From Kineosporia succinea (lineage in GTDB: Bacteria > Actinomycetota > Actinomycetes > Actinomycetales > Kineosporiaceae), in NCBI RefSeq assembly GCF_030811555.1, contig NZ_JAUSQZ010000001.1:2539241-2603240 (forward strand): 64,000 nt of DNA, in the 5' to 3' direction. The notes beneath the pieces are model-generated. The model was not told the origin of the DNA. It searched no databases and worked only from the letters and a program-made list of their open reading frames with translations. Shown piece after piece: positions 1 through 64,000 of the stretch. Both the position numbers and the translations under genes were made by a program. Each line of letters opens with the position of its first letter. Within the stretch, counting starts at the first letter, position 1.

Positions 1-980
1 CTGCTCTCGCCGAGCAGCGGGGCGGTCCAGTAGGTCGCGTCGGTCGTGCTGCCCTGGGCCCGGACCTGAAGCGTGGTCCGGGCGAGCGAGGCCGTTTTCA
101 CGGTCTTGGTCAGCGAGCTGGGCCGGGGGTGCGACCAGCTCGTCGTCAGGTCGTAACGGTAGGGACTGGGCTTGAACGCGGTGGCCCCGGCCTTGGCGAG
201 AACGGCGTGCGTGCGCAGTGTGCTTCCGGGCACCGAGGTCGTGGTCGTGTAGGTGCGGGACCCGTTTCCTCCGGCGAACCCGACCAGGTGGTCATTGGGC
301 AGCATGAGCCAGACTGCGCTCTGCTGCAGCTTGGCGGTGGCGTCGTCGACCTTGATCGCCACCTCCTTGGTCGCCTTCTCGGACAGATGCACGGTCTGCG
401 CCTTGTTGGAGACGGTGAACGACTTCGTCAGCAGGTAGCTCTTCGAGCCACCGAACCCGCCGTAGATGGCGGACACGAAGTACTTGCCGGCCGGAAGGTT
501 CACCGACGTGCTGAGCGAGCCTTGCGGATTTCTCGACGTCAGGTAGGTCCAGGTGCCCTGGTTCCAGACGTTGAAGAGCGCGTGCCAGGCCTCCGGCTGC
601 TCCGAGTCGATCCGCAGCGTCGTCTTGTACGTGGTGGCAGTCGCGGAGATCCGGCCCTCCGGAACGGGGGTTTCGGTGCTCACCGGTGCCACGGTCGAGG
701 ACGCGGCGCCCAGCGACCGGGCCTGCACGCTGCCGCCGACGGAGACGAACCCGAAGGGCGTCTGCTCGTCGCCGGAGGCCGGCCGGAACGCGAAGGAATC
801 GCCCTGCGCTCCTGACGCGGACACGATGCGATCGACCGGTGACGCCTTGACGACGGTCGAGAACCTCGCCGCCGGAACAACTGTGGTGGTCTCCGTCGAC
901 GGAACGAGTGCCGCTCCGCCCAGGACCGCGAGCACGGCGGCGGTGAACACGCCGGTTCCAGCCCGGGACCATCGCCGCAT
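1..980 (-). CDS. Secreted protein of unknown function (5' part, runs off window)
   Basis: An open frame reads from ATG at 980 to the left edge (326 codons, no stop). The ATG is preceded by AAGGAG about 10 bases upstream. The product starts with MRRWSRAGTG followed by a hydrophobic stretch (VFTAAVLAVLGGAALV), a typical Sec signal peptide of about 30 residues, so export is likely. The mature part is rich in Ser, Thr and Val with alternating hydrophobic residues and few charges, as in beta-sandwich extracellular proteins; segments such as SVNLPAGKYFVSAIYGG resemble surface-protein Ig-like or pre-peptidase folds, but I do not recognise a family. It is divergent from the MerR regulator at 1295, with about 314 bp between them. 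The function is unknown; the coding call is secure because the frame stays open for 980 bases with a signal peptide and RBS. Confidence 0.8.
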   Translation of the reverse strand, partial: MRRWSRAGTGVFTAAVLAVLGGAALVPSTETTTVVPAARFSTVVKASPVDRIVSASGAQGDSFAFRPASGDEQTPFGFVSVGGSVQARSLGAASSTVAPVSTETPVPEGRISATATTYKTTLRIDSEQPEAWHALFNVWNQGTWTYLTSRNPQGSLSTSVNLPAGKYFVSAIYGGFGGSKSYLLTKSFTVSNKAQTVHLSEKATKEVAIKVDDATAKLQQSAVWLMLPNDHLVGFAGGNGSRTYTTTTSVPGSTLRTHAVLAKAGATAFKPSPYRYDLTTSWSHPRPSSLTKTVKTASLARTTLQVRAQGSTTDATYWTAPLLGES

Positions 981-1233
981 GACTGTTTTGCTCCTTCTGT
1001 GAGCTTACTGTGTTTTGAGTGAAAGGTAGCTTATGGAAAGCCAAATCGCGGGGGAATTGAGGCGATGATCCATCAGTCGTGACCCCGGGGCCGGGTGTCG
1101 CCGGCGCGGGGCGCCCGGTGAACGAGCGGGGAAGCCGGCGAACCGTGCGGCCCCGGTCGGAGAGCGAGTCTCGGACCAGGGCCGTGAATGCTGGAGCGGC
1201 CTGGGTTTCGGTGGCTCCTGGATGGGGTTGTTG

Positions 1234-1254
1234 CACATGCCGTAACGGCATGTG
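1234..1254. promoter_or_regulatory. 21-bp palindrome, candidate MerR operator
   Basis: CACATGCCGT-A-ACGGCATGTG is a perfect 10-bp inverted repeat with one central base. It lies 40 bp upstream of the MerR gene start and inside the divergent intergenic region. MerR-family regulators bind such dyads within their promoters, so autoregulation or control of the divergent secreted-protein gene is the natural inference. No clear -10 was assigned. Confidence 0.5.
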
Positions 1255-1294
1255 GTGGGGTCGGGGCACCACGGCACGAAAGGCTCTGTCTGCG

Positions 1295-2158
1295 ATGAAC
1301 CTCTACCCCACGGCTGCCCGGCAGGTCAGGATCGGTGACGCGGCTGCGTTCGCCGGGATCACCCCACGCGCCATCCGTCACTACCACGAGATCGGTCTGC
1401 TGCCCGAGCCCGAGCGCGGCGGGGACGGCCGCCGCCGCTACGGCCATGACGACATGATCCGCCTTCTGTGGATCCGCAAGATGGCCGAGGCCGGCATCAG
1501 CCTGGACGACGTGCGGGTCGCCTTCGGCGAAGCCCGGGAGGAAACCTCGGACGAAGCCGGGGGTATTGAGTCGGTCCTGGGCCGGCTGGAGGAAACGATG
1601 GCGGCGCAGGAAGCCGCCATCCAACGTCGGCGCGCGGTTGTCCAGCGCCTGCAGGCGGTGGGCAGCCCGCTGGGGCTGCTCTCCGAAGTGGTCGCGGAGC
1701 GGCTCGGACATCTGCCCCCGGGCGCGCTGCGCCCTTCCGATCTGAACGCCCTGCTGGTCACAGAACGGATCTTCGGGCCGTTGGGTGCCGCCATCCAGGC
1801 CGGCACGTTCATCGTGCTGGCCACCCGCCCCGACCTGCGAGCCGAGGAAGACCGTCTTGAGGCGGCCGAGGCCGCCCTCGACGACGGTGTCGATCCCGAC
1901 GACCCGCGCGTCGATGAGCTCGCCGGGCAGCGATGCGCTCACCTATTGGCCCTGAACGAGGCCATCGAGGAAGCTGGCCTTGACGCGGCCGAGGAGAGGA
2001 TCTTCGGGATCCATGACGCCGACCTGGCCGGGGACGAGGGCAGAAGGATGAGTGCGGCCGCGGCGATCACCAAGATGCCGTACGACTTCTCGCCGGCCCG
2101 GAGGCGCTGCGTGGAACTCGCGGGACGTCTCTTCGGCGAGGCTCTCGCCGACATCTGA
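1295..2158 (+). CDS. MerR-family transcriptional regulator
   Basis: 287 residues from ATG at 1295; the frame is open further upstream, but this start puts the DNA-binding domain near the N-terminus. Residues about 11-80 form a MerR winged helix-turn-helix: VRIGDAAAFAGITPRAIRHY, then GLLPEPER, then a wing containing RRRYGHDDMIRL and IRKMAEAGISLDDVR. A helical segment follows (about 90-125, the usual dimerisation coiled coil) and then a C-terminal region of about 160 residues that I do not recognise as an effector domain. No Cys pattern of metal-sensing MerR proteins is evident. A 21-bp palindrome lies 40 bp upstream. It is a regulator of unknown signal; the target is most plausibly itself or the divergent secreted-protein gene. 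Confidence 0.85.
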   Translation: MNLYPTAARQVRIGDAAAFAGITPRAIRHYHEIGLLPEPERGGDGRRRYGHDDMIRLLWIRKMAEAGISLDDVRVAFGEAREETSDEAGGIESVLGRLEETMAAQEAAIQRRRAVVQRLQAVGSPLGLLSEVVAERLGHLPPGALRPSDLNALLVTERIFGPLGAAIQAGTFIVLATRPDLRAEEDRLEAAEAALDDGVDPDDPRVDELAGQRCAHLLALNEAIEEAGLDAAEERIFGIHDADLAGDEGRRMSAAAAITKMPYDFSPARRRCVELAGRLFGEALADI

Positions 2159-2488
2159 TCGCCTGTGCCGGGCGCTGACGTGGCTCGGCAGCCGGTCGCG
2201 CCCGTCCGCAGCGGGCCGACCGGGGCCGACGTCGAGCCCGGGCCGTAACCGGGGCTGGATAGGGAGTTACGGGATCTCATGGCGCGGATCGGGCCTGCCG
2301 GCCTCGTACCGCCATGATCTGCCAGCACGCGACTGCCAAGGCTGATGCGACGATCCCTGTCGCGATCAGAGCTGAGTTGGTGAAGCCGGCCGGTCACATG
2401 ACCGGTCAGCGGGGCGGGTAAGAGGGTGCCGAGGCGGCCACCCCCAGCGAGCCAATGGCACGGGCGGCTTCTGGGCCCGGAAACGACG
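2159..2488. other. Gene-free stretch between MerR gene and tRNA-Gly
   Basis: About 330 bp without a convincing coding frame, repeat or strong promoter. It ends at the hairpin that probably terminates the oppositely oriented tRNA transcript. Confidence 0.4.
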
Positions 2489-2528
2489 AAGCGCCAGGCA
2501 GAGGCATCTAGCCTTTGACCTGGCGCTT
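2489..2528 (-). terminator. Terminator-like hairpin downstream of tRNA-Gly
   Basis: AAGCGCCAGG (2489-2498) and CCTGGCGCTT (2519-2528) are perfect inverted repeats separated by 20 bases, which contain a smaller AGGC/GCCT stem. On the - strand the stem is followed by a T-containing run (TTCGTCGTTT), just after the tRNA 3' end. Confidence 0.6.
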
Positions 2529-2533
2529 TGTGA

Positions 2534-2607
2534 TGGAGCGGGTGACGAGAATCGAACTCGCACTGTCAGCTTGGGAAGCTGATGTTCTACCATTGAACTA
2601 CACCCGC
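2534..2607 (-). tRNA. tRNA-Gly (anticodon CCC)
   Basis: The - strand reads a complete cloverleaf: acceptor GCGGGTG/CACCCGC, D-arm GTTC-loop-GAAC, anticodon stem TCAGC/GCTGA with loop TTCCCAA (anticodon CCC, reads GGG), a short variable loop, T-arm GCGAG-TTCGATT-CTCGT, discriminator T and an encoded CCA. Length is 74 nt including CCA. Confidence 0.95.
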
Positions 2608-2689
2608 ATTGCCCCGTCTTCGACCGGGCTCGCACACACTATCAAAGTCTCGGCGACCCGTGGTGGACCTCCGGCCGGGTAACGGTTGC

Positions 2690-2702
2690 TACCTTGTTCC
2701 GG
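2690..2702 (+). promoter_or_regulatory. Putative -10 of a leaderless dcd transcript
   Basis: TACCTT at 2690-2695 fits the actinobacterial TANNNT -10 and ends 6 bases before the GTG start of dcd at 2702. No purine-rich RBS precedes the start, so transcription probably begins at or next to the start codon, a common leaderless arrangement in actinobacteria. This is inference from spacing only. Confidence 0.45.
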
Positions 2703-3277
2703 TGCTGCTCAGCGACCGCGACATCCGGGCCGAGATCGACAAGGGACGGGTGCAGATCGACCCCTTCGAGGAGTCGATGATCCAGCCGTCGAGCATCGAC
2801 GTGCGCATCGACCGGTTCTTCCGGCTCTTCGACAACCACAAGTACCCGGTCATCGACCCGTCGCAGGAGCAGCCCGAGCTCACGCACCTGTTCGAGGTGC
2901 CCCAGGACGAGGCGTTCGTGCTGCACCCGGGCGAGTTCGTGCTGGCCTCCACCTACGAGGCGGTCACGCTGCCCGACGACGTGGCGGCGCGGCTCGAGGG
3001 CAAGTCGTCACTGGGACGTCTGGGCCTGCTGACGCACTCCACGGCCGGCTTCATCGATCCGGGATTCAGCGGCCACGTGACGCTGGAGCTGTCCAACGTG
3101 GCGACCCTGCCGATCAAGATCTGGGCCGGCATGAAGATCGGCCAGCTCTGCTTCTTCCGTCTGACCAGCGCGGCCGAGCACGCCTACGGCAGTGAGCGGT
3201 ACGGCTCCCGTTACCAGGGCCAGCGCGGCCCCACGCCGAGCCGTTCGTACCTCTCGTTTCACCGTACGATGATCTGA
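2702..3277 (+). CDS. dcd: dCTP deaminase
   Basis: 191 residues from GTG at 2702, the usual family length, giving an N-terminus of [15 protein letters not shown]. It converts dCTP to dUTP for dTMP synthesis; the mycobacterial-type enzyme also hydrolyses dUTP to dUMP. Family motifs are present: PSSIDVRID (about 33-41), the nucleotide-binding segment [19 protein letters not shown] (about 100-118), [15 protein letters not shown] with the catalytic Glu in the LEL, and [11 protein letters not shown]. An upstream open frame exists but would add a non-homologous extension. The next gene begins 25 bp downstream on the same strand. Mono- versus bifunctionality cannot be decided from what I can see. Confidence 0.95.
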
Positions 3278-3302
3278 GGTTTATCGACGGGAGGAACAGC
3301 TC

Positions 3303-4352
3303 GTGGCGGGCCGCAAGAAACGTGAAAAGGCGCCCGAGCCGGTGCCCGAGGTCGAAGACGGCATCTCTGTCGTGGATCTGGCGGCCAGGCACCTGCTGCT
3401 CTGCCCGACCACGGTCGACATGGAGGTGGTCGACACCCTCGTGCGCGACCGTCTGCCGAACAGCAACCTCTACGACACCGGCGAGGTCCAGCTCGGGCGG
3501 CACAGCCGCATCACGGGCCCCTACCAACTGTCGATGGAAGACGCGGTCGATGCGGGCGTCCCCATGCCCTGGACCGTCTGTTACTGCCTCGAGGCCCCGG
3601 TCGAGCGTGAAGACCCACCGCTGCCGGGAGTCGACGACCGCGACGGGTTCGCCTACGCGTTCCCCGAGGGCCTGCCCTGGCGCGACGAGGGCCGCGCGCT
3701 GCAACTGCTGGTGAGCCTCGCCCGCCGCATCGGCGGCGCGGTGCGGGTGGCGGGCACACTGCAGCTGATCCAGCCCGACCCGGAGCGCGCGGTCGACTAC
3801 ATCGTGCACTCCAAGACCTGGCTCGAGCCCGACGTGCTGCTCGGCATCGTCAATCGCGAGATGCCCGGTGCCGTGCTGGCCGTCGAGGGGGAGGACTGGG
3901 CCGGTCCGCCCGACGCCGCGTACACCGGCGAGATCCTGATCGCCGACATCGGCCGTAGCCCGCTCAGCTCGCACGACCTGCAGACACTGCACGCCCGCGC
4001 CGACGCCCGCGACCGCAAGATGCTCGAGGAAGACGACATCATCGACGGCTTCGCCATCGTCGGTGATTTCGGCTGGGACGGTGTGGTCGAGATCCAGGTG
4101 CATCTCACCGACGCCGACGACCCCACGGTGCTGGGCCAGCCCTGGGCCAACGAGGAACTCGTCACCTATGAGGTGCGCTGGATGCCGCCCAACCCGGAAG
4201 ACCGGGAGAAGCGCTACCCGCCGGAGGCGTTCAGGGCCAGCCGCTCGCGGGTGGGGCCGGTGATGGCCCGCACCACGCGGGCCCTGGTCGAGGCGGCCGG
4301 CGGCATCGTGCTCGACGAAGACAACTTCGGGGTCGACCGCTACACCCTCTGA
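3303..4352 (+). CDS. Conserved hypothetical protein downstream of dcd
   Basis: 349 residues from GTG at 3303, preceded by GGGAGGAAC at good spacing. The protein is soluble and acidic, starting with a short basic tail (MAGRKKREKAPE). It has no signal peptide or membrane segment. It contains Trp/Pro-rich segments (MPWTVCYCLEAP, FPEGLPWRDEG, LVTYEVRWMPPNPEDREKRYPPEAF) and reads as a globular cytosolic protein. I do not recognise a family and assign no function. It is probably co-transcribed with dcd (25-bp gap) and is followed by a strong terminator. Confidence 0.8.
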   Translation: MAGRKKREKAPEPVPEVEDGISVVDLAARHLLLCPTTVDMEVVDTLVRDRLPNSNLYDTGEVQLGRHSRITGPYQLSMEDAVDAGVPMPWTVCYCLEAPVEREDPPLPGVDDRDGFAYAFPEGLPWRDEGRALQLLVSLARRIGGAVRVAGTLQLIQPDPERAVDYIVHSKTWLEPDVLLGIVNREMPGAVLAVEGEDWAGPPDAAYTGEILIADIGRSPLSSHDLQTLHARADARDRKMLEEDDIIDGFAIVGDFGWDGVVEIQVHLTDADDPTVLGQPWANEELVTYEVRWMPPNPEDREKRYPPEAFRASRSRVGPVMARTTRALVEAAGGIVLDEDNFGVDRYTL

Positions 4353-4368
4353 ACAACCGCACTACACC

Positions 4369-4400
4369 ACTGCCCCCGGGAGCCTGCTCCCGGGGGCAGT
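4369..4400 (+). terminator. Intrinsic terminator after the dcd unit
   Basis: A perfect 14-bp stem, ACTGCCCCCGGGAG/CTCCCGGGGGCAGT, with the 4-base loop CCTG, lies 17 bases after the stop codon and is followed by TCAGTTCT. Confidence 0.85.
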
Positions 4401-4477
4401 TCAGTTCTCACAGGTATGGGCCTCTTTGGGGCCACCTAAATGATTCCTAAACGGCCTTCCTCAGGTGTCGGAGCCCC

Positions 4478-4503
4478 GTTCTGGGCTGCTACGTTTCCAG
4501 AAC
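4478..4503. promoter_or_regulatory. Inverted repeat upstream of the chitinase gene
   Basis: GTTCTGG (4478-4484) and CCAGAAC (4497-4503) form a perfect 7-bp dyad with a 12-bp spacer, about 60 bp before the chitinase start. The spacing suits a dimeric repressor, but no specific regulator can be named. Confidence 0.3.
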
Positions 4504-4564
4504 AGCACGGTATGTAAGGCATCTTCACAAACGTCCTGGCGCCTCCCACCCTGAAGGGAATGCC

Positions 4565-5812
<1,248 letters not shown>

Positions 5813-5849
5813 CGCCGAACGGCCTGGAGCAGAACCAGGCCAAGACGAG

Positions 5850-5880
5850 CGCCCGGCCCGCCCCTGACCCGGGCCGGGCG
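5850..5880 (+). terminator. Terminator-like hairpin after the chitinase gene
   Basis: CGCCCGGCCCG (5850-5860) pairs perfectly with CGGGCCGGGCG (5870-5880). A smaller stem GGCCTGG/CCAGGCC (5821-5841) lies just before it. There is no clear T tract, so termination may be partial. Confidence 0.6.
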
Positions 5881-5934
5881 CCGGCACCACCTTGCCCACC
5901 ACGTGACCTGCCCTGAAGAGGATCACCAGAACTC

Positions 5935-7413
5935 ATGTCACAGCAACGTCTTTCGCGTACCCGCCGGGCGGCGGTCGTAGCGTCCGGCGCGGTCGCAGCA
6001 GCGGTCGTGGCGGCTGTCGCCGTCGCCGTACCGGGGCACAGCGCCCCCGCTTCGACGGCCGACGACGGATTCACCACGGTCTGGTCGGACGACTTCGAGG
6101 GGGCGGCCAAGACCTCACCCTCGTCCGACAACTGGATCTTCGACATCGGCCACAGCTACCCGGGCGGCGCCGCCAACTGGGGCACCGGTGAGATCGCGGC
6201 CCACACCGACAAGACCGAGAACGTCAGCCTCGACGGCAACGGCAACCTGAACATCACGCCGATCCGTGACTCCTCGGGCAACTGGACCTCGGCCCGCATC
6301 GAGACCCAGCGCACCGACTTCGCCGCCGCCGAGGGCGGTGTCGTGCGCTTCGAGAGCCGCATCCAGCTGCCCGACGTGAGTGGTGCTGAGGCGCAGGGCA
6401 TCTGGCCGGCGTTCTGGTCGCTGGGTGAGCCGTTCCGCGGCACCTACACGAACTGGCCGGGCATCGGCGAGGTCGACGTGATGGAGAACGTGAACGGCGA
6501 GAACACCGTTCACGGCACCCTGCACTGCGGCACCAATCCGGGCGGCGTCTGCAACGAGTCGACCGGCCTGGGCAACAGCAAGAGCGGTTTCGGCACGACT
6601 CTGCAGAAGGGCTTCCACACCTATGCGGTGGAGCTCGACCGCAGCTCGTCCGACGAGGAACTGCGCTGGTACGTCGACGGCGAGCAGTTCCACTCGGTCA
6701 AGGAGTCGCAGGTCGGCGCGGACGTCTGGAAGAACGCCACCGACCACGGCTTCTTCCTGATCCTCAATGTCGCCGTCGGCGGCGGCTGGCCGGGCAGCCC
6801 GACCGAGGCCACCGCGTCGGGCAAGCCGATGGTCGTCGACTACGTCAAGGTCCTCCAGAAGGGCACGAGTGAGGACGACGGGGAGACCACCGATCCCGTC
6901 GAGACCGCCGAGCCGGTCGAGACCACGACGAGCCCGGCCGCTCCCACCACCCCGGCCGACGACCAGGGTGACGATGAAGGTGACGGCACCGACGCGTCCC
7001 CCATCGGCGACCGGGACGCCCTCGGCACCATCGAGGCGGAGAGCTTCGACAGCGAGAGCGGTGTCAAGGCAGCGGCTTCCGGCGGCGGCAGCAAGCTGGG
7101 CAACCTCGCGAACGGCGACTCGGCGGTCTACAGGAGCGTGAACTTCGGCGACGGTGACGCGCACACCTTCGTGGCCAAGGCGGCCTCGGGCGCGAACGAG
7201 GGTGTCAGTGGCCTGATCCAGGTGCGTCTCGACAGTGCCACCGCCGACCCGGTGGCCCAGGTCGCCGTGGCGAACACCGGTGGCTGGGAGACGTTCAAGA
7301 ACATTCCGGGCGAACTGGCGAAGACGACCGGCACGCACGACGTGTACCTGACCTTCACGTCGGGCAGCGACCAGGAGTTCGCCGACCTCGACTCGTTCAC
7401 CTTCACCCGCTGA
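5935..7413 (+). CDS. Secreted GH16 beta-glucanase with CBM6-like module
   Basis: 492 residues from ATG at 5935, with GAAGAGGA upstream. Residues 1-40 form a signal peptide with a twin-arginine (RTRRAAVV) and a long hydrophobic core. Residues about 45-300 are a GH16 jelly-roll domain with the catalytic signature GEVDVMENVNG: Glu179 (nucleophile), Asp181 and Glu184 (acid/base). WPAFWSLGEP before it is also typical of laminarinase-like members. An acidic/Pro/Thr linker (about 300-345, many D, E, T and P) leads to a C-terminal beta-sandwich (about 350-492, starting IEAESFD and ending FADLDSFTFT) that fits CBM6. It likely cleaves beta-1,3- or beta-1,3/1,4-glucan outside the cell. Only 12 bp separate it from the GH64-type gene that follows, so the two probably share a transcript. 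Confidence 0.9.
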   Translation: MSQQRLSRTRRAAVVASGAVAAAVVAAVAVAVPGHSAPASTADDGFTTVWSDDFEGAAKTSPSSDNWIFDIGHSYPGGAANWGTGEIAAHTDKTENVSLDGNGNLNITPIRDSSGNWTSARIETQRTDFAAAEGGVVRFESRIQLPDVSGAEAQGIWPAFWSLGEPFRGTYTNWPGIGEVDVMENVNGENTVHGTLHCGTNPGGVCNESTGLGNSKSGFGTTLQKGFHTYAVELDRSSSDEELRWYVDGEQFHSVKESQVGADVWKNATDHGFFLILNVAVGGGWPGSPTEATASGKPMVVDYVKVLQKGTSEDDGETTDPVETAEPVETTTSPAAPTTPADDQGDDEGDGTDASPIGDRDALGTIEAESFDSESGVKAAASGGGSKLGNLANGDSAVYRSVNFGDGDAHTFVAKAASGANEGVSGLIQVRLDSATADPVAQVAVANTGGWETFKNIPGELAKTTGTHDVYLTFTSGSDQEFADLDSFTFTR

Positions 7414-7425
7414 GGAGCGTCTGAC

Positions 7426-8580
7426 ATGCCGAACCTGACTCGCCGCAACCTGATTCGTGGAGCCATCGGCGGTGGCATCCTCGGTGCCGTCGGCCTCACC
7501 GCGATCCCGCAGATGGTGCACGCCGCCCAGGGCCTGCCGCTCAAGATCGTGAACAACACGGGCAAGAGCAGCGACCAGATCTGGGTGCACGCCGTGGGTA
7601 CTCACCTGTCCACCGGCAAGATGGGGCACATCAAGAAAGACGGCAACTTCGCCGAGATCGCCCTGTCCGACAACGGTTCCAACGGTTACACCAGCTATGG
7701 CATCCGCCTGAGCGAGCTGAACACGCTTCCCCTGGCCACGCTCTCGGGACGCGTCTACATCTCGATCGGTGAGCAGCTGAAGTTCAAGGTGGTCGGCACC
7801 GGCAGCGGCATCGGCCTGCAGTACCCGGCCGGCTGGGTGACGAGCGACCCGTCGTACAACATCGTGCACGACTTCATGGAGTTCACGAACAACGACAGCG
7901 GCATGTACTGCAACACCACGATGGTCGACATGTTCGGCCTGCCGATGTACATCACGCTGGCCGGCTCGAAGACCCAGTCGATCGCCCGGTACAAGGACGG
8001 CGCCCGGGCCAAGATCTTCGAAGCACTGCGCAAGCAGAGCGGTTTCGAGAAGCTGGTGCAGGGCAACCTGCGGGTGATTGCGCCCGGTCACGGTATCGAC
8101 GCCGGGCTGTTCTCGAGCACCTATCTCGACGGCAACATCAACGCCCGCTGGTCGCAGTACAGCTCGCAGACCATGACGATGACGGCCAACCAGCAGCAGT
8201 ACACCGGCAAGATCGAGGGCTCGAAGTTCGTCTTCCGGCAGAACGGCGCGATCAAGGCATCTTTCGCGAAGCCGACGACCAAGGACGTCTTCTTCTGCAA
8301 CGGCGCCCTGGTCTCCCCGAACGACGGCGTGAGCGGTCCGATCGCGGCCATCCTCGCGGCCGGCCTGAACCGGGGTGTGCTGTTCGAGACGAAGCAGCCG
8401 ATCACCGACCCGTCGAAGTTCTACCCGGGAAGCATCGCCAACCACTACTCGCGTGTGCTGCACGAGAACACGGTCGACGGCAAGGCCTACGGGTTCGCCT
8501 ACGACGACGTGTGCGAGCAGGCGTCGTACATCCAGGACAACGCGCCCAAGAACGTCACCCTGACGCTCCAGCCGTTCTGA
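7426..8580 (+). CDS. Secreted GH64-type beta-1,3-glucanase, copy 1
   Basis: 384 residues from ATG at 7426 with a GAGGAG RBS. The N-terminus LTRRNLIRGAIGGG plus a hydrophobic stretch to about residue 34 is a Tat-type signal, suggesting export in folded form. The mature protein resembles the GH64/thaumatin-like beta-1,3-glucanase family: LPLKIVNNTG start, a GRVYISIGEQLKF segment, and DFMEFTNNDSG with Glu152 sixteen residues before Asp168 (VDMFGLPMY). This matches the 16-residue spacing of the catalytic Glu and Asp known for a Streptomyces GH64 enzyme. It should release oligosaccharides from beta-1,3-glucan, complementing the GH16 enzyme 12 bp upstream. The next gene is a full-length paralogue. 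Confidence 0.88.
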   Translation: MPNLTRRNLIRGAIGGGILGAVGLTAIPQMVHAAQGLPLKIVNNTGKSSDQIWVHAVGTHLSTGKMGHIKKDGNFAEIALSDNGSNGYTSYGIRLSELNTLPLATLSGRVYISIGEQLKFKVVGTGSGIGLQYPAGWVTSDPSYNIVHDFMEFTNNDSGMYCNTTMVDMFGLPMYITLAGSKTQSIARYKDGARAKIFEALRKQSGFEKLVQGNLRVIAPGHGIDAGLFSSTYLDGNINARWSQYSSQTMTMTANQQQYTGKIEGSKFVFRQNGAIKASFAKPTTKDVFFCNGALVSPNDGVSGPIAAILAAGLNRGVLFETKQPITDPSKFYPGSIANHYSRVLHENTVDGKAYGFAYDDVCEQASYIQDNAPKNVTLTLQPF

Positions 8581-8595
8581 TCCTTCTCGATCCGG

Positions 8596-8623
8596 GCCCG
8601 GCGGTTCCGACCGGCCGCCGGGC
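8596..8623 (+). terminator. Hairpin between the two GH64-type genes
   Basis: GCCCGGCGG (8596-8604) pairs with CCGCCGGGC (8615-8623) around a 10-base loop, followed by TCTTCTCC. It may terminate or attenuate transcription between the tandem copies. Confidence 0.5.
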
Positions 8624-8644
8624 TCTTCTCCTGTGAAAGGCGCC

Positions 8645-9793
8645 ATGTTCAAGCTCAGCCGACGCAATCTGTTCCTCGGAGCCCTGGGCGGTGGAACCCT
8701 CGGGGCCGCCGGCGTGCTCGCGGTGCCCCAGTTCGGGCACGCCGCGAACAAGCTGCCGCTCACGATCGTGAACAGCACCGGCCGCTGGAGCAACGACAAG
8801 GTCTTCGTGCACATCGTGGGCACGGAACTCTCGTCGGGCCGGATGGGGCACGTGAAGGCCGACGGCAACTTCGTGGCGGCGTCGGTCGCGGACAACGGTT
8901 CCGGTGGTTATGCGAACTACGGTATCCGGCTGAGCAAGCTCAAGAGCCTTCCGCTGGGCCAGATCTCGGGACGTATCTACATCTCGATGGGGCAGCCGCT
9001 GAAGTTCAAGGTGGTCGGCGACAACGCGATCCAGTACCCGGCCGGCTGGGTGCGCACCGACCCGTCGTACAAGATCCTGCACGACTTCATGGAGTTCACG
9101 CACGACGGCTCGGGTTTCCACACCAACACCACGGCCGTCGACATGTTCGCTCTGCCCATGTACATCACGCTTTCCGGAGCCCGGAAGCAGACCACCGGAC
9201 GGTTCGAGAAGGGCGCCCGCGCGCGTGTTTTCGCCCAGATGCGCAAACAGCCCGGATTCAAGAAGCTGGCGATCGGCAATCTGCGGGTGATCGCGCCGAG
9301 CCACGCACTCGACCGCGGCCTGTTCTCCGACTCCTACCTCGACCCGTACGTCGACGCGCGCTGGAAGCAGTACGGCTCGAAAACGCTCACGGTGGTCGCG
9401 AACAACCAGACCTACCTGGGCAGGGTCGAGTCCGGAAAGTTCGTGTTCCGCCAGAACGGTGCGGTGAAGGCCTCTTTCGCCAAGCCCTCGACCCGTGACG
9501 TGCTCTTCTGTGACGGCAAGCTGGCGGCCCCGAACGACGGTGTCGGCGGCCCGATCGCGGCGGTGCTCGCGGCCGGCCTGAACCGCGGTGTGCTGGAACG
9601 GGTCCGGCAGCCGGTCAAGAACGCCAAGCTCTACTACCGGCCCACCCGCACGAATCACTACGCGCGGATCCTGCACGAGCACACGGTAGACGGGCGGGCG
9701 TACGGTTTCGCCTTCGACGACGTCTGCGAGCAGGCCTCGTTCGTCACCGACCCGGCTCCGAAAAGCGTCACGCTGACACTTCAACCGTTCTAG
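8645..9793 (+). CDS. Secreted GH64-type beta-1,3-glucanase, copy 2
   Basis: 382 residues from ATG at 8645. An upstream in-frame GTG at 8633 lies in the RBS region, and the ATG start puts the Tat motif LSRRNLFLG at residues 3-11. It is co-linear with the preceding gene over its whole length and shares the segments TGKMGH/SGRMGH, SGRIYISMG, PAGWVRTDPSYKI, VDMFALPMYITL, AAGLNRGVL and a nearly identical C-terminus (VTLTLQPF). The catalytic pattern is kept: Glu in DFMEFTHDGSG and Asp 16 residues later in AVDMF. The divergence shows an old tandem duplication. Both copies keep the residues expected for activity, so two working enzymes are likely, perhaps with different glucan preferences. A strong terminator follows. 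Confidence 0.88.
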   Translation: MFKLSRRNLFLGALGGGTLGAAGVLAVPQFGHAANKLPLTIVNSTGRWSNDKVFVHIVGTELSSGRMGHVKADGNFVAASVADNGSGGYANYGIRLSKLKSLPLGQISGRIYISMGQPLKFKVVGDNAIQYPAGWVRTDPSYKILHDFMEFTHDGSGFHTNTTAVDMFALPMYITLSGARKQTTGRFEKGARARVFAQMRKQPGFKKLAIGNLRVIAPSHALDRGLFSDSYLDPYVDARWKQYGSKTLTVVANNQTYLGRVESGKFVFRQNGAVKASFAKPSTRDVLFCDGKLAAPNDGVGGPIAAVLAAGLNRGVLERVRQPVKNAKLYYRPTRTNHYARILHEHTVDGRAYGFAFDDVCEQASFVTDPAPKSVTLTLQPF

Positions 9794-9806
9794 AAAGTGA
9801 TTCCAG

Positions 9807-9858
9807 CAAATGGGGGACGTGGTGGTCTCGGCGACCACCACGTCCCCCATTTGTTTTA
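9807..9858 (+). terminator. Strong intrinsic terminator of the glucanase cluster
   Basis: A perfect 21-bp stem (9807-9827 with 9833-9853), loop TCGGC, is followed by TTTTA. It begins 14 bases after the stop codon. Confidence 0.92.
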
Positions 9859-10168
9859 GGTGACCAGGTGGTAATGATCCATTCAGCCGGATGGCCTCGT
9901 CGAGCGTTCGTCCCGATCTCCGGCAGCTGCGCTTTCCGGGTGACCACGAGCGCGCCCGATCGGGTGGCCCGGGTTGCCGTCAAATGACGCCGAGATCAAG
10001 AGAAACCTGGTACGCGCGCAAGTTCTCGATCTTTCTTGCGACGGCGCTGTGTGGTTCTGCGGCCAGGGGGCTGGACGCGTTTGCGCAGGTTGGAGCCACC
10101 TACGCCTGCGTACTGTGAGGCTTTCCGGGGTTAGTGCCTACTGAAAGTAAATGGCCTGATTCTCTGCT
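9859..10168. other. Gene-free stretch before the first surface-protein leader
   Basis: About 310 bp with no recognisable gene. A 75-codon + strand open frame (9891-10118) has no RBS and no protein-like composition. This region should contain the promoter for the leader at 10169, but I cannot place -35/-10 boxes with confidence. Confidence 0.4.
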
Positions 10169-10371
10169 GTTATTCGTGATGCGTCCGACGTTCGCTGATG
10201 CGGGCGACACGTCGCGACAGGCCCATAGTCATGTCTCTGAGTAATCCTTCCCCTACATTCTGCGGTGGGTCGCAGTCGTCGATCCGTGTCTGATTCCAGT
10301 GGTCCTCTCGCAGCCACGGGTCTGGAAGCGTCCCCGCCGATGACGGGGTCGCAGAGGAAGGAACTCGCTAG
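10169..10371 (+). promoter_or_regulatory. Conserved untranslated leader, copy A
   Basis: This stretch upstream of the first Ig-like surface protein shares ordered blocks with 13519-13766 upstream of its paralogue: GTTA(T/C)TCGTGATGCGTC, TGCGGGCGAC, CTCTGAGTA, CTACA, GTGTC, and GGGGTCGCAGAGGAAGGAA next to the start codon. A hairpin GGGTC (10267-10271)/GATCC (10281-10285) with a 9-base loop is kept in both copies; where the bases differ, pairing is preserved through G-U wobble. It could be a structured 5' UTR or a promoter/operator array. I matched it to no riboswitch class I know. Confidence 0.55.
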
Positions 10372-13314
10372 ATGAATCTTCAGAGCAAAAAGGCGCGGAT
10401 CCCGATCGCCGCGCTTGGTGTGACCGCCCTCTGCTCCTCCGGGCTCGGTATCTTCGCGTCTGCGGCCCAGGCGGCCGTGTCGATCACGCTCAGCCCGGGC
10501 ACGACGTCGGTGACGACTGCGAACTACGGCGACGCAGCGGTCACCCAGGGGGCGGCCAGCTCCTTCAACATTCCTGCGCCCCTCTCCAACGCCACCTACG
10601 CCACCCGCGTGACCAGCACCGGACTCACCTCGCTCAAGGTGGTCGTCGAGAGCTTCACGCCCTCCGGGGGAGCGACGCCGGCGGACGCCTATGTCTATTA
10701 CGGGACCCGGGTGACCGGCGGAACGCTCGGCCTGGGGCCGGTTCCGGCCAGTGGCGCCGACAACGGCCCCTGGTCGCGGATCAATGCCCTGGGAGCGACG
10801 GAGGCCGACCGGACGACCGCGTCGCTGCCGCTCACCAGCGGTGCGAATGCCGACAACATCTTCTTCACCGCGCAGCAGCCGGGTACCTACAAGATGCATT
10901 TCCTGGACAGCGGTGCGCAGGCGGGCACGGACGACGACAACACCTCCCCGACCATCACTCTCACCGTGAAGGACGCGACCACGCAGTCGGCCGGCAACAC
11001 CGACGACGTCGCGCCGACGGTCACGACCAACAAGGCTTCGGTCGGTGTCGGCGACCCGATCACCGCCACGGCCGATCTGTCGGCCTGGACCCTGACGGAC
11101 TCCCGAGGCACCAGCGACGGGGCAGGCGTTCTCGGTAGCCAGCTGAACAAGCTGGTGGGTATCGGCCTCGCGGGTGCGGGGCTGGGCGCCGGGGCCAACA
11201 CGCCTACGGTCGGCACCTGGAAGGACGGCAAGAGCAGCCGCACGACGGCGGTCAATGGCACCAACGCGGCCGGGACCGTCACTGCCACGGCTACTTTCGA
11301 CCGCGACGGAGACGGCACGCCGGACGCCCTTCCCGCTGGTGCGGTAGGTACCACGGCCACCACCACGGTCGCGTCCACCGGGGTCACCTCCATCCCGAAG
11401 CTCGAGGCCACGGCAGTGACCGGCGCCGTGGTCAACGGCGCGGGGACAGTGAGTGTGAAGGCCGGCACGAAGGCCATCACCTACAAGGCCACCGTCGCCA
11501 ACTCGGGTACGGCGACCGACATCGCCAACAAGAACGTGTACTTCACGGTCGCCGGTGCGGATGCGGCCAACGTGACCACCAGCGGCACGACGGTGGACGC
11601 GGCGAACCGGATCTACTCCGCCACGACCGATGCCAGCGGTGTCGCGACCATCACGCTGACCGACAACGCCGCAACGCCCAGCACCTACACGGTGGCGGCG
11701 AGCTCGAACGGTCAGGCCTCGGGAGGGGCCGGCAACGCGGTCTCGCTGACGACCACCTACGCGGCGGCCGCAATCGACGCCGTGAAGATCACCAGCTCCT
11801 CGGCCGACCTCACCCCGACGGTCGGCACCGCGTCGGTGACGGTCAAGGGCAAGCTGGTCGACCAGTTCGGGGCCGACTACAAGCCGTCGGGCAACGACAG
11901 CCTTCAGGTCGCCGTGAGTGGCGCCGCCACGGCGAACACGCCGGTCACCGACGGGACGTTCAGCTACACCTACACGCCGACGACCCCGCCGACCGCGGGC
12001 ACTCCCCAGACGCTGACGTTCACCTATGGCGCCAAGACCGTCAATGCCGTCATCAACTGGGCGAGCTCGGCCGCTGCTGCGAGCATCACGCTCACCACGC
12101 CCGCCGACAAGGCCACGGGCCAGACGCTGCAGACGAGCGCCTCGCCGGCGAACAACGGCCTGGCGATCGCCGGCACGGTTCTCGACGCCTCCAACGCCGG
12201 CCTGGCGTTCAAGGGTGTGAAACTGACCGGTGGCGAAGGGGTCTGGTTCTCCAAGTCGGCGACCCCGGACGCTGACAGCCCGCTGGTCGAGAGCCTCGAC
12301 ACCGTGGCCAACGGTTCGGGTGCCCTGACCGGTGCCTATGTGTTCTTCACCAAGGCCGGCGAGCACAAGGTCACCGCCACGTCGGGCTCGGCCACGGCCA
12401 CGTCGACCGTCACGGTCAGCGCGCCGGTGGCGACAGCCGGCTGGAACGTCGAGATGGCCGACGCCTCGGGCGACCCGGGCTCGACGCTCATCGTGTCGGG
12501 CAAGGTGACCGACGTCTTCGGCAACGCGGTTCAGAATGCGACCGTCACCTTGAGCCAGGAGCCGACCACGATCGGGTCGCTCGCCGCCACGAACCTGACG
12601 ACGAACGCCGCCGGTGTCTTCAGCACCACGTTCGTCAGCGGTTCGAACGCCAAGGGCGATGTGGACGTGACCGCCGAGATCACCAACAATGCAGCCACTC
12701 TCACGCCCAACGCGGCGTGGAAGACGGCGGGCGTCACGCTGAAGGACGGCGTTGACAAGGTCGAGAGCACGATCGCGGTGGCGCGGGCCGAACTCACGCT
12801 CAGCTCGAGCGGCAAGCTGGTCTCGGGTCCGAAGGGGGCGTCGGCCAAGCTGTCCGGCACCTTCACGCCGAACTCCACCGTTGACATCTACGCCAAGGCC
12901 TCCGGTGAACTGGCCTACCAGTGGACGGATTCCGTGAAGACGGACGACGAGGGCGAGTGGGGTGCGGAGGTCCAGATCAACAAGTCGACCCGATTCATCG
13001 CCAAGGCCAACGGTTTGAGCAGCCCGTCGACCGAGACCCAGCTCTGGGCCGACGTCATCCTGACCGCGAAGGCGCTGGGCAAGGGCAAGGTCGAGCTCTT
13101 CGCCAACGGCGACCCGAACGTGAAGGGCACGCTGTCCTTCTACCGCTCCATCGCCGGTACCGACCCGCTGCTCAAGAAGATCACGGCCAGCGACTTCGGT
13201 TCGGGCAAGACGATCGTGCCGCTCCCCAAGGGCGGACGCTCGGTCTACGTGGTCTACAAGGCGCCGGGAGTCGGTGCGGCACAGAGCAAAACACTCAAGA
13301 TCACGGTCAAGTGA
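10372..13314 (+). CDS. Secreted multi-domain Ig-like surface protein A
   Basis: 980 residues from ATG at 10372 with GGAAGGAA about 10 bases upstream. Residues 1-35 form a signal peptide (basic start, then ALGVTALCSSGLGIFASAAQA). The mature protein is almost free of Cys, rich in Thr, Ala, Gly, Ser and Val, and consists of repeated bacterial Ig-like (Big/invasin-type) beta domains, visible as recurring LVDQFG and KVTDVFGNAV turns, TTNAAGVFSTTFVSGSN, and TATSGSATATSTVTV. The C-terminus (about 900-980) is a basic beta domain (LTAKALGKGKVELFANGDPNVKG, ending LKITVK). There is no LPXTG-type signal, membrane anchor or catalytic motif. The size, repeats and duplicated strong-looking expression unit suggest an abundant surface-layer-like or adhesive protein; this is inference. 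Copy B lies immediately downstream. Confidence 0.85.
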   Translation: MNLQSKKARIPIAALGVTALCSSGLGIFASAAQAAVSITLSPGTTSVTTANYGDAAVTQGAASSFNIPAPLSNATYATRVTSTGLTSLKVVVESFTPSGGATPADAYVYYGTRVTGGTLGLGPVPASGADNGPWSRINALGATEADRTTASLPLTSGANADNIFFTAQQPGTYKMHFLDSGAQAGTDDDNTSPTITLTVKDATTQSAGNTDDVAPTVTTNKASVGVGDPITATADLSAWTLTDSRGTSDGAGVLGSQLNKLVGIGLAGAGLGAGANTPTVGTWKDGKSSRTTAVNGTNAAGTVTATATFDRDGDGTPDALPAGAVGTTATTTVASTGVTSIPKLEATAVTGAVVNGAGTVSVKAGTKAITYKATVANSGTATDIANKNVYFTVAGADAANVTTSGTTVDAANRIYSATTDASGVATITLTDNAATPSTYTVAASSNGQASGGAGNAVSLTTTYAAAAIDAVKITSSSADLTPTVGTASVTVKGKLVDQFGADYKPSGNDSLQVAVSGAATANTPVTDGTFSYTYTPTTPPTAGTPQTLTFTYGAKTVNAVINWASSAAAASITLTTPADKATGQTLQTSASPANNGLAIAGTVLDASNAGLAFKGVKLTGGEGVWFSKSATPDADSPLVESLDTVANGSGALTGAYVFFTKAGEHKVTATSGSATATSTVTVSAPVATAGWNVEMADASGDPGSTLIVSGKVTDVFGNAVQNATVTLSQEPTTIGSLAATNLTTNAAGVFSTTFVSGSNAKGDVDVTAEITNNAATLTPNAAWKTAGVTLKDGVDKVESTIAVARAELTLSSSGKLVSGPKGASAKLSGTFTPNSTVDIYAKASGELAYQWTDSVKTDDEGEWGAEVQINKSTRFIAKANGLSSPSTETQLWADVILTAKALGKGKVELFANGDPNVKGTLSFYRSIAGTDPLLKKITASDFGSGKTIVPLPKGGRSVYVVYKAPGVGAAQSKTLKITVK

Positions 13315-13346
13315 GCCCGTCGCCCACCTGATCTGACCTGAACCGG

Positions 13347-13385
13347 CGAAAGGCCGGCACTCCCTTCGGGGGTGCCGGCCTTTCG
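13347..13385 (+). terminator. Terminator of surface protein A
   Basis: An 18-bp stem (13347-13364 with 13368-13385, one G-U pair), loop TTC, followed by CTGTTTGTTC. Its core GGCCGGCA...GGTGCCGGCC and the preceding CACCTGATCTGAC recur after the paralogue. Confidence 0.9.
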
Positions 13386-13518
13386 CTGTTTGTTCACGAC
13401 GACGCGCTCATTCGGATCTTGACAGGTTTACACTGCGTCATCCTGGCTGTAGCCAGGGCGAGTGATCCACTCTGTCCCCTTTTGATCGAGCTGGGGCCGT
13501 AAAAGCCGCTTACTCGGC

Positions 13519-13766
13519 GTTACTCGTGATGCGTCTGGCCTCTACCGGTGCGGGCGACTCGCCGAGACAGTCCCAAGCCTTACCTCTGAGTAGTCATGTG
13601 GCTACAGTACGTGGCGGGTCGCAGACATCGACCCGTGTCATCTGTAGTGCTCGGAGCCTGCCGATCCGCCGCGACTCACGTCGCGGGTGGTTGGACGGGT
13701 ACTCGGGGTCACGGGTCAAAACGCGGTCTCCACTGGGGTGGGGTCGCAGAGGAAGGAACTCGCTGA
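13519..13766 (+). promoter_or_regulatory. Conserved untranslated leader, copy B
   Basis: Counterpart of 10169-10371, about 45 bases longer because of an insertion in its 3' half. The equivalent hairpin is CGGGTC (13615-13620)/GACCCG (13630-13635) with a 9-base loop. The gene-proximal block GGGGTCGCAGAGGAAGGAA is identical to copy A and contains the RBS. The block GGGTCGCAG thus occurs twice within each leader. The gap 13386-13518 upstream contains no gene and should hold the promoter. Confidence 0.55.
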
Positions 13767-16700
13767 ATGAAGCTCCAAGGCAAGAAGGTGCGGCTTCCGA
13801 TCGCCGCGTTGGGCGTGACGGCGCTCTGCACGGGTGGCGTGGGCATCTTCGCCGCGCCGGCTTTCGCCGCGACGGAGATCGCGCTGAACAGCGGCGCGAG
13901 CTCGATCGCGGTCGGTAACTTCGGCACCTCGGCGACTGAGACCGCCAACGCTGCTTACGCGCTGAAGGTCGGCGAAAGCTCCGTGGCCAACACCGTGCTG
14001 GCCGTCACGGACGCCCCCGACGGTGGTCGCCTCTCCTACGAGAAGGTCGCCGCCAACGGCGCCGCCACGGCCAACGGCTTCACCAACGTCGGTGACGTGC
14101 GCACCGCCGAGGTGCAGGAGCTGTACTTCGACGCCACGCCGGACACCGGCAGCTACGTGGTGAACCTCGGTAGCACGACGACCGACCCGATCCTCGGCTA
14201 CACGGCCGCTGACCTGCAGGCCGCGCTGCGCACCGAGTGGGCGGGCAACACGGGCATCACCGTGACCGGCTCGGGCACCTCGGTTTCGCCGTTCCGGATC
14301 ACCTTCGGCGGGACCCTTGCGGGCACCAACTACGCGCAGATCACCATCACGAAGACGGGCCTGGCCGATGGCGCCACGCCGGTCAACGAGACGATCAGCA
14401 CCGCCACCAACGGCTCGGTCAACACCAACGGCTACTCCTCGACCGGCACGCTGGCCAACAGCGACTACGTGTACGTGACGGGTACCGTCCCCGGCACCTA
14501 CAAGTTCCGCATCTTCCAGGACACCAACGCCAACAACGTCTTCGACTCGGCCGACGAGCGCAGCACCTCGCTCGTGACGCTGAACGTCTACGACACCAAC
14601 GGCGCGACCGTCGCCACGGGCGACGACGTCAACCCGACCTTCACGACGACCTCCCCGGTCGGCGCGGGCGACGCCATCTCCGCCGAGGTCGGCTTCAGCA
14701 AGAGCCTTTCGCTGTCCGACGCCCGCGGCAGCGTGGCCGAGAACAGCCTGATCAACCAGCTCGCCGGTCTGACCTGGATCGACGTGACGGCGGGCGCGGG
14801 CGTCGGTGCGATGTCCAACCAGCACCCGACCGTGGCGAGCGGCAAGCTCTCCTACTCGGTGGGCACCCCGAACGCGGCCGGCACGGTCACGCTCAAGGGT
14901 CTGCTGCAGAGCGCCACCCCGGCGAACCCGGCCGCCTACCCGACCACCGGTTCGAAGGCCGTCACGGTCACCTCGAACAGCGTCGCGGCGCTGACCCCGG
15001 CCGTCACCAAGGTCGAGGGCTCGGTCATCGGCTCCGGCAGCACGGCCACGGTCAAGACCGGCACCTCCTCGGTGGAGTACACCGCCACGGCGGTGGACAA
15101 CAGCGTTCCGGCCAAGCCGGTCGCCGGTGCCAAGATCACCTTCACGCTGAGCGGTAGCGACGCGAACGTCGCCAAGCTGTCGGCCGACGGTGTGGCCGTC
15201 AACACCGCGGGCACCACCAAGGTCTACACCGCGACCACCAACGCCGCCGGTGTGGCCACCCTCAAGGTGACCTCCAGCGACACGACCGCCGGGTTCGCCT
15301 ACGACGTGTCGGCTGCGTCGAACAGCCAGTCGGGCAGCATCACCACCACCTACGCCGCGGCCACGATCGACAAGGTCGTGACCACGAGCACCTCGGCCGA
15401 GCTCACCCCGGCCGTCGGCGCTGCCAGCGTCGCGCTCAAGGGCAAGCTGGTGGACCAGTTCGGCGGGGCGTTCGTGCCCAGCTCGAGCACCACGCAGCAG
15501 GTCACCGTCACGATCACCGGCGGCCCGTACTACGCCCCGGTCTCGAACACGGGCACCTTCTCGTACGACTACAAGCCGGCCACCGCCGCGACCGCCGGTG
15601 ACACCACGCCGTTCACGCTCACCTACAACGGTGTGTCGACGACCGGCGAGCAGATCCAGTGGGCCAGCACCGCTGCCGCCTCGAAGATCAACCTGACGGC
15701 CCCGGCCGACGCCGCGAAGGACCTGCTGCTGCAGGACAACACGGCCCCGGACGCGACCCAGATCAGCGCCTTCGGTAACACGGCCGGTCAGCTGGCCGGC
15801 ACCGTGCTCGGTGCGGACAACGCCGCTCTCGCCTACAAGAGCGTCACGTTCACCGGTGGCGAGGGCGTGTGGTTCGCGACCTCCGGCACCCCGGACGCCA
15901 CGCACCCGCTGAAGGACTCGATCACCCTCGTCTCCGACGCCTCCGGCGTCGTCAGCGGCGGGTACGTCTTCTTCACCAAGGCCGGCGAGCAGAAGGTCAC
16001 CGCGACCTCCGGCTCCACCACGGTCACCTCCACCGTCACGGTGAAGGACGCGGCTACCGCTCAGGCCTACAACGTCACGATCAACGACGTGTCCGGCGCG
16101 CCGGGCTCGACCCTGATCGTCACCGGCAAGGTCACCGACATCTTCGGCAACGCGGTTCCCGAGGCCTTCGTCAACCTGACCCAGAGCGCCGCCGGTGTGG
16201 GTGCTCTCGGCAACTCCAGCCCGCGGACCAACGCCGCCGGTGTCTTCAGCACCACCTACGTCAGTGGCTCGAACTCCAGCGGCGACGTCGACCTGACGGC
16301 CACGCTGGACAACCCCACCGCGCTGACGGCGGACGCCGCCTACAAGACGGCCGGCATCACCCTGGCCGACGGCAAGAAGACGGCCACCGGCTCGATCTCG
16401 ATCGCCAAGACCGACCTGACCATCGCCGTGACCGGCAAGGTCACCGCGGGTGGCAGCGGCGCCAACACGAAGATCTCGGGCAAGTTCCTGCCGAGCACCT
16501 CGGTCGACATCTACTCCAAGGCGGCCGGCGAGCGTGCGTACACGCTGCTCGACTCGGTGAAGACCAACGCCGCGGGTAGCTACAGCCTGACCGACCGCAT
16601 CACGAAGTCGACCTTCTTCCTCGCGAAGTCGAACGGCCAGAGCAGCGGTTCGAAGGCCACGCAGGTCTCCTCGAAGGTCAGCCTGACCGCCAAGGCGCTG

Positions 16701-16922
16701 GGCAAGGGCAAGGTCAAGCTCTCGGCCAACGGTGACCCCAACGTGAAGGCGACCCTGACCTTCTACAACGGCACCAAGGTCCTGAAGAAGATCACGTCCA
16801 ACGCCGCCGGCGTCGGCAGCGCGACGGTCACCCTGCCCAAGGGCAAGAAGACCGTCAAGGTGACCTTCAAGGCCCCGGGCACCAACCAGGGTCAGAAGAC
16901 CATCTCCGTCACCGTCAAGTGA
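13767..16922 (+). CDS. Secreted multi-domain Ig-like surface protein B
   Basis: 1051 residues from ATG at 13767, a paralogue of the preceding gene. Both signal peptides share PIAALGVTALC, and order and spacing of the domains match to the C-terminus (LTAKALGKGKVKLSANGDPNVKA, ending ISVTVK). It is about 70 residues longer, mainly from an extra segment near residues 130-210 (AADLQAALRTEW region) before the shared VPGTYKFRIFQD portion. Composition is again Thr/Ala/Gly/Ser-rich with no Cys after the signal peptide and no anchoring signal. Codon use is very strongly C/G-ended (ACC, GGC, AAG), more uniform than in copy A, which would fit high expression. It probably acts at the cell surface or in the matrix; no enzymatic motif is visible. 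Confidence 0.85.
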   Translation: MKLQGKKVRLPIAALGVTALCTGGVGIFAAPAFAATEIALNSGASSIAVGNFGTSATETANAAYALKVGESSVANTVLAVTDAPDGGRLSYEKVAANGAATANGFTNVGDVRTAEVQELYFDATPDTGSYVVNLGSTTTDPILGYTAADLQAALRTEWAGNTGITVTGSGTSVSPFRITFGGTLAGTNYAQITITKTGLADGATPVNETISTATNGSVNTNGYSSTGTLANSDYVYVTGTVPGTYKFRIFQDTNANNVFDSADERSTSLVTLNVYDTNGATVATGDDVNPTFTTTSPVGAGDAISAEVGFSKSLSLSDARGSVAENSLINQLAGLTWIDVTAGAGVGAMSNQHPTVASGKLSYSVGTPNAAGTVTLKGLLQSATPANPAAYPTTGSKAVTVTSNSVAALTPAVTKVEGSVIGSGSTATVKTGTSSVEYTATAVDNSVPAKPVAGAKITFTLSGSDANVAKLSADGVAVNTAGTTKVYTATTNAAGVATLKVTSSDTTAGFAYDVSAASNSQSGSITTTYAAATIDKVVTTSTSAELTPAVGAASVALKGKLVDQFGGAFVPSSSTTQQVTVTITGGPYYAPVSNTGTFSYDYKPATAATAGDTTPFTLTYNGVSTTGEQIQWASTAAASKINLTAPADAAKDLLLQDNTAPDATQISAFGNTAGQLAGTVLGADNAALAYKSVTFTGGEGVWFATSGTPDATHPLKDSITLVSDASGVVSGGYVFFTKAGEQKVTATSGSTTVTSTVTVKDAATAQAYNVTINDVSGAPGSTLIVTGKVTDIFGNAVPEAFVNLTQSAAGVGALGNSSPRTNAAGVFSTTYVSGSNSSGDVDLTATLDNPTALTADAAYKTAGITLADGKKTATGSISIAKTDLTIAVTGKVTAGGSGANTKISGKFLPSTSVDIYSKAAGERAYTLLDSVKTNAAGSYSLTDRITKSTFFLAKSNGQSSGSKATQVSSKVSLTAKALGKGKVKLSANGDPNVKATLTFYNGTKVLKKITSNAAGVGSATVTLPKGKKTVKVTFKAPGTNQGQKTISVTVK

Positions 16923-16969
16923 ATCTGAGGGCATCGTCCCTGGCCAGAAACACCTGATCTGACAACGGC

Positions 16970-17006
16970 GAAGGGCCGGCATCCCGTGAGGGGGTGCCGG
17001 CCCTTC
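16970..17006 (+). terminator. Terminator of surface protein B
   Basis: GAAGGGCCGGCATCCC (16970-16985) pairs with GGGGTGCCGGCCCTTC (16991-17006) with one G-U pair. It is related in sequence to the terminator at 13347-13385. Confidence 0.85.
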
Positions 17007-17366
17007 TGCCTGCCCGGCGGCTGTCCGGACCGTTGGCGCCTGTCTTCCGCTGCGCCGTCCGGGTGGAGCCTGCGCAAACCCTCAAGATCGCCACTGGGCA
17101 GCCTCGGTATGAGCGCACGCCGGGACCTTCATCCGTGTGGACGCGCGGATGAGTCAGGAACGTCCGCCATCGTCCGTTCCCGACTCGGCCGATCGGGTCC
17201 GCTCGACCGACACAGCGTCACCGATAGTCCCTGCGCCGCAGTGTGGTTCACCCGTCCGGCAGATCCCGCCGTCACCGAACCTCGGCAACTCTCAAGTAAC
17301 GGGCCGTGACCGCGTCGCCCGGACGGCAGGCGGCCTTGCAGTCGCCTTGAGGGTGAAGAGGTCCTG
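17007..17366. other. Gene-free stretch before the protease gene
   Basis: About 360 bp with no convincing coding frame, repeat or clear promoter. It separates the surface-protein unit from the secreted protease. Confidence 0.4.
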
Positions 17367-18104
17367 GTGCTCGGAAGGGTTCGCCTGGCTGCGGCCGCTC
17401 TGATCGTGCTGGCGATGATCGCGACCCCGACCGCAGCCGTCGCCAAGAGCCGGGTCACCCCCTACGAGCTGATGAAAGTCCAGCTGCACAGCGGCAAGAC
17501 GATCGCCGCGCGCTGGAACCCCTGCCAGAGCGCCATCACCTACCGCGTCAACTTCAGCGGCCTGCCCAAGGCCAAGCGCGCCGGCATGCTCAAGACCGTC
17601 AAGACCTCGTTCGCCAAGCTGGGCCAGGCCACGGGCATGACCTACAGCTACAGGGGCCAGACCACGTTCGTGCCGCAGCAGGGCAACCTCACCGAGCAGC
17701 CGGCCGAGATCGTGGTGGCGGCGGTCAGCAAGAGCAGGACCGACTTCCCGATGAGCGACAACTCGCTGGGCTACGGGGGAGTGCTGTGGTCGACCTGGTA
17801 CGGCAAACCGGGTGAAGATGCGGCCGTGATGCGGGGTTACGTGATTCTCGAGGCGAAGGCCATCCAGAAGCTCAAGGGCGGCTGGGGGTCCGGTCAGCGT
17901 CAGAGCAACGTGATCCTGCACGAACTCGGGCACGCGAGCGGTCTCGGGCACGCCGAGAGCCGCCGGTCGCAGATGTACCCGACCCTGACGAGTACCTCGC
18001 CCAGCGGCTATGCGGCGGGTGACCTCGCAGGTCTGGCGAAGGTGGGCGAAAGGGCCGGGTGCATCGCCGTTCCCGGTTCGCTCAGCGTGCGCGACCTGCG
18101 CTGA
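17367..18104 (+). CDS. Secreted metzincin-like zinc metalloprotease
   Basis: 245 residues from GTG at 17367. Residues 1-26 are a signal peptide (RVRLAAAALIVLAMIATPTAAVA). The catalytic zinc motif HELGHASGLGH lies at 185-195 (His185, Glu186, His189, His195), with a downstream Met203 in SQMYP that suits the metzincin Met-turn. The domain before it (about 45-180) would be the N-terminal half of a matrixin-like fold, with a WNPCQSAITYRVN start seen in small actinobacterial secreted peptidases. Two Cys (53 and one near the C-terminus, RAGCIAV) could form a disulphide. The substrate is unknown; its place next to two large surface proteins and the chemotaxis operon does not settle this. Unlike its neighbours it stands alone. 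Confidence 0.85.
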   Translation: MLGRVRLAAAALIVLAMIATPTAAVAKSRVTPYELMKVQLHSGKTIAARWNPCQSAITYRVNFSGLPKAKRAGMLKTVKTSFAKLGQATGMTYSYRGQTTFVPQQGNLTEQPAEIVVAAVSKSRTDFPMSDNSLGYGGVLWSTWYGKPGEDAAVMRGYVILEAKAIQKLKGGWGSGQRQSNVILHELGHASGLGHAESRRSQMYPTLTSTSPSGYAAGDLAGLAKVGERAGCIAVPGSLSVRDLR

Positions 18105-18254
18105 GCACCCAAGCTGAAGGCGAGACGACTGCGGCCGCCGCGACCCGCGTCCTCCATTTCGATCTGCCTGCTCAATGCGTGCTCAAGAGTGAACCGCACT
18201 CGGCCGATGCAAAGTCAACGTCCGGACCATGCGGTTGTTCTTGAAGGAGAGTCG

Positions 18255-20600
18255 ATGGAGGCGATCGACGAGATCGTTGCCGAGTTCCTGGTTGAGTCGC
18301 ACGAGAACCTTGACCAGCTCGACACCGATCTGCTCGCGCTGGAGCAGGACCCGACCTCTCGGGACCTGCTGGGTAGCGTCTTCCGCACCATCCACACGAT
18401 CAAGGGCACCAGCGGGTTCCTTGCGTTCAACAAGCTGGAGAAGCTCACCCACGTCGGTGAGAACCTGCTCAGCCGGATGCGTGACGGAAAGATCCAGCTG
18501 AACGAGGACCGGGCCAGCGCGCTGCTGGCCATGGTCGACGCAGTGCGCGGCCTGCTCTCGCACATCGAGGCCAGCGGCGGCGAGGGGGACGACGACCACA
18601 CCGAGCTCGTCGCCCGCCTGGGCCAGCTGCTCGAGGACGGCCCGATCGAGGCCCCGCCGCTCATCCCGGCCCAGGCCACCAGCCCCGAAACGGCTGAGGC
18701 CGAGCCGGTTGCCGAACCCGAGCCGGTGGCCGCTGCCCCGGAATCGGAACCGGCGCCGGAACCCGCGCCGGAACCCGCGCCCGCACCCACACCCGCGCCC
18801 GCCCCCGCCCCGGAACCCGCTGCGGAGAAGGCCAAGCCGGCTCCCGAGCCCGGTGAGGCCGGCGAGCACAAGCGCTCGGTCGTGGAGTCGTCGGTGCGCG
18901 TCGATGTCGAACTGCTCGACACGCTCATGCGAATGGTCGGCGAGCTCGTCCTGAGCCGCAACCAGCTCGTCTCCGAGCTGGACGAGCAGAACGACTCGGC
19001 CCTGGCCCGTTCCGCGCAGCGGCTCTCGCTGGTCACCAGCGAGCTGCAGGAGCAGGTCATGAAGACCCGTATGCAGCCGGTCGACACGGTCTGGTCCAAG
19101 CTCCCCCGGGTCGTCCGCGACCTGTCCCGCCAGCTCTCGCGCAACGTGCGCCTGGAGATGGAGGGCCGGGACACCGAACTCGACCGGAGCGTCCTCGAGG
19201 CCATCAAGGACCCGATGACGCACCTCGTCCGCAACGCGATCGACCACGGCATCGAGCCGCCGGACGTGCGGATCGGCAAGGGCAAGAACCCGGAAGGGGT
19301 TCTGACCCTGCGCGCCTACCACGAGGCGGGCCAGGTCCACCTCGAGATCATCGACGACGGCGCCGGAATCGACAAGGACATCGTCGGCCGCCGCGGCGTC
19401 GAGCGGGGTCTGGTCACCCAGGCCCAGCTCGAGAAGATGACGCCGCGCGAGATCAGCCAGATGATCTTCCTGCCCGGCTTCTCCACCGCGGCCAAGGTCA
19501 CCAACGTCTCCGGGCGTGGTGTCGGCATGGACGTGGTGAAGACCCGCATCGAGGGCATCGGCGGTTCCGTCGACGTCATCTCGAACAAGGGCGCCGGCTC
19601 TACGTTCCGCCTGACCATCCCGCTGACCCTGGCCATCATCCCGGCCCTCACCATCGGCTGCGCGGGTCACCGCTACGCCGTGCCCCAGGTGAGTGTGCTG
19701 GAGCTGGTGCGCCTTTCCGGTGAGCACGCCCGGGGCGGCATCGAGCACATCTCCGGTGCGCCGGTCTACCGCCTGCGTGGGGCCCTGCTCCCGCTGGTGC
19801 AGCTCGACGAGCAGCTCGGCCTGGTTCCGCCCGGCACCGCCAGCGGCGGTGGCCAGAACAACGACGGGCGGGGCGGATTCATCGTCGTGCTCCAGGCCGA
19901 GCAGCACCGCTTCGGCCTGGTGGTGGACGACGTGCTGGACACCCAGGAGATCGTGGTCAAGCCGCTCGGCCGGCACCTGAAGGCGCTCCCGATGTACCAG
20001 GGCGCCACCATTCACGGTGACGGCAGCGTGGTGCTCATTCTCGACGCCACCGCGATCGCCCGGCAGGCCGACGTGCTCTCCAACCCGGCGGGCGCGGCCA
20101 GCTCCGCGATCAACGAGGAGACCACGACGATCGACCCGGTGCTGGTGGTCGAACTGACCGGCGGACGTCGCACGGCGATCCCGCTGGACATGGTCACCCG
20201 CCTCGAGGAGATCCCGACCAAGACCATCGAGCGGGTCGGCGGACGCGAGGTGGTCCAGTACCGGGGCCACATCATGCCTCTCGTGCGCCTGGCCAGCCTG
20301 CTCGGCGCGTACGGCGAGGAGAACGACAACGAGCGCGTGCAGCTGGTGGTCTACACCCGCGGTGAGCGCAGCGTCGGCTTCGCGGTCGAGCGGATCATGG
20401 ACATCGCCACCGAGCGCGCGGGTTCCCGGTCCGACATCGACGACCACGCCCTGCTGGGCTCGATCGTCGTCGGCGACCGGGTGGTCGAGCTGCTCGACGT
20501 GCAGGCCGCGGTGCTCGCCGCCGACCCTGCTTTCTATCAGGACGACGCCGGCGCGACGACGATCGAAGAGCTCGGCTCCATGTACGAGGAGGCGCTGTGA
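18255..20600 (+). CDS. cheA: Chemotaxis histidine kinase CheA with two CheW-like domains
   Basis: 781 residues from ATG at 18255, preceded by GAAGGAGA at ideal spacing; an upstream in-frame start is ignored. CheA phosphorylates CheY and CheB in response to chemoreceptors. Domains in order: Hpt/P1 (about 1-110, phospho-acceptor His47 in FRTIHTIKGT), an acidic region and a Pro/Ala/Glu linker (about 140-205), P3 dimerisation (about 215-280), the HATPase domain (N-box LVRNAIDHGIE near 325-336, IIDDGAGID, GRGVGMDVV), then P5 (about 458-605), followed by a second CheW-like domain (about 626-755). No separate CheY-binding P2 domain is evident; the Pro/Glu linker takes its place. The tandem P5 arrangement is less usual and suggests an extra docking surface. 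It overlaps cheW by 4 bases. Confidence 0.95.
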   Translation: MEAIDEIVAEFLVESHENLDQLDTDLLALEQDPTSRDLLGSVFRTIHTIKGTSGFLAFNKLEKLTHVGENLLSRMRDGKIQLNEDRASALLAMVDAVRGLLSHIEASGGEGDDDHTELVARLGQLLEDGPIEAPPLIPAQATSPETAEAEPVAEPEPVAAAPESEPAPEPAPEPAPAPTPAPAPAPEPAAEKAKPAPEPGEAGEHKRSVVESSVRVDVELLDTLMRMVGELVLSRNQLVSELDEQNDSALARSAQRLSLVTSELQEQVMKTRMQPVDTVWSKLPRVVRDLSRQLSRNVRLEMEGRDTELDRSVLEAIKDPMTHLVRNAIDHGIEPPDVRIGKGKNPEGVLTLRAYHEAGQVHLEIIDDGAGIDKDIVGRRGVERGLVTQAQLEKMTPREISQMIFLPGFSTAAKVTNVSGRGVGMDVVKTRIEGIGGSVDVISNKGAGSTFRLTIPLTLAIIPALTIGCAGHRYAVPQVSVLELVRLSGEHARGGIEHISGAPVYRLRGALLPLVQLDEQLGLVPPGTASGGGQNNDGRGGFIVVLQAEQHRFGLVVDDVLDTQEIVVKPLGRHLKALPMYQGATIHGDGSVVLILDATAIARQADVLSNPAGAASSAINEETTTIDPVLVVELTGGRRTAIPLDMVTRLEEIPTKTIERVGGREVVQYRGHIMPLVRLASLLGAYGEENDNERVQLVVYTRGERSVGFAVERIMDIATERAGSRSDIDDHALLGSIVVGDRVVELLDVQAAVLAADPAFYQDDAGATTIEELGSMYEEAL

Positions 20601-21037
20601 CCCAGCTGTCCACGTTCCACGTCGGCTCCTACCTCTTCGGGGTGGAGGTCGCCCTGGTGCAGGAAGTCGTTCGCATGCAGGTGTTCACGCCGGTGCCGCT
20701 GTCCGGTCCCGAGGTCTCGGGACTGATCAACCTCCGGGGTGAGGTACTCACCGCCATCGACGTGCGGGCCCGTCTGGGCCTGCCGCCGAGCACCGGTGAG
20801 CGCCCGCAGGTGAACGTGGTGGTCCGCGTCGACGACGAGCCGGTCAGCCTGCTGGTCGACGAGATCGGCGGCGTGGTGGAAGTTTCGCAGATCCCGTTCG
20901 AGGGCACCCCCTCGACGGTCAATGCCAGGGTCGGGGCGCTGCTCACCGGCGCCTACACGTTGCCGGAGAAGCTGCTCCTGGCCCTGGACGCACGTGCCCT
21001 GCTGGCCTTCGACGAAAGTCGCTCCGCCGCTGCCTGA
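20597..21037 (+). CDS. cheW: Chemotaxis coupling protein CheW
   Basis: 146 residues from GTG at 20597, in a GTGA overlap with the cheA stop. It is a single CheW SH3-like double barrel: FHVGSYLFGVEVALVQEVV at the N-terminus, the conserved VSGLINLRGEVLTAIDVR around 45-62, and LLVDEIGGVVEV around 90-101. It links receptors to CheA at the inner face of the membrane. Length is normal for the family. Translation is probably coupled to cheA. Confidence 0.95.
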   Translation: MTQLSTFHVGSYLFGVEVALVQEVVRMQVFTPVPLSGPEVSGLINLRGEVLTAIDVRARLGLPPSTGERPQVNVVVRVDDEPVSLLVDEIGGVVEVSQIPFEGTPSTVNARVGALLTGAYTLPEKLLLALDARALLAFDESRSAAA

Positions 21038-21072
21038 CGGCGGCGGTGGAGGATGACTGAGGGGACGAGCCG

Positions 21073-21444
21073 ATGAAGGCTCTGGTGGTCGACGACTCGC
21101 GTGCCATGCGGTCGATCCTGACTCGGCAACTCGAGGCGCTCAGTTTCGACGTTGCCCAGGCGGTGGACGGACAGGACGCTCTCGATCTGCTCGGCACCGG
21201 CTACGTCCCCGAAGTCGCACTGGTGGACTGGAACATGCCGCGGATGGACGGACTGACCTTCATCAAGGCGGTTCGGGCCCGCGACGAGATGAGAAACGTG
21301 TCGCTGATGATGGTCACGACCGAGAGCGAGCACGGGAACATCGTCCGGGCCCTGGCAGCTGGAGCGCACGAGTACGTGATCAAGCCGTTCACCGCAGAGG
21401 TGATCGCCGAGAAACTCGCGCTCTTGGGATTGGTGGGGGTATGA
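21073..21444 (+). CDS. cheY: Chemotaxis response regulator CheY (copy 1)
   Basis: 123 residues from ATG at 21073, 35 bp after cheW. It is a stand-alone receiver domain with Asp7/Asp8 (VVDDSRAMR), phospho-acceptor Asp52 (ALVDWNMPRMDG), Thr82/Thr83 (MVTTE) and Lys104 (VIKPF). When phosphorylated by CheA it should bind the flagellar switch and bias rotation. It overlaps cheB by 4 bases (ATGA). A second receiver lies about 2.5 kb downstream. Confidence 0.93.
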   Translation: MKALVVDDSRAMRSILTRQLEALSFDVAQAVDGQDALDLLGTGYVPEVALVDWNMPRMDGLTFIKAVRARDEMRNVSLMMVTTESEHGNIVRALAAGAHEYVIKPFTAEVIAEKLALLGLVGV

Positions 21445-22559
21445 GCGGGTCACGCATCCGCGTTCTGATCGTTGACGACTCGGTGGTCATCCGCCGGTTG
21501 ATCAAGGAAATTCTTGACGCCGACAGCCGCATCGAGGTTGTCGGGGTCGCGCACAACGGCCAGGTGGCCCTCGGCAAGGTCGAGGAACTGAAGCCGGACG
21601 CGCTCACGATGGACATCGAGATGCCCGTCATGAACGGTGTCGAGGCGGTGCGGGCACTGCGGAAAACTCATCCGCGGCTGCCGATCGTGATGTTCTCGAC
21701 GCTGACCGAGCGCGGCGCGTCCGCGACCATGGACGCCCTCGCGGCGGGTGCCAGCGACTACGTCACGAAGCCGGCCAACGTCGGCAGCGTGATGGAGAGC
21801 CGGCAGAACATCAAGGACCAGCTGGTCCCGAAGCTGGTCGCGCTCACCGGTGCTCGCAAGCTGGTGGGGGCGCGGCCTGCGATGCCCCCGGCCCAGCCGC
21901 CGGTCGGGCAGTCGCGGGCCGGCGCCTCGGCCCGGCGTACGCAACCCTTCGGCCTGCTCGCGATCGGCAGCTCCACCGGTGGCCCGGACGCCCTGGCGAC
22001 CGTGCTGTCGGCGCTGCCCGGCGACCTGCCGGTGCCGGTCGTGATCACCCAGCACATGCCGCCGGTGTTTACGAAAATGCTGGCGCAGCGACTCGACTCG
22101 ACCTGCCGGCTGAGCATCAGCGAAGCGGTCGAGGGTGATGCGGTGGAGCGTGGCCGGGTGCTGATCGCCCCCGGTGGCCTGCACCTGGAGCTGAAGTCGC
22201 GCGGTACCGGGGTGTTCGTGCACCTGAGTGACGCCCCGCCGGAGAACTTCTGCCGTCCCGCGGTGGACGTGATGTTCCGGTCGGTGTCCGCGGTGTACCG
22301 GAACCGGGTCCTGGCCGTGGTCCTGACCGGGATGGGTCGCGACGGTGCCTCCGGCGCCGGGGTGATCCGCACGGCCGGCGGTGAGGTGTTCGCGCAGGAC
22401 GAGGCCAGCAGCGTGGTGTGGGGTATGCCCGGTGCCACGGTGATGGCCGGTCAGGCCGACCGGGTGGTGCCGCTCGAGCAGATGGCGTCCACGGTCGCCT
22501 CGGCGCTGGTTCAGAGTCAGGGAGCTTCACGGGCGGTGGCAGACGGAGTGCGGGCATGA
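21441..22559 (+). CDS. cheB: Chemotaxis protein-glutamate methylesterase CheB
   Basis: 372 residues from ATG at 21441, overlapping cheY by 4 bases. Receiver domain at about 6-125 with Asp58 (ALTMDIEMPVMNG) and Lys110 (YVTKP), a linker rich in Ala, Arg and Pro, then the methylesterase domain (about 168-360). The catalytic triad can be seen: Ser178 (IGSSTGGP), His205 (ITQHMPP) and Asp301 (GMGRDGA). It removes methyl groups from receptor glutamates and deamidates glutamines for adaptation. It overlaps the cheR start (ATGA). Confidence 0.96.
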   Translation: MSGSRIRVLIVDDSVVIRRLIKEILDADSRIEVVGVAHNGQVALGKVEELKPDALTMDIEMPVMNGVEAVRALRKTHPRLPIVMFSTLTERGASATMDALAAGASDYVTKPANVGSVMESRQNIKDQLVPKLVALTGARKLVGARPAMPPAQPPVGQSRAGASARRTQPFGLLAIGSSTGGPDALATVLSALPGDLPVPVVITQHMPPVFTKMLAQRLDSTCRLSISEAVEGDAVERGRVLIAPGGLHLELKSRGTGVFVHLSDAPPENFCRPAVDVMFRSVSAVYRNRVLAVVLTGMGRDGASGAGVIRTAGGEVFAQDEASSVVWGMPGATVMAGQADRVVPLEQMASTVASALVQSQGASRAVADGVRA

Positions 22560-23374
22560 CCTTGCTGGAAACGGATTTCACCTACGTCACCGGCATGGTC
22601 CGGCAGCGGAGTTCGATCGACCTGCAACCGGGCAAGGAGTACCTGGTCGAGTCCAGGCTCGCCCCGGTGGCGCGCAAGTTCGGCGACAAGGACGTCTCCG
22701 CCCTGGTTCTGCGGTTGCGCCGCAACGACCGGGCGGCGCAGGACGCGGTGATCGACGCGATGACCACGAACGAGACCTCGTGGTTCCGCGACCAGCACCC
22801 CTTCGACGCCTTCACGCGGCTCATGCTGCCGGAGGTGAAGAAGTTCGGCGGCCCGACCGTGAACATCTGGTCGGCTGCGTCTTCCAGTGGCCAGGAGGCG
22901 TATTCGCTGGCTCTGCTGCTGCTCGACTGGCTGCCGCTGAACCCGGGCAAGAGCGCCCGGATCCACGGCACCGACATCTCGCCGACCATGGTCGAGCGGG
23001 CCGCGGCCGGAAAATACAGTCAGCTCGAGATTAATCGCGGTATGCCGGTCAAGTACATGGTCAAGTACTTCGATCAGGTAGGGCGGGACTGGTTCGTCAA
23101 GCCGGAGGTCAAGGCCCTGACCAGCTTCCGGCAGGGCAACCTGGTGGCACCGCCGGTCGGCCTGCCGCAGATGGACATCGTGTTTCTCCGGAACGTGCTG
23201 ATCTACTTCGACCTGCCCACCAAGCGCCAGGTTCTCGCGAACGTGCGCAAGGTGTTGCGGCCCGGGGGATTTCTGGTGCTCGGTGGGGCCGAGAGCACCC
23301 TCACCCTGGACGAGCACTTCGTCCGGGTGGAAACCGACAAGGTAGTGATCTTCCGAAACGGAGGAGGGACATGA
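22556..23374 (+). CDS. cheR: Chemotaxis receptor methyltransferase CheR
   Basis: 272 residues from ATG at 22556 (a longer open frame upstream is ignored; this start overlaps the cheB stop as ATGA). The N-terminal helical domain runs to about residue 75. The SAM-binding domain has NETSWFRDQHPFDAF, IWSAASSSGQEAYSLAL and HGTDISPTMVERA, and the FLRNVLIYFD motif. It methylates receptor glutamates using S-adenosylmethionine, opposing CheB. Length is normal. Confidence 0.95.
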   Translation: MTLLETDFTYVTGMVRQRSSIDLQPGKEYLVESRLAPVARKFGDKDVSALVLRLRRNDRAAQDAVIDAMTTNETSWFRDQHPFDAFTRLMLPEVKKFGGPTVNIWSAASSSGQEAYSLALLLLDWLPLNPGKSARIHGTDISPTMVERAAAGKYSQLEINRGMPVKYMVKYFDQVGRDWFVKPEVKALTSFRQGNLVAPPVGLPQMDIVFLRNVLIYFDLPTKRQVLANVRKVLRPGGFLVLGGAESTLTLDEHFVRVETDKVVIFRNGGGT

Positions 23375-23907
23375 GCGTCTTCACCGACCTGGACGACGAC
23401 GTACGTGAAGAACTCGGTGTGATTCTCACGGACGTGTTTTCCTCCGTGCTCAAGGAGGAGGCGATCATCACCAACAACCAGCTGCCGGTCGGGCCCATGG
23501 CCCTGTCCAAGCTGGCGATCCACGACTTCTCCGACAAGAACGACGAGCAGTACGCGGTCATCGAGGTCCGGGTCGGCGAACGCCTGGCCCGGGTGATGGC
23601 CGCCCGGATGATGTCGATCAGCTCCCCCGGTCCGAGTGACCTGGTCGACGCCATCGCCGAGATCAGCAACATCGCCGGCGGAAACGTGAAGACACTCCTG
23701 TGCACTCACGCCCGCCTCTCGTTGCCGACGGCCGACATCGTCGACGACGAGCAGTTCGCCGAGGCCGAACCCACTGACGGCAGCACCTACGTCCGGGCCA
23801 TCGTGCTCGGCCACGTGGTCCAGCTCGCCATTCACCCCCAAGCCCCGGTGGCTGGCCTCCTCTGGCCGCCGGAGATCCACGACGCAACCCTGGAGCCCAC
23901 CTCATGA
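23371..23907 (+). CDS. CheX/CheC-like CheY-phosphate phosphatase
   Basis: 178 residues from ATG at 23371, overlapping cheR by 4 bases. The region DAIAEISNIAGGNVKTLL (about 93-110) holds the ExxN signature (Glu97, Asn100) followed by GGN, the active-site pattern of the CheC/CheX/FliY family, which dephosphorylates CheY-P. The rest fits the alpha/beta fold of CheX-type proteins, with one active site rather than the two found in CheC. It likely resets the signal made by CheA. It overlaps the second cheY by 4 bases, supporting a role with that receiver. Confidence 0.8.
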   Translation: MSVFTDLDDDVREELGVILTDVFSSVLKEEAIITNNQLPVGPMALSKLAIHDFSDKNDEQYAVIEVRVGERLARVMAARMMSISSPGPSDLVDAIAEISNIAGGNVKTLLCTHARLSLPTADIVDDEQFAEAEPTDGSTYVRAIVLGHVVQLAIHPQAPVAGLLWPPEIHDATLEPTS

Positions 23908-24269
23908 AGATCCTGGTAACTGACGACAGCAGAGCTATGCGGATGATCGTCATCCGGACCATGCGGCAGGCAGGTCTGGGGAAGAACGAGATCAAGGAGG
24001 CGGAGAACGGTCGACAGGGATTTGAGACCTGCAAAGACTTCAACCCCGACCTGATTCTGTCCGACTGGAACATGCCGGAGATGAACGGCATCGAGTTCCT
24101 CAAGGCGCTGCGGGCGAGCGGCAACACCACGCCGTTCTGCTTCGTCACCTCTGAGGGCTCGGACGAGATGCGCGAGCAGGCCCTGGCCGCGGGCGCTATC
24201 GGACTCATCGTCAAGCCCTTCACCGCGGAAGCATTCATGGACACACTCGGAACGGTGGTTTCAGCATGA
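23904..24269 (+). CDS. cheY: CheY-like response regulator (copy 2)
   Basis: 121 residues from ATG at 23904. Receiver residues are all present: Asp7/Asp8 (VTDDSRAMR), Asp54 (ILSDWNMPEMNG), Thr82/Ser83 (FVTSEGSD) and Lys104 (IVKPF). The sequence clearly differs from copy 1, so it is not a recent duplicate. It lies between two phosphatase-like genes and overlaps both by 4 bases. Which of the two receivers contacts the motor cannot be told from sequence; the other may be a phosphate sink or serve another output. Confidence 0.92.
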   Translation: MKILVTDDSRAMRMIVIRTMRQAGLGKNEIKEAENGRQGFETCKDFNPDLILSDWNMPEMNGIEFLKALRASGNTTPFCFVTSEGSDEMREQALAAGAIGLIVKPFTAEAFMDTLGTVVSA

Positions 24270-24754
24270 GCGTTCAGACCGAACAGTCGCCCCTCCCCAG
24301 CCGTCACGCGGTTCGTAACACCATCGAGGGTCTGGTCGGCCGTGACGTCGACCTCTCCGACGGTGTGGCCCCGCCGGCCAAGTCGACCAACATCGTCGCG
24401 GTGTACGTCACGGACCAGCTGAAGACGGCTGCCCTCGCGGTGATCGACCTGGAGTGCGCCGCGCGGATCGGCGGAGCCCTGGGCATGATTCCCCGTGGTG
24501 CGGTGGACGACTCGATCAAGGCGCGGGACCTGCCGAAGGACCTCGAGGAGAACTGCTACGAGGTTCTCAACGTGATGGCCTCGATCTTCAACGTGGCGAA
24601 CGCCCCGCACGTGCGTCTCTACGAGATGTACGCCCCGGGTTCGGTGGTTCCGGCTGACATCGCCGCCCTGGCTGCCACGGTGGGCAACCGGATGGACGTC
24701 AAGCTGAAGATCAGCGGCTACGGGGACGGGTCGCTCTCGATCGTCATCAAGTAA
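24266..24754 (+). CDS. Second CheC/CheX-family-like protein (tentative)
   Basis: 162 residues from ATG at 24266. After a variable N-terminus there is TAALAVIDLECAARIGGALG (about 54-73) and later LEENCYEVLNVMASIFN (about 93-109). The order of a hydrophobic strand, a helix and then an ExxN-containing helix (Glu99, Asn102) matches the CheC/CheX fold, but the following GG of active members is replaced by VMASIFN. It may be a divergent phosphatase or a catalytically inactive partner of cheY2. No signal peptide or membrane segment. Translation is coupled to cheY2 by ATGA overlap. Confidence 0.55.
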   Translation: MSVQTEQSPLPSRHAVRNTIEGLVGRDVDLSDGVAPPAKSTNIVAVYVTDQLKTAALAVIDLECAARIGGALGMIPRGAVDDSIKARDLPKDLEENCYEVLNVMASIFNVANAPHVRLYEMYAPGSVVPADIAALAATVGNRMDVKLKISGYGDGSLSIVIK

Positions 24755-24765
24755 AGACGAGACGA

Positions 24766-26067
24766 ATGGCGACATCGGACCCCGGATCTCCTTCCGAGGC
24801 CATGGCTGAAGCGCCGGTTCCCGTGGGTCTCCCGCGGGTGCCGGCGCAGACGCGCGTCCCGGCCGATGCGGTGCGGAACGTCAGGGTGGGCCGGCAGGGG
24901 CTGTACGACGCCCGCCGGACCCTCGTGGCCTACGAGGTGCTGTTCCACTCGGGCGAGAAGGACGTGAGCGACCGGGCGACGTCCCAGGTGATCGCGTCCA
25001 CCTTCGGCACGTTCGGGGTGGACCGGATCGCCGGGTCGCGTCCCGTCTTCATCAGTTTCACCCGCGCCTTCCTCACCGGGGTGATCCCGATCCCGGTCGA
25101 GCCGGCCGGTGTCGTGGTCGAGATCTCGGCGACGATGATGGTGGACGCGGAGCTGCTGGCGGGCGTCGAGGGGTTGCGGCACGACGGCTACCGGATCGCG
25201 CTGTGCGACTACCGGGGGCAGCCGGAGTGCTCGGCGCTGCTCGACCTCGTCGACTACGTGAAGGTCGACGTGCCCGCTCACCCCGGATGGCAGCTCGCCG
25301 AGCTGGCCGCCCGGGTCACCGAGCGCGGCCGCGACCTGATCGCGGGCGGGATCGAGGACGAGCCGACCCTGGCCCGGGTCCTCGAACTCGGCTTCGGCCT
25401 GTTCCAGGGCCCGCTGCTGGAGAAGCCGACCGTGCTGGAGCGTCGCACCCTGACGCCCACCCAGCTGGTCTGCGTCCGTCTGCTGCGGGAACTGGCCGAC
25501 CCGGAACTGGACATCATCCGGCTCGAACCCACGATCGGCAGTGACCCCGGCCTGGCGCTGCGGCTGCTGCGCACGGCCAACTCGGCCGCGTCCGGCACCA
25601 TGCGCCAGGTCTCGTCGCTGCGGCAGGCCCTGGTCATCATCGGCCCGCGCCGGCTGCGCTCGTGGGTGGTGCTGATCCTGCTGGAGGGGCCGTCGAACGC
25701 CTCCCCGGCGGACGGGTTGTGGAAGGTGCTCGCCCGGGCCTGCGCATGCCGGGTGCTCGCGCCGGACCCGGTCGACGACATGGCCTTCACCGTCGGCCTG
25801 CTGTCCGGGGCGGCGGAGCTGCTGGCGACGCCGCCGGAAGTGGTCGCCGAGGCGGCCGGGGTGAGCCGCGAGGTGCGGGACGCCCTGGTCAGCGGGCTGG
25901 GTGGGGCGGGGGCGGCGCTGCACGCCGTCCTGGCCCACGAGCGGGACGACGACGAGGGCATCGCGGCCACCGGCCTCGCGCCCTACGCCGTCTCGCACGC
26001 CTACCTGGAGTCGCTCAGCGAGTCGTTGCGCCTGGTCGAGGAGATCGCGGGCGTTTCGGACTCCTGA
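24766..26067 (+). CDS. Degenerate EAL plus HDOD signalling protein
   Basis: 433 residues from ATG at 24766, 11 bp after the preceding gene. After a Pro-rich start, residues about 38-240 resemble a degenerate EAL domain of the YuxH/CdgJ type: VGRQGLYDARRTLVAYEVLF (YEVLF in place of EALLR), IALCDYRG, VDYVKVDV and GIEDEPTLARVLELGFGLFQG. The metal-binding acidic set of active c-di-GMP phosphodiesterases is not complete, so catalysis is unlikely. Residues about 245-430 are an HDOD domain (IGSDPGLALRLLRTANSA, VSSLRQALVIIGPRRLRSW). Such EAL-HDOD proteins are known as non-enzymatic motility regulators. Its place at the end of the che operon supports that role here. The partner is unknown. Confidence 0.82.
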   Translation: MATSDPGSPSEAMAEAPVPVGLPRVPAQTRVPADAVRNVRVGRQGLYDARRTLVAYEVLFHSGEKDVSDRATSQVIASTFGTFGVDRIAGSRPVFISFTRAFLTGVIPIPVEPAGVVVEISATMMVDAELLAGVEGLRHDGYRIALCDYRGQPECSALLDLVDYVKVDVPAHPGWQLAELAARVTERGRDLIAGGIEDEPTLARVLELGFGLFQGPLLEKPTVLERRTLTPTQLVCVRLLRELADPELDIIRLEPTIGSDPGLALRLLRTANSAASGTMRQVSSLRQALVIIGPRRLRSWVVLILLEGPSNASPADGLWKVLARACACRVLAPDPVDDMAFTVGLLSGAAELLATPPEVVAEAAGVSREVRDALVSGLGGAGAALHAVLAHERDDDEGIAATGLAPYAVSHAYLESLSESLRLVEEIAGVSDS

Positions 26068-26077
26068 GGGTCTCCCC

Positions 26078-26124
26078 GCGCTCGCTCACGGTCGTTTGAG
26101 AGACTGACGACCGTGAGCGAGCGC
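26078..26124. repeat. Perfect 18-bp inverted repeat over the nadE start
   Basis: 26078-26095 and 26107-26124 are perfect reverse complements (core CGCTCGCTCACGGTCGT) around the loop TTGAGAGACTG. The nadE GTG start (26113) is in the 3' arm and the only purine-rich RBS-like bases (GAGAGAC) are in the loop. There is no T tract after the stem, so it does not look like a plain terminator. Confidence 0.8.
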
Positions 26125-28167
26125 TTCTACAACGCCTACCACCAGGGCTTCGTCCGGGTCGCCGCGTGCACCCTGCGCACGGCCATCGCCGAGCCCGACA
26201 CCAACGCCGAGTCGGTGCTGCGCATCGCGCGGGACTGTCACGCCGACGGCGTCGGCCTGGCGGTGTTCCCCGAGCTCACCCTCACCGGGTACTCGATCGA
26301 AGACCTGCTCATGCACGAGACCGTGCTCGCCGACGCCGAGCGCGCGCTGCGCACGGTGATCGACGGCTCGGTCGGGCTCACCCCGGTGCTGCTCGTCGGC
26401 CTGCCGGTGCGTTTCCGCCACCGCATCCACAACGTCGCCGCGGTGGTGCACGACGGCCGCCTGCTCGGTGTGGCGCCCAAGTCGTACCTGCCGAACTACC
26501 GCGAGTTCTACGAGGCCCGTCAGGTCACCGCGGGTCGCGATATTTCCGGCTCGTTCATCACCCTGGCCGGTGAAGAGGTCCCGTTCGGCACCGACCTGCT
26601 GTTCGCCGCCTCCGACGTGCCCGGTTTCGTGCTGCACGTCGAGATCTGCGAGGACATGTGGGTGCCCGTGCCGCCCAGCGCCACGGCCGCGCTCGCCGGC
26701 GCCACCGTGCTCACCAACCTCTCCGGCAGCCCGATCACCATCGGCCGTGCCGAAGACCGCAAGCTGCTGGCCCGTTCCGCCTCCTCCCGATGCCTGGCCG
26801 CATACGTGTTCGCCGCCGCCGGCGAGGGCGAGTCCACCACCGACCTGGCGTGGGACGGCCAGACCCTGGTCTACGAGAACGGCGTGCTGCTGGCCGAGGG
26901 GGAGCGGTTCCCCACCGGTGACCGGCGCACGATCGCGGACGTCGACCTGGACCTCCTGCGCGCCGAGCGTCTGCGGATGGGCAGCTTCGAGGACAACCGG
27001 GCGGGTCTCGCTCCGGACCACCGGGTGATCGAGTTCGAGCTGAGGCCGCCCGCGGGCGATCTCGGCCTGCGCCGCGAGGTCGAGCGCTTCCCGTTCGTGC
27101 CGGCCGACGAGACCCGGCTCGAGCTGGACTGTTACGAGGCCTACAACATCCAGGTGGCCGGGCTGCGGCAGCGGCTGCGGGCGATCGGGCAGCCGAAGAT
27201 CGTGATCGGCGTCTCCGGTGGGCTCGACTCCACCCACGCGCTGATCGTGGCGGCCAAGGCGATGGACGAGGAGAAGCGGCCCCGCACCGACATTCTCGCG
27301 TTCACCATGCCCGGGTTCGCGACCAGCGACCGCACCAAGAACCAGGCCTACGGGCTGGCGCGCAGCCTGGGCGTGACGTTCGAGGAACTCGACATCAAGC
27401 CCACCGCCGAGCTGCTGCTGCACAACCTCGGGCACCCGTTCGGCGGCGGCGAGCCGGTCTACGACATCACCTTCGAGAACGTGCAGGCCGGCCTGCGCAC
27501 CGACTACCTGTTCCGGCTGGCCAACCAGCGCGGCGGCATCGTGCTCGGCACCGGCGACCTGTCCGAGCTGGCGCTGGGCTGGTCGACCTACGGGGTGGGC
27601 GACCAGATGTCGCACTACAACGTGAACGGTGGCGTGCCCAAGACGCTGATGCAGCACCTGATCCGCTGGGTGATCTCGTCCGGGCAGTTCGAGCCCGAGG
27701 TCGGCAAGATCCTCGAAGACGTGGTGGGGGGCGAGATCAGCCCGGAGCTGGTGCCGGTGGGGGAGGACGGCATCACCCAGAGCACCGAGGCCAAGGTCGG
27801 GCCGTACTCGCTGCAGGACTTCTCACTGTTCTACACGCTGCGGCACGGGTTCCGGCCGTCGAAGATAGCGTTCCTGGCGATGCACGCGTGGAGTGATGCC
27901 GAGAAGGGCGACTGGCCGCCGCACTTCCCGCCGGACAGTCGTATCGCGTTCGAGCTCGCGGTGATCCGGCAGTGGCTGCTCGTGTTCACGCAGCGGTTCT
28001 TCGCGTTCAGCCAGTTCAAGCGCTCGGCGATGCCGAACGGGCCGAAAGTCACGGCCGGGGGCTCGCTCTCGCCGCGAGGCGATTGGCGGGCCCCGTCCGA
28101 CGCGTCGGCGCGGATCTGGCTCGCGGAGATCGAGCGGGAGGTTCCCGGCGAGCCCTCAGCCGGCTGA
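26113..28167 (+). CDS. nadE: Glutamine-dependent NAD+ synthetase
   Basis: 684 residues from GTG at 26113; the N-terminus ([16 protein letters not shown]) lines up with the mycobacterial enzyme, which supports this start. It makes NAD+ from deamido-NAD+, ATP and glutamine. N-terminal glutaminase (nitrilase fold, about 12-290) with the triad Glu54 ([10 protein letters not shown]), Lys123 ([12 protein letters not shown]) and Cys179 (HVEICEDMW). C-terminal synthetase (about 335-640) with the PP-loop SGGLDS at 368-373, then [13 protein letters not shown] and [12 protein letters not shown]. Full length. It starts about 45 bp after the chemotaxis operon, and its start codon is buried in an 18-bp inverted repeat. 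It runs convergently into the 97-residue membrane-protein gene, overlapping its 3' end by 12 bases. Confidence 0.96.
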
Positions 28168-28449
28168 GGCCCGCCGGGCCTCGGCCTCCTCGGCCGCCCG
28201 CTTGGCCTCCGTCTCGGCGGCGGTCTGGGCGGCCTCCCGGGCCTCGGCCTCGTCCTTCTCCTCCCACTCCTGCTCGTAGCGCTTGACCAGCCCCAGGATC
28301 AGGGCGGCGCCGACCGAGCAGAGCACGGCCACGACGAGCCAGCGCACGAGCGCGGTGAAGCCGTCGAGACCGCCGCTCGCATACTGCGCATAGAGCGGCG
28401 GTCCCGCCAGCACGGCCGCGACGGCGCAGCCGATCACCAGGGGATTCAC
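28156..28449 (-). CDS. Small membrane protein with charged helical tail
   Basis: 97 residues from GTG at 28449, which overlaps the stop of the upstream giant gene as GTGA; a longer start at 28482 is possible but less economical. Two membrane spans (VNPLVIGCAVAAVLAGPPLY and LVRWLVVAVLCSVGAALILGL) are followed by a cytoplasmic tail of Glu, Ala, Lys and Arg (about 60-97) that should be a coiled coil. I do not recognise a family. Its position as the last gene of the flhA unit and the translational coupling suggest a link to the flagellar apparatus; this is inference. Confidence 0.7.
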   Translation of the reverse strand: MNPLVIGCAVAAVLAGPPLYAQYASGGLDGFTALVRWLVVAVLCSVGAALILGLVKRYEQEWEEKDEAEAREAAQTAAETEAKRAAEEAEARRASAG

Positions 28450-31400
28450 GAGGTTGCGCCACCCACCGCGAGCTGGGTGCACAGGAGGGCGGCCCAGCCG
28501 ACCCGGTCGACGGCGATCCCGTCGACCCGGACCACCGGCAGACCCAGCTGCAGCACCTCGGCCGGAGCACCGGAGTCCAGTGCACCGTCCAGGGCGACAG
28601 CGTCGACCTTGCCGAGATACCGCACCCAGCGCTGGTTCTCCTCCAGCGACCGGCTGCCGTCGAGCACGGCGATCACGGCCTCCGCACCCACGTTCTGCAG
28701 AACCTTGCGGATCTTGCCGGCGTCCTCGGTGCGGGCACCGTCGACCGGGATGCTGACCACCACGGGACGCGTGGCGGCCGCGAGGTCCATCGCGCCACTG
28801 CGCTCCGGGCCCAGTTCGTGCGGGACGGTGACGACCGTGCGCGGCCCGCCGTTGTGCGGCAGGTCGAGCGCGGTGCGGGCGGCCTCCAGGCCGACGATGT
28901 CCGACGGACCGACCACGGCGATCACCTCGACGTCATCGGCGATCGTCGGCTCGGGCATCGCTCCCAGCATCTGCACGACGGCCATGAACCGGTCTCCAGA
29001 GGGGAGATTGGCGGTCCATTCGGCCGGCACACCGAGGGTGTTGAGCGCAGCCCGGTCGGCGGCGACGGCCTGCTCCGCGGCGGCCTGAAGATCGGCCTCG
29101 GTCGGCAGTGTCGGCGCCGGGACGCTCTCGACCGGCACGAACGGCGATTCCGTCGCCGGGAAGCCGATGCTCGCTCCCGCCTCGGGCAGAGGCAGGGGGG
29201 CGAGCGGGCTTTCGATCGCGGGGTTCACGTCAATGGTGGACGCGGTGGTCGCCTCCGGGGACACCGGGGGTTCCGGGTCGGGCTGGAAGGCCCAGGCGGT
29301 GACCGGTTCCTCGGCGGCGGGCATCGCGAGACCGGGCGTTGCGAGACCGGGGGTCTCGAGGGCGGGTGTTGCGAAGTCGGGCGTCGTGAGGTCAGGCGCC
29401 GCGTAGTCGGGTGATGCGACGATCGGTGCCGAGGGGCTAGGTGTTTCGATGGCGGGGGCCGCGAAACCGGGGGCCGCGAAACCGGGTGCGGCGAAGCCGG
29501 GGACCTGGAAGTCGTCGGCCGGGAACGAACCCGGGGTGGGCTCGGGGGAGCCGGTGTGACCGGCGTCCTCCATCGGGTTCGGGAGCGGGGGAGCGAAGCC
29601 CGGGGTGGACTCGGCGACCGGGGCTTCGGCGACCGGGGCTTCGGTGACCGGGGTCTCGGTGACCGGGGTCTCGGCGACCGGCACGGCCCAGGCGGCCATG
29701 GCCTCGGCGGGGGAGGCCCAGCTGGAGGCGGGACCCTCGTCGGGGAGGCCGGGCGCCGGGGCGCTGGGGGCGGGCCACTCCGGGCTGTGGTTGGCCGGGG
29801 TGGTGGCCCAGGCCGACGGCGCGCCACCGGAACCCTCGGACACCGGAGCGCTTTCGACCAGCGGAGCGCTGGGCTGAGCGGGCACGAGCGGCTGGGCGGT
29901 GGCGAACTGGGTGTCCTGGTCCACGGTCTGGGTGGAAGCCTGGGGCTCGGGGTGCGTGAGCGTGGCCGTCGGGTGCGAGGCCCGCTCGGCCTCCATCACG
30001 GCCTGGGCGGCGGCGAGTTCACCGGCGGCCGCGGCCGCGCTGGCCCGGGCCGCGACGATCTCCCAGGCGGGCGGCTCTTCGAGAGCCGCTTCGCTGGACG
30101 CCTCGACCCGCGGCGCCGGGATACCCGCGATCGCCGCGCTGCTGGTCTCGTCCTGCTCGGGGGCCGGCGGGTTGAGAGGAGTCACCGGGGCGACGTCCTC
30201 GTCCTTGGGCTCGTCCTTGCTCTTGGCCTTCTTGCGGCCACCGAAGCGGATGCCGAACACCTTGAAACCACCGGCGTTCTCGGCCTCATTCTCGCTCTTG
30301 TCGTCGGTCGAGGCCTCGGTGTCGGACGCGGTCGCGCTGACGACGGCGGCCGCGTCCTCGGTGACATCGTCGGGCGAGCCCAGGGTCGGGTCGGTGTTCG
30401 GGCCGGTGTGACGAGCGCTGGTGCGCTCACGCCGCGGCCGGTGACGACCCGCGTCCTCGGCAGGCGCCGGCTCGACCGCCGGGGTGATCGTCTCCTCGCT
30501 CTGACGGGGCGCCGGAACGGTCTTCTTGGAGCCCTTGGTGCGCCGCGTCTTGCCCTTGGGCAGCACGGTGGTCGCCCGGGTCGAGGTGGCGGGGAGCTCG
30601 GTCAGATCCGTCAGCTCGGCCAGATCACCAGGGACGGAAACGTTCTGGGCCTGGGCGGCGGATGTCGCCGCGTATTCCGTTGCGTCGGTGGCGGACACGG
30701 GCGAGCTGAACTGCGGTGCGCCGAAGGAAGAATCGGTCGATCCGAACGACGAGGTGTTGCTCTCGGTCGAACCGAACGGCGTGGACCCGAACGGCGTTGA
30801 CCCGAACGGCGTGGACCCGAAGGAGGACTCGAGGGTCTCGGGCGAGCTGAACGAGGGCGTCGTGAACTCGGGAGCGGCCGGCTCGGGCGTGGTGAACTGC
30901 GGCGTGGCGAACTGCGACGTCGCGAACTCGGAAGACGCAGGCCCAGAAGAGACAGGCCCGGAAGAGACCGGCTCGGAGGACGCCGCCTCGGAAGGCGTGG
31001 CCGGGGAAGACATGGTCTCGGAAGACATGGTCTCCGGAGCGACGAGACCGGGCACCGTGAAGTCGGAAGTGGTCTCCAGCTGCGGCATCTCGGCCGCAGG
31101 CGGTTCCGCACCGAACGCCGGCGCGGCCTCGTACGTGGCGAGACGCGGCGTCTCGGCGGCGAAGGAAGGACTTCCGGCGTAAGGAGACTCGGCCCCCGCG
31201 AGCCCCGGGATCCCGGTCTCGTCGGTGCCGGGCGTGCCGAAGCCGGCCGTCCCGGAACCAGCCGCGCCGAAGGCGGACGTGGCGAGATCCGCAGTGCCGA
31301 AGCCGGGCGGGGTGGGTTCGACGGTGCCGAAGCCAGGCGTGGCGGTCTCATCGGTGCCGAAGCCAGGCGCAGCGGTTTCAGCAGTGCCGAAGCCAGGCGT

Positions 31401-34400
31401 GGCCGGTTCGGGCGTGGCGGGTTCAGTGGTGCCGATGCCGGGCGCAGCGAGCTCGGGAGTGCCGAATCCGGGCCATGCCGACTCGGGAGCGCCGAAGGTG
31501 ACCGGTGCGGTGTCGCTGGCCGCGGCGTCCGCCGTGCCGAACTCGGGGGCCTGGAACTCGGGCGTCCCGAAGCTGGGCGCGCTGAACTCGGGCTCACCGG
31601 ATTCAGGCGAACCGTGCCCAGACGTGCTGAACCCGGGCGTGCTGAAACCGGGAGTCGTGAACTCCGGCGCGGCGAGCCGCGGCGTCTCCTCGGAGGTCGT
31701 GAACGGCTCGGTGCCGGGGACGGTGCTGGTCACAGCGTCCGTCCCGGGGTCCGTGGCGTGGTCGGTGCTGTGGTCCGTGCTGTAGTCCGCGCCGAAGGCC
31801 GGCGCCCCCCAGAGCTGTGAAGCATCCCCGTTCCCACTGGTCGGCGCCGGGTCTCCGGCGGTCTCGGCCCATCCCCCGATGGGTGTGGCGGTGTCGCTCG
31901 GGTCGTCGGCCGGGGTGCCCAGGGCTCCCGGGAAACTCCAGTCGACGGACGCCTCGGGTACCTCGTTCGGCGTCGCGGTCGGGCCGGTCGGGTCGGCCCA
32001 CTTGGCGATCAGGTCGGCCTCGATCTCCGGCGGGCCCGGGATCGACGCGGCGAAAGGCGTCACGGTCGGCGCGGAGGCCTCCGGCTCGGCGGGCGCACCG
32101 CTGTCCGCGTCGGCGAGGGACGCGTCGGTGTCCTGCGCAGTGTCCGAGGGCGTCCGGGCAGGGTCGTCCTCACGTCCGCGGCCGGACCCACCGGAGCGGG
32201 CCTTGGGCGGAAGCGGGAGAAGCTTCGGAATGTCCCTCACCGGAGAAGGATCGGAAGGAACGCCACCGGTGTTGAGGGGCATCGAGCCGCCGTTGTGCGG
32301 AGGTTGTCCCCCGAACGGCGGTTGATCCGTGGTTTCCACCCGGATGCCGGGCAGCGAGTCGGTCATCAGGCCGCCCGGCAACGGTGCCTTGCGCGGGCTG
32401 CGCCGGCTGGCGGGCAGCATCAGGTCCGTGCCGGACTCGCGGCGCGGCGTGTTCTTGCGGCCGCGCGAGCGGGCCCACGCCGGACGCAGTCCGCTGAAGT
32501 CCAGCTCCGCCTCGCTCGCGGCGGTGGTGAGGTCGAGCGGGACCGGCGCGAGCTCGGTGGCCGGACGCTCGGCGTCCGCGACATCGGCCGGGATCGTCGT
32601 GTGGGTGAGCTCGGGCAGCGTTTCCGCGTCGTCGAGCCCGGGAGCGGCGGTGAGGTCGGCGAGCTCGGGCGCCGGGGCGTCGTGACTGAGTTCGGGTGAG
32701 CTGCTTGCGGACGCGTCGGTCCCCGCTCCCTCGCCCCCGACGGTTCCCGGGTGGGCGCCGTGGCGGCGGCGCGGCTTGGTGCGCGCGTTCGGGGCGGATG
32801 ACTGCTCGTCCGCCCGGGTGACGTCCGCCCGGGTGACGTCGGGCCGGGGCGCCGGCTGCTCCGTCGCGGCGGCTTCGATCACCTTCGGCATCTCGACGGT
32901 GTCGGCCGTCTTGTCCACGGCCGGCCGGGTGGTGGCCGGCTGGGGGGCGGCCTCCTCGGACTCCGGGACCAGCGACTCGAACTCGGCGGCCAGGTCGGCG
33001 GCGTCGGGATCGTCGGTGACGGCGATCTCGGCCAGGGCGTCGGCGTCGGCCGTGCCCAGGTCAGCGGCTGTGGCGGTCGGGTCGGCGTCGATCGGGCCCG
33101 TGGCGGCCGGGCTCATGGCGATCGGGCGGGTGGGAGCGGACGTCGTGCCGCTGACCGGAGCCTTGGCGTGCTTCGCGTGCTTGGGGGTCGAGTCGGCGGG
33201 GGCGTCCACTTCGGCAGTGTCTGCAATGGACGCGTCCGACTCCGGGAGCGTGCGCACGGACGCGGGCGTGTTCACCCGGTTGCCGTGCTCAGGCTGCTCG
33301 CTCGGGGCGATCGCGTCGAGGGGTTCCTCGTCGTCGGCGAACACCGCCTCGATCTCGTCGGCGAAGTCCTCGTCGGCGAAGCCCTCGGCCGTGAACTCCT
33401 CGTCGAGGAAATCCTCGTCCGCGGTGTCCTCGCCCGTCGCGCGCTCGACCGGGGCGTCCGTGAGCTCTTCGACCACGGCGTCCTCGACCACGACGTCACT
33501 GTCGGCCGCGGTCTCGGCGACCACGGCGTCCTCCATCGCGTCGTTGTCGACCCCGCCGTCCGAAGCGGTGGCGTCGAAGACCGCGTGTCCTTCGACCAGC
33601 GTGTCCAGGCCCGGTGCGTCCTCGACCGGACCGGCCGCTTCGGTGACGGACGGGGTCGGGGCGACCGCGGCGTCCTCAGGCACCGGGTTCTGATCGAGCT
33701 CGGCGGACTTCTTCTTCGCCTCGGCCGTGCGCTTGCGGGCAGCGGCCTTCGCCGCCTTGGCCTTCGCCGTGCGCGCCGCCTTGGCCGCGCGCTCGAGCCG
33801 GATCTCCTCGGCCCGCGCGGCGATCCGGGCCTCGCGGGCCTCGGCCTCCTCGGCCGCCCGGCGGGCCGCCTCCTGCTCGAGGTCGGCCGGCTCGGCGGGC
33901 AGAGCCGCCGGGGCAGCGGGCGAGGGAGGGGTGAATCCGGCGAACTCCTCGTCCCAGTCGTCCCATTCGGCCTCGTCCCAGGCAAAGCTGTTGGGACCGG
34001 CGGGCCGGGGCGGCGGAAGGTCGCGGCCCAGGGGCGTACGGCGGTCGGACGGGTGGCCAGCACCCAGGTTGCGCACCGACGACGGGTCGAGCGGGGGCCG
34101 GGCGGCGGGAAAGCCTCCGGCGCCGAGGATCTCGGCCAGGTCGAGGGTCTCGCGGACCTCGTCCTGACCGTACGGGTCGAACGACGGGCCGCGGGTGTCG
34201 CGGTGGTGCGCGTCCTGGATCGGCATCCGCTCGTCCGAGGCCATGGCGGCCTCGAACGCGGCCTGCCGGGCCATCGCCAGCGCGGCGGCCTTCTCGATCG
34301 ACTCGCCGTTGCCGCCACCGGCCTGCTGGGCCAGGTTGAGCAGGTCGCGGTGACCGGAACGGGGCAGACGGGGCGGGGCCGGGCGCTGGGCGCGGGCCAG

Positions 34401-34631
34401 GCGGTCGGCCCGGTCGTCGGACCCGGGACGGTCGGCGAGCTTCAGCTCGTCCTCGTCGTCGAGACCTCCGGGCACCTCGACGGCGACCTCGAAGCCCTCC
34501 TTCGCGAAGAACCCGAGAACACCTCCCCGGCGCACCTTCTCGGCCCGGACGATACGGGCGAACGGACCACCCTCGCGACGCGCCCGGATGAGCAGCGCCT
34601 CGAGGTCGTCACCTTCAAGCAGCAAATTCAT
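28446..34631 (-). CDS. Giant FlhF-like flagellar protein with low-complexity FG/TP repeats
   Basis: 2061 residues from ATG at 34631, overlapping the flhA stop by 17 bases, in the position where flhF normally sits. Residues 1-60 (DDLEALLIRARREGGPFARI, then GGVLGFFAKEGFEVAVEV) resemble the FlhF N-terminal B domain. Residues about 250-310 are a charged Ala/Lys/Arg helix and 330-500 are strongly acidic. Residues about 970-1330 hold repeats such as PGFGT, PEFTTPSF and four tandem FGSTP-type units; residues about 1690-1780 hold PGFAA and PDFAT repeats. The last 200 residues form a compact domain (IAVVGPSDIVGLEAART near 1900, then AVIAVLDGSRS and AVALDGALDSGAPAEVLQLGLPVVRVDG) co-linear with the FlhF SRP-type GTPase but without the GKT/S of a Walker A motif. 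It may be an inactive FlhF used as a scaffold for flagellar placement. The homology is my reading of short motifs. Confidence 0.7.
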   Translation of the reverse strand: MNLLLEGDDLEALLIRARREGGPFARIVRAEKVRRGGVLGFFAKEGFEVAVEVPGGLDDEDELKLADRPGSDDRADRLARAQRPAPPRLPRSGHRDLLNLAQQAGGGNGESIEKAAALAMARQAAFEAAMASDERMPIQDAHHRDTRGPSFDPYGQDEVRETLDLAEILGAGGFPAARPPLDPSSVRNLGAGHPSDRRTPLGRDLPPPRPAGPNSFAWDEAEWDDWDEEFAGFTPPSPAAPAALPAEPADLEQEAARRAAEEAEAREARIAARAEEIRLERAAKAARTAKAKAAKAAARKRTAEAKKKSAELDQNPVPEDAAVAPTPSVTEAAGPVEDAPGLDTLVEGHAVFDATASDGGVDNDAMEDAVVAETAADSDVVVEDAVVEELTDAPVERATGEDTADEDFLDEEFTAEGFADEDFADEIEAVFADDEEPLDAIAPSEQPEHGNRVNTPASVRTLPESDASIADTAEVDAPADSTPKHAKHAKAPVSGTTSAPTRPIAMSPAATGPIDADPTATAADLGTADADALAEIAVTDDPDAADLAAEFESLVPESEEAAPQPATTRPAVDKTADTVEMPKVIEAAATEQPAPRPDVTRADVTRADEQSSAPNARTKPRRRHGAHPGTVGGEGAGTDASASSSPELSHDAPAPELADLTAAPGLDDAETLPELTHTTIPADVADAERPATELAPVPLDLTTAASEAELDFSGLRPAWARSRGRKNTPRRESGTDLMLPASRRSPRKAPLPGGLMTDSLPGIRVETTDQPPFGGQPPHNGGSMPLNTGGVPSDPSPVRDIPKLLPLPPKARSGGSGRGREDDPARTPSDTAQDTDASLADADSGAPAEPEASAPTVTPFAASIPGPPEIEADLIAKWADPTGPTATPNEVPEASVDWSFPGALGTPADDPSDTATPIGGWAETAGDPAPTSGNGDASQLWGAPAFGADYSTDHSTDHATDPGTDAVTSTVPGTEPFTTSEETPRLAAPEFTTPGFSTPGFSTSGHGSPESGEPEFSAPSFGTPEFQAPEFGTADAAASDTAPVTFGAPESAWPGFGTPELAAPGIGTTEPATPEPATPGFGTAETAAPGFGTDETATPGFGTVEPTPPGFGTADLATSAFGAAGSGTAGFGTPGTDETGIPGLAGAESPYAGSPSFAAETPRLATYEAAPAFGAEPPAAEMPQLETTSDFTVPGLVAPETMSSETMSSPATPSEAASSEPVSSGPVSSGPASSEFATSQFATPQFTTPEPAAPEFTTPSFSSPETLESSFGSTPFGSTPFGSTPFGSTESNTSSFGSTDSSFGAPQFSSPVSATDATEYAATSAAQAQNVSVPGDLAELTDLTELPATSTRATTVLPKGKTRRTKGSKKTVPAPRQSEETITPAVEPAPAEDAGRHRPRRERTSARHTGPNTDPTLGSPDDVTEDAAAVVSATASDTEASTDDKSENEAENAGGFKVFGIRFGGRKKAKSKDEPKDEDVAPVTPLNPPAPEQDETSSAAIAGIPAPRVEASSEAALEEPPAWEIVAARASAAAAAGELAAAQAVMEAERASHPTATLTHPEPQASTQTVDQDTQFATAQPLVPAQPSAPLVESAPVSEGSGGAPSAWATTPANHSPEWPAPSAPAPGLPDEGPASSWASPAEAMAAWAVPVAETPVTETPVTEAPVAEAPVAESTPGFAPPLPNPMEDAGHTGSPEPTPGSFPADDFQVPGFAAPGFAAPGFAAPAIETPSPSAPIVASPDYAAPDLTTPDFATPALETPGLATPGLAMPAAEEPVTAWAFQPDPEPPVSPEATTASTIDVNPAIESPLAPLPLPEAGASIGFPATESPFVPVESVPAPTLPTEADLQAAAEQAVAADRAALNTLGVPAEWTANLPSGDRFMAVVQMLGAMPEPTIADDVEVIAVVGPSDIVGLEAARTALDLPHNGGPRTVVTVPHELGPERSGAMDLAAATRPVVVSIPVDGARTEDAGKIRKVLQNVGAEAVIAVLDGSRSLEENQRWVRYLGKVDAVALDGALDSGAPAEVLQLGLPVVRVDGIAVDRVGWAALLCTQLAVGGATS
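30773..30823. repeat. 15-bp tandem repeats coding for FGSTP units
   Basis: The + strand repeats GAACGG-CGT(G/T)GACCC about three and a half times with a 15-bp period (coding on the - strand for FGSTP). This is the most regular part of a wider repeat region (about 30700-31700) within the giant FlhF-like gene and a likely site of length variation. Confidence 0.75.
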
Positions 34632-36690
34632 GACTACTACTCACCTGTCCGACGGTCTCGATCTGGTGAATGCCGGTCGCCTCGGTGAAGGCGATGACGG
34701 GAAGCTGGGGCAGCGAACCGCGCAGCAAGCGCCGCAACGGAAGCCGCAGGGGCCCGGAGATCAGCAGGACCGGCAGCTCACCACGTTGTTCCGCGGTGGT
34801 CTGCAGGGCCGAGATGTCCGAGACCAGACGCTGGGCCTGGATCGGGTCGAGCGCGATGACCACGCCCTGTTCCGAGGCACGTAGCGCCTCGCCGATCTGG
34901 GTCTCGACGGCGGGCTCGAGGGTGATGGCCCTCAGCACTCCGTCGCGGACGTACTGGGCGGCCAGGGCCGGGCCGAGCGCGGCCCGGGCGGCCTCGAGCA
35001 GGGCATCCGGGTCCTGGGTGGTGCGGGCCCGCTGGCCGACACCTTCCAGCACCCGGCCCAGGTCGCGGATCGAGACCTGCTCGTCGAGCAGCGCCTGCAG
35101 CAGACGCTGCACCGCCGAGAGCGGCAGCACCCCGGGCACGAGCTCCTCGACCGCGGCGGGCCGGTCGCTCTTGAGCACCTCGAGCAGCTCGCGGGTGTCG
35201 TCGAGGCTGAGAAGCCGGGACGCGTTCTGCCGCACCATCTCGGCGAGGTGGGTGGTGACCACGGCGGCTCGTTCGACGATCGTGGCGCCGGCCAGCTCGG
35301 CCGAGGCCCGGTACTCGATCGGGACCCAGACCGCGGGCAGGCCGAAGACCGGCTCCGTGGTGTGGCGTCCGGGCAGCCCGTCCATCGAGTCGCCGATCGC
35401 CAGCAGGCATCCGGGAGGTGCCTCGCCGGTGGCCACGCTGCTGCCACCGATGCGGATCTCGTAGGTGCCGGGCGCCAGCATGGCGCCGTCCCGGGTACGC
35501 ACCGGCGGGAGCACCAGGCCCAGGTCGAGCGCGGTCTTGCGGCGCAGGGCCCGCACCCGGTCGAGCAGGTCGCCGCCGCGGGCCGTGTCGACCAGGTCGA
35601 CGGCGTCGGGGGACAGGAGGAGCTCGAGCGGGTCGACCCGCAGCGAGTCGGTGACCGGGTCGCTGCTGCCGCCCGGACCGGGCAGGGCCACCTGGCCGGA
35701 GGGCATCGCGATGGCACCGGAGGCCGCCGCCGTCTCGGCCTGCCCCTCCTCGGCCAGGTCGGTGGAACGGAAGGCCGCGAACATCACGAGCCCGCCGACG
35801 ATCAGGAACGGGATCTTCGGCATGCCCGGGATCAGGCACAGGGCCAGCAGCGAGCCGCCGCCGATCATCAGGGCCTGACGGTGCCGGCCGAGCTGCTTGA
35901 TCAGGTCGGAGCCGACGTCGCCGGCCCCGGTCGAGCGGGTCACGATGACACCGGTCGCGACGGACATCAGCAGGGCCGGGATCTGCGAGACCAGGCCGTC
36001 ACCGACGCTCAGGAGGCTGTAGGTCTGGATCGCCTCACCGGCCGGCATGCCCTTCTGCAGCATGCCGATCGCGAAACCACCGATCAGGTTGACCAGGGTG
36101 ATGATCACCGCGGCCATGGCGTCGCCCTTGACGAACTTGGTACCACCGTCCATGGCGCCGTAGAAGTCCGCCTCGGCCGCGACGTCCTTGCGTCGCTGGC
36201 GGGCGGTGTCCTCGTCGATCAGGCCGGAGTTCAGGTCGGCGTCGATCGCCATCTGCTTGCCGGGCATCGCGTCGAGGGTGAAGCGGGCCCCGACCTCGGC
36301 GACGCGGGAGGCACCGTTGGTGACCACGGTCAGCTGGATGATGATCAGGATCGCGAAGATGACCAGACCGATGATCAGGTTGGCCCCGATCACGATGTGG
36401 CCGAACGCGTCGATCACGTGGCCGGCGAAGCCGTCTCGCAGCACCAGCCGGGTGGAGCTGACGTTCAGCGCCAGCCGGAAGATCGTCGCGACCAGCACGA
36501 TCGTCGGGAAGATGGCGAAGTCGAGCACTCGCTGCACCTGCAGCGCGACCAGCAGCACGATCAGGCTGATGCCGATGTTGAGCGCGATCAGGACGTCGAG
36601 GAGGGCGGCCGGCAACGGCACGACCATCATGAGGACGACGATCACGATCGCGATGGGTACAGCGATACGGGTCATCCGGTTGGACGGCAC
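34615..36690 (-). CDS. flhA: Flagellar export gate protein FlhA
   Basis: 691 residues from GTG at 36690, chosen because GGAGG lies 9 bases upstream; ATG at 36675 would give 686. FlhA forms the nonameric ring of the type III export gate. The N-terminal half has eight membrane spans, beginning IAVPIAIVIVVLMMVVPLP. The FHIPEP signature region (VGARFTLDAMPGKQMAIDADLNSG, then DEDTARQRRKDVAAEADFYGAMDG) is present between spans. The C-terminal half is the cytoplasmic domain that receives chaperone-substrate complexes. Full length. It is separated from flhB by a surface-protein/sortase unit and overlaps the downstream FlhF-like gene. It has its own upstream region of about 550 bp. Confidence 0.96.
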   Translation of the reverse strand: MPSNRMTRIAVPIAIVIVVLMMVVPLPAALLDVLIALNIGISLIVLLVALQVQRVLDFAIFPTIVLVATIFRLALNVSSTRLVLRDGFAGHVIDAFGHIVIGANLIIGLVIFAILIIIQLTVVTNGASRVAEVGARFTLDAMPGKQMAIDADLNSGLIDEDTARQRRKDVAAEADFYGAMDGGTKFVKGDAMAAVIITLVNLIGGFAIGMLQKGMPAGEAIQTYSLLSVGDGLVSQIPALLMSVATGVIVTRSTGAGDVGSDLIKQLGRHRQALMIGGGSLLALCLIPGMPKIPFLIVGGLVMFAAFRSTDLAEEGQAETAAASGAIAMPSGQVALPGPGGSSDPVTDSLRVDPLELLLSPDAVDLVDTARGGDLLDRVRALRRKTALDLGLVLPPVRTRDGAMLAPGTYEIRIGGSSVATGEAPPGCLLAIGDSMDGLPGRHTTEPVFGLPAVWVPIEYRASAELAGATIVERAAVVTTHLAEMVRQNASRLLSLDDTRELLEVLKSDRPAAVEELVPGVLPLSAVQRLLQALLDEQVSIRDLGRVLEGVGQRARTTQDPDALLEAARAALGPALAAQYVRDGVLRAITLEPAVETQIGEALRASEQGVVIALDPIQAQRLVSDISALQTTAEQRGELPVLLISGPLRLPLRRLLRGSLPQLPVIAFTEATGIHQIETVGQVSSSHEFAA

Positions 36691-37241
36691 GGGGGCGGAC
36701 CTCCGACGGGCTACGGGGCGAGGTGCGGGCAGCTCACTGGTTCGTGAGGGTGAATCCGTTGTCCCGCGATTACGCCATCCGTGGCTGATGCTCACATCGG
36801 CCGGGCGTGAGGAAGACTTGAGCTTCGGGGTGCCGGGCCGTGGCGATCTGCCGTCCGGGGGATGTTCGGGCCCGGTGACGCGGACAGGTATCACCCGGCG
36901 GTTGCCTGGCGTCCACCACCTGTCAAAGTCTCTGCGGGACAGTTTTTTCGACGTAGTCGCAGGAGAACCGACCTGCGTCGCGGCGAACTTCGCCGTCCGT
37001 CGCCAGGCCGGGCGGGCCAACGGTGGTGACCGTCCGACGTGCCGAAGAACGGAAGCGGCGTACTTTTGTCGAAGTGGCCGCGATCCATGCCGAACTGAAG
37101 CAAAATAGACTTCGGTCGGTCGTTCGGCAGGGGCACCTGACGACCTGCTCCCGCACGACGGCGTGCGCAAGCAGACAGTTGCCTCATGTCCGTATCCGTA
37201 ATGGTTCCAGCACGTTTGCACTGCCTCGGCGGAGGTGCCGA
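36691..37241. other. Divergent intergenic region flhA / 51-codon gene
   Basis: About 550 bp without a recognisable gene. It must hold the - strand promoter of the flhA unit and a + strand promoter for the small membrane-peptide gene. A TTGACA occurs on the - strand at 36919-36924, but I find no -10 at good spacing. Confidence 0.4.
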
Positions 37242-37397
37242 ATGTCTGTTGTTGTCGCCGCGATCGCGGTCTTCCCCGTCCTCACCCTCCTCTTGATCGG
37301 TCTGGCCAAGACCGAGAACGGCCTGGCCCGTCCGGTCAAGCCGCGCATCACCCCGGCCGATCTTCCGGTGCCCGCGCCGGAGACGACCGTGAGCTGA
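37242..37397 (+). CDS. 51-residue single-span membrane peptide
   Basis: 51 residues from ATG at 37242 with GGAGG 6 bases upstream. One membrane span (VVVAAIAVFPVLTLLLIGLA) is followed by a short Pro-rich tail (PRITPADLPVPAPETTVS). The frame is open for a long way upstream, but the RBS and span fix this start. It lies alone on the + strand inside the flagellar locus, and a shared hairpin separates it from the convergent sortase gene. The function is unknown. Confidence 0.65.
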   Translation: MSVVVAAIAVFPVLTLLLIGLAKTENGLARPVKPRITPADLPVPAPETTVS

Positions 37398-37452
37398 TCG
37401 CCGCTCACGCACCGCACTCGAAACGCCCTGTTCCACGCGCAAAAACACCGAT

Positions 37453-37482
37453 GGCCCGGATCTCGACGCTGAGATCCGGGCC
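37453..37482. terminator. Bidirectional terminator between membrane peptide and sortase
   Basis: GGCCCGGATCTC (37453-37464) and GAGATCCGGGCC (37471-37482) form a perfect 12-bp stem with a 6-base loop. It lies between two convergent genes and has an A-rich run (AAAAACACC) on the left, which reads as a T tract for the - strand. Confidence 0.85.
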
Positions 37483-37502
37483 GTTGCCGTGCTGGGGGGT
37501 GT

Positions 37503-38138
37503 CTAGCTCCGGGCGGGCGTGCTGCGAATCAACTGGGCGTGCACGTACAGTCGCTCCCTGGCCGAGAACTCGGGGTGACAGGTGGTCAGTGTCAGCCAGG
37601 CGCGTCCTCTCGCCGTTTTCTGCTCCACCACCGAGATGTCCGACGGATCGGTGACCCCCTCGTCCACCACCGCGTAGTCGAACCGCCCGCGGGCCGTCCA
37701 CACGCTGATCTCGTCACCCCGCGTCAGCTCGTCGATGTGCTTGAACGGGGCGCCCCAGGTGGTGCGGTGCCCGGCCAGGCCGACGTTGCCCCGGCGGCCG
37801 GGCTCCGGGCTGCCCTTGTAGAGGCCCAGGCCCTGCCTGAGGATCTCGGTGCCGGTTCCGGACTCCACCGGCATCCGCCAGTCCCGGCCCAGTTTCGGGA
37901 TCTTCACGACCGCCACCACCGGCCCGGCCACACCCTTCGGGATCACCGCGGTCTCGGGTCCCTTCCCGATGGGGGACGTCCAGGCTTCCGTTGCGCGGTC
38001 GGCGAGACCGTGTGCGGCGGTGCGGGCCTTCCAGTTGGTCCACCACCAGCCGCCACCGACGCCGGCCGTCAGCAGAACGCCGACGGCCAGGGCCGCAAAA
38101 GCGATGAGGCGGACCCGCGATCCGCGGGTCCGCCCCAT
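37503..38138 (-). CDS. Class E-type sortase
   Basis: 211 residues from ATG at 38138, with AGGAG 8 bases upstream; earlier in-frame starts at 38147 and 38144 sit on the RBS itself. One N-terminal membrane span (VRLIAFAALAVGVLLTAGVGGGWWW) acts as a signal anchor, and the catalytic domain faces outward. Active-site residues are visible: His in GLAGHRTTW, Cys in TLTTCHPEF and Arg in ARERLYVHAQL. The TLTTC pattern and actinobacterial setting fit class E sortases, which prefer LAXTG signals. The gene 45 bp upstream on the same strand encodes a large protein with an LAFTG signal, the obvious substrate. Confidence 0.92.
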   Translation of the reverse strand: MGRTRGSRVRLIAFAALAVGVLLTAGVGGGWWWTNWKARTAAHGLADRATEAWTSPIGKGPETAVIPKGVAGPVVAVVKIPKLGRDWRMPVESGTGTEILRQGLGLYKGSPEPGRRGNVGLAGHRTTWGAPFKHIDELTRGDEISVWTARGRFDYAVVDEGVTDPSDISVVEQKTARGRAWLTLTTCHPEFSARERLYVHAQLIRSTPARS

Positions 38139-38183
38139 CGACATCACTCCTGCATCCTTTCGGTTTCTCTCAGCGAGCGGCGG

Positions 38184-41100
38184 TTACGCCACGTCGTCGG
38201 GGTGGTCGGGCTGCTCGCGGTGCTGACCCTCGTGCGGGTCCAGCCCGGTGCCGAGCAGGCCGGCCGGCATCAGCTGACGGCCTTCCTCGTCGGTCGCCGC
38301 CCGGGCACCCCGGCGCGTCCGCAGACGCTCGGCGCCGAGCAGGCCGCCACCGACCACCATCAGCAGCAGGCCCAGGGCCAGGCCCGGGATCAGCAGCAGC
38401 GGGGTACCGGTGAAGGCCAGACCGCCACCGGTGTCGTTGCCGCCGCTCCCGTCGGTGCCGCTGCCGTCGCCGTCGCCGGAGTTGTTGCCGCTCCCGTCGC
38501 CGGTTCCGGTGCCGTCGCCGTCGCCGGAGTCGTTGCCGCCGTCGTCACCGGTGCCGGTGCCGCCCTCCTCGACGACCGTCACGTTCACGGTCTGCTCGGA
38601 TTCCTGACCGATGTCGTCGGTCACCGACATCACGAAGGTGTCCTCACCCTCGGTGTCACCCGCGGTGTAGACGCAGCTCTTGGCGCTCGAGGAGATCTCG
38701 ACCGAGCCGGTTCCGTCCGGCGTGCTGCAGGCGGTGACCTCGAGGCCCGAGTAGTCCGGGCCCTTCGGGGCGATCGCCTTGGTGGCGCCGACCTCGACCT
38801 CGGTCTCGATCGTCGCGGTCGCGGCGAGCACCGGGATGAAGGTGAACGACTCCAGGAAGCTGATCGATCCGGCGGAGTTGGTCACGGTCACCGTGGTGGG
38901 CCCACCGGCGTGCGGCGGGGTGGTCACCTCGACGCTGTTGGAGGCCGCGGCCTTCCAGTTGCCGACCGCCTTACCGGCCATCGCCGGCTTGTAGAGGACG
39001 GCCTTGGCGGCCTTGGCACTGCGGGCCTTGAAGTCGCGGTCCTTCGTCGACTTCCTGACGGCTGACGCCGAGCCCACCTTCGGGTCGTCGACGTCGGGCC
39101 AGAGCTGCAGGTCGGTGCCCTCCACCCCGTCGAAGCTGACGGTGGTGGCGGCGTCGAACCCGGTACCGGTGATCGTGACCCGGGTGCCCCCGGCGACCGG
39201 ACCCACGTTCGGGGTCAGCCCCTGCACCGTCGGCAGCCCGGAGAGCGGCACGTAGGTGAACAGGTACGACCGGCTGTTGCCCTGCGTGTTGCGCAGCAGG
39301 ACCGCGATGCCACCGGCCGCGTGCGGCGGCGTCTTGACCGTCAGCGTGGTGTCGTCCACGACCGACAGGTCGGTGCCCGCCGTGCCGTCGAACGTGACCC
39401 GGTCGACGGTCTGCAGGCCGATGCCCTTGAAGACCACCGTGGTGCCACCGACGGTCGGGCCGCTGCGCGGCGTCATCGTGTCGAGCACCGGCACGCTGTT
39501 CGCCGCGACGTAGGTGAACGTCGCGTCACCGGCCGTGCTGCTGCCCACCGGCGTGGTCAGGATGACGTCGACCGCCCCGGCCGCGTGCGCCGGGCTGGTC
39601 ACGATCACCGTGGTGGTGTTGATGACCCGGATGTTCGTGGCCGGGGTGCCCCCGAAGGTGACGCCCGAGGTCAGGAGCAGGCCGGTGCCGTAGATGGTGA
39701 CGTCCGTGCCACCGGCGATCGGCCCGACGCTGGGCACCAGGGTGGTGACGGTCGGCGACAGGTTGAGCGGGAGGTAGGTGAAGAGCGCGGTGCTGGTGCT
39801 CTGGATCCCACCCGGGCCGACGATCGTCAGCGTCGCCAGACCGGTCGCGTGCGACGGGCTGGTGACGGTGATCTGCGTGCCGGCGCCGTTGACGCTGAAC
39901 GCGGTGCCGGGAGTCGAGTCGAAGCGGACCCCGGTGGCGCCGGTGAAGCCGGTGCCGGTGATGGTCACCACGGTGCCGCCGCTGGTCGGACCCGAGATCG
40001 GCGAGATGCCGGTGATCTGGCCGTCGAAGGCGACGTACTCGTAGTTGAGCGTCACGATGCCGCCCGCGGTGGCGATGATCACCGGGACGACCCCGTCGGT
40101 CAGGCCGGACGGCATCGGGAAGGTGAGCGTGGTGTCACCCGTCACCGTGTAGTTGGTGACGACCTTCGCCCCCACCGTCAGCGCCAGGATCGAGCTGAAG
40201 CCGGTGCCGGTGATGGTGACCGTGTTGCCGCCCTGGATCGGGCCGGTCGTCGGGCTCACCGTGGCGGCGCCGGCCGCGGTCGGGGTGTAGATGAACGTGC
40301 CCGGTGTGAGTGCGGCACCACCGGTGCCCGAGAGGGTCACCAGGTAGGCGCCCGCCGTGTTGGCCGGGGTGTCGAACTTGATCTGTGTGGCCGAGCCACC
40401 CGCCTTGGGCGTGGTGGTCTTGGTGCCGACCTGGATGCTCGTGACCGTGTCCAGGCCGGTGCCGGTGATCGTCACCTCGGTGCCGCCGGTGACCGGGCCG
40501 GTGAGCGGGCTGATCCCGGTCACGGCCGCGACGGCGTTGTAGGTGAAGTTCGACGCGGTGCTGGTGACCCCGCCGGTCCGGACGGTGAAGGCCTGGTTCC
40601 CGGGAAGTCCCGGCGGCGTGGTGAACCGCAGCGTCGTGCCGTTGACGTACGTGGTGGTCAACGGGATCGCGGTGCCCCCGGTGCCCCAGTAGACGACGGA
40701 CGAGCTGGTGTAGTTGGTGCCCGTCAGCGTCACCTCGGTGCCGCCGGACGCCGGGCCGTTGGTCGGGGCGATGGTCCCGATCGTGGGCGTGGCGGCGTTG
40801 TAGGTGAACGTGCTGTTGACGTTGACCAGGCTGGTTCCGCTCGCGTTGGTGACGACCACCGGAACCGTGCCGGGGGCGTCACCTGCCGGGGTGACGAACG
40901 ACAGCGTGGTCAGGGTCGGGGTACCGGTCACCGTCGCCGGCTTGCCCCCGACGGTGACGGTGTTGCCGCTCGTCAGGAAGACACCGGTGAGGTTGACCGT
41001 GGTACCGCCGGCCAGCGGGCCGTTGTCCGGGGCGACGGTCAGAATGGCCGTCAGACCCGGAACCGGAACCGCGGGAACCGGTGTGGCGTAGAAGAACGAG

Positions 41101-42926
41101 CCGGCCAGGGCGTCACCGTTCGGGCTGAGCACGGTCACCGGAGCCGCCCCGGCCGCGTGTGCCGGAGAGGTCACGGTGATCTGCGTCCCGGCGCCGTTGA
41201 CGCTGAAGGCCGTTCCGTTCGTCGTGTCGAACCGCACGCCGGTGGCTCCGGTGAAACCGGTGCCGGTGATGGTGACGACGTCGCCACCCGCGGTCGAACC
41301 CGTCAGCGGGGAGATCCCCGTGACGACCGGCGGCAGGGCGGTGTAGGTGAAGGTCTGCGCGGTCGACGTGGTCGAGCCCCGCTTCACCGTGACCTGCGCG
41401 GTGCCCGTGCCGGCCGGCGCGACCGCGGTCAGCTTGGTCGGGCTCACGTAGGTCGTGGCCTGCGCGTTGGCATCGAACTGGATCACCGAGTCCGTGGTGA
41501 AGCCGGTACCGGTCGCGGTGACCGTGGTGCCGCCGGTGATCGGACCCGTGGCCGGGCTGATGCCGGTGAGGCTCAGCGCGTCCTGGTAGGTGTAGACGCT
41601 CGCGGCCGACTGGGCCGACGTCCCACCGCTGGTGGTCACCGTGACGAATACGGTGCCGGTGCCCGAGGGCGCGGTGGCGGTGATCTGGGTCGGGCTGTTC
41701 ACCGTGACGGAGGTGGCGTTCGTGTTACCGAACTTCACCGTCGGCGAGCCGGTGAAACCGGTCCCCGTGATGACCACCGAGGTGGTGCCGCCGGGCGGCC
41801 CGGTCGATGGATTCACGTTCGTCACCGTCGGCGCACCGACGTAGGTGAAGGTGTTCGTGCCCGTGTTCGTGCCGCCGGTGGTGCCGGGGGTCGTCACGGT
41901 CACGTTCTGCGCGCCGGTGCCCGCGGGGGCGACGGCGGTGATCTTCGTGGTGCTGTCGATCGAGTACGTGGCCTCGGTCGAGCCGAACTTCACCGAGGAC
42001 GTGCCCCGGAAGTTGGTGCCGGTGATGACCACCGAGGTACCGCCCGAGGTCGGGCCGGTGGTCGGCGCGATGCTGCTGACCGTGGGCACGAGGGCGTCGG
42101 TGGTGGAGCACTCGGTGTGCCCAGCGATGACGTCGCCGGTGCCGACCGCGTCGAGCAGCCCGCCGTTGCCGCCGAGCTTCAGGTGCAGGGCGTTGACGAC
42201 CAGCTTGGTCTTGCCGCCGACCGTCGTCCTCGTCTGCTCGTTCAGGGTCAGCGTGCCCAGGCCGAGCACGTTGACGACCGTGTTCGCGGCCGGCTGTTCC
42301 GGCGTGGAGTTCAGCACGCCGGAGAGCTTCAGGCCGGTGACGGTGGAGGTGGCGGTCACGCCCGCGGCGGTGCCGGTGCACTGCGACGAGATCAGGTCCG
42401 CCGAGACACCCTGCAGCCCCAGCGAGGTGCCGAGGCCGAGGCCGTCGACCGCGGCCGTCGCGTTCGCGGTGTCCTTGAGGTCGTCACCCGTGGCGGTCGT
42501 GGTGGCGGTACCGCTGCTGAGCAGACCGGGCACACCCACGTTCGCCGTGGTGGCCTGGGCCGGTCCGGCCGGCCAGTCCGACTTGGGGGTCTCCTGGGTG
42601 CCGATGGTGGCGCCGAGGAGCTTCACGTTGGCGAACAACCCGTAGGACGAGGCGGCGGTGGAACCGTCCGCCGTGGCCTTGAAGTCCTTCTTCTTGAGCT
42701 TGCCCTTCGACCCCGTCGACGGCTTCCCCACCGCCGGCTGGGCGGTCAGGACGGTGCCCGTCTGGGGTGCCGCCGACGCGGTGGCGGCCATGAGAGGCAG
42801 GCCACCGCCGGCGACGAGGAGGCCGGCGACGACCTGCGCAACCCCTCGTCTGTGCCGGAAACGGGTACGGCCGCCGAAAAGCGGCCCCCCGTCCGGGCTC
42901 GTACTGTTCCTGAACAAGACGTGCAT
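38184..42926 (-). CDS. Sortase-anchored surface protein with 12 IPT/TIG repeats
   Basis: 1580 residues from ATG at 42926. An N-terminal signal peptide with Arg-rich start (RTRFRHRRGVAQVVAGLLVA, cleavage near ATASA) is followed by a domain of about 230 residues of unknown type. I count 12 IPT/TIG Ig-like repeats of about 82-88 residues, each starting like VTGISPLTGPTSGGT, containing VTITGTGF and ending FTY. Repeats 4 and 9 are nearly identical; repeat 12 carries a Lys/Ala-rich insert of about 40 residues. Then come a short beta domain with two Cys, a Gly/Asp/Ser linker, and a C-terminal wall-sorting signal: LAFTG, hydrophobic span, RLRTRRGAR. It is probably displayed on peptidoglycan as an adhesin or receptor. 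It sits between flhB and flhA, with its sortase 45 bp downstream. Confidence 0.9.
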   Translation of the reverse strand: MHVLFRNSTSPDGGPLFGGRTRFRHRRGVAQVVAGLLVAGGGLPLMAATASAAPQTGTVLTAQPAVGKPSTGSKGKLKKKDFKATADGSTAASSYGLFANVKLLGATIGTQETPKSDWPAGPAQATTANVGVPGLLSSGTATTTATGDDLKDTANATAAVDGLGLGTSLGLQGVSADLISSQCTGTAAGVTATSTVTGLKLSGVLNSTPEQPAANTVVNVLGLGTLTLNEQTRTTVGGKTKLVVNALHLKLGGNGGLLDAVGTGDVIAGHTECSTTDALVPTVSSIAPTTGPTSGGTSVVITGTNFRGTSSVKFGSTEATYSIDSTTKITAVAPAGTGAQNVTVTTPGTTGGTNTGTNTFTYVGAPTVTNVNPSTGPPGGTTSVVITGTGFTGSPTVKFGNTNATSVTVNSPTQITATAPSGTGTVFVTVTTSGGTSAQSAASVYTYQDALSLTGISPATGPITGGTTVTATGTGFTTDSVIQFDANAQATTYVSPTKLTAVAPAGTGTAQVTVKRGSTTSTAQTFTYTALPPVVTGISPLTGSTAGGDVVTITGTGFTGATGVRFDTTNGTAFSVNGAGTQITVTSPAHAAGAAPVTVLSPNGDALAGSFFYATPVPAVPVPGLTAILTVAPDNGPLAGGTTVNLTGVFLTSGNTVTVGGKPATVTGTPTLTTLSFVTPAGDAPGTVPVVVTNASGTSLVNVNSTFTYNAATPTIGTIAPTNGPASGGTEVTLTGTNYTSSSVVYWGTGGTAIPLTTTYVNGTTLRFTTPPGLPGNQAFTVRTGGVTSTASNFTYNAVAAVTGISPLTGPVTGGTEVTITGTGLDTVTSIQVGTKTTTPKAGGSATQIKFDTPANTAGAYLVTLSGTGGAALTPGTFIYTPTAAGAATVSPTTGPIQGGNTVTITGTGFSSILALTVGAKVVTNYTVTGDTTLTFPMPSGLTDGVVPVIIATAGGIVTLNYEYVAFDGQITGISPISGPTSGGTVVTITGTGFTGATGVRFDSTPGTAFSVNGAGTQITVTSPSHATGLATLTIVGPGGIQSTSTALFTYLPLNLSPTVTTLVPSVGPIAGGTDVTIYGTGLLLTSGVTFGGTPATNIRVINTTTVIVTSPAHAAGAVDVILTTPVGSSTAGDATFTYVAANSVPVLDTMTPRSGPTVGGTTVVFKGIGLQTVDRVTFDGTAGTDLSVVDDTTLTVKTPPHAAGGIAVLLRNTQGNSRSYLFTYVPLSGLPTVQGLTPNVGPVAGGTRVTITGTGFDAATTVSFDGVEGTDLQLWPDVDDPKVGSASAVRKSTKDRDFKARSAKAAKAVLYKPAMAGKAVGNWKAAASNSVEVTTPPHAGGPTTVTVTNSAGSISFLESFTFIPVLAATATIETEVEVGATKAIAPKGPDYSGLEVTACSTPDGTGSVEISSSAKSCVYTAGDTEGEDTFVMSVTDDIGQESEQTVNVTVVEEGGTGTGDDGGNDSGDGDGTGTGDGSGNNSGDGDGSGTDGSGGNDTGGGLAFTGTPLLLIPGLALGLLLMVVGGGLLGAERLRTRRGARAATDEEGRQLMPAGLLGTGLDPHEGQHREQPDHPDDVA

Positions 42927-42992
42927 TGAGGCGCCCCCGCTACCTGAGTGCCAGGATCCATAGCGATCCGGTCGATCGGCGACTCTAGGTAG

Positions 42993-43008
42993 CTGTGTAA
43001 TTACACAG
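42993..43008. promoter_or_regulatory. 16-bp A/T-rich perfect palindrome, candidate operator
   Basis: CTGTGTAATTACACAG is a perfect palindrome in otherwise high-GC DNA, 67 bp upstream of the IPT/TIG gene. On the - strand TAGAGT (TANNNT) follows about 8 bases later, so the palindrome would overlap the -35 region of that promoter. It is a good candidate repressor or activator site. Confidence 0.55.
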
Positions 43009-43098
43009 GTGGGATTACGTGCGGCGTGTCTCGAGAAGATCTCCGGACGGACGACTGAATTTAGGCCCTGGTGACCGTTTTCGGTGACTAAGAACCCC

Positions 43099-44268
43099 TC
43101 AGCGGGCCCGGTGACGGGCCTCGCTGAGTTCGCGGCGGCGCCTTGCGGACAGTTGTGACCGGGTGGGCAGGACGTCCGGAACCGTCGTCTTGGTGGGCGG
43201 TTTCCGGGTCGCGGCGTTGCGACCCGGCTTGCCTGCGGCCATCACGAAGGCGAGGATCCGGGCGACCGCCATGTAGAGCTCGGCCGGGATCTCCTCGCCG
43301 ACCTCGCAGACCCGGAAAAGTGCTCGGGCGAGCGGCTTGTCCTCCACAATGGGGACGCGGTTCTCGCGCGCCATCTCCCGGATCGCCATGGCCACCGTGC
43401 CGGATCCCTTGGCCACCACCTTGGGCGCGCCCTTGCCCTGCTCGTACTTCAGGGCGATCGACAGGTGCGTCGGGTTGGTGAGGATGACGTTGGCGGTGGG
43501 CACCTCGGCCATCATCCGGTTGCGGGCCATCGCCATCTGCTTCTGGCGGATGGCCCCCTTCAGCATCGGGTCGCCCTCCTGCTGCTTGTACTCGTCCTTG
43601 ATGTCCTTGGGCGTCATCATGAGCTGCTTCATGACTTCGTGACGCTGGTAGAAGTAGTCGGCCATGGCCAGCACCAGGCCCGCCCCGGCCGCGGCGAACA
43701 CCATCTGCCGGATCCCGGCGCCGGTGCGCTCCACCGTGCCCATCAGCGGAAGTGTGCCTCCCGCAATGAGTTGCGGGATCATGTTCTTGCCGATCATGTA
43801 CACCACCACGGCCAGCACGCTGACCTTGAGCAGCGCCTTCAGCGCCTCCCAGGCCGCGCGCAGCCCGAACATCCGCTTGACGCCCTGCAGCGGGTTGAGC
43901 CGGCTGAACTTCGGCTGCATCGCCTTGGTGCTCGGGTAGACACCCTGGGCGGCGATCGCGATCGTGCCGGTGAGCATCGAGGCCAGCACCATCGGCGCGG
44001 CGCCGACCAGCACGGTCATCGGGATCATGTTCATGACCTGGTAGGCCCGCTCGAGGCTCGGATCGTTCACCACCGAGGGAAGTTTCGCGAGCATCTCGCG
44101 CAGCCGCTCGTTGGTCAGGTGCACGCTGATCGGCATCACGGCCATCGCCACCGCGATCGACGCCCAGGTGCCGAAGTCCTGGGTGCGGGGGAACTGCCCG
44201 TCCTTGCGGGCGTCCTTGATCTTCTTGGCTGTCGGCTTCTCTGTCTTGCCGTCCTTGTCACCGGCCAC
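43099..44268 (-). CDS. flhB: Flagellar export switch protein FlhB
   Basis: 389 residues from GTG at 44268, 9 bp after fliR. The N-terminus (DKDGKTEKPTAKKIKDARKDGQFPRTQD) is the family standard, followed by four membrane spans and the cytoplasmic domain. The autocleavage motif NPTH is at 265-268 (VILTNPTHLSIALKY). FlhB controls the switch from hook to filament substrates, working with FliK. The C-terminus extends about 30 residues beyond the core with a basic, disordered tail. It is the last gene of the fliM-to-flhB run. Confidence 0.96.
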   Translation of the reverse strand: MAGDKDGKTEKPTAKKIKDARKDGQFPRTQDFGTWASIAVAMAVMPISVHLTNERLREMLAKLPSVVNDPSLERAYQVMNMIPMTVLVGAAPMVLASMLTGTIAIAAQGVYPSTKAMQPKFSRLNPLQGVKRMFGLRAAWEALKALLKVSVLAVVVYMIGKNMIPQLIAGGTLPLMGTVERTGAGIRQMVFAAAGAGLVLAMADYFYQRHEVMKQLMMTPKDIKDEYKQQEGDPMLKGAIRQKQMAMARNRMMAEVPTANVILTNPTHLSIALKYEQGKGAPKVVAKGSGTVAMAIREMARENRVPIVEDKPLARALFRVCEVGEEIPAELYMAVARILAFVMAAGKPGRNAATRKPPTKTTVPDVLPTRSQLSARRRRELSEARHRAR

Positions 44269-44277
44269 GGTTCACCC

Positions 44278-45039
44278 TCACCCCCCGACCAGGCGGATCA
44301 TGGTCACCCCGGCGGTGTTGACGAAGTTCTCGAGCGTGCCCGGGATCTGCACCAGGATCAGGCCGATCAGGAACAGGCTGAGCACGATCTTCAGCGGGAA
44401 GGCCAGGGCGAAGGCGTTCAGGGCGGGGGCCGCACGGGTGAGCAGACCCAGCGCGACGTCGGCGATCAGCAGGGCGGCCAGGATCGGCGCGGTGATCTGG
44501 ATGGCCGAGAGGAACATCGTGGAAAGCATTTTCAGCAGGGCCTCGGCCACCTCGCCGAGATCCATCCGGGCCATCGCGGTCACCTCGAACGTACGCGAGA
44601 GACCGCGCAGGATCACCAGGTGCCCGTCGGTGACGAACAGCAGAGTGATGGCCATGAGCTGGTGCAGGCGTCCCATCACCGAGCTGGTCACCATCGACAG
44701 CGGGTCGAGGGTCTGCGAGATGCTGAAACCACCGGCCAGGTCGATGAGGTCACCGATCGCCTGGATCGCGGCCACGGCCATCAGCACGAACAGGCCGAGC
44801 GCCACGCCGAGCAGCATCTGCAGCAGCATCTGCCCGATCATCGCCCCGGAGCCCAGCTCGGGCGCCTCGGCGATGGTCCAGGTCGACATCGGGACCGCCA
44901 GGGCGATCGCGGTGCCGGCCCGGACCTGCGAGGGGATGGCCCGGGTGTTGAACGGCGGGGACACCATGATGAAGCCCACCGTGCGGCCGAGGGCCAGCAG
45001 GTACCCGGAGAGGGTGAGCGAGGCGAAGGTCAGGTCCAC
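44278..45039 (-). CDS. fliR: Flagellar export gate protein FliR
   Basis: 253 residues from GTG at 45039. Hydrophobic throughout with about six membrane spans; the family landmarks GFIMVSPPFNTRAIPSQVRAG, FSISQTLDPLS and LALAFPLKIVLSLFLIGL are visible. With FliP and FliQ it forms the helical core of the export gate. Length is normal. Ten bases separate it from fliQ. Confidence 0.95.
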   Translation of the reverse strand: MDLTFASLTLSGYLLALGRTVGFIMVSPPFNTRAIPSQVRAGTAIALAVPMSTWTIAEAPELGSGAMIGQMLLQMLLGVALGLFVLMAVAAIQAIGDLIDLAGGFSISQTLDPLSMVTSSVMGRLHQLMAITLLFVTDGHLVILRGLSRTFEVTAMARMDLGEVAEALLKMLSTMFLSAIQITAPILAALLIADVALGLLTRAAPALNAFALAFPLKIVLSLFLIGLILVQIPGTLENFVNTAGVTMIRLVGG

Positions 45040-45049
45040 GTGGGGGATT

Positions 45050-45319
45050 TCAGCTGTTGAGGAGGGTCGGCACCATGTTGAAGAGCTCCTTGGTGAAGCC
45101 CTCCAGCGTCTTCAGGCACCAGGTTCCGGTGAGCACCAGCACGACGGCGGTGACCACCAGCTTGGGCACGAAGGTCAGTGTCTGTTCCTGGATCTGGGTG
45201 GCCGACTGGATGATCGACAGCACCAGTCCGATGGCCAGGGTGGCGAACAGCACCGGGCCGGCCACCTTGGTCGCGGTCATCAGTGCGGCCGCCACGATCT
45301 GGATGATCGAGTCTTCCAT
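45050..45319 (-). CDS. fliQ: Flagellar export gate protein FliQ
   Basis: 89 residues from ATG at 45319. Two membrane hairpin helices (KVAGPVLFATLAIGLVLSIIQSAT and LVVTAVVLVLTGTWCL) with the IQEQTLTFVPK segment between them. Normal length for FliQ. Four copies are expected to pack around FliP/FliR in the export gate. Confidence 0.95.
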   Translation of the reverse strand: MEDSIIQIVAAALMTATKVAGPVLFATLAIGLVLSIIQSATQIQEQTLTFVPKLVVTAVVLVLTGTWCLKTLEGFTKELFNMVPTLLNS

Positions 45320-45344
45320 GCGGGCCTCCTAAAGGGGAAAAGCG

Positions 45345-46250
45345 CTAGCGGTAGCTGCCTATCAACGTGGTGACGATCAGCGACCAGCCGTCGACCAGCA
45401 CGAAGAGCAGCAGTTTGAAGGGAAGGGAGACGAGCGCGGGAGGCAGCATGACCATACCCAGCGACATCAGGATCGCGCTGACCACGATGTCGATGACCAG
45501 GAACGGTATGAAGATCACGAACCCGATGATGAACGCGCCGCGCAGCTCGCTGAGCACGAACGCCGGGATCAGCGTGCGGAGTTCGACCGACTCCCGGTTC
45601 TCCGGGTTGGGCAGGTCGGCGGCCCTGGTCATCAGGGCCAGTTCCTCGTCGCGGGTGTGCTTCAGCATGAACTCGCGCAGCGGCTCGCTGCCGGCCCGGT
45701 AGGCCTCGGTGACCGTCATGTCGCCCTTGGAGTAGGGCTGGATGGCGGCCTCGTTGATGGCGTCGGCGGTCGGCCCCATGATGAACAGCGACAGGAAGAG
45801 CGCGAGCCCGACCAGCACCTGGTTCGGCGGGACCGAGGGCGTGCCCAGAGCCTGGCGGGTCAGGGAGAGGACGACGACCAGCTTGGTGAACGACGTGCAC
45901 AGCAGCAGCACCGAGGGTGCCACGCCGATCAGGGTCACCATCAGGATGATGGAGATGACCTGGCTGCGCTGTCCCGGCACGCTGACCGAGACGTCGCTGC
46001 TGTCGTTGGTGTTGTCCAGGTTGGTGGCGAGGACGGGGTTGGCGGCGAGGACGGGGTTGGCGGCGAGAACCGGAGCGCCGAGCGTCGAGACCTGGCTCAC
46101 CGCAACGGGTGCGGCCACACTGGCCTGGGCCGCGGAACCCGGACCGGCGATCTGCAGGAGGCAGAACGCGAGGCCGAGCAGCAGCCCGGCGAGCAGCCGG
46201 TGCGGAGCGCGCAGGCCCTTCCGGAGGGAGGAATGGCCGTTCATGGTCAC
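45345..46250 (-). CDS. fliP: Flagellar export gate protein FliP
   Basis: 301 residues from GTG at 46250, which overlaps the fliO stop by 4 bases. It has a cleavable signal peptide (about 1-42), as is usual for FliP, and then an unusual spacer with the repeat PVLAANPVLAANPVLATN before the first core span. Core motifs: FTKLVVVLSLTRQALGTPSVPPNQVLVGLALFLSLFIMGP, then SELRGAFIIGFVIFIPFLVIDIVVSAILMSLGMVMLPP and PFKLLLFVLVDGW. Five FliP copies form the gate with FliQ and FliR. Confidence 0.96.
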   Translation of the reverse strand: MTMNGHSSLRKGLRAPHRLLAGLLLGLAFCLLQIAGPGSAAQASVAAPVAVSQVSTLGAPVLAANPVLAANPVLATNLDNTNDSSDVSVSVPGQRSQVISIILMVTLIGVAPSVLLLCTSFTKLVVVLSLTRQALGTPSVPPNQVLVGLALFLSLFIMGPTADAINEAAIQPYSKGDMTVTEAYRAGSEPLREFMLKHTRDEELALMTRAADLPNPENRESVELRTLIPAFVLSELRGAFIIGFVIFIPFLVIDIVVSAILMSLGMVMLPPALVSLPFKLLLFVLVDGWSLIVTTLIGSYR

Positions 46251-48187
46251 CCCCGCCGGACGGTCAGATCACGCAGCGCGTCCACTCCCTGTCGCCACGT
46301 CCTGGGCGACAGCACCGATCCGTTGACCTGCGGGTCCTGCTGCTGAGACCGGCGGCCGGACGGCTGGGCCGGAGTCTGGGAGGCGCGTCCCTGCGCCTGG
46401 GCTCGAGTCTGGTTCGGCAGCACCGACTGGGCGCGCCGGGCCGGGGTGGGCGGCGGTGTCGCGGCCACCGAGGCGGTGCGGCGGGCCGGGGCCGGACGCT
46501 GCGGCCGCAGGTCCCGGCCGGGCTCGTTGCCGGCCTGCGCCGGGTTGCCGGCCTGCGCCGGGTTGCCGGGCTTCGCCGGGTTGTTGCGCCGGGCCTGGTT
46601 CTCACGCCGGGCCTGGTTCTCACGCCGGGGCTGGGGCGGGCGCTGCGGCTGGATCTGCCGCGGCGGCTGGGCCGGGTGCCGCCCCTGCGCAGGACCGGCC
46701 TGACGACGACCGGCCGGACGGGTCTGCGCCGGAAGCGTCTCGGGAGCGCGGTTCTGTGCGGCGCGGGCCGGGTAGGCCTCGGCCTGGAACTCGGCCACCT
46801 GACGAGCGGTTCGCTCGCTCAGGCTCTCCGACCGGGCGGCGCGCCGCGGGCCGGAACCGGAAACCGGAGCCGGACGCTGGTCGCGGGGCCGGAACGGGGG
46901 CTGCGGAACCGGAGGCGCCGCCTGAGCGGTCGGCTGGGCCTGAGCCGGGGCCATCGAGGGCCGCGGGTCCAGGTCCTCGCCCCGGCGCTGGGCCGGAACC
47001 GGAACGGAATCAGGGGTGTTCGTGACCGTCTCCCGGTCCGCGGCGGTGCGACCGGCGGCCCGCAGAGCGGTGGCCAGGTCGGGGAACTCGTCCACGTTCA
47101 GGGTGCCGGGCAGCGGGGTGGGCACGTCGTCGGCCGGGGCGTCGCGCAGGGATGCCCGGTTCTGGGCGCGGGTGCGCGGCGTCGCGTCCTGCGGGGGGCC
47201 GGCCGCCCGTCGGCCCGAGGGCCGGGTGGGTCGGTCGAGGTCGATGGTGGACGTTCCGGTCGCCTCGGTCTCCCGGGTCACCGGGGGCGTCGGGTCGACG
47301 GTGTCGCGGACATCGATGAGCAGCGCGTCGACCGGGGCCGAAGGCTCGACCGGAGCGGCGCTCTCGGCGAAGGAAGCGGAAGTGGGCTCGTAACTGGGCT
47401 CGTAGGTCGACTCGGGTGCCGATTCCAGCAGCCGCTCGGCCACCGAGACCGGGGCCGGCTCGAGCTCGATCACGTCGTTCGTCGGCTCGTCGGCGCTGTC
47501 CGTGGAAGCCGTCTCCTCGAACCACTGCGACGACTGGGCGTTCTCGGTCGTCCGGACCGGGGCGGGTGCTTCCTGGCCGAACATCGAGGCCAGAACCGCG
47601 GCGGCGTCCTCGGTCTCGTTCAGCTCGTCGAGATCGATGTTCTCCGGGGCACTCACCGAGCTGGGAACCCGGCTGGGCACCACGGTCGGCACGGTGACGC
47701 CGTGCGCGGCCCGGGCGGCAGCGCGCGAATCCGCCTTGCGACGGCCACGCTTCGCGGACCGGCGGGAGGAGCGCGAAGGCTCCACGTCGTCCTCAGTCCT
47801 GCTCAGACCGAGCTGTTGACGCAGGCTCGCCCCGAGCATCGACACGAAACCCCCGGAAGCCGGGCGGCCCGTGCGCGAGCGGCGGGAGCGCCGCGAGGCG
47901 ACCGCCTCGGCGAGCTGCGCTGAACCCTCCGGCGTGGAGGAGTCGATGTCGGCCAGCATGGTCACCCCCTGCGAGGTGACGCCGAGAAGCAGCTTGCGGT
48001 CGGAGATCTCGACGACGGCCAGGTTGGCCTCGCGGGACAGCCCGATCCGCTCGACGATCTTCAGGCCGCTGCCACCGTTCTCGCCGCCGGCCTTGCGCGC
48101 GATCCGCGCGACCAGGGCGATCGACACCAGCACCACGATCAGGCCGCCGACGACGCGACCCAGCATGTCCAGGTCGCCGCCGATCAT
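46247..48187 (-). CDS. fliO: FliO with a very long disordered C-terminal tail
   Basis: 646 residues from ATG at 48187 (ATGA overlap with fliN). Residues 1-85 are the FliO core: one membrane span (VVGGLIVVLVSIALVARIARK) and the small beta domain LKIVERIGLSREANLAVVEISDRKLLLGVTSQGV. FliO normally has about 100-220 residues and helps FliP assemble. Here about 550 residues follow: first acidic/Ser-rich (about 150-320), then Pro/Arg/Gln/Ala-rich with motifs such as ARRENQARR and GNPAQAGNPAQAGN. The tail is low-complexity, basic near the end and cytoplasmic by topology. The long frame with no stop and overlaps at both ends argue against annotation error. Confidence 0.85.
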   Translation of the reverse strand: MIGGDLDMLGRVVGGLIVVLVSIALVARIARKAGGENGGSGLKIVERIGLSREANLAVVEISDRKLLLGVTSQGVTMLADIDSSTPEGSAQLAEAVASRRSRRSRTGRPASGGFVSMLGASLRQQLGLSRTEDDVEPSRSSRRSAKRGRRKADSRAAARAAHGVTVPTVVPSRVPSSVSAPENIDLDELNETEDAAAVLASMFGQEAPAPVRTTENAQSSQWFEETASTDSADEPTNDVIELEPAPVSVAERLLESAPESTYEPSYEPTSASFAESAAPVEPSAPVDALLIDVRDTVDPTPPVTRETEATGTSTIDLDRPTRPSGRRAAGPPQDATPRTRAQNRASLRDAPADDVPTPLPGTLNVDEFPDLATALRAAGRTAADRETVTNTPDSVPVPAQRRGEDLDPRPSMAPAQAQPTAQAAPPVPQPPFRPRDQRPAPVSGSGPRRAARSESLSERTARQVAEFQAEAYPARAAQNRAPETLPAQTRPAGRRQAGPAQGRHPAQPPRQIQPQRPPQPRRENQARRENQARRNNPAKPGNPAQAGNPAQAGNEPGRDLRPQRPAPARRTASVAATPPPTPARRAQSVLPNQTRAQAQGRASQTPAQPSGRRSQQQDPQVNGSVLSPRTWRQGVDALRDLTVRRG

Positions 48188-48981
48188 GTCGCGTCCCGGG
48201 TGACGATCTCGGTGATGCGCAGGCCGAAGCTCTCGTCCACCACGACGACCTCGCCGCGGGCCAGGAGCGTGCCGTTGACCAGGAGGTCGGCCGGGGATCC
48301 GGCGAGGCGGTCGAGTTCCACGACGTCACCGGGGGCGAGCGCGAGCAGCTGGCGCACCGTCATCCGGGTCCGGCCGAGCTCGCATGTCACCTCCATCTCG
48401 ACGTCGCGCAGCATCTCGATGCCCCAGCTGTTGTTGCCCGCGGCGGGCTGGCCGGGACCGCGCTGCTGCGGCACTGACGCCGCGGGCGGCGCCATCTGCG
48501 TGATCGAGAGACCGACGACCGCGGTGACGGCGCCGTCCGGGCCGGACAGCGGCAGGATCACCGTGGTGCCACCGGTGAGCACGTCGAGGCAGTCCTCGAC
48601 CGGGGTGGCGGTGGGGTCACCGTCGAGTCGTCCACCCAGTGAGGTGGCGATCGAGTCGAGCGCGGGCTTGAGGGCCTGCGCCGGCTCGAGTGAGCCGAAC
48701 GGGGTGCCGGCCAGGGCGTCGACCAGTTCCTGGCCGACGACCAGGAGCACCTTGCCCTCGATACCGCCGGAGAGGAATGCCGTGATGGCCGCCCCGGCCG
48801 GAGAGGGCAGGGTGGCCTGGCCCGGGTCCGGGATCGGGTCGCCGATGGTGAGCGGCGACGCGGACGGTATCTGCGGCAGGGCTTCCCGCACGGCCCCGAT
48901 GGCGGCCTGGGCCGCGGCGTCCCGGTTGCCGGCGTCGCCACTGCGCTGCTCGGGAACCAGGGGTGAGGCGGAGAAAGACAT
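48184..48981 (-). CDS. fliN: Flagellar switch protein FliN (FliY-like with N-terminal CheC-like domain)
   Basis: 265 residues from ATG at 48981. Residues about 185-262 are the FliN/SpoA domain (VEMEVTCELGRTRMTVRQLLALAPGDVVELDRLAGSPADLLVNGTLLARGEVVVVDESFGLRITEI), a core part of the C-ring. Residues about 60-170 resemble a CheC/FliY-type domain (AAITAFLSGGIEGKVLLVVG, then QALKPALDSIATSLGG near 102-117). In active FliY the equivalent helix has ExxxN; here Glu and Asn are replaced by Asp and Ala, so phosphatase activity is doubtful. Size and layout suit FliY rather than short FliN. A linker of Pro, Gln and Gly joins the domains. Confidence 0.88.
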   Translation of the reverse strand: MSFSASPLVPEQRSGDAGNRDAAAQAAIGAVREALPQIPSASPLTIGDPIPDPGQATLPSPAGAAITAFLSGGIEGKVLLVVGQELVDALAGTPFGSLEPAQALKPALDSIATSLGGRLDGDPTATPVEDCLDVLTGGTTVILPLSGPDGAVTAVVGLSITQMAPPAASVPQQRGPGQPAAGNNSWGIEMLRDVEMEVTCELGRTRMTVRQLLALAPGDVVELDRLAGSPADLLVNGTLLARGEVVVVDESFGLRITEIVTRDAT

Positions 48982-49132
48982 GAGGGGTCCTCGGTGTGCG
49001 TGAGTCAGTGAGTCGAGGTGGCTTCCATGCTTTTCTCGGCCGCATCCCTGCGCTGATTGAGCTGTCCGGGTGATGGATCCTCACAAGGCTTTCGGAGGAT
49101 GCCCGGGTGTCGTTCGTACTCCCTATTGCGTC

Positions 49133-50053
49133 CTACTGTTCGCCGGGGTCCACGATCAGAGCCGCCAGCTGCTTCCCGGAGGCGCCCGGGATCGCGTACC
49201 CGAAGGTGGATGCGGCCGAGGTCACCTCCAGAGGCTTGGAGGTGCGGTGCCCGAGTCCGATCACGTCACCGACGGCCAGCCGGCCGATCTGCGACGAGCT
49301 CATCCGGATCGGGTCGAAGCGGATCGACACGTCCACCTCCACGTCGTTGAGACGCTGAGTGGTCTTGGCGGCCGCGGCGGATCGCTGCTTCTGCTTCTCG
49401 CCGCGGTCCTGCGCCCGGGTCGCCTGCTCGAGGGCCGGCTGCAGCATCGCGTACGGCATGCACAGGTCCATCGTGCTGATCCGCTCACCCACGGCCAGCT
49501 GCATGCGCGCCACGATCACCGGGTCGGTGGCCGCGGCGGCCTGCACGAACTGGGCGTTGCTCTCGAGCGTCAGCAGCTGCGGACGGGTGACCGCGATCGG
49601 CTCCATGGCGTACGCGAGTTCACGCAGCGCACGGCCCAGGAGATGCCGCACGAGCGTCTGCTCGATGTCGGTCAGCTGGCGCTCGGGTTGCTCGTCGAGC
49701 CCACTGCCACCCAGCAGATGGTCGATCATGACCATCAGAGTGCTCAGGTCGAGACTCATCAAAGCCTTGCCCTGCAACGGTTCCAGCGACATGACAGCAC
49801 AGACGTTCGCCTCGGGCAGGCCGGAGAGATACTCGTCGTAACTCATCTCCTCGACCTGAATGAGGCTGAGGACACTGACTGCCCGAAGACTGGTCGTCAG
49901 CACGGTGGTGCCCTGCCGGCCGAAGGTCTGCATCGCGACCTTCAGCAGGTGGGCATCCTCCCGCGCCAGGCGCACCGGCCGGCGGAAGTCATAGGTTCGA
50001 GCACCTGCCCGTGGGCGTCTGCCTGTGCTGGTCGCCTGATCGGAGTAGCCCAC
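49133..50053 (-). CDS. fliM: Flagellar motor switch protein FliM
   Basis: 306 residues from GTG at 50053, the first start upstream of the conserved YDFRRPVRLAREDAHLL; the RBS is poor. The middle domain contains SLRAVSVLSLIQVEEMSYDEYLSGLPE and MVMIDHLLGGSG; the C-terminal SpoA domain contains VDVSIRFDPIRMSSSQIGRLAVGDVIGL. It forms the C-ring and transmits CheY signals. The usual N-terminal CheY-binding peptide (LSQDEIDALL type) is absent: only about 15 residues (GYSDQATSTGRRPRAG) precede the core. The gene starts 32 bp after the tetR stop on the same strand. Confidence 0.92.
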   Translation of the reverse strand: MGYSDQATSTGRRPRAGARTYDFRRPVRLAREDAHLLKVAMQTFGRQGTTVLTTSLRAVSVLSLIQVEEMSYDEYLSGLPEANVCAVMSLEPLQGKALMSLDLSTLMVMIDHLLGGSGLDEQPERQLTDIEQTLVRHLLGRALRELAYAMEPIAVTRPQLLTLESNAQFVQAAAATDPVIVARMQLAVGERISTMDLCMPYAMLQPALEQATRAQDRGEKQKQRSAAAAKTTQRLNDVEVDVSIRFDPIRMSSSQIGRLAVGDVIGLGHRTSKPLEVTSAASTFGYAIPGASGKQLAALIVDPGEQ

Positions 50054-50085
50054 GAAAGGACCATCGGTGAGAGGGGCCGGGTCCT

Positions 50086-50640
50086 TTAACCAGTGAGCCG
50101 GGCCAGCGTGCGAACAAGATCGGACGTGATCCCGGCGGGCCACCGGAAGTGCGGCAGTACCGCTCGCTGATGGGCCAGTCCGTGCAGGCCGAGCCAGAGC
50201 GCGACGGCGTCCACCGCGGGGTCGGGGGCCCCGCAGTCCTCGAGGCACCGACGCAGAGTGCCTGTCACCCCGGCCGGATCGCCCCCGCCGCCGAACATCG
50301 TGCGGTAGCGCTCCGGGTGGCCGGCCGCGAAGTCCAGGTAGGCCGTGCAGACCGCTTCCAGGCGGTGCCGCGGCCCGGAGGGCCCCCGGGCGGCGAGCAG
50401 GTCCGCCTCGAGCTGGGCGAAGCTCCGGTGCACCACTGCGAGCAGCACGGCCTCCCGGTCGGGGAAGTGCGGGTAGATCGACGGGGCCGCGATCCCCACC
50501 CGGCGGGCCACCGACCGCAACGTCACCCCGCGGCCGTCCCCCGACGCGTCCATCAGTTCGACGGCCGCCTCCACGATCTCTTCGCGTAGCCGCGCCCCCT
50601 CACCACGCCGGTTCCTCGCCCTGACCTGCTCTTTCCGCAT
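50086..50640 (-). CDS. TetR-family repressor
   Basis: 184 residues from ATG at 50640. An N-terminal basic stretch precedes the TetR helix-turn-helix (EIVEAAVELMDASGDGRGVTLRSVARRVGIAAPSIYPHFPDREAVL, about 22-67). The C-terminal part (YLDFAAGHPERYRTMFGG, ALWLGLHGLAHQRAV) matches the TetR C-terminal domain with the WHG motif (here LHG). It probably represses the divergent oxidoreductase gene and itself through the dyad at 50664-50691. Because fliM follows after 32 bp on the same strand, read-through into the flagellar genes is possible. Confidence 0.9.
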   Translation of the reverse strand: MRKEQVRARNRRGEGARLREEIVEAAVELMDASGDGRGVTLRSVARRVGIAAPSIYPHFPDREAVLLAVVHRSFAQLEADLLAARGPSGPRHRLEAVCTAYLDFAAGHPERYRTMFGGGGDPAGVTGTLRRCLEDCGAPDPAVDAVALWLGLHGLAHQRAVLPHFRWPAGITSDLVRTLARLTG

Positions 50641-50663
50641 GGTTCAGAGAGTACATCTCAAAA

Positions 50664-50691
50664 CTAACGACCGTAAGGTTGTCATCGTTAG
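50664..50691. promoter_or_regulatory. Candidate TetR operator
   Basis: CTAACGA (50664-50670) and TCGTTAG (50685-50691) form a perfect dyad with a 14-bp spacer in the 113-bp region between the divergent tetR and oxidoreductase genes. This is a fitting place and size for a TetR-dimer site. Confidence 0.55.
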
Positions 50692-50753
50692 GCAACGTGT
50701 GTAAGTCTTTGTGAGGAGGAACCGCCCGCACGAACGACACGAGGAGACCTGAC

Positions 50754-51785
50754 ATGAACGCCACCGAGATCGTGCTCCCCGGCCTGGTCGAACCCGCCGG
50801 CCTGCAGGTCCGCAGCCGTGAGCTGGAGGCACCCGGCGCCGGGCAGGTGGTGCTGCGGATGGAGGCCTCCGGGGTCTCGTTCGCCGAGCAGCAGATGCGC
50901 CGTGGCAAGTACTACGACCAGCCGTCCTTCCCGTTCGTGCCGGGCTACGACGTGGTCGGCACGGTCGTGGCGGTGGGCCCGGACGTCGAGGCGTCGTGGA
51001 TCGGGCGGCGGGCCGCGGCGGTCACCAAGACCGGGGGCTGGGCCTCCCACCTGCTGATGGACGCGGCCGACCTGGTGCCGGTGGCCGACGGCCTCGACCT
51101 CGCCGCGGTCGAGACGGTGGTGGTCAACGGCATCACCGCCTGGCAGATGCTGCACCGCGTGGCCCGGGTGCGGGCGGGCGGCACGATCGTGGTGCTCGGC
51201 GCCAACGGTGGGGTCGGCACCACGCTGGTGCAGCTCGCCCGGCACGCCGGGATCACCGTGATCGGCACCGCCTCACCGCGTCACCACGAGCACGTGCGGG
51301 CCCTCGGCGCCACGCCCGTCGACTACCGCGACCCGCAGATGTACGACCGCATCAGGGAACTCGCCCCCGACGGGGTGGACGCGGTGTTCGACCACGTCGG
51401 CGGCGAGGCCCTGACCCAGTCGTGGAGCCTGCTGCGGGGCGGCGGCACGCTCGTCTCCTACGGCAGTGCGGCCACCAAGGACGACGAGGGCAACTCGCAG
51501 CTGCCGGTGCTGAAACTCTTCGCACGGCTGGCGGCCTGGAACTACGCGCCCAACGGCCGGGGTGCGCACTTCTACAACTTCTGGGCCGGCCGCCGTCTCA
51601 GCCCGAGGGCGTTCCGCGCCAAGCTCTCCGAAGACCTCACCCAGGTGCTCGGCCTGCTCGCCGACGGCGTCATCGAGCCGCAGATCGCCGCCACCTTCCC
51701 GCTCTCGCGGGCCGCCGAGGCCCTGACCCTGGCCGAGTCCCGCACGGTCACCGGCAAGGTCGTGCTGCTGGCCGACGCGCCGTAA
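50754..51785 (+). CDS. Quinone oxidoreductase-type medium-chain dehydrogenase/reductase
   Basis: 343 residues from ATG at 50754, with GAGGAGACC upstream. It has a GroES-like N-terminal domain (about 1-125, VPGYDVVGTVVAVGPDV) and a Rossmann domain with the NADPH-binding loop GANGGVGTTLVQLARHAG (about 147-164). No catalytic-zinc Cys set is present, so it belongs to the zinc-free quinone reductase/synaptic vesicle (QOR/VAT1-like) branch. C-terminal elements AFDHVGGEAL-like and AAEALTLAESRTVTGKVVL are typical. It likely reduces a quinone or enone with NADPH. The divergent tetR probably controls it. It is not a flagellar gene and ends convergent with fliL. Confidence 0.9.
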   Translation: MNATEIVLPGLVEPAGLQVRSRELEAPGAGQVVLRMEASGVSFAEQQMRRGKYYDQPSFPFVPGYDVVGTVVAVGPDVEASWIGRRAAAVTKTGGWASHLLMDAADLVPVADGLDLAAVETVVVNGITAWQMLHRVARVRAGGTIVVLGANGGVGTTLVQLARHAGITVIGTASPRHHEHVRALGATPVDYRDPQMYDRIRELAPDGVDAVFDHVGGEALTQSWSLLRGGGTLVSYGSAATKDDEGNSQLPVLKLFARLAAWNYAPNGRGAHFYNFWAGRRLSPRAFRAKLSEDLTQVLGLLADGVIEPQIAATFPLSRAAEALTLAESRTVTGKVVLLADAP

Positions 51786-51835
51786 ACGCAGAAAGGACAG
51801 CCGGAATCGTCCGACTGCCCCACTGCCGTGCCGTT

Positions 51836-52417
51836 CTACTGCATGACGAACTCGGTGAAGTACACGTCGTACACCTCGGGCTGTACCGTCAGCTGCGAGA
51901 CGCGCTTCTCCGCCTGGGCCGCGGTCAGGTCGTCGGTCTCGTGCACCTTGCCCCCGCTGACCTCCTCGTTCGCCTTGGTGATCTCCTCCTCGGTGGGGTC
52001 CCCCTCCGGGAGATAGGCGAGCTTGACCCGGGCGACGAGTTCCTTCTTCGCCGCGTCCTTGCCCTCGGTGCTGCTCAGCTGGTCGATGGTCATGTTGCTG
52101 AACACGTTGATCACCTGGTCGAGGGCCTTCGACCCGTCGGGTGCCTCGGCCACGTCCTTGGTCGGCTGCAGTGCGATGCCGACCTTCAGGAAGTGGCCCT
52201 TGGCCAGGTTCACCGTGATCGAGTCGAGAGGCACGACGGTGCCGGCGACGGGCGCGGGCAGTTCCTTCGCGGCCCCGGAACTGTCGTCCTTGGGCCGTAG
52301 TACGAAGAACCAGGCGGCGGCGAGCACCAGGACGATGACGGGCAGCGCGATGATGATGAGCTTCTTCCTGCCCCCACCCGCGGCCTCCTCACCTTCCTTC
52401 TCGTCTCCCTTGGCCAT
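51836..52417 (-). CDS. fliL: Flagellar basal body-associated protein FliL
   Basis: 193 residues from ATG at 52417. It has a short charged cytoplasmic tail (AKGDEKEGEEAAGGGRKK), one membrane span (LIIIALPVIVLVLAAAWFFVL) and an extracytoplasmic domain (VPLDSITVNLAKGHFLKVGIALQ, ending VYDVYFTEFVMQ) typical of FliL. It surrounds the stator and supports torque. It follows motB by 60 bp. Its 3' end now faces the convergent oxidoreductase gene instead of fliM. Confidence 0.93.
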   Translation of the reverse strand: MAKGDEKEGEEAAGGGRKKLIIIALPVIVLVLAAAWFFVLRPKDDSSGAAKELPAPVAGTVVPLDSITVNLAKGHFLKVGIALQPTKDVAEAPDGSKALDQVINVFSNMTIDQLSSTEGKDAAKKELVARVKLAYLPEGDPTEEEITKANEEVSGGKVHETDDLTAAQAEKRVSQLTVQPEVYDVYFTEFVMQ

Positions 52418-52477
52418 GTGCGTCTCCTTCTGTGTTGTTCGTCCGTGACGTGGTCGGGTCTTCCGTGAATAACGGCT

Positions 52478-53374
52478 CTACTTACTGTTTCCCAGGTCCT
52501 CGACGGCCCGCCCGGAGGAGGTGTCGACCTGGGCCAGCACCACGATCTCGACGCGGCGGTTGACCACCACCGACTTCGGGTCGTCGGCGGGCAGTCTCGG
52601 CTGGGTGTCGGCGAAACCGGTGAAAGTCATCCGGCGATAGGGAATCTGGTCGGTGTTGCGGAGGTAGACCAGAACGTTGGATGCGCGCTCGCCGGACAGT
52701 TCCCAGTTGTTGCGGAACTGGGCGGTGCGGATCGGGATCGAGTTGGTGTGCCCGTCCACGCTCAGCTTGTTGGGCAGGGCGCGAAGGGTCGGGCCCAGGG
52801 TGCGCAGGATCTTCTCGCCCCGCGGCATCAGGGTGGCGCTGGCGTTCTCGAACAGCACGTTGTCGGTCGCGATCGTGACCACCAGGCCGCGTTCGTTGAA
52901 CCGGAACGTGGCGCCGTTCTTCAGGCCGGCCTTGGTGAGAGCCTTCTGCAGCTCCTCCTGGGCCTTCTTGAGGTTGTTGACCTCTTTCTTCACGGCCTCC
53001 TGCTCGGTGGCCTTGACCAGCTCGGCGACCTTCTCCGGGTTGACCTGGGCGGCCGTCACCTGGTTCGGGTTCTGCCGCTGATTCCCGTTGGCGCCCGAGA
53101 GGTTCGGGTCGTCCGGGGCGACCCCACCGCCCGGCGACAGGAGCTGGTCGCCCCCGGTGAGGATCTCCACCGGGGCGCCGAACCCCACCGACAGGCCGTT
53201 CTTCAGCGCGGCGAACTTTCGCGAGTCCACCTGGCTGATGGCGAAGAGCACGATGAAGAGCACCATCAGCAGCGTCATCATGTCGGCGTAGCTGACCAGC
53301 CAGCGCTCGTGGTTCTCGTGCTCCTCGTGCTCTTCCTCATGACCGCGGCGCTTCCCCCCACCGCCGCCGCTCAT
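52478..53374 (-). CDS. motB: Flagellar stator protein MotB
   Basis: 298 residues from ATG at 53374 (TGATG overlap with motA). A Gly/His/Glu-rich N-terminus is followed by the single span with the proton-binding Asp31 (RWLVSYADMMTLLMVLF). A plug/linker region (about 60-140) leads to the OmpA-like peptidoglycan-binding domain (about 150-285): VVTIATDNVLFENASATL, LSVDGHTNSIP and NNWELSGERASNVLVYL. A proton-driven MotB rather than sodium-driven PomB is suggested but not proven. Normal length. Confidence 0.95.
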   Translation of the reverse strand: MSGGGGGKRRGHEEEHEEHENHERWLVSYADMMTLLMVLFIVLFAISQVDSRKFAALKNGLSVGFGAPVEILTGGDQLLSPGGGVAPDDPNLSGANGNQRQNPNQVTAAQVNPEKVAELVKATEQEAVKKEVNNLKKAQEELQKALTKAGLKNGATFRFNERGLVVTIATDNVLFENASATLMPRGEKILRTLGPTLRALPNKLSVDGHTNSIPIRTAQFRNNWELSGERASNVLVYLRNTDQIPYRRMTFTGFADTQPRLPADDPKSVVVNRRVEIVVLAQVDTSSGRAVEDLGNSK

Positions 53375-54147
53375 CAGGCAGCCTCTCGCACTTCGTTAGG
53401 CCCGGTCGGGGTCATCTTCGAGCGCAGCTTGGTCGCCACCACCCGCGGGTTCGAGCCGGCCTGGATCGCCAGCACTCCGTCGATCACCAGTTCCATCTTG
53501 GCCGCCTCCTGAGCTGCCAGGTACTTGATGCGCTTGCCCCAGGGCAGGAACATCACGTTGGCCGACATGACGCCCCACAGGGTGGCGACGAACGCGCCGG
53601 CGATGAGGTGGCCGAGTTTCTCCGGCTCACTCAGGTTCTCGAGCACGTGGATCAGACCGATGACGGTACCGACGATGCCGATGGTCGGCGCGTAACCACC
53701 CGCGTCGGTCCAGAAGCTGGCGCCGACGGCGGCGGAGGCCTTCTTGGCCCGCACCTCGGCCATCAGGATGTCGTAGAGGTCGTCCGGGTCGGTGCCGTCC
53801 ACGGCCATCTGCAGACCGCGCTGCATGAACGGGTCGTCGATGCTGTCCATCTCCGACTCCAGCGAGAGAAGTCCCTCACGGCGGGCCTTCTCGGCCATCT
53901 TCACCAGCGGGTCGACGATCTCCTCGTTGTTCACCGGCTTGGCCGTGAACGCGTAGACCAGCCACTTGAACCCGGTCATCATCGACGGGATCGTGCCGCC
54001 GGCCATGCAGGCACCGAGCGTACCGACGATCACCAGCATGATCGGTGGGATCAGGAAGATCGCCATCGGGCTGGAGCCCTCGAGGATCATCGAGGCGAAG
54101 ATGGCGCCCAGCGCCACGACGAGGCCGACAATCGTTGCCACGTCCAT
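53374..54147 (-). CDS. motA: Flagellar stator protein MotA
   Basis: 257 residues from ATG at 54147 with GGAGG about 7 bases upstream. Four membrane spans: two at the N-terminus (TIVGLVVALGAIFASMI and FLIPPIMLVIVGTLGACMA), then a cytoplasmic loop with charged residues (KARREGLLSLE, DDPFMQRGLQMAVDGTD) that contacts FliG, and two more spans from APTIGIVGTVIGLIHVL onward. With MotB it forms the torque-generating ion channel. Normal length. Confidence 0.96.
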   Translation of the reverse strand: MDVATIVGLVVALGAIFASMILEGSSPMAIFLIPPIMLVIVGTLGACMAGGTIPSMMTGFKWLVYAFTAKPVNNEEIVDPLVKMAEKARREGLLSLESEMDSIDDPFMQRGLQMAVDGTDPDDLYDILMAEVRAKKASAAVGASFWTDAGGYAPTIGIVGTVIGLIHVLENLSEPEKLGHLIAGAFVATLWGVMSANVMFLPWGKRIKYLAAQEAAKMELVIDGVLAIQAGSNPRVVATKLRSKMTPTGPNEVREAA

Positions 54148-54150
54148 GAA

Positions 54151-54474
54151 TCACACCTCCCGTGACGGCAGGCGCAGAACCCGGCCGAAAGTCGTTTCGT
54201 GCGAGGTCCGATCGGCGGTCGTGACGTCCGCGGCGTCGTCCGCGGTGCCGGCACCGTACCGGGACAGGGTGATGGCCTCGGCGGCCACGGAGGCGCGCCA
54301 GGTGCGGACCATGTCGACGATCCGGGTCAGGGGCTCCTCGACGACCAGCTTGTGGCCGTCCACCAGGGTGATGACGGTGTCGGGCGTCGCCTCGGCGCGC
54401 TCGATCAGGTCAGGGTTGACCGCTATGGCCACCCCGTTACCCAGTCGGGTCACAATGATCACGCGAAGATCCAT
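54151..54474 (-). CDS. flbD: FlbD-family flagellar protein
   Basis: 107 residues from ATG at 54474. The first 60 residues match the small FlbD family: VIIVTRLGNGVAIAVNPDLIERAEATPDTVITLVDGHKLVVEEP, then TRIVDMVRTWR. The rest is a variable Ala/Thr/Asp tail. FlbD is found between flgE and motA in many Gram-positive flagellar clusters, as here, but its biochemical role is not established. It is not the FlbD transcription activator of Caulobacter. Three bases separate it from motA. Confidence 0.88.
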   Translation of the reverse strand: MDLRVIIVTRLGNGVAIAVNPDLIERAEATPDTVITLVDGHKLVVEEPLTRIVDMVRTWRASVAAEAITLSRYGAGTADDAADVTTADRTSHETTFGRVLRLPSREV

Positions 54475-54698
54475 CCTTGGAGTTGTCGGGCCGTCCAGTG
54501 GCCTCGGGTTAGTCGGTCGGCACCAGGGCCGGGGGATTGAGACGTTCGGGGGCAGACTGCTCCGCCCGGGTTACGGAAAGCCAGGCCGCCTCACGGATGG
54601 TGCCCCGGTCGGGGCGAAAACGCCCGGATCGAGCGGCTACCCGGGGCCGAACGGGGGATCGGCCGAAAGTGGTTCGCCCGCCGCGGGTACGCACGAGA

Positions 54699-54732
54699 GG
54701 GTCACCGGCCGCGATCGCGCGGCTGGTGACCC
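54699..54732 (-). terminator. Hairpin downstream of flgE
   Basis: GGGTCACCGGCCGCG (54699-54713) pairs with CGCGGCTGGTGACCC (54718-54732), 15 bp with one wobble pair, loop ATCG, 24 bases after the flgE stop. No T tract follows, so read-through into flbD-motA may be partial. The rest of the 281-bp flgE-flbD gap holds no gene. Confidence 0.55.
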
Positions 54733-54755
54733 CCTTCGGCGGTGTCGCGGTGCTA

Positions 54756-55964
54756 CTACCTCTTGATGTTGACCAGTTCCTGCAGGATCTCGTCGCTGGA
54801 GGTGATCACCTTGGAGTTCGCCTGGAAACCGCGCTGGGCGATGATCATGTTGGTGAACTCGGCCGCCAGGTCGACGTTCGACATCTCCAGCGCACCACCG
54901 GTGATCAGGCCGTGGCCACCGGCACCGGGGATACCGATCTCGGCCAGACCGGAGTTGGCGGTGTCGCGGTAGACGCTGTCGCCCTGCTTCTCCAGACCGC
55001 TCACGTTGTTGAACGTGGCCAGGGCGAGCTGGCCCAGGGCCTGCTTCTGGCCGTTGCTGAAGATACCGGTGACGATGCCGTCGCTGCCGATCTGGAACTC
55101 GTTCAGCGTGCCCGCCGCGTATCCGTCCGTGGACTTCGTGGCGGGGGCGCTCAGGCCGGCGTAACCGGTGAACTGGGTCAGGTCCAGGTTCATCGTGACG
55201 CCGTTGACGGTGAACGCGATCGGGTTGGTGGACGAACCGGCGTCGAACTGACCGGCGTCGTTGAACCCGACGTTGCCGCTGGCCAGCACGGCGGTGTTGT
55301 CGGCGGGGTCACGGACCTCGATGTTGTACGTGCCGTCGGCCGGGTCGTTCGGGGTCAGCACGATCGGCACCGCGTAGGCGGCACCACCCTGGTCGTAGAC
55401 CGTCGGCGTGAGCGTGAGCTCCTTGGTGCCGGTCGGGTCGAGGTTGCCGCCGACCTTGACCGTGGTGGTGGCTGAGCCGGGAATGCTCAGGCCGGCCTGC
55501 AGCTGCAGCTTCGAGAGCTGGCCGTAGGCGCTGATGTCACCGTTCACGGCCTGGTAGCCCTGCACGTACATGCCGTTCGGGTTGACCAGGTAACCGTCGT
55601 TGTCGAGCGTGAAGGCGCCGGCGCGGGAGTACACCTGCGTGCCACCGTCGTCGAGCACGAAGAAGCCGTCACCGTTGATCATGATGTCGGTCGCCTTGTT
55701 GGTGACCTGGGTCGAACCCTGGGCGAAGTTCTGCTGCACCGCGGCGAGTTTCACACCGAGGCCGATCTGCGTCGGGTCGAGACCACCGCTGGTCTGGGTC
55801 GAGGCCCCGGCTGCGCGCAGGAGCTGGCTCAGCGTGTCCTCGAAGACGATGTTCGAGGACTTGAAACCGGCGGTGTTGACGTTGGCGATGTTGTTGCTCA
55901 CCACGTCCATCATCTGCTGGTGAGCCTTCAGGCCACTGATACCTGAGAAGAGTGAGCGGAGCAT
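54756..55964 (-). CDS. flgE: Flagellar hook protein FlgE
   Basis: 402 residues from ATG at 55964. N-terminal rod/hook motif MLRSLFSGISGLKAHQQMMDVVSNNIANVNTAGFK with the ANVNTAGFK signature; middle D1/D2 domains (TDIMINGDGFFVL, YSRAGAFTLDNDGYLVNPNG); C-terminal GALEMSNVDLAAEFTNMIIAQRGFQANSKVITSSDEILQELVNIKR. It is exported and polymerises into the hook under the FlgD cap. The short length suits a simple hook protein. About 100 bp separate it from flgD. Confidence 0.94.
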   Translation of the reverse strand: MLRSLFSGISGLKAHQQMMDVVSNNIANVNTAGFKSSNIVFEDTLSQLLRAAGASTQTSGGLDPTQIGLGVKLAAVQQNFAQGSTQVTNKATDIMINGDGFFVLDDGGTQVYSRAGAFTLDNDGYLVNPNGMYVQGYQAVNGDISAYGQLSKLQLQAGLSIPGSATTTVKVGGNLDPTGTKELTLTPTVYDQGGAAYAVPIVLTPNDPADGTYNIEVRDPADNTAVLASGNVGFNDAGQFDAGSSTNPIAFTVNGVTMNLDLTQFTGYAGLSAPATKSTDGYAAGTLNEFQIGSDGIVTGIFSNGQKQALGQLALATFNNVSGLEKQGDSVYRDTANSGLAEIGIPGAGGHGLITGGALEMSNVDLAAEFTNMIIAQRGFQANSKVITSSDEILQELVNIKR

Positions 55965-56064
55965 GCCGGACCTCCTGGTTCGGTCACTACTGCGGTCGGC
56001 GTCCGTGCCGGGGAAATCCGGCGCATTCCGTGCGCCCGGAACTTGGGGGGTGTGGTGCGGGGGA

Positions 56065-56571
56065 TCAGGCGGAAGCTTCGCCAGAACTGCTGTCGTCGGC
56101 GGCCGGGGTCGTCGGGGTCGTCGTGCCGCCGATCTTCACGCTGGTCAGGTCGCCCAGCGGCACCTTGACGGCGGCCGCCCCGGTGCTGGGGGTGACCAGC
56201 AGCTGCGGCGTGCCGTCGACCATGGTGATGCCGGTGACGATGCCGGACCCGGCCTTGCTGCCGACGCCGTACTCCACGTTGGCGCCGATCATGCCCAGCG
56301 ACGACTGCATCTGGCTGGCCGTGAGCAGGCTGGAGGTGTTGTCCACCATCGCCTCGAGCTTCTCCACGGTGGTGAACTGCGCCATCTGGGAGAGGTACTG
56401 GGTGGAGTCGGTGGGGTTCATCGGGTCCTGGTACTTCATCTGGGCCAGAAGAAGTTTCAGGAACATGTCCTTGTCCGACGTGGTGCTGTTCGTCGAGCGG
56501 GACACGGTCGAGGTGTCGGTGGCCGTGTTGTTGCTGTTGATGATGTCGGCGATATTGCCGGTGACCGGCAT
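56065..56571 (-). CDS. flgD: Flagellar hook cap protein FlgD
   Basis: 168 residues from ATG at 56571. The conserved N-terminal region is clear: DKDMFLKLLLAQMKYQDPMNPTDSTQYLSQMAQFTTVEKLEAM (about 33-75). The C-terminal part is short (SSLGMIGANVEYG, a small beta segment and a Thr/Pro/Ser tail), so it lacks the full FLG_C tudor/FnIII module of E. coli FlgD, as is often seen in Gram-positives. It caps the growing hook. Lies 40 bp after fliK. Confidence 0.92.
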   Translation of the reverse strand: MPVTGNIADIINSNNTATDTSTVSRSTNSTTSDKDMFLKLLLAQMKYQDPMNPTDSTQYLSQMAQFTTVEKLEAMVDNTSSLLTASQMQSSLGMIGANVEYGVGSKAGSGIVTGITMVDGTPQLLVTPSTGAAAVKVPLGDLTSVKIGGTTTPTTPAADDSSSGEASA

Positions 56572-56611
56572 ACGTCACTCCTCCTTCGGGGGACTTCGGG
56601 GGACGGGCGGA

Positions 56612-58531
56612 TCAGATCATCAGGTCGAGATTGCCGTTGCCGGCCGCGGCGCCCGTCATCGGCGTGGCCGTGGTGGTGGGCGTTCCGGAACTCCGGACGC
56701 CGGTGCCCGGAAGGTCGCTGCGGGGCTGGTAGTTCGGCTGCGGCTGGCTGCCGCCGCCGGTCCCGGCCGAGGTGTCGGCACTGGCCTGCATCTGCACGTC
56801 CGCCAGGTTCAGCCCGGCCTGGTTCATCTGGTCGCGCAGGTCGTTCAGCCCGGCCTGCAGCTGGGTCAGGGCGGCCGGGGCGGCGACCAGGTCGACGCGC
56901 ACGTCGCCGTTGTGCACCGACAGGGTCACCGTCACGTCACCGAGATCCTCCGGCGAGAGCCGGATCACGGCCCGGTGGCTGCCCTCCTTCAGAGTGCGCA
57001 GCTGGGCCGCGATCTGCTGACCGACCTGCTCGGCCACGGTCTCGGCGGCGGCCGTGCTGTAACCGGTCCCGTTCACCGTGGCCGGGGTGGAGGCCTGCTG
57101 GGTCTGCTGGGCCTGGCCGAGCTGCGTGGTGAAGCCGTCACCGGGTGACGTGGCGGAGCCCGTGTTCTCCGGTGCGTCCTGGGCGTCGGTGGCTCCGGCG
57201 GTGGCCCCGGCCTGCGCCTGCGACTGGGCGTCGGCGTCGGCCTCCGCGTCGAAGGCCCCCGAAGCCCCTGCACCGTTCACCCCGGCGACCTTCCCGGCCG
57301 TGCCGGAGGCATCACCCCCGATGACGGACGAGGCCTCGGCCCCGTTCATCCACTGCCCGTTGACCATGATCCGGTCGGGCATCGGGGCGACGGCGGCGGG
57401 GTCGGTGCCGGTGGAAGCGCCGGCGGAAGCGCCGGTGGCAGCGCTCGTGGCGTCGGTGGCCGGGAGAGCACCGGTGTCGGTGGACTGCCCGCCGGTGGCG
57501 GCCTGCTCGGAAACCCGGGAACTGGTCCCGGTCTGGGTCATCCCGGCAGCCGCGGCCTTGGCCAGCTCGGCCGCCACCGCGTCCGACGTGGTGCCCGGAC
57601 CCTGGGCCGGCGTCTGACCCGTGGTCATCGAGACGCCCTCGGGCAGAGTGTTCTTCGTGGTGCCGGGCAGCGACTGCTCGGAGTCGGCCGTTCCCTTCAC
57701 CCCGGCCGCCGCGGCCACGGAACCCTCGGTCTTCAGTCCGAGAAGCCCGGCCAGCACCTCGTTGTCGTCACCCGCGAGCTGCGTGAGCAGTGCGTTCAGG
57801 GCGTCGTCCGAGCCGGATGAGGCTCCGGCCGGCCCGGCGGCGCCGGTCTGGGCGTCCAGGGCCAGTTCGACCGACAGGCGGGTGTGCAGGCCGTCCGGCC
57901 CGGAGGTGGTCTCGATCGACGTCACCGTCGGCAGCTTGGCCGCGGCGTCGGCGTCACCCCCGGCCAGGGCCTGGGCGATCTGCCGCGCCGCCAGGGCCTC
58001 CGCCGCGAGAACCTGGGCCAGGGCGTCCATCTGGACGGCCTGGCCCGCCGTCGAGTCGTCGGGCCCTTCCTCGTCGGCCGGGGTCTCGCGGCCGATGTCG
58101 GCGACCTTCTCGTCGGCCGTGTGGTAGCGCTGTTCCGCCGCCGGGTCGACCCCGGCCCCGTTCGAGCCGCCCTTGCGGATGGCCTCGGCCCGGGCGTCCC
58201 GGTCGGCCGCCTTCTCGTCCGCCTTCCGATCGGCGGCGCGGGCATCGGCCGCCCGGGCGTCGGCCGCCTTCTCGTCGGCCGCGTCGGCGCGGTCGCGAGC
58301 GGTGGTGCTGCGCCGGCGGGCGGCGTCCTGGGCGGCGCGCTCGGCGGCGTTCTGCCGGTCGAGAGCGCGGTCGCTGCCCGAGCGTTGCCGGGCCGCGGAG
58401 AGCTGCTGTTCGAACTGCATCCCGCGCTCGGCCGTGACCGAGGCGTTACTACGGAACTGGAACGGGCTGGAGCCCTTTTCGTTGAGCAGGGCCTCGATCG
58501 AGCTCTGCACGTTGCTGGTCGACGTGGTCAT
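56612..58531 (-). CDS. fliK: Flagellar hook-length control protein FliK
   Basis: 639 residues from ATG at 58531, chosen because it overlaps the upstream stop as ATGA and has GGGGGC upstream; an earlier in-frame ATG at 58546 is possible. Residues about 45-140 are a highly charged Ala/Asp/Lys/Arg helix with repeats such as KAADARAADARAADRKADEK. The middle (about 140-520) is Ala/Gly/Ser/Thr-rich and disordered, as expected for the ruler. The C-terminal domain (about 530-600: LKEGSHRAVIRLSPEDLGDVTVTLSVHNGDVRVDLVA) is the FliK/Flg_hook domain that touches FlhB to switch substrate specificity. Confidence 0.92.
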   Translation of the reverse strand: MTTSTSNVQSSIEALLNEKGSSPFQFRSNASVTAERGMQFEQQLSAARQRSGSDRALDRQNAAERAAQDAARRRSTTARDRADAADEKAADARAADARAADRKADEKAADRDARAEAIRKGGSNGAGVDPAAEQRYHTADEKVADIGRETPADEEGPDDSTAGQAVQMDALAQVLAAEALAARQIAQALAGGDADAAAKLPTVTSIETTSGPDGLHTRLSVELALDAQTGAAGPAGASSGSDDALNALLTQLAGDDNEVLAGLLGLKTEGSVAAAAGVKGTADSEQSLPGTTKNTLPEGVSMTTGQTPAQGPGTTSDAVAAELAKAAAAGMTQTGTSSRVSEQAATGGQSTDTGALPATDATSAATGASAGASTGTDPAAVAPMPDRIMVNGQWMNGAEASSVIGGDASGTAGKVAGVNGAGASGAFDAEADADAQSQAQAGATAGATDAQDAPENTGSATSPGDGFTTQLGQAQQTQQASTPATVNGTGYSTAAAETVAEQVGQQIAAQLRTLKEGSHRAVIRLSPEDLGDVTVTLSVHNGDVRVDLVAAPAALTQLQAGLNDLRDQMNQAGLNLADVQMQASADTSAGTGGGSQPQPNYQPRSDLPGTGVRSSGTPTTTATPMTGAAAGNGNLDLMI

Positions 58532-59547
58532 CGCAGTTGCCCCCAAGCATTCTGCACTCGTCGGACGTAATTCTCGGTTTCGGTGTACGGAGGCACACCG
58601 TCGTACTTCCGGACCGCACCGGGTCCGGCGTTGTAGGCGGCCAGGGCCAGATCGACCCGGCCGAAGGTGCGCAACTGGTCGGAGAGGTAGCGCGCGGCAC
58701 CGTCGACCGCCTGGGCCGGGACGCTCGCGTCCACACCCAGATCCTTGGCGGTGCCCGGCATCAGCTGCATGAGTCCCTGCGCACCCGCGGGGCTCTTCGC
58801 CGAGGCGTTGTAGTTGCTCTCCGTCTTGGCCACGGCCGACAGCAGCGCCGGGTCGAGGCCGTACTTCTTCCCCGCGGCCTCGAAGAGCGAGGCGTACGGG
58901 GTGGATCCGAGGGAGGACGAGCCGGTCGAGCCGGTCAGTTTGGCCAGGGTGTCGGCCACCGAACCGGACGAGGAGGAGGTGGACGAGGTGTCGGTGAGCA
59001 CCCGGCGGATCTGGCTGGGGGTCTCGTAGACGTCCCGGATCCGCACCACGTCACCGGTTTTCGGCGCGTCGATCATCTTGCCGTCACCCAGGTAGATGCC
59101 CACGTGCGAAACCGGCGAGTTGAAGAACACCAGGTCGCCGGGCTGGGCCGCAGCCAGCGACGACACCTTCGTGCCCACCGTGGCCTGGGCGGCGCTGGTG
59201 CGCGGCAGCTCGATGCCGAGCTGGCCGAACACCAGCTTGGTGAAACCGGAGCAGTCCAGGCCGGTCTCGGGGTCGTTGCCGCCCCACTTGTAGTCCACGC
59301 CCAGGTACTGCTTCGCGATCGAGATGGCCTTGTCCGCGAGGCTTGTGGACGTGGTGCTCGAGGAGGACGAGGAGGATCCGGTCCCGTTCACGAGACTCAG
59401 CAGGTCGTCGAAGTCCGACGTGGTCGAGGTGGACGACGTGCTGGCCGACGTGGTCGTGCTGCTGCTCGTCGCACTGACCGGCGCCGGGTTGATGAGCGTC
59501 TCGATCTGGCCGATCCGGCTGAGCACCGCGCTCAGTCCTTCGGACAT
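58528..59547 (-). CDS. Flagellum-linked NlpC/P60 peptidase plus SLT muramidase
   Basis: 339 residues from ATG at 59547. After a short helix (LSAVLSRIGQIETLI) and a Ser/Thr-rich linker, residues about 70-185 are an NlpC/P60 domain with catalytic Cys98 (GLDCSGF) and His147 (SHVGIYLG). After a second Ser/Thr/Gly linker, residues about 215-335 are a lytic transglycosylase domain with Glu242 (AKTESNYN), SPAGAQGLMQLMPGTA and LALAAYNAGPGAV. So it can cut both stem peptides and glycan strands of peptidoglycan. There is no signal peptide; export through the flagellar system, like FlgJ in Gram-negatives, is the likely route and would open the wall for the rod. It lies between fliJ and fliK with overlaps on both sides. 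Confidence 0.88.
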   Translation of the reverse strand: MSEGLSAVLSRIGQIETLINPAPVSATSSSTTTSASTSSTSTTSDFDDLLSLVNGTGSSSSSSSTTSTSLADKAISIAKQYLGVDYKWGGNDPETGLDCSGFTKLVFGQLGIELPRTSAAQATVGTKVSSLAAAQPGDLVFFNSPVSHVGIYLGDGKMIDAPKTGDVVRIRDVYETPSQIRRVLTDTSSTSSSSGSVADTLAKLTGSTGSSSLGSTPYASLFEAAGKKYGLDPALLSAVAKTESNYNASAKSPAGAQGLMQLMPGTAKDLGVDASVPAQAVDGAARYLSDQLRTFGRVDLALAAYNAGPGAVRKYDGVPPYTETENYVRRVQNAWGQLR

Positions 59548-59999
59548 CAGTTGCCCCCTTCGGGCTCACGGGACGACGGGATCGGCATGCGCCGGCCGGA
59601 ACCGGCGCGTTCGTCCATCTCCTTCTGCTCGGCCCGCATCAGCATCTCCGCGCGCTGCTTGCGGTACCGGTCGTGCAGGGCGGCGACGGCGTGGACCTCG
59701 GCCCGGGCCTGCAGCCAGGCCTCGCGCCGTTCGGCCAGTTTCATCGTGAGCTTGGTCAGCTCGTGGTCCACCTCGGCCAGGTCGCCGCGCAGCCGGAACC
59801 GGTAGACCGACTCCAGTTCCAGCTCGTGCGGCGTGTTCTCACCGTGACGCTGGGCCCGGAGCCGTTCCAGCAGGTCGTCGCGGCGGGCCTGCATCTCGCG
59901 CACCGCGGACTGCGCCTCGTGCAGAGCCGTGGCGGCCTCCTCGAGACGCTTCTCCCGCAGCCGCTCGACCGTGGCCAGCCGGAAACCCTTCTTGCTCAT
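59547..59999 (-). CDS. fliJ: Flagellar export chaperone/stalk protein FliJ
   Basis: 150 residues from ATG at 59999, in an ATGA overlap with fliI; longer starts inside fliI are ignored. The sequence is almost wholly charged alpha-helix (LATVERLREKRLEEAATALHEAQSAVREMQARRDDLLERL, later ELTKLTMKLAERREAWLQARAEV), i.e. the two-helix coiled coil of FliJ that inserts into the FliI hexamer. Sequence identity in this family is low; position after fliI and helical character make the call. Confidence 0.87.
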   Translation of the reverse strand: MSKKGFRLATVERLREKRLEEAATALHEAQSAVREMQARRDDLLERLRAQRHGENTPHELELESVYRFRLRGDLAEVDHELTKLTMKLAERREAWLQARAEVHAVAALHDRYRKQRAEMLMRAEQKEMDERAGSGRRMPIPSSREPEGGN

Positions 60000-61321
60000 C
60001 GCCTCACCTGCAGCAGACCGGCCAGCTCGGCCCACGACTGCTGGACTCCGATCGCCTCGTCCGGGCGCTGACGCAGGAAGTTGTCGATCGCCGGGCGCAG
60101 CCGGATCGCCGCGTCGGCCACCGGGTCACTGCCGCTCACGTAGGCGCCGACCTCGACCAGTTCGCGCACGTCCCGCCACGACGCCATCAGGCGGCGCAGG
60201 GTGAGCGCGAGTTGCCGGTCCTCCTCACTGAGGATCGCCCGCTCCACCCGGGAGACCGACTCCAGCACGTCGATGCTGGGGAAGTGCCCGGCCGTGGCCA
60301 GGTCCCGCGACAGCACCACGTGACCGTCGAGGATGCCTCGCACCGTGTCACCGATCGGGTCCTGCAGGTCGTCGCCCTCCACCAGCACGGTGTAGAGCGC
60401 CGTGATCGAGCCCAGCTGGCCCGGGCCGGAACGCTCGAGCAGCCGCGGCAGCATGGCGAAGACGCTGGCCGGGTAGCCCCGGGTGGCCGGCGGTTCGCCG
60501 GCGGCCAGGGCGACCTCGCGCTGGGCCATCGCGGTCCGGGTGACCGAGTCCACGACGAGCAGCACGTCCTCGCCCTGGTCGCGGAACCACTCCGCGATCC
60601 GGGTGGCGGTGAACGCCGCCGTGACCCGCAGCAGGGCCGGGTCGTCGGCGGTGGCCACCACCAGCACGGTGCGCGAACGGGCCTCCGCGTCGAGCGTGTC
60701 CTCGATGAACTCCCGCACCTCACGGCCACGTTCGCCGACCAGGGCGACGACGCGGACGGGGGCGACGGTGCCGCGCACGGCCATGCCGAGCAGCGTGGAC
60801 TTGCCCACACCGGACCCGGCCATGATGCCGACGCGCTGCCCGGCCCCGACCGGGATCAGGGTGTCGATCGCCCGGACGCCGGTGGGCAGGGCGTTCTCCA
60901 CCCGGCGGCGCAGCAGCGGGTTCGGCGCGGACGCCTCGACCGGCACCATCTCCACGTTCGTGGGTTTCGGCCTGCCGTCCATCGGGCGCCCGAGCGGGTC
61001 GATGATCCGGTTCATGACGCCGTAGCCGGCCGGGATGCGCAGCTGGTCACCGGTGCGGCGCACCGGGTTCCCGGCCGCGACCCCGGCGGTGGCGCCGAGC
61101 GGCATCGCGGTCACGCCGTGCCGGTGCACGGCGATCACCTGGGCGGGCAGCTGCCCGGCCGAGGTCTCGATCGTCAGCAGTTCGTTCACGGCCGCCTGGA
61201 GCCCGAGCACGCCGATGCCCAGGCCGACGACCTCGCCGACCCGTCCCTCCGGGGTCGGGGTCGCGGCCTGCGCCGCTGCCCCGAGCCGGTGGCGGAGTTC
61301 TTCCGCCAGAGGTGAACTCAC
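59996..61321 (-). CDS. fliI: Flagellar export ATPase FliI
   Basis: 441 residues from ATG at 61321. F1-beta-like ATPase: Walker A GSGVGKS at 169-175, Walker B VLLVVDSVTR, and the family segments GRPMDGRPKP, NPLLRRRVENALPTGVRAIDTLIPVGAGQRVGIMAG and GYPASVFAMLPRLLERSG. It energises unfolding and loading of substrates at the export gate with FliH and FliJ. Overlaps fliH by 4 bases. Full length. Confidence 0.97.
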   Translation of the reverse strand: MSSPLAEELRHRLGAAAQAATPTPEGRVGEVVGLGIGVLGLQAAVNELLTIETSAGQLPAQVIAVHRHGVTAMPLGATAGVAAGNPVRRTGDQLRIPAGYGVMNRIIDPLGRPMDGRPKPTNVEMVPVEASAPNPLLRRRVENALPTGVRAIDTLIPVGAGQRVGIMAGSGVGKSTLLGMAVRGTVAPVRVVALVGERGREVREFIEDTLDAEARSRTVLVVATADDPALLRVTAAFTATRIAEWFRDQGEDVLLVVDSVTRTAMAQREVALAAGEPPATRGYPASVFAMLPRLLERSGPGQLGSITALYTVLVEGDDLQDPIGDTVRGILDGHVVLSRDLATAGHFPSIDVLESVSRVERAILSEEDRQLALTLRRLMASWRDVRELVEVGAYVSGSDPVADAAIRLRPAIDNFLRQRPDEAIGVQQSWAELAGLLQVRR

Positions 61322-62004
61322 CCGCGCAGCACCTCCTCGGCGGCCGCCAGCGCACCGGGCAGGTCCTGCCGCAGCCGCTGGGTCGGGGTGAGCACGGTGA
61401 CGTCACCGGGGGAGAGTGTGGCGTCCGGTACGACCGTCACACCCTCCACCGCGTCGTCCTCGAGCATCCGGGCGTCGTCCGGGTGCAGGTGCACGACGGT
61501 CTCGTCGGAGGCGCCCACGTGCCGCAGCGCGGAGCGCACGGCGAGCTCGACCTGACCGTCCACCGACTGCAGTTCACGCCCGAGCGCCGCCGCGGCGAGC
61601 TGGAGCGCACCGTCGGTGAGCACGTCGGCGACCTCCTTCCACTGCGGCAGCGTGGCCTCGTGGGCCTGCCGCACCGCGTCGCGCATCGACTGCAGCAGGT
61701 GGTGCACCTGCTGCGTGACCTCGTCGCGGATCCGGGCGTTCTCCTCGTTCATCGAGGCCCGGGCCAGCACGTTCTCCTCGGCCGCGGCCTGCCGGCCCTG
61801 GGCCCAGCCGGCCAGGTACCCCTGGGCCTGGGCCTCCTCGCGGGCCCGGGCGGAGGCCTGGCGGACCATCTCCTCCAGCCGCGGGTCGCCGTACTGCGGG
61901 TCGACCGACGTGCGGTGCAGCGGCCGGTCGAGATTGGCCGGCCGCACCGAGTCGCGGGCCTGCTGCGGGCTGAGGACCGGGCTCGGGCTCTGGCGCAGCG
62001 ACAT
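61318..62004 (-). CDS. fliH: Flagellar export ATPase regulator FliH
   Basis: 228 residues from ATG at 62004 (TGATG junction with fliG, GGTGGAG upstream); a GTG one codon earlier is possible. A disordered N-terminus is followed by a long helix with GxxxG-like/Ala-rich spacing (ARAREEAQAQGYLAGWAQGRQAAAEEN) and a C-terminal V-ATPase E-subunit-like domain (LQLAAAALGRELQSVDGQVELAVRSALRHV, then VVHLHPDDARML). It tethers FliI to the C-ring. Supported by position as well as sequence. Confidence 0.9.
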   Translation of the reverse strand: MSLRQSPSPVLSPQQARDSVRPANLDRPLHRTSVDPQYGDPRLEEMVRQASARAREEAQAQGYLAGWAQGRQAAAEENVLARASMNEENARIRDEVTQQVHHLLQSMRDAVRQAHEATLPQWKEVADVLTDGALQLAAAALGRELQSVDGQVELAVRSALRHVGASDETVVHLHPDDARMLEDDAVEGVTVVPDATLSPGDVTVLTPTQRLRQDLPGALAAAEEVLRG

Positions 62005-63023
62005 CACTCCACCATCGCGTCGTCGTCGGAGCGCTGGATGAGGATCTGACCGGTCTGCTCGAGGGCCCGGATCTCCTGGACCACCTTGGCCTGGGCCTCC
62101 TCGACCTGCTTGATGCGCACGGCACCGAGGAGGTCGATCTCCTCGACCAGGTTCTCGGCGGCCCGGGCGGACAGGTTGCGGGTGATCTTCTCCTTGACCA
62201 TCGGGCTGACGCCCTTGAGGGCCAGGGCCAGGTCGCCGCTCTCCACGTTGCGCAGCACCAGCTGGATCGCCTTGTCGTCGAGCGTGAGGATGTCCTCGAA
62301 GATGAACATCTGGGCCCGGACGGTCTCGGCCAGGTCCTGGTCGACGGTCTCCAGCCCTTCCAGGATCATGCGCTCGGTGGAGCGGTCGGCGCGGTTGATG
62401 ATGGCCACCAGGGGCTCCACACCACCCACGGTCGACATCTCCTGCGGGCCCAGCACGGTGGTCATGCGGCGCTCGAGTTCCCGCTCCACCAGACGGATCA
62501 CGTCCGGGCTGGCGGGCTCCATCGAGGCGATCCGGTAGGCCACCTTGGCCTGCAGGCTCTGGTCCAGGCCGGACAGCACCACCGCGGACTGCTGCGGTGC
62601 CAGGTGGGCCAGGACCAGGGCGATGGTCTGCGGGTGCTCGTCGGCGAGGAACGAGAGCAGCTGCCGGGCGTCGGCCCGGCGGATGCCCTCGAACGGCATC
62701 TCGGCCAGGGAGGCGCCGAGGCGCTCCATGATCTCCTCGGCCCGGTCGCTGCCGAGGCTCTGCGCCAGCAGCTGACGGGCGAGGTCCATACCGCCCCGGG
62801 ACCCGGACTGGGCCGCGAGGTTGTCGTGGGCCTCCGAGAGCACGGCCTCGGCGTCGATCGCGCTGACCTCTTTGAGGCGCACGATCTCCCCGGTGAGCTC
62901 CTCGACGATGTCCTCGGGGAGCAGGCCCATGATCCGGGCCGCCTTCTCCTGGCCCAGCTGGACCAGGAAGATGGCGGCCTTGCGGATACCGGTGAGCGGC
63001 TCGTTCGCGGTTGCGAGTGCCAT
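62004..63023 (-). CDS. fliG: Flagellar motor switch protein FliG
   Basis: 339 residues from ATG at 63023. N-terminal domain LTGIRKAAIFLVQLGQEKAARIMGLL binds FliF; the middle domain has the EHPQTIALVLAHL motif (FliM binding); the C-terminal domain has MFIFEDILTLDDKAIQLVLRNV and the charged ridge (RNVESGDLALALKGVSPMVKEKITRNLSARAAENLVEEID) that meets MotA. It rotates with the MS-ring and sets the direction. Lies 6 bp after fliF. Full length. Confidence 0.97.
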   Translation of the reverse strand: MALATANEPLTGIRKAAIFLVQLGQEKAARIMGLLPEDIVEELTGEIVRLKEVSAIDAEAVLSEAHDNLAAQSGSRGGMDLARQLLAQSLGSDRAEEIMERLGASLAEMPFEGIRRADARQLLSFLADEHPQTIALVLAHLAPQQSAVVLSGLDQSLQAKVAYRIASMEPASPDVIRLVERELERRMTTVLGPQEMSTVGGVEPLVAIINRADRSTERMILEGLETVDQDLAETVRAQMFIFEDILTLDDKAIQLVLRNVESGDLALALKGVSPMVKEKITRNLSARAAENLVEEIDLLGAVRIKQVEEAQAKVVQEIRALEQTGQILIQRSDDDAMVE

Positions 63024-63029
63024 TGGTCG

Positions 63030-64000
63030 CTACTTCCGATCTGCCAGCCAGCCCTGGAGCATCGCGGCGACGTCGTCGGGCTGGTTGTCGACCATCGCGG
63101 AGACCTCGTCGCGCATGCGGTCGCGGGACAGGTCCGCTTCCTGGGCCAGCGCGAGCTGCTGGTTGCCGGCGATCGCCTGGGGCGAGAGCAGCATGTTGTC
63201 GGGCAGGTCGGAGGCGGTGGCCTCGACCCGGGCCTCTTCCTCCTCGAGCTGCTTCTTCTTGCGACGGCGCATGAAGACCAGCAGCGCGATGATCACCAGG
63301 AGCACCAGGCCGATCTGCTTGGCCAGGTTCAGGTAGGTCGCGGTGCGCTCGGCGCTGGCCTGGTCGGCCAGGGCCTTGGTGGCCGCGTCGGCCGCCGTGG
63401 TGTCGAACGGCAGCTGGCTCACCTGCACGCTGTCACCGCGGGCGGGGTCCAGGCCGAGAGCGGCCGAGACCAGCGACGAAGCCGTGTTGGCGGTCAGCCC
63501 GGCGGCCTGCACCTTGCTGTTCAGCACGACCGCGACGGTCATCCGTTCCACCTTCCCCGGGGCCGAGTTGACCTGCTCCACGCTCTGGTTCACCGCGTTG
63601 TTCACGGTCTGCTGGGTGCGCTGGTAGGAGCCGGTGCCCCCGGCGGAGCTGAGCGGTGTCGGCAGGGTCTGGCCCAGCGTTCCGCCGGCGGCCGCACCGT
63701 TGCCGTTGTACTGCTCGTTCACGGTGGCGTCGTTCAGCGGGAGCGGGGTCGGCGTCGTCATCGTGTAGATCTTGTTGGTCGCCTGCTTCTCGTCGAAGTT
63801 CAGTGACGCGTTGACCTGGACCTTCGAGTTGTTCGGCCCGACCACGGCGTTCAGCACGTCTTCGACCGCGGTGTTCATCCGCTTCTCGAAAGCCGCTGTC
63901 TGCGTGTCGGTCTTGCCGGCGTCGTTGGCCGCCCCGGCGGTGCCGCCGCTGCCGCTGGAGAGCAGGTTTCCGCTCTGGTCGGTGACCGTCACCTTGTCGG
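63030..64000 (-). CDS. fliF: Flagellar MS-ring protein FliF (3' part, runs off window)
   Basis: The frame is open to the right edge; about 323 C-terminal residues are visible and the start is outside the window. Visible parts: the ring-building region (FEKRMNTAVEDVLNAVVGPNNSKVQVNASLNFDEKQ), a Gly/Ser/Thr-rich extracytoplasmic stretch, SAPGKVERMTVAVVLN, the second membrane span (LAKQIGLVLLVIIALLVFMRRRKKK) and the cytoplasmic tail (MRDEVSAMVDNQPDDVAAMLQGWL) that binds FliG. It is the first gene of the operon within the window; flgB, flgC and fliE would be expected upstream, outside it. Confidence 0.95.
   Translation of the reverse strand, partial: DKVTVTDQSGNLLSSGSGGTAGAANDAGKTDTQTAAFEKRMNTAVEDVLNAVVGPNNSKVQVNASLNFDEKQATNKIYTMTTPTPLPLNDATVNEQYNGNGAAAGGTLGQTLPTPLSSAGGTGSYQRTQQTVNNAVNQSVEQVNSAPGKVERMTVAVVLNSKVQAAGLTANTASSLVSAALGLDPARGDSVQVSQLPFDTTAADAATKALADQASAERTATYLNLAKQIGLVLLVIIALLVFMRRRKKKQLEEEEARVEATASDLPDNMLLSPQAIAGNQQLALAQEADLSRDRMRDEVSAMVDNQPDDVAAMLQGWLADRK

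Follow-up and report, generated by a model that had tools for sequence, protein, structure and literature searches.

The window, a stretch of 64,000 nucleotides of Kineosporia succinea DNA, encodes directly after flhA a protein of 2061 residues, which we regard, with a probability of about 0.6, as a descendant of FlhF that, in the function we infer for it, no longer depends on GTP and serves FliG/C-ring assembly as a scaffold or tether, acting through its FliG-interaction domain (FID). The gene, its parts and two flagellar genes of the same window are as follows.

28446..34631, minus strand: whole ORF, giant gene of 2061 aa in the flhF position, a putative FlhF-derived pseudo-GTPase with a giant linker
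34615..36690, minus strand: flhA, directly upstream of the giant ORF (FHIPEP, 3e-238; 36690 is no called start codon)
62004..63023, minus strand: fliG, whose product is the partner that the FID is expected to bind (FliG_N/M/C, Pfam)
34464..34631, minus strand: predicted homologue of the FlhF FID, residues 1-56 (TIGR03499, profile-profile comparison)
29076..34463, minus strand: low-complexity linker of about 1,795 residues, predicted to be probably disordered (composition, tandem repeats)
28449..29075, minus strand: pseudo-NG domain, residues 1853-2061, predicted SRP-type GTPase fold without G1, G3 and G4 (AF2, Foldseek, VIA, profile)
28878..28916, minus strand: position of G1 (P-loop) without GK[ST], VVGPSDIVGLEAA, residues 1906-1918 (motif inspection)

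The gene and its terminal domains

The 2061-residue ORF is confirmed as a real gene. It starts with ATG, its translation in the window shows no internal stop over 2061 aa, and the GC content at third positions is 0.81-0.94 in all 11 blocks (ten blocks of 200 codons and one of 61-62). The orthologous frames are open in the five other Kineosporia genomes, and an internal stop was found in none of the six Kineosporia frames of 1876-2371 aa. As the earlier note on this DNA had described, the gene occupies the flhF position on the minus strand, and its start (34631) overlaps the flhA stop (34615) by 17 bases. The order flhA-flhF is a common one, and the window protein shares with the FlhF GTPases a gene adjoining flhA. 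On the same strand, the window also has genes that match FliF (C-terminal part), FliG, FliH, FliI, FliJ, FliK, FlgD, FlgE, FlbD, MotA, MotB, FliL, FliM, FliN, FliO, FliP, FliQ, FliR and FlhB.

Between flhB and flhA (37503-42926, minus strand), there are a sortase gene and a gene whose 1580-aa product has 13 IPT/TIG repeats and, at its C-terminus, LAFTG, which we take to be a sorting-like signal. The sortase was found in all five other Kineosporia loci and in none of six other-family loci, only two of which (L026 and L031) reach flhB.

The N-terminus of the protein (...GGVLGFFAKEGFEVAV) is, as judged from sequence profiles, a homologue of the FID. In FlhF of Shewanella putrefaciens, the first 44-60 residues are described as a small, structured FliG-binding domain (PMC11236974, in excerpt), and it is this N-terminal part that the profile recognizes in the window protein. 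When the first 110 residues were compared with TIGR03499, the match had an E-value of 3.4e-4 and 20.7 bits, below the curated cut-off of 174 bits. The profile of the N-domain (32 rows of relatives) was then compared with a profile of canonical FlhF (17 rows), which gave a probability of 98.4 and an E-value of 1e-14 over 50 columns with 28% identity. The FlhF-like N-terminus of the earlier note is thus upheld. In whole-genome searches, several relatives matched TIGR03499 from position 7, in the same frame as the C-domain, with E-values down to 4e-11. AF2 modelled the N-domain poorly (pLDDT 54.5), and a fold search with the resulting model gave no match at an E-value of 0.001. The N-domain profile, when searched against PDB sequences, found three engineered proteins and one weak match. 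The N-domains of the genus are 83-92% identical to that of the window protein; over the family, column identity averages 72% (10 rows).

The C-domain is, on the basis of its model and its profile, an SRP/FlhF-type NG domain without G1, G3 and G4. Its AF2 model, built from three sequences, was of moderate quality (pLDDT 68.7, pTM 0.66). The best 49 PDB matches by Foldseek were chains that belong to entries for SRP54/Ffh and SRalpha/FtsY, and GTPases of the SRP system made up 50 of 50 among the matches listed by VIA (Z 11.5-12.9). The VIA comparison with two FlhF structures gave Z 12.5 and an rmsd of 4.8 over 200 aligned residues for 8r9r, and Z 11.7 and an rmsd of 4.9 over 197 for 2px3. The model therefore folds as an SRP GTPase and not as something unrelated, and the window protein appears to have the NG fold that characterizes FlhF GTPases. 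Since the Z values were tied for Ffh, FtsY and FlhF, the fold alone left the SRP GTPase ancestor undecided.

Profile comparison pointed to FlhF. The C-domain profile (37 rows) matched the FlhF NG profile (17 rows) with a probability of 94.8 over 184 columns, and a control with the reversed alignment gave 0.1. The probability against Ffh (3 rows) or FtsY (10 rows) was about 41, with small profiles whose sequences had been sorted by a crude motif rule. Ffh and FtsY share the NG fold with the C-domain, whereas they lack a FID, and two strong SRP54 GTPases are found separately in the window genome (SRP54 matches there: two strong and four weak). Searches of Pfam, NCBIfam and PDB with the C-domain sequence gave nothing useful (best PDB E-value, 0.13); the homology is visible to fold and profile-profile methods, without a plain sequence match. 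Within the genus, the C-domain is 71-87% identical to that of the window protein, and over the family its column identity averages 65% (12 rows).

The motifs were defined as GxxxxGK[ST] for G1, D[TS][AP]G for G3 and [TN]KxD for G4. None of the three was present in any of the 43 relatives, the window protein included, even when SKxD was allowed as G4; seven of the 43 (L028, L030, L042, L046, L097, L098 and L099) are incomplete at a contig or locus end or are without one domain. By contrast, all 17 FlhF sequences used for comparison, 15 above the TIGR03499 cut-off and two (L074 and L075) below it, have G1, G3 and TKxD. The earlier note had recognized a degenerate GTPase in the C-domain, which agrees with these results, and had proposed that GTP binding was lost and that the protein became a scaffold. 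The motifs are indeed absent and a scaffold remains the best inference; since the loss is common to 43 of 43 class members collected, however, it is not an event of the window protein alone.

Distribution in the Actinomycetes and loss of FlhG

The C-domain was found in 12 of the 13 genomes of the family. In the class, the family profile matched at least 27 of 394 genomes, 26 without the spurious match L058 (genome G286), which was dropped because the frame has no FID and the genome no FlhA match; the class counts are lower bounds (at most eight candidates were scored per genome). All 26 genomes belong to the 51 class genomes with FlhA, and the FID is present in 25 of them, the exception being G035. 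Examination of the DNA after flhA in the remaining 25 FlhA genomes revealed both domains in three more (L091, L092 and L093), a FID without an NG domain at an E-value of 1e-3 in L097 (NG E-value 0.029) and L099 (no NG match), and a borderline FID at a contig end in L098 (E-value 3.3e-4 to 0.0012). The survey of flhA neighbours that the earlier note had suggested thus found the same gene in 31-32 of the 51 FlhA-positive class genomes. The form is thus not confined to the window genome; what is special to Kineosporia, judged from these sequences, is the linker. In the other 19 of the 51 genomes, no such gene was found after flhA, and flagella can apparently be built there without it, a point against the scaffold reading. 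In many of the loci without it (L100-L113, mostly of family f35), inspection by eye showed after flhA a frame of about 90-105 aa with the look of two hydrophobic helices.

By coordinates, 25 of the 26 genes matched in the class lie directly after flhA, G035 being split across contigs. This constant place, together with the start that overlaps the flhA stop, would fit a protein that acts on FlhA instead of FliG, for example as a platform between chaperones and the export gate. The flhA-flhF order is, however, common in any case and needs no new contact, and the FID, with FliG, is the sole domain that has a published partner. An export-gate role, which the earlier note had raised as a possibility and for which gene order is the whole basis, seems to us very unlikely.

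No canonical FlhF above the TIGR03499 cut-off was found in any of the 37 genomes with the pseudo-form, the window genome included; a separate canonical flhF, which the earlier note had named as a refutation of its reading, was thus not found. In a phylum sample of 396 genomes, 38 of them class members, 15 were above the cut-off, all outside the class, and the FID profile matched 44. Thirty loci from among these 44 were inspected for the motifs: four have G1, G3 and G4; one incomplete locus has G1 and G3; five retain G1 but not the G3 pattern, and G4 reads SKxD in four of the five; and 20, of which six are incomplete and two belong to the class, have none. A group of ten FID loci outside the class (L119, L120, L124, L126, L128, L135, L136, L138, L140 and L141, from families f57, f76, f80, f82 and f88, f72-like loci excluded) was considered as further pseudo-NG proteins and rejected: the C-terminal part gave a probability of 0.1 against the canonical domain and 20.5 against the class pseudo-NG.

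FlhG is the activator of FlhF. In all 15 canonical loci L059-L073, the frame after flhF contains DQAxxLR, and KGGVGK was confirmed in the seven that were checked. No DQAxxLR frame was seen in L074, L075 or the flanks, of varying length, of the pseudo-FlhF loci. In genome-wide searches, the FlhG profile matched seven of seven genomes with canonical FlhF at an E-value of 1e-135 or better; the 30 pseudo-FlhF genomes tested (of 37), and G477 and G596 as well, gave 8e-15 or weaker. We read matches at this level as generic ParA/MinD proteins. No FlhG partner was found for the window protein, the best E-value in G000 being 1.4e-12. L074 and L075, from G477 and G596, have an FlhF with an intact P-loop in a genome without an FlhG match, possibly an intermediate state, which suggests that FlhG may have been lost before the P-loop.

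Proposed role and relation to known FlhF

The window protein resembles FlhF of S. putrefaciens and other bacteria in domain order (FID, linker, NG), in its place after flhA, in the homology of the FID and in the NG fold. It differs in the absence of G1, G3 and G4, in an FlhG partner that was not found and in the linker of about 1,795 residues. The canonical FlhF proteins L059-L073, from other members of the same phylum, the Actinomycetota, share FID and NG with it, whereas all 15 have G1, G3 and G4, the DQAxxLR frame next door and a length of 386-457 aa.

If the protein is a scaffold, its FID would still bind FliG by analogy with Shewanella FlhF, and the FliG-bound FID would tether or time the assembly of the MS-ring and C-ring. 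The pseudo-NG domain might then play a passive part, in docking, perhaps to a marker of the site, or in dimer formation, and the on-off control by GTP and FlhG would have been dropped. The FID appears from the sequences to be the better-kept part of the family protein, since L097 and L099 keep the FID with no NG match at 1e-3 and the mean column identity is 72% for the FID and 65% for the NG domain. In Shewanella, the NG domain of FlhF binds the landmark HubP, according to the part of PMC11236974 at hand, and this binding is described as GTP-independent in a later paper (PMC12713375, in excerpt). An NG domain without GTP could therefore, by analogy, still dock. The same excerpt of PMC12713375 states that in Pseudomonas aeruginosa the FlhF-FliG complex is stabilized by GTP binding; a GTP-less form might thus bind FliG differently, which counts against the scaffold reading.

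A 2023 survey reported, in the portion available, that the non-FlgFG actinobacterial classes are without FlhF (PMC10746217); the legend of its Fig. 6 gives this group as Acidimicrobiia, Nitriliruptoria and Actinomycetia, and Kineosporia belongs to the last. The available portion of a review from 2025 on how FlhF evolved (PMC12826062) contains no word beginning with actino-. Among the open-licence papers searched on FlhF, including those on actinobacteria and Actinoplanes, we found no earlier report of a degenerate or pseudo-GTPase form of FlhF.

The present analysis suggests that swimming actinobacteria reported to be FlhF-less carry a hidden relative without GTP-binding motifs. The placement of flagella is commonly explained by the nucleotide switch of FlhF and FlhG. 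In many flagellated Actinomycetes, the predicted FliG-binding end and, usually, a motif-less GTPase fold persist and FlhG is gone; the tethering part of FlhF would thus have been separated from its switch part in nature. Whether the number and position of flagella can be set without a GTPase cycle would thereby become testable.

The linker in Kineosporia

The Kineosporia form would represent an extreme growth of the linker around conserved islands. The linker measures 1596-2092 residues in Kineosporia, 189-753 in other members of the family and 105-405 in the rest of the class (31 of 37 frames measured, six frames below 350 aa left out; L028 and L042 are incomplete, at a contig end and a locus end, respectively). 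In the full L042 gene, from G402, the linker is about 720 residues long. The linker is rich in Ala, Pro, Thr and Ser; that of the window protein has 18.3% A, 13.6% P, 9.8% T and 16% D+E, and so matches the long Pro/Ala/Thr- and FG-rich linker with acidic residues of the earlier note. Disorder of the Kineosporia linker is likely from its sequence, although in the charge-hydropathy analysis only two of six linkers were on the disordered side, all near the line, and the window linker was only just on that side. The features of the window linker are listed below.

30744..31811, minus strand: F-rich region, residues 941-1296, with its phenylalanines mostly in a 5-residue (15-bp) register and with many FG motifs (F register, tandem repeats)
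34209..34304, minus strand: conserved island 1, residues 110-141, ALAMARQAAFEAAMASDER
34110..34202, minus strand: conserved island 2, residues 144-174, RGPSFDPYGQDEVRETLDLAEIL; diverged in L025
33753..33839, minus strand: conserved island 3, residues 265-293, basic, helix-like
32451..32516, minus strand: conserved island 4, residues 706-727, ELDFSGLRPAWAR
32163..32378, minus strand: conserved island 5, residues 752-823, ...VRDIPKLLPLPPKARSG
31971..32033, minus strand: conserved island 6, residues 867-887, EADLIAKWADPTGP
30537..30611, minus strand: conserved island 7, residues 1341-1365
30369..30461, minus strand: conserved island 8, residues 1391-1421, GRHRPRRERTSARHTGP; diverged in L023
30213..30275, minus strand: conserved island 9, residues 1453-1473, GGFKVFGIRFGGRKKAKSKD
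29988..30113, minus strand: conserved island 10, residues 1507-1548, PPAWEIVAARASAAAAAGELAAAQAVM
(All ten islands rest on six-species conservation.)

The window linker contains 21 FG and 17 GF dipeptides, against 4.7 expected for each, and none of 1000 composition shuffles reached these numbers. Of the 32 phenylalanines at residues 930-1310, 27 are in one 5-residue register, which agrees with the 15-bp tandem repeats. FG nucleoporins, too, have low-complexity chains that are rich in Pro, Thr and Ser and contain FG dipeptides, and the earlier note had envisaged a nucleoporin-like cohesion by which the FG/GF repeats would drive phase separation and so create a polar or export-gate hub. FG is likewise enriched in three more Kineosporia species (L021, L022 and L023: 17 against 3.3 expected, 8 against 2.5 and 17 against 2.4), four of the six genomes in total. 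It is not enriched, however, in L024 (5 against 2.8) and L025 (2 against 2.0), GF is enriched in the window protein only among the six, and the 25 shorter linkers have 0-3 FG each. The dominant repeat unit is 15 bp in the window, and 48/12, 36/18, 54/27, 18 and 18/36 bp in the five other Kineosporia. Enriched FG is thus not conserved among the orthologues, and since it is found in four of six species only, the nucleoporin-like reading is weak. The context is that of a bacterial flagellum, and the likeness claimed is one of composition. We consider a condensate of this kind improbable.

The most conserved parts of the linker lie outside the repeats and were not mentioned in the earlier note. 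They are ten islands of 21-72 residues, conserved across six Kineosporia species, between in-frame tandem repeats; under the identical rule, shuffled linkers gave no island in eight sets. Tandem repeats make up 13-25% of the Kineosporia linkers; in the domains on either side their share is 0%. To judge from the sequences, the repeats seem to have expanded in frame while the motifs between them stayed fixed, and a docking platform on flexible spacers therefore fits better than a conserved FG gel.

It might also be supposed that the gene is a relic in decay, in which the FlhF function was lost, the leftover drifts and the linker has grown by repeat slippage. The loss of the G motifs and of FlhG, the 19 of 51 FlhA-positive genomes without the gene, the two genomes in which no NG domain was detected and the unlike repeat units of several species could all be read in this way. 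The stop-free frames in six of six Kineosporia, the identities within the genus for both terminal domains, the ten islands and the unchanged place after flhA in 25 of 26 genomes argue against it, and decay is in our judgement unlikely.

In the scaffold reading, which we prefer, the Kineosporia linker would be an assembly platform or a long tether, with about ten islands as putative docking sites on repeat-expanded spacers, and cohesive aromatic repeats may aid clustering in some species. A broader version is tentative and, to us, rather doubtful: FlhF would have been converted in the Actinomycetes from a GTP/FlhG switch to a GTP-independent FID scaffold and, in Kineosporia, to a multi-docking platform of about 1,800 residues, whose aromatic-rich spacers, grown by repeats, would gather the basal bodies at a condensate-like site and thereby pattern the flagella of zoospores.

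Three minor observations may be added. Among the neighbours, tandem repeats cover 0% of flhA, 4% of flhB, 5% of the TIG protein and 9% of FliO. A linker motif of the type STESxSFAxLLxxL, with the core FAxLLxxL, occurs in 27 of 43 relatives, against 1.5 expected from shuffles, and in none of the Kineosporia; we gave it no weight because it was defined post hoc by eye and is absent from Kineosporia. FliO of the window (46247-48187, minus strand) has 646 aa, of which residues 28-118 form the Pfam FliO domain and the remainder a low-complexity tail.
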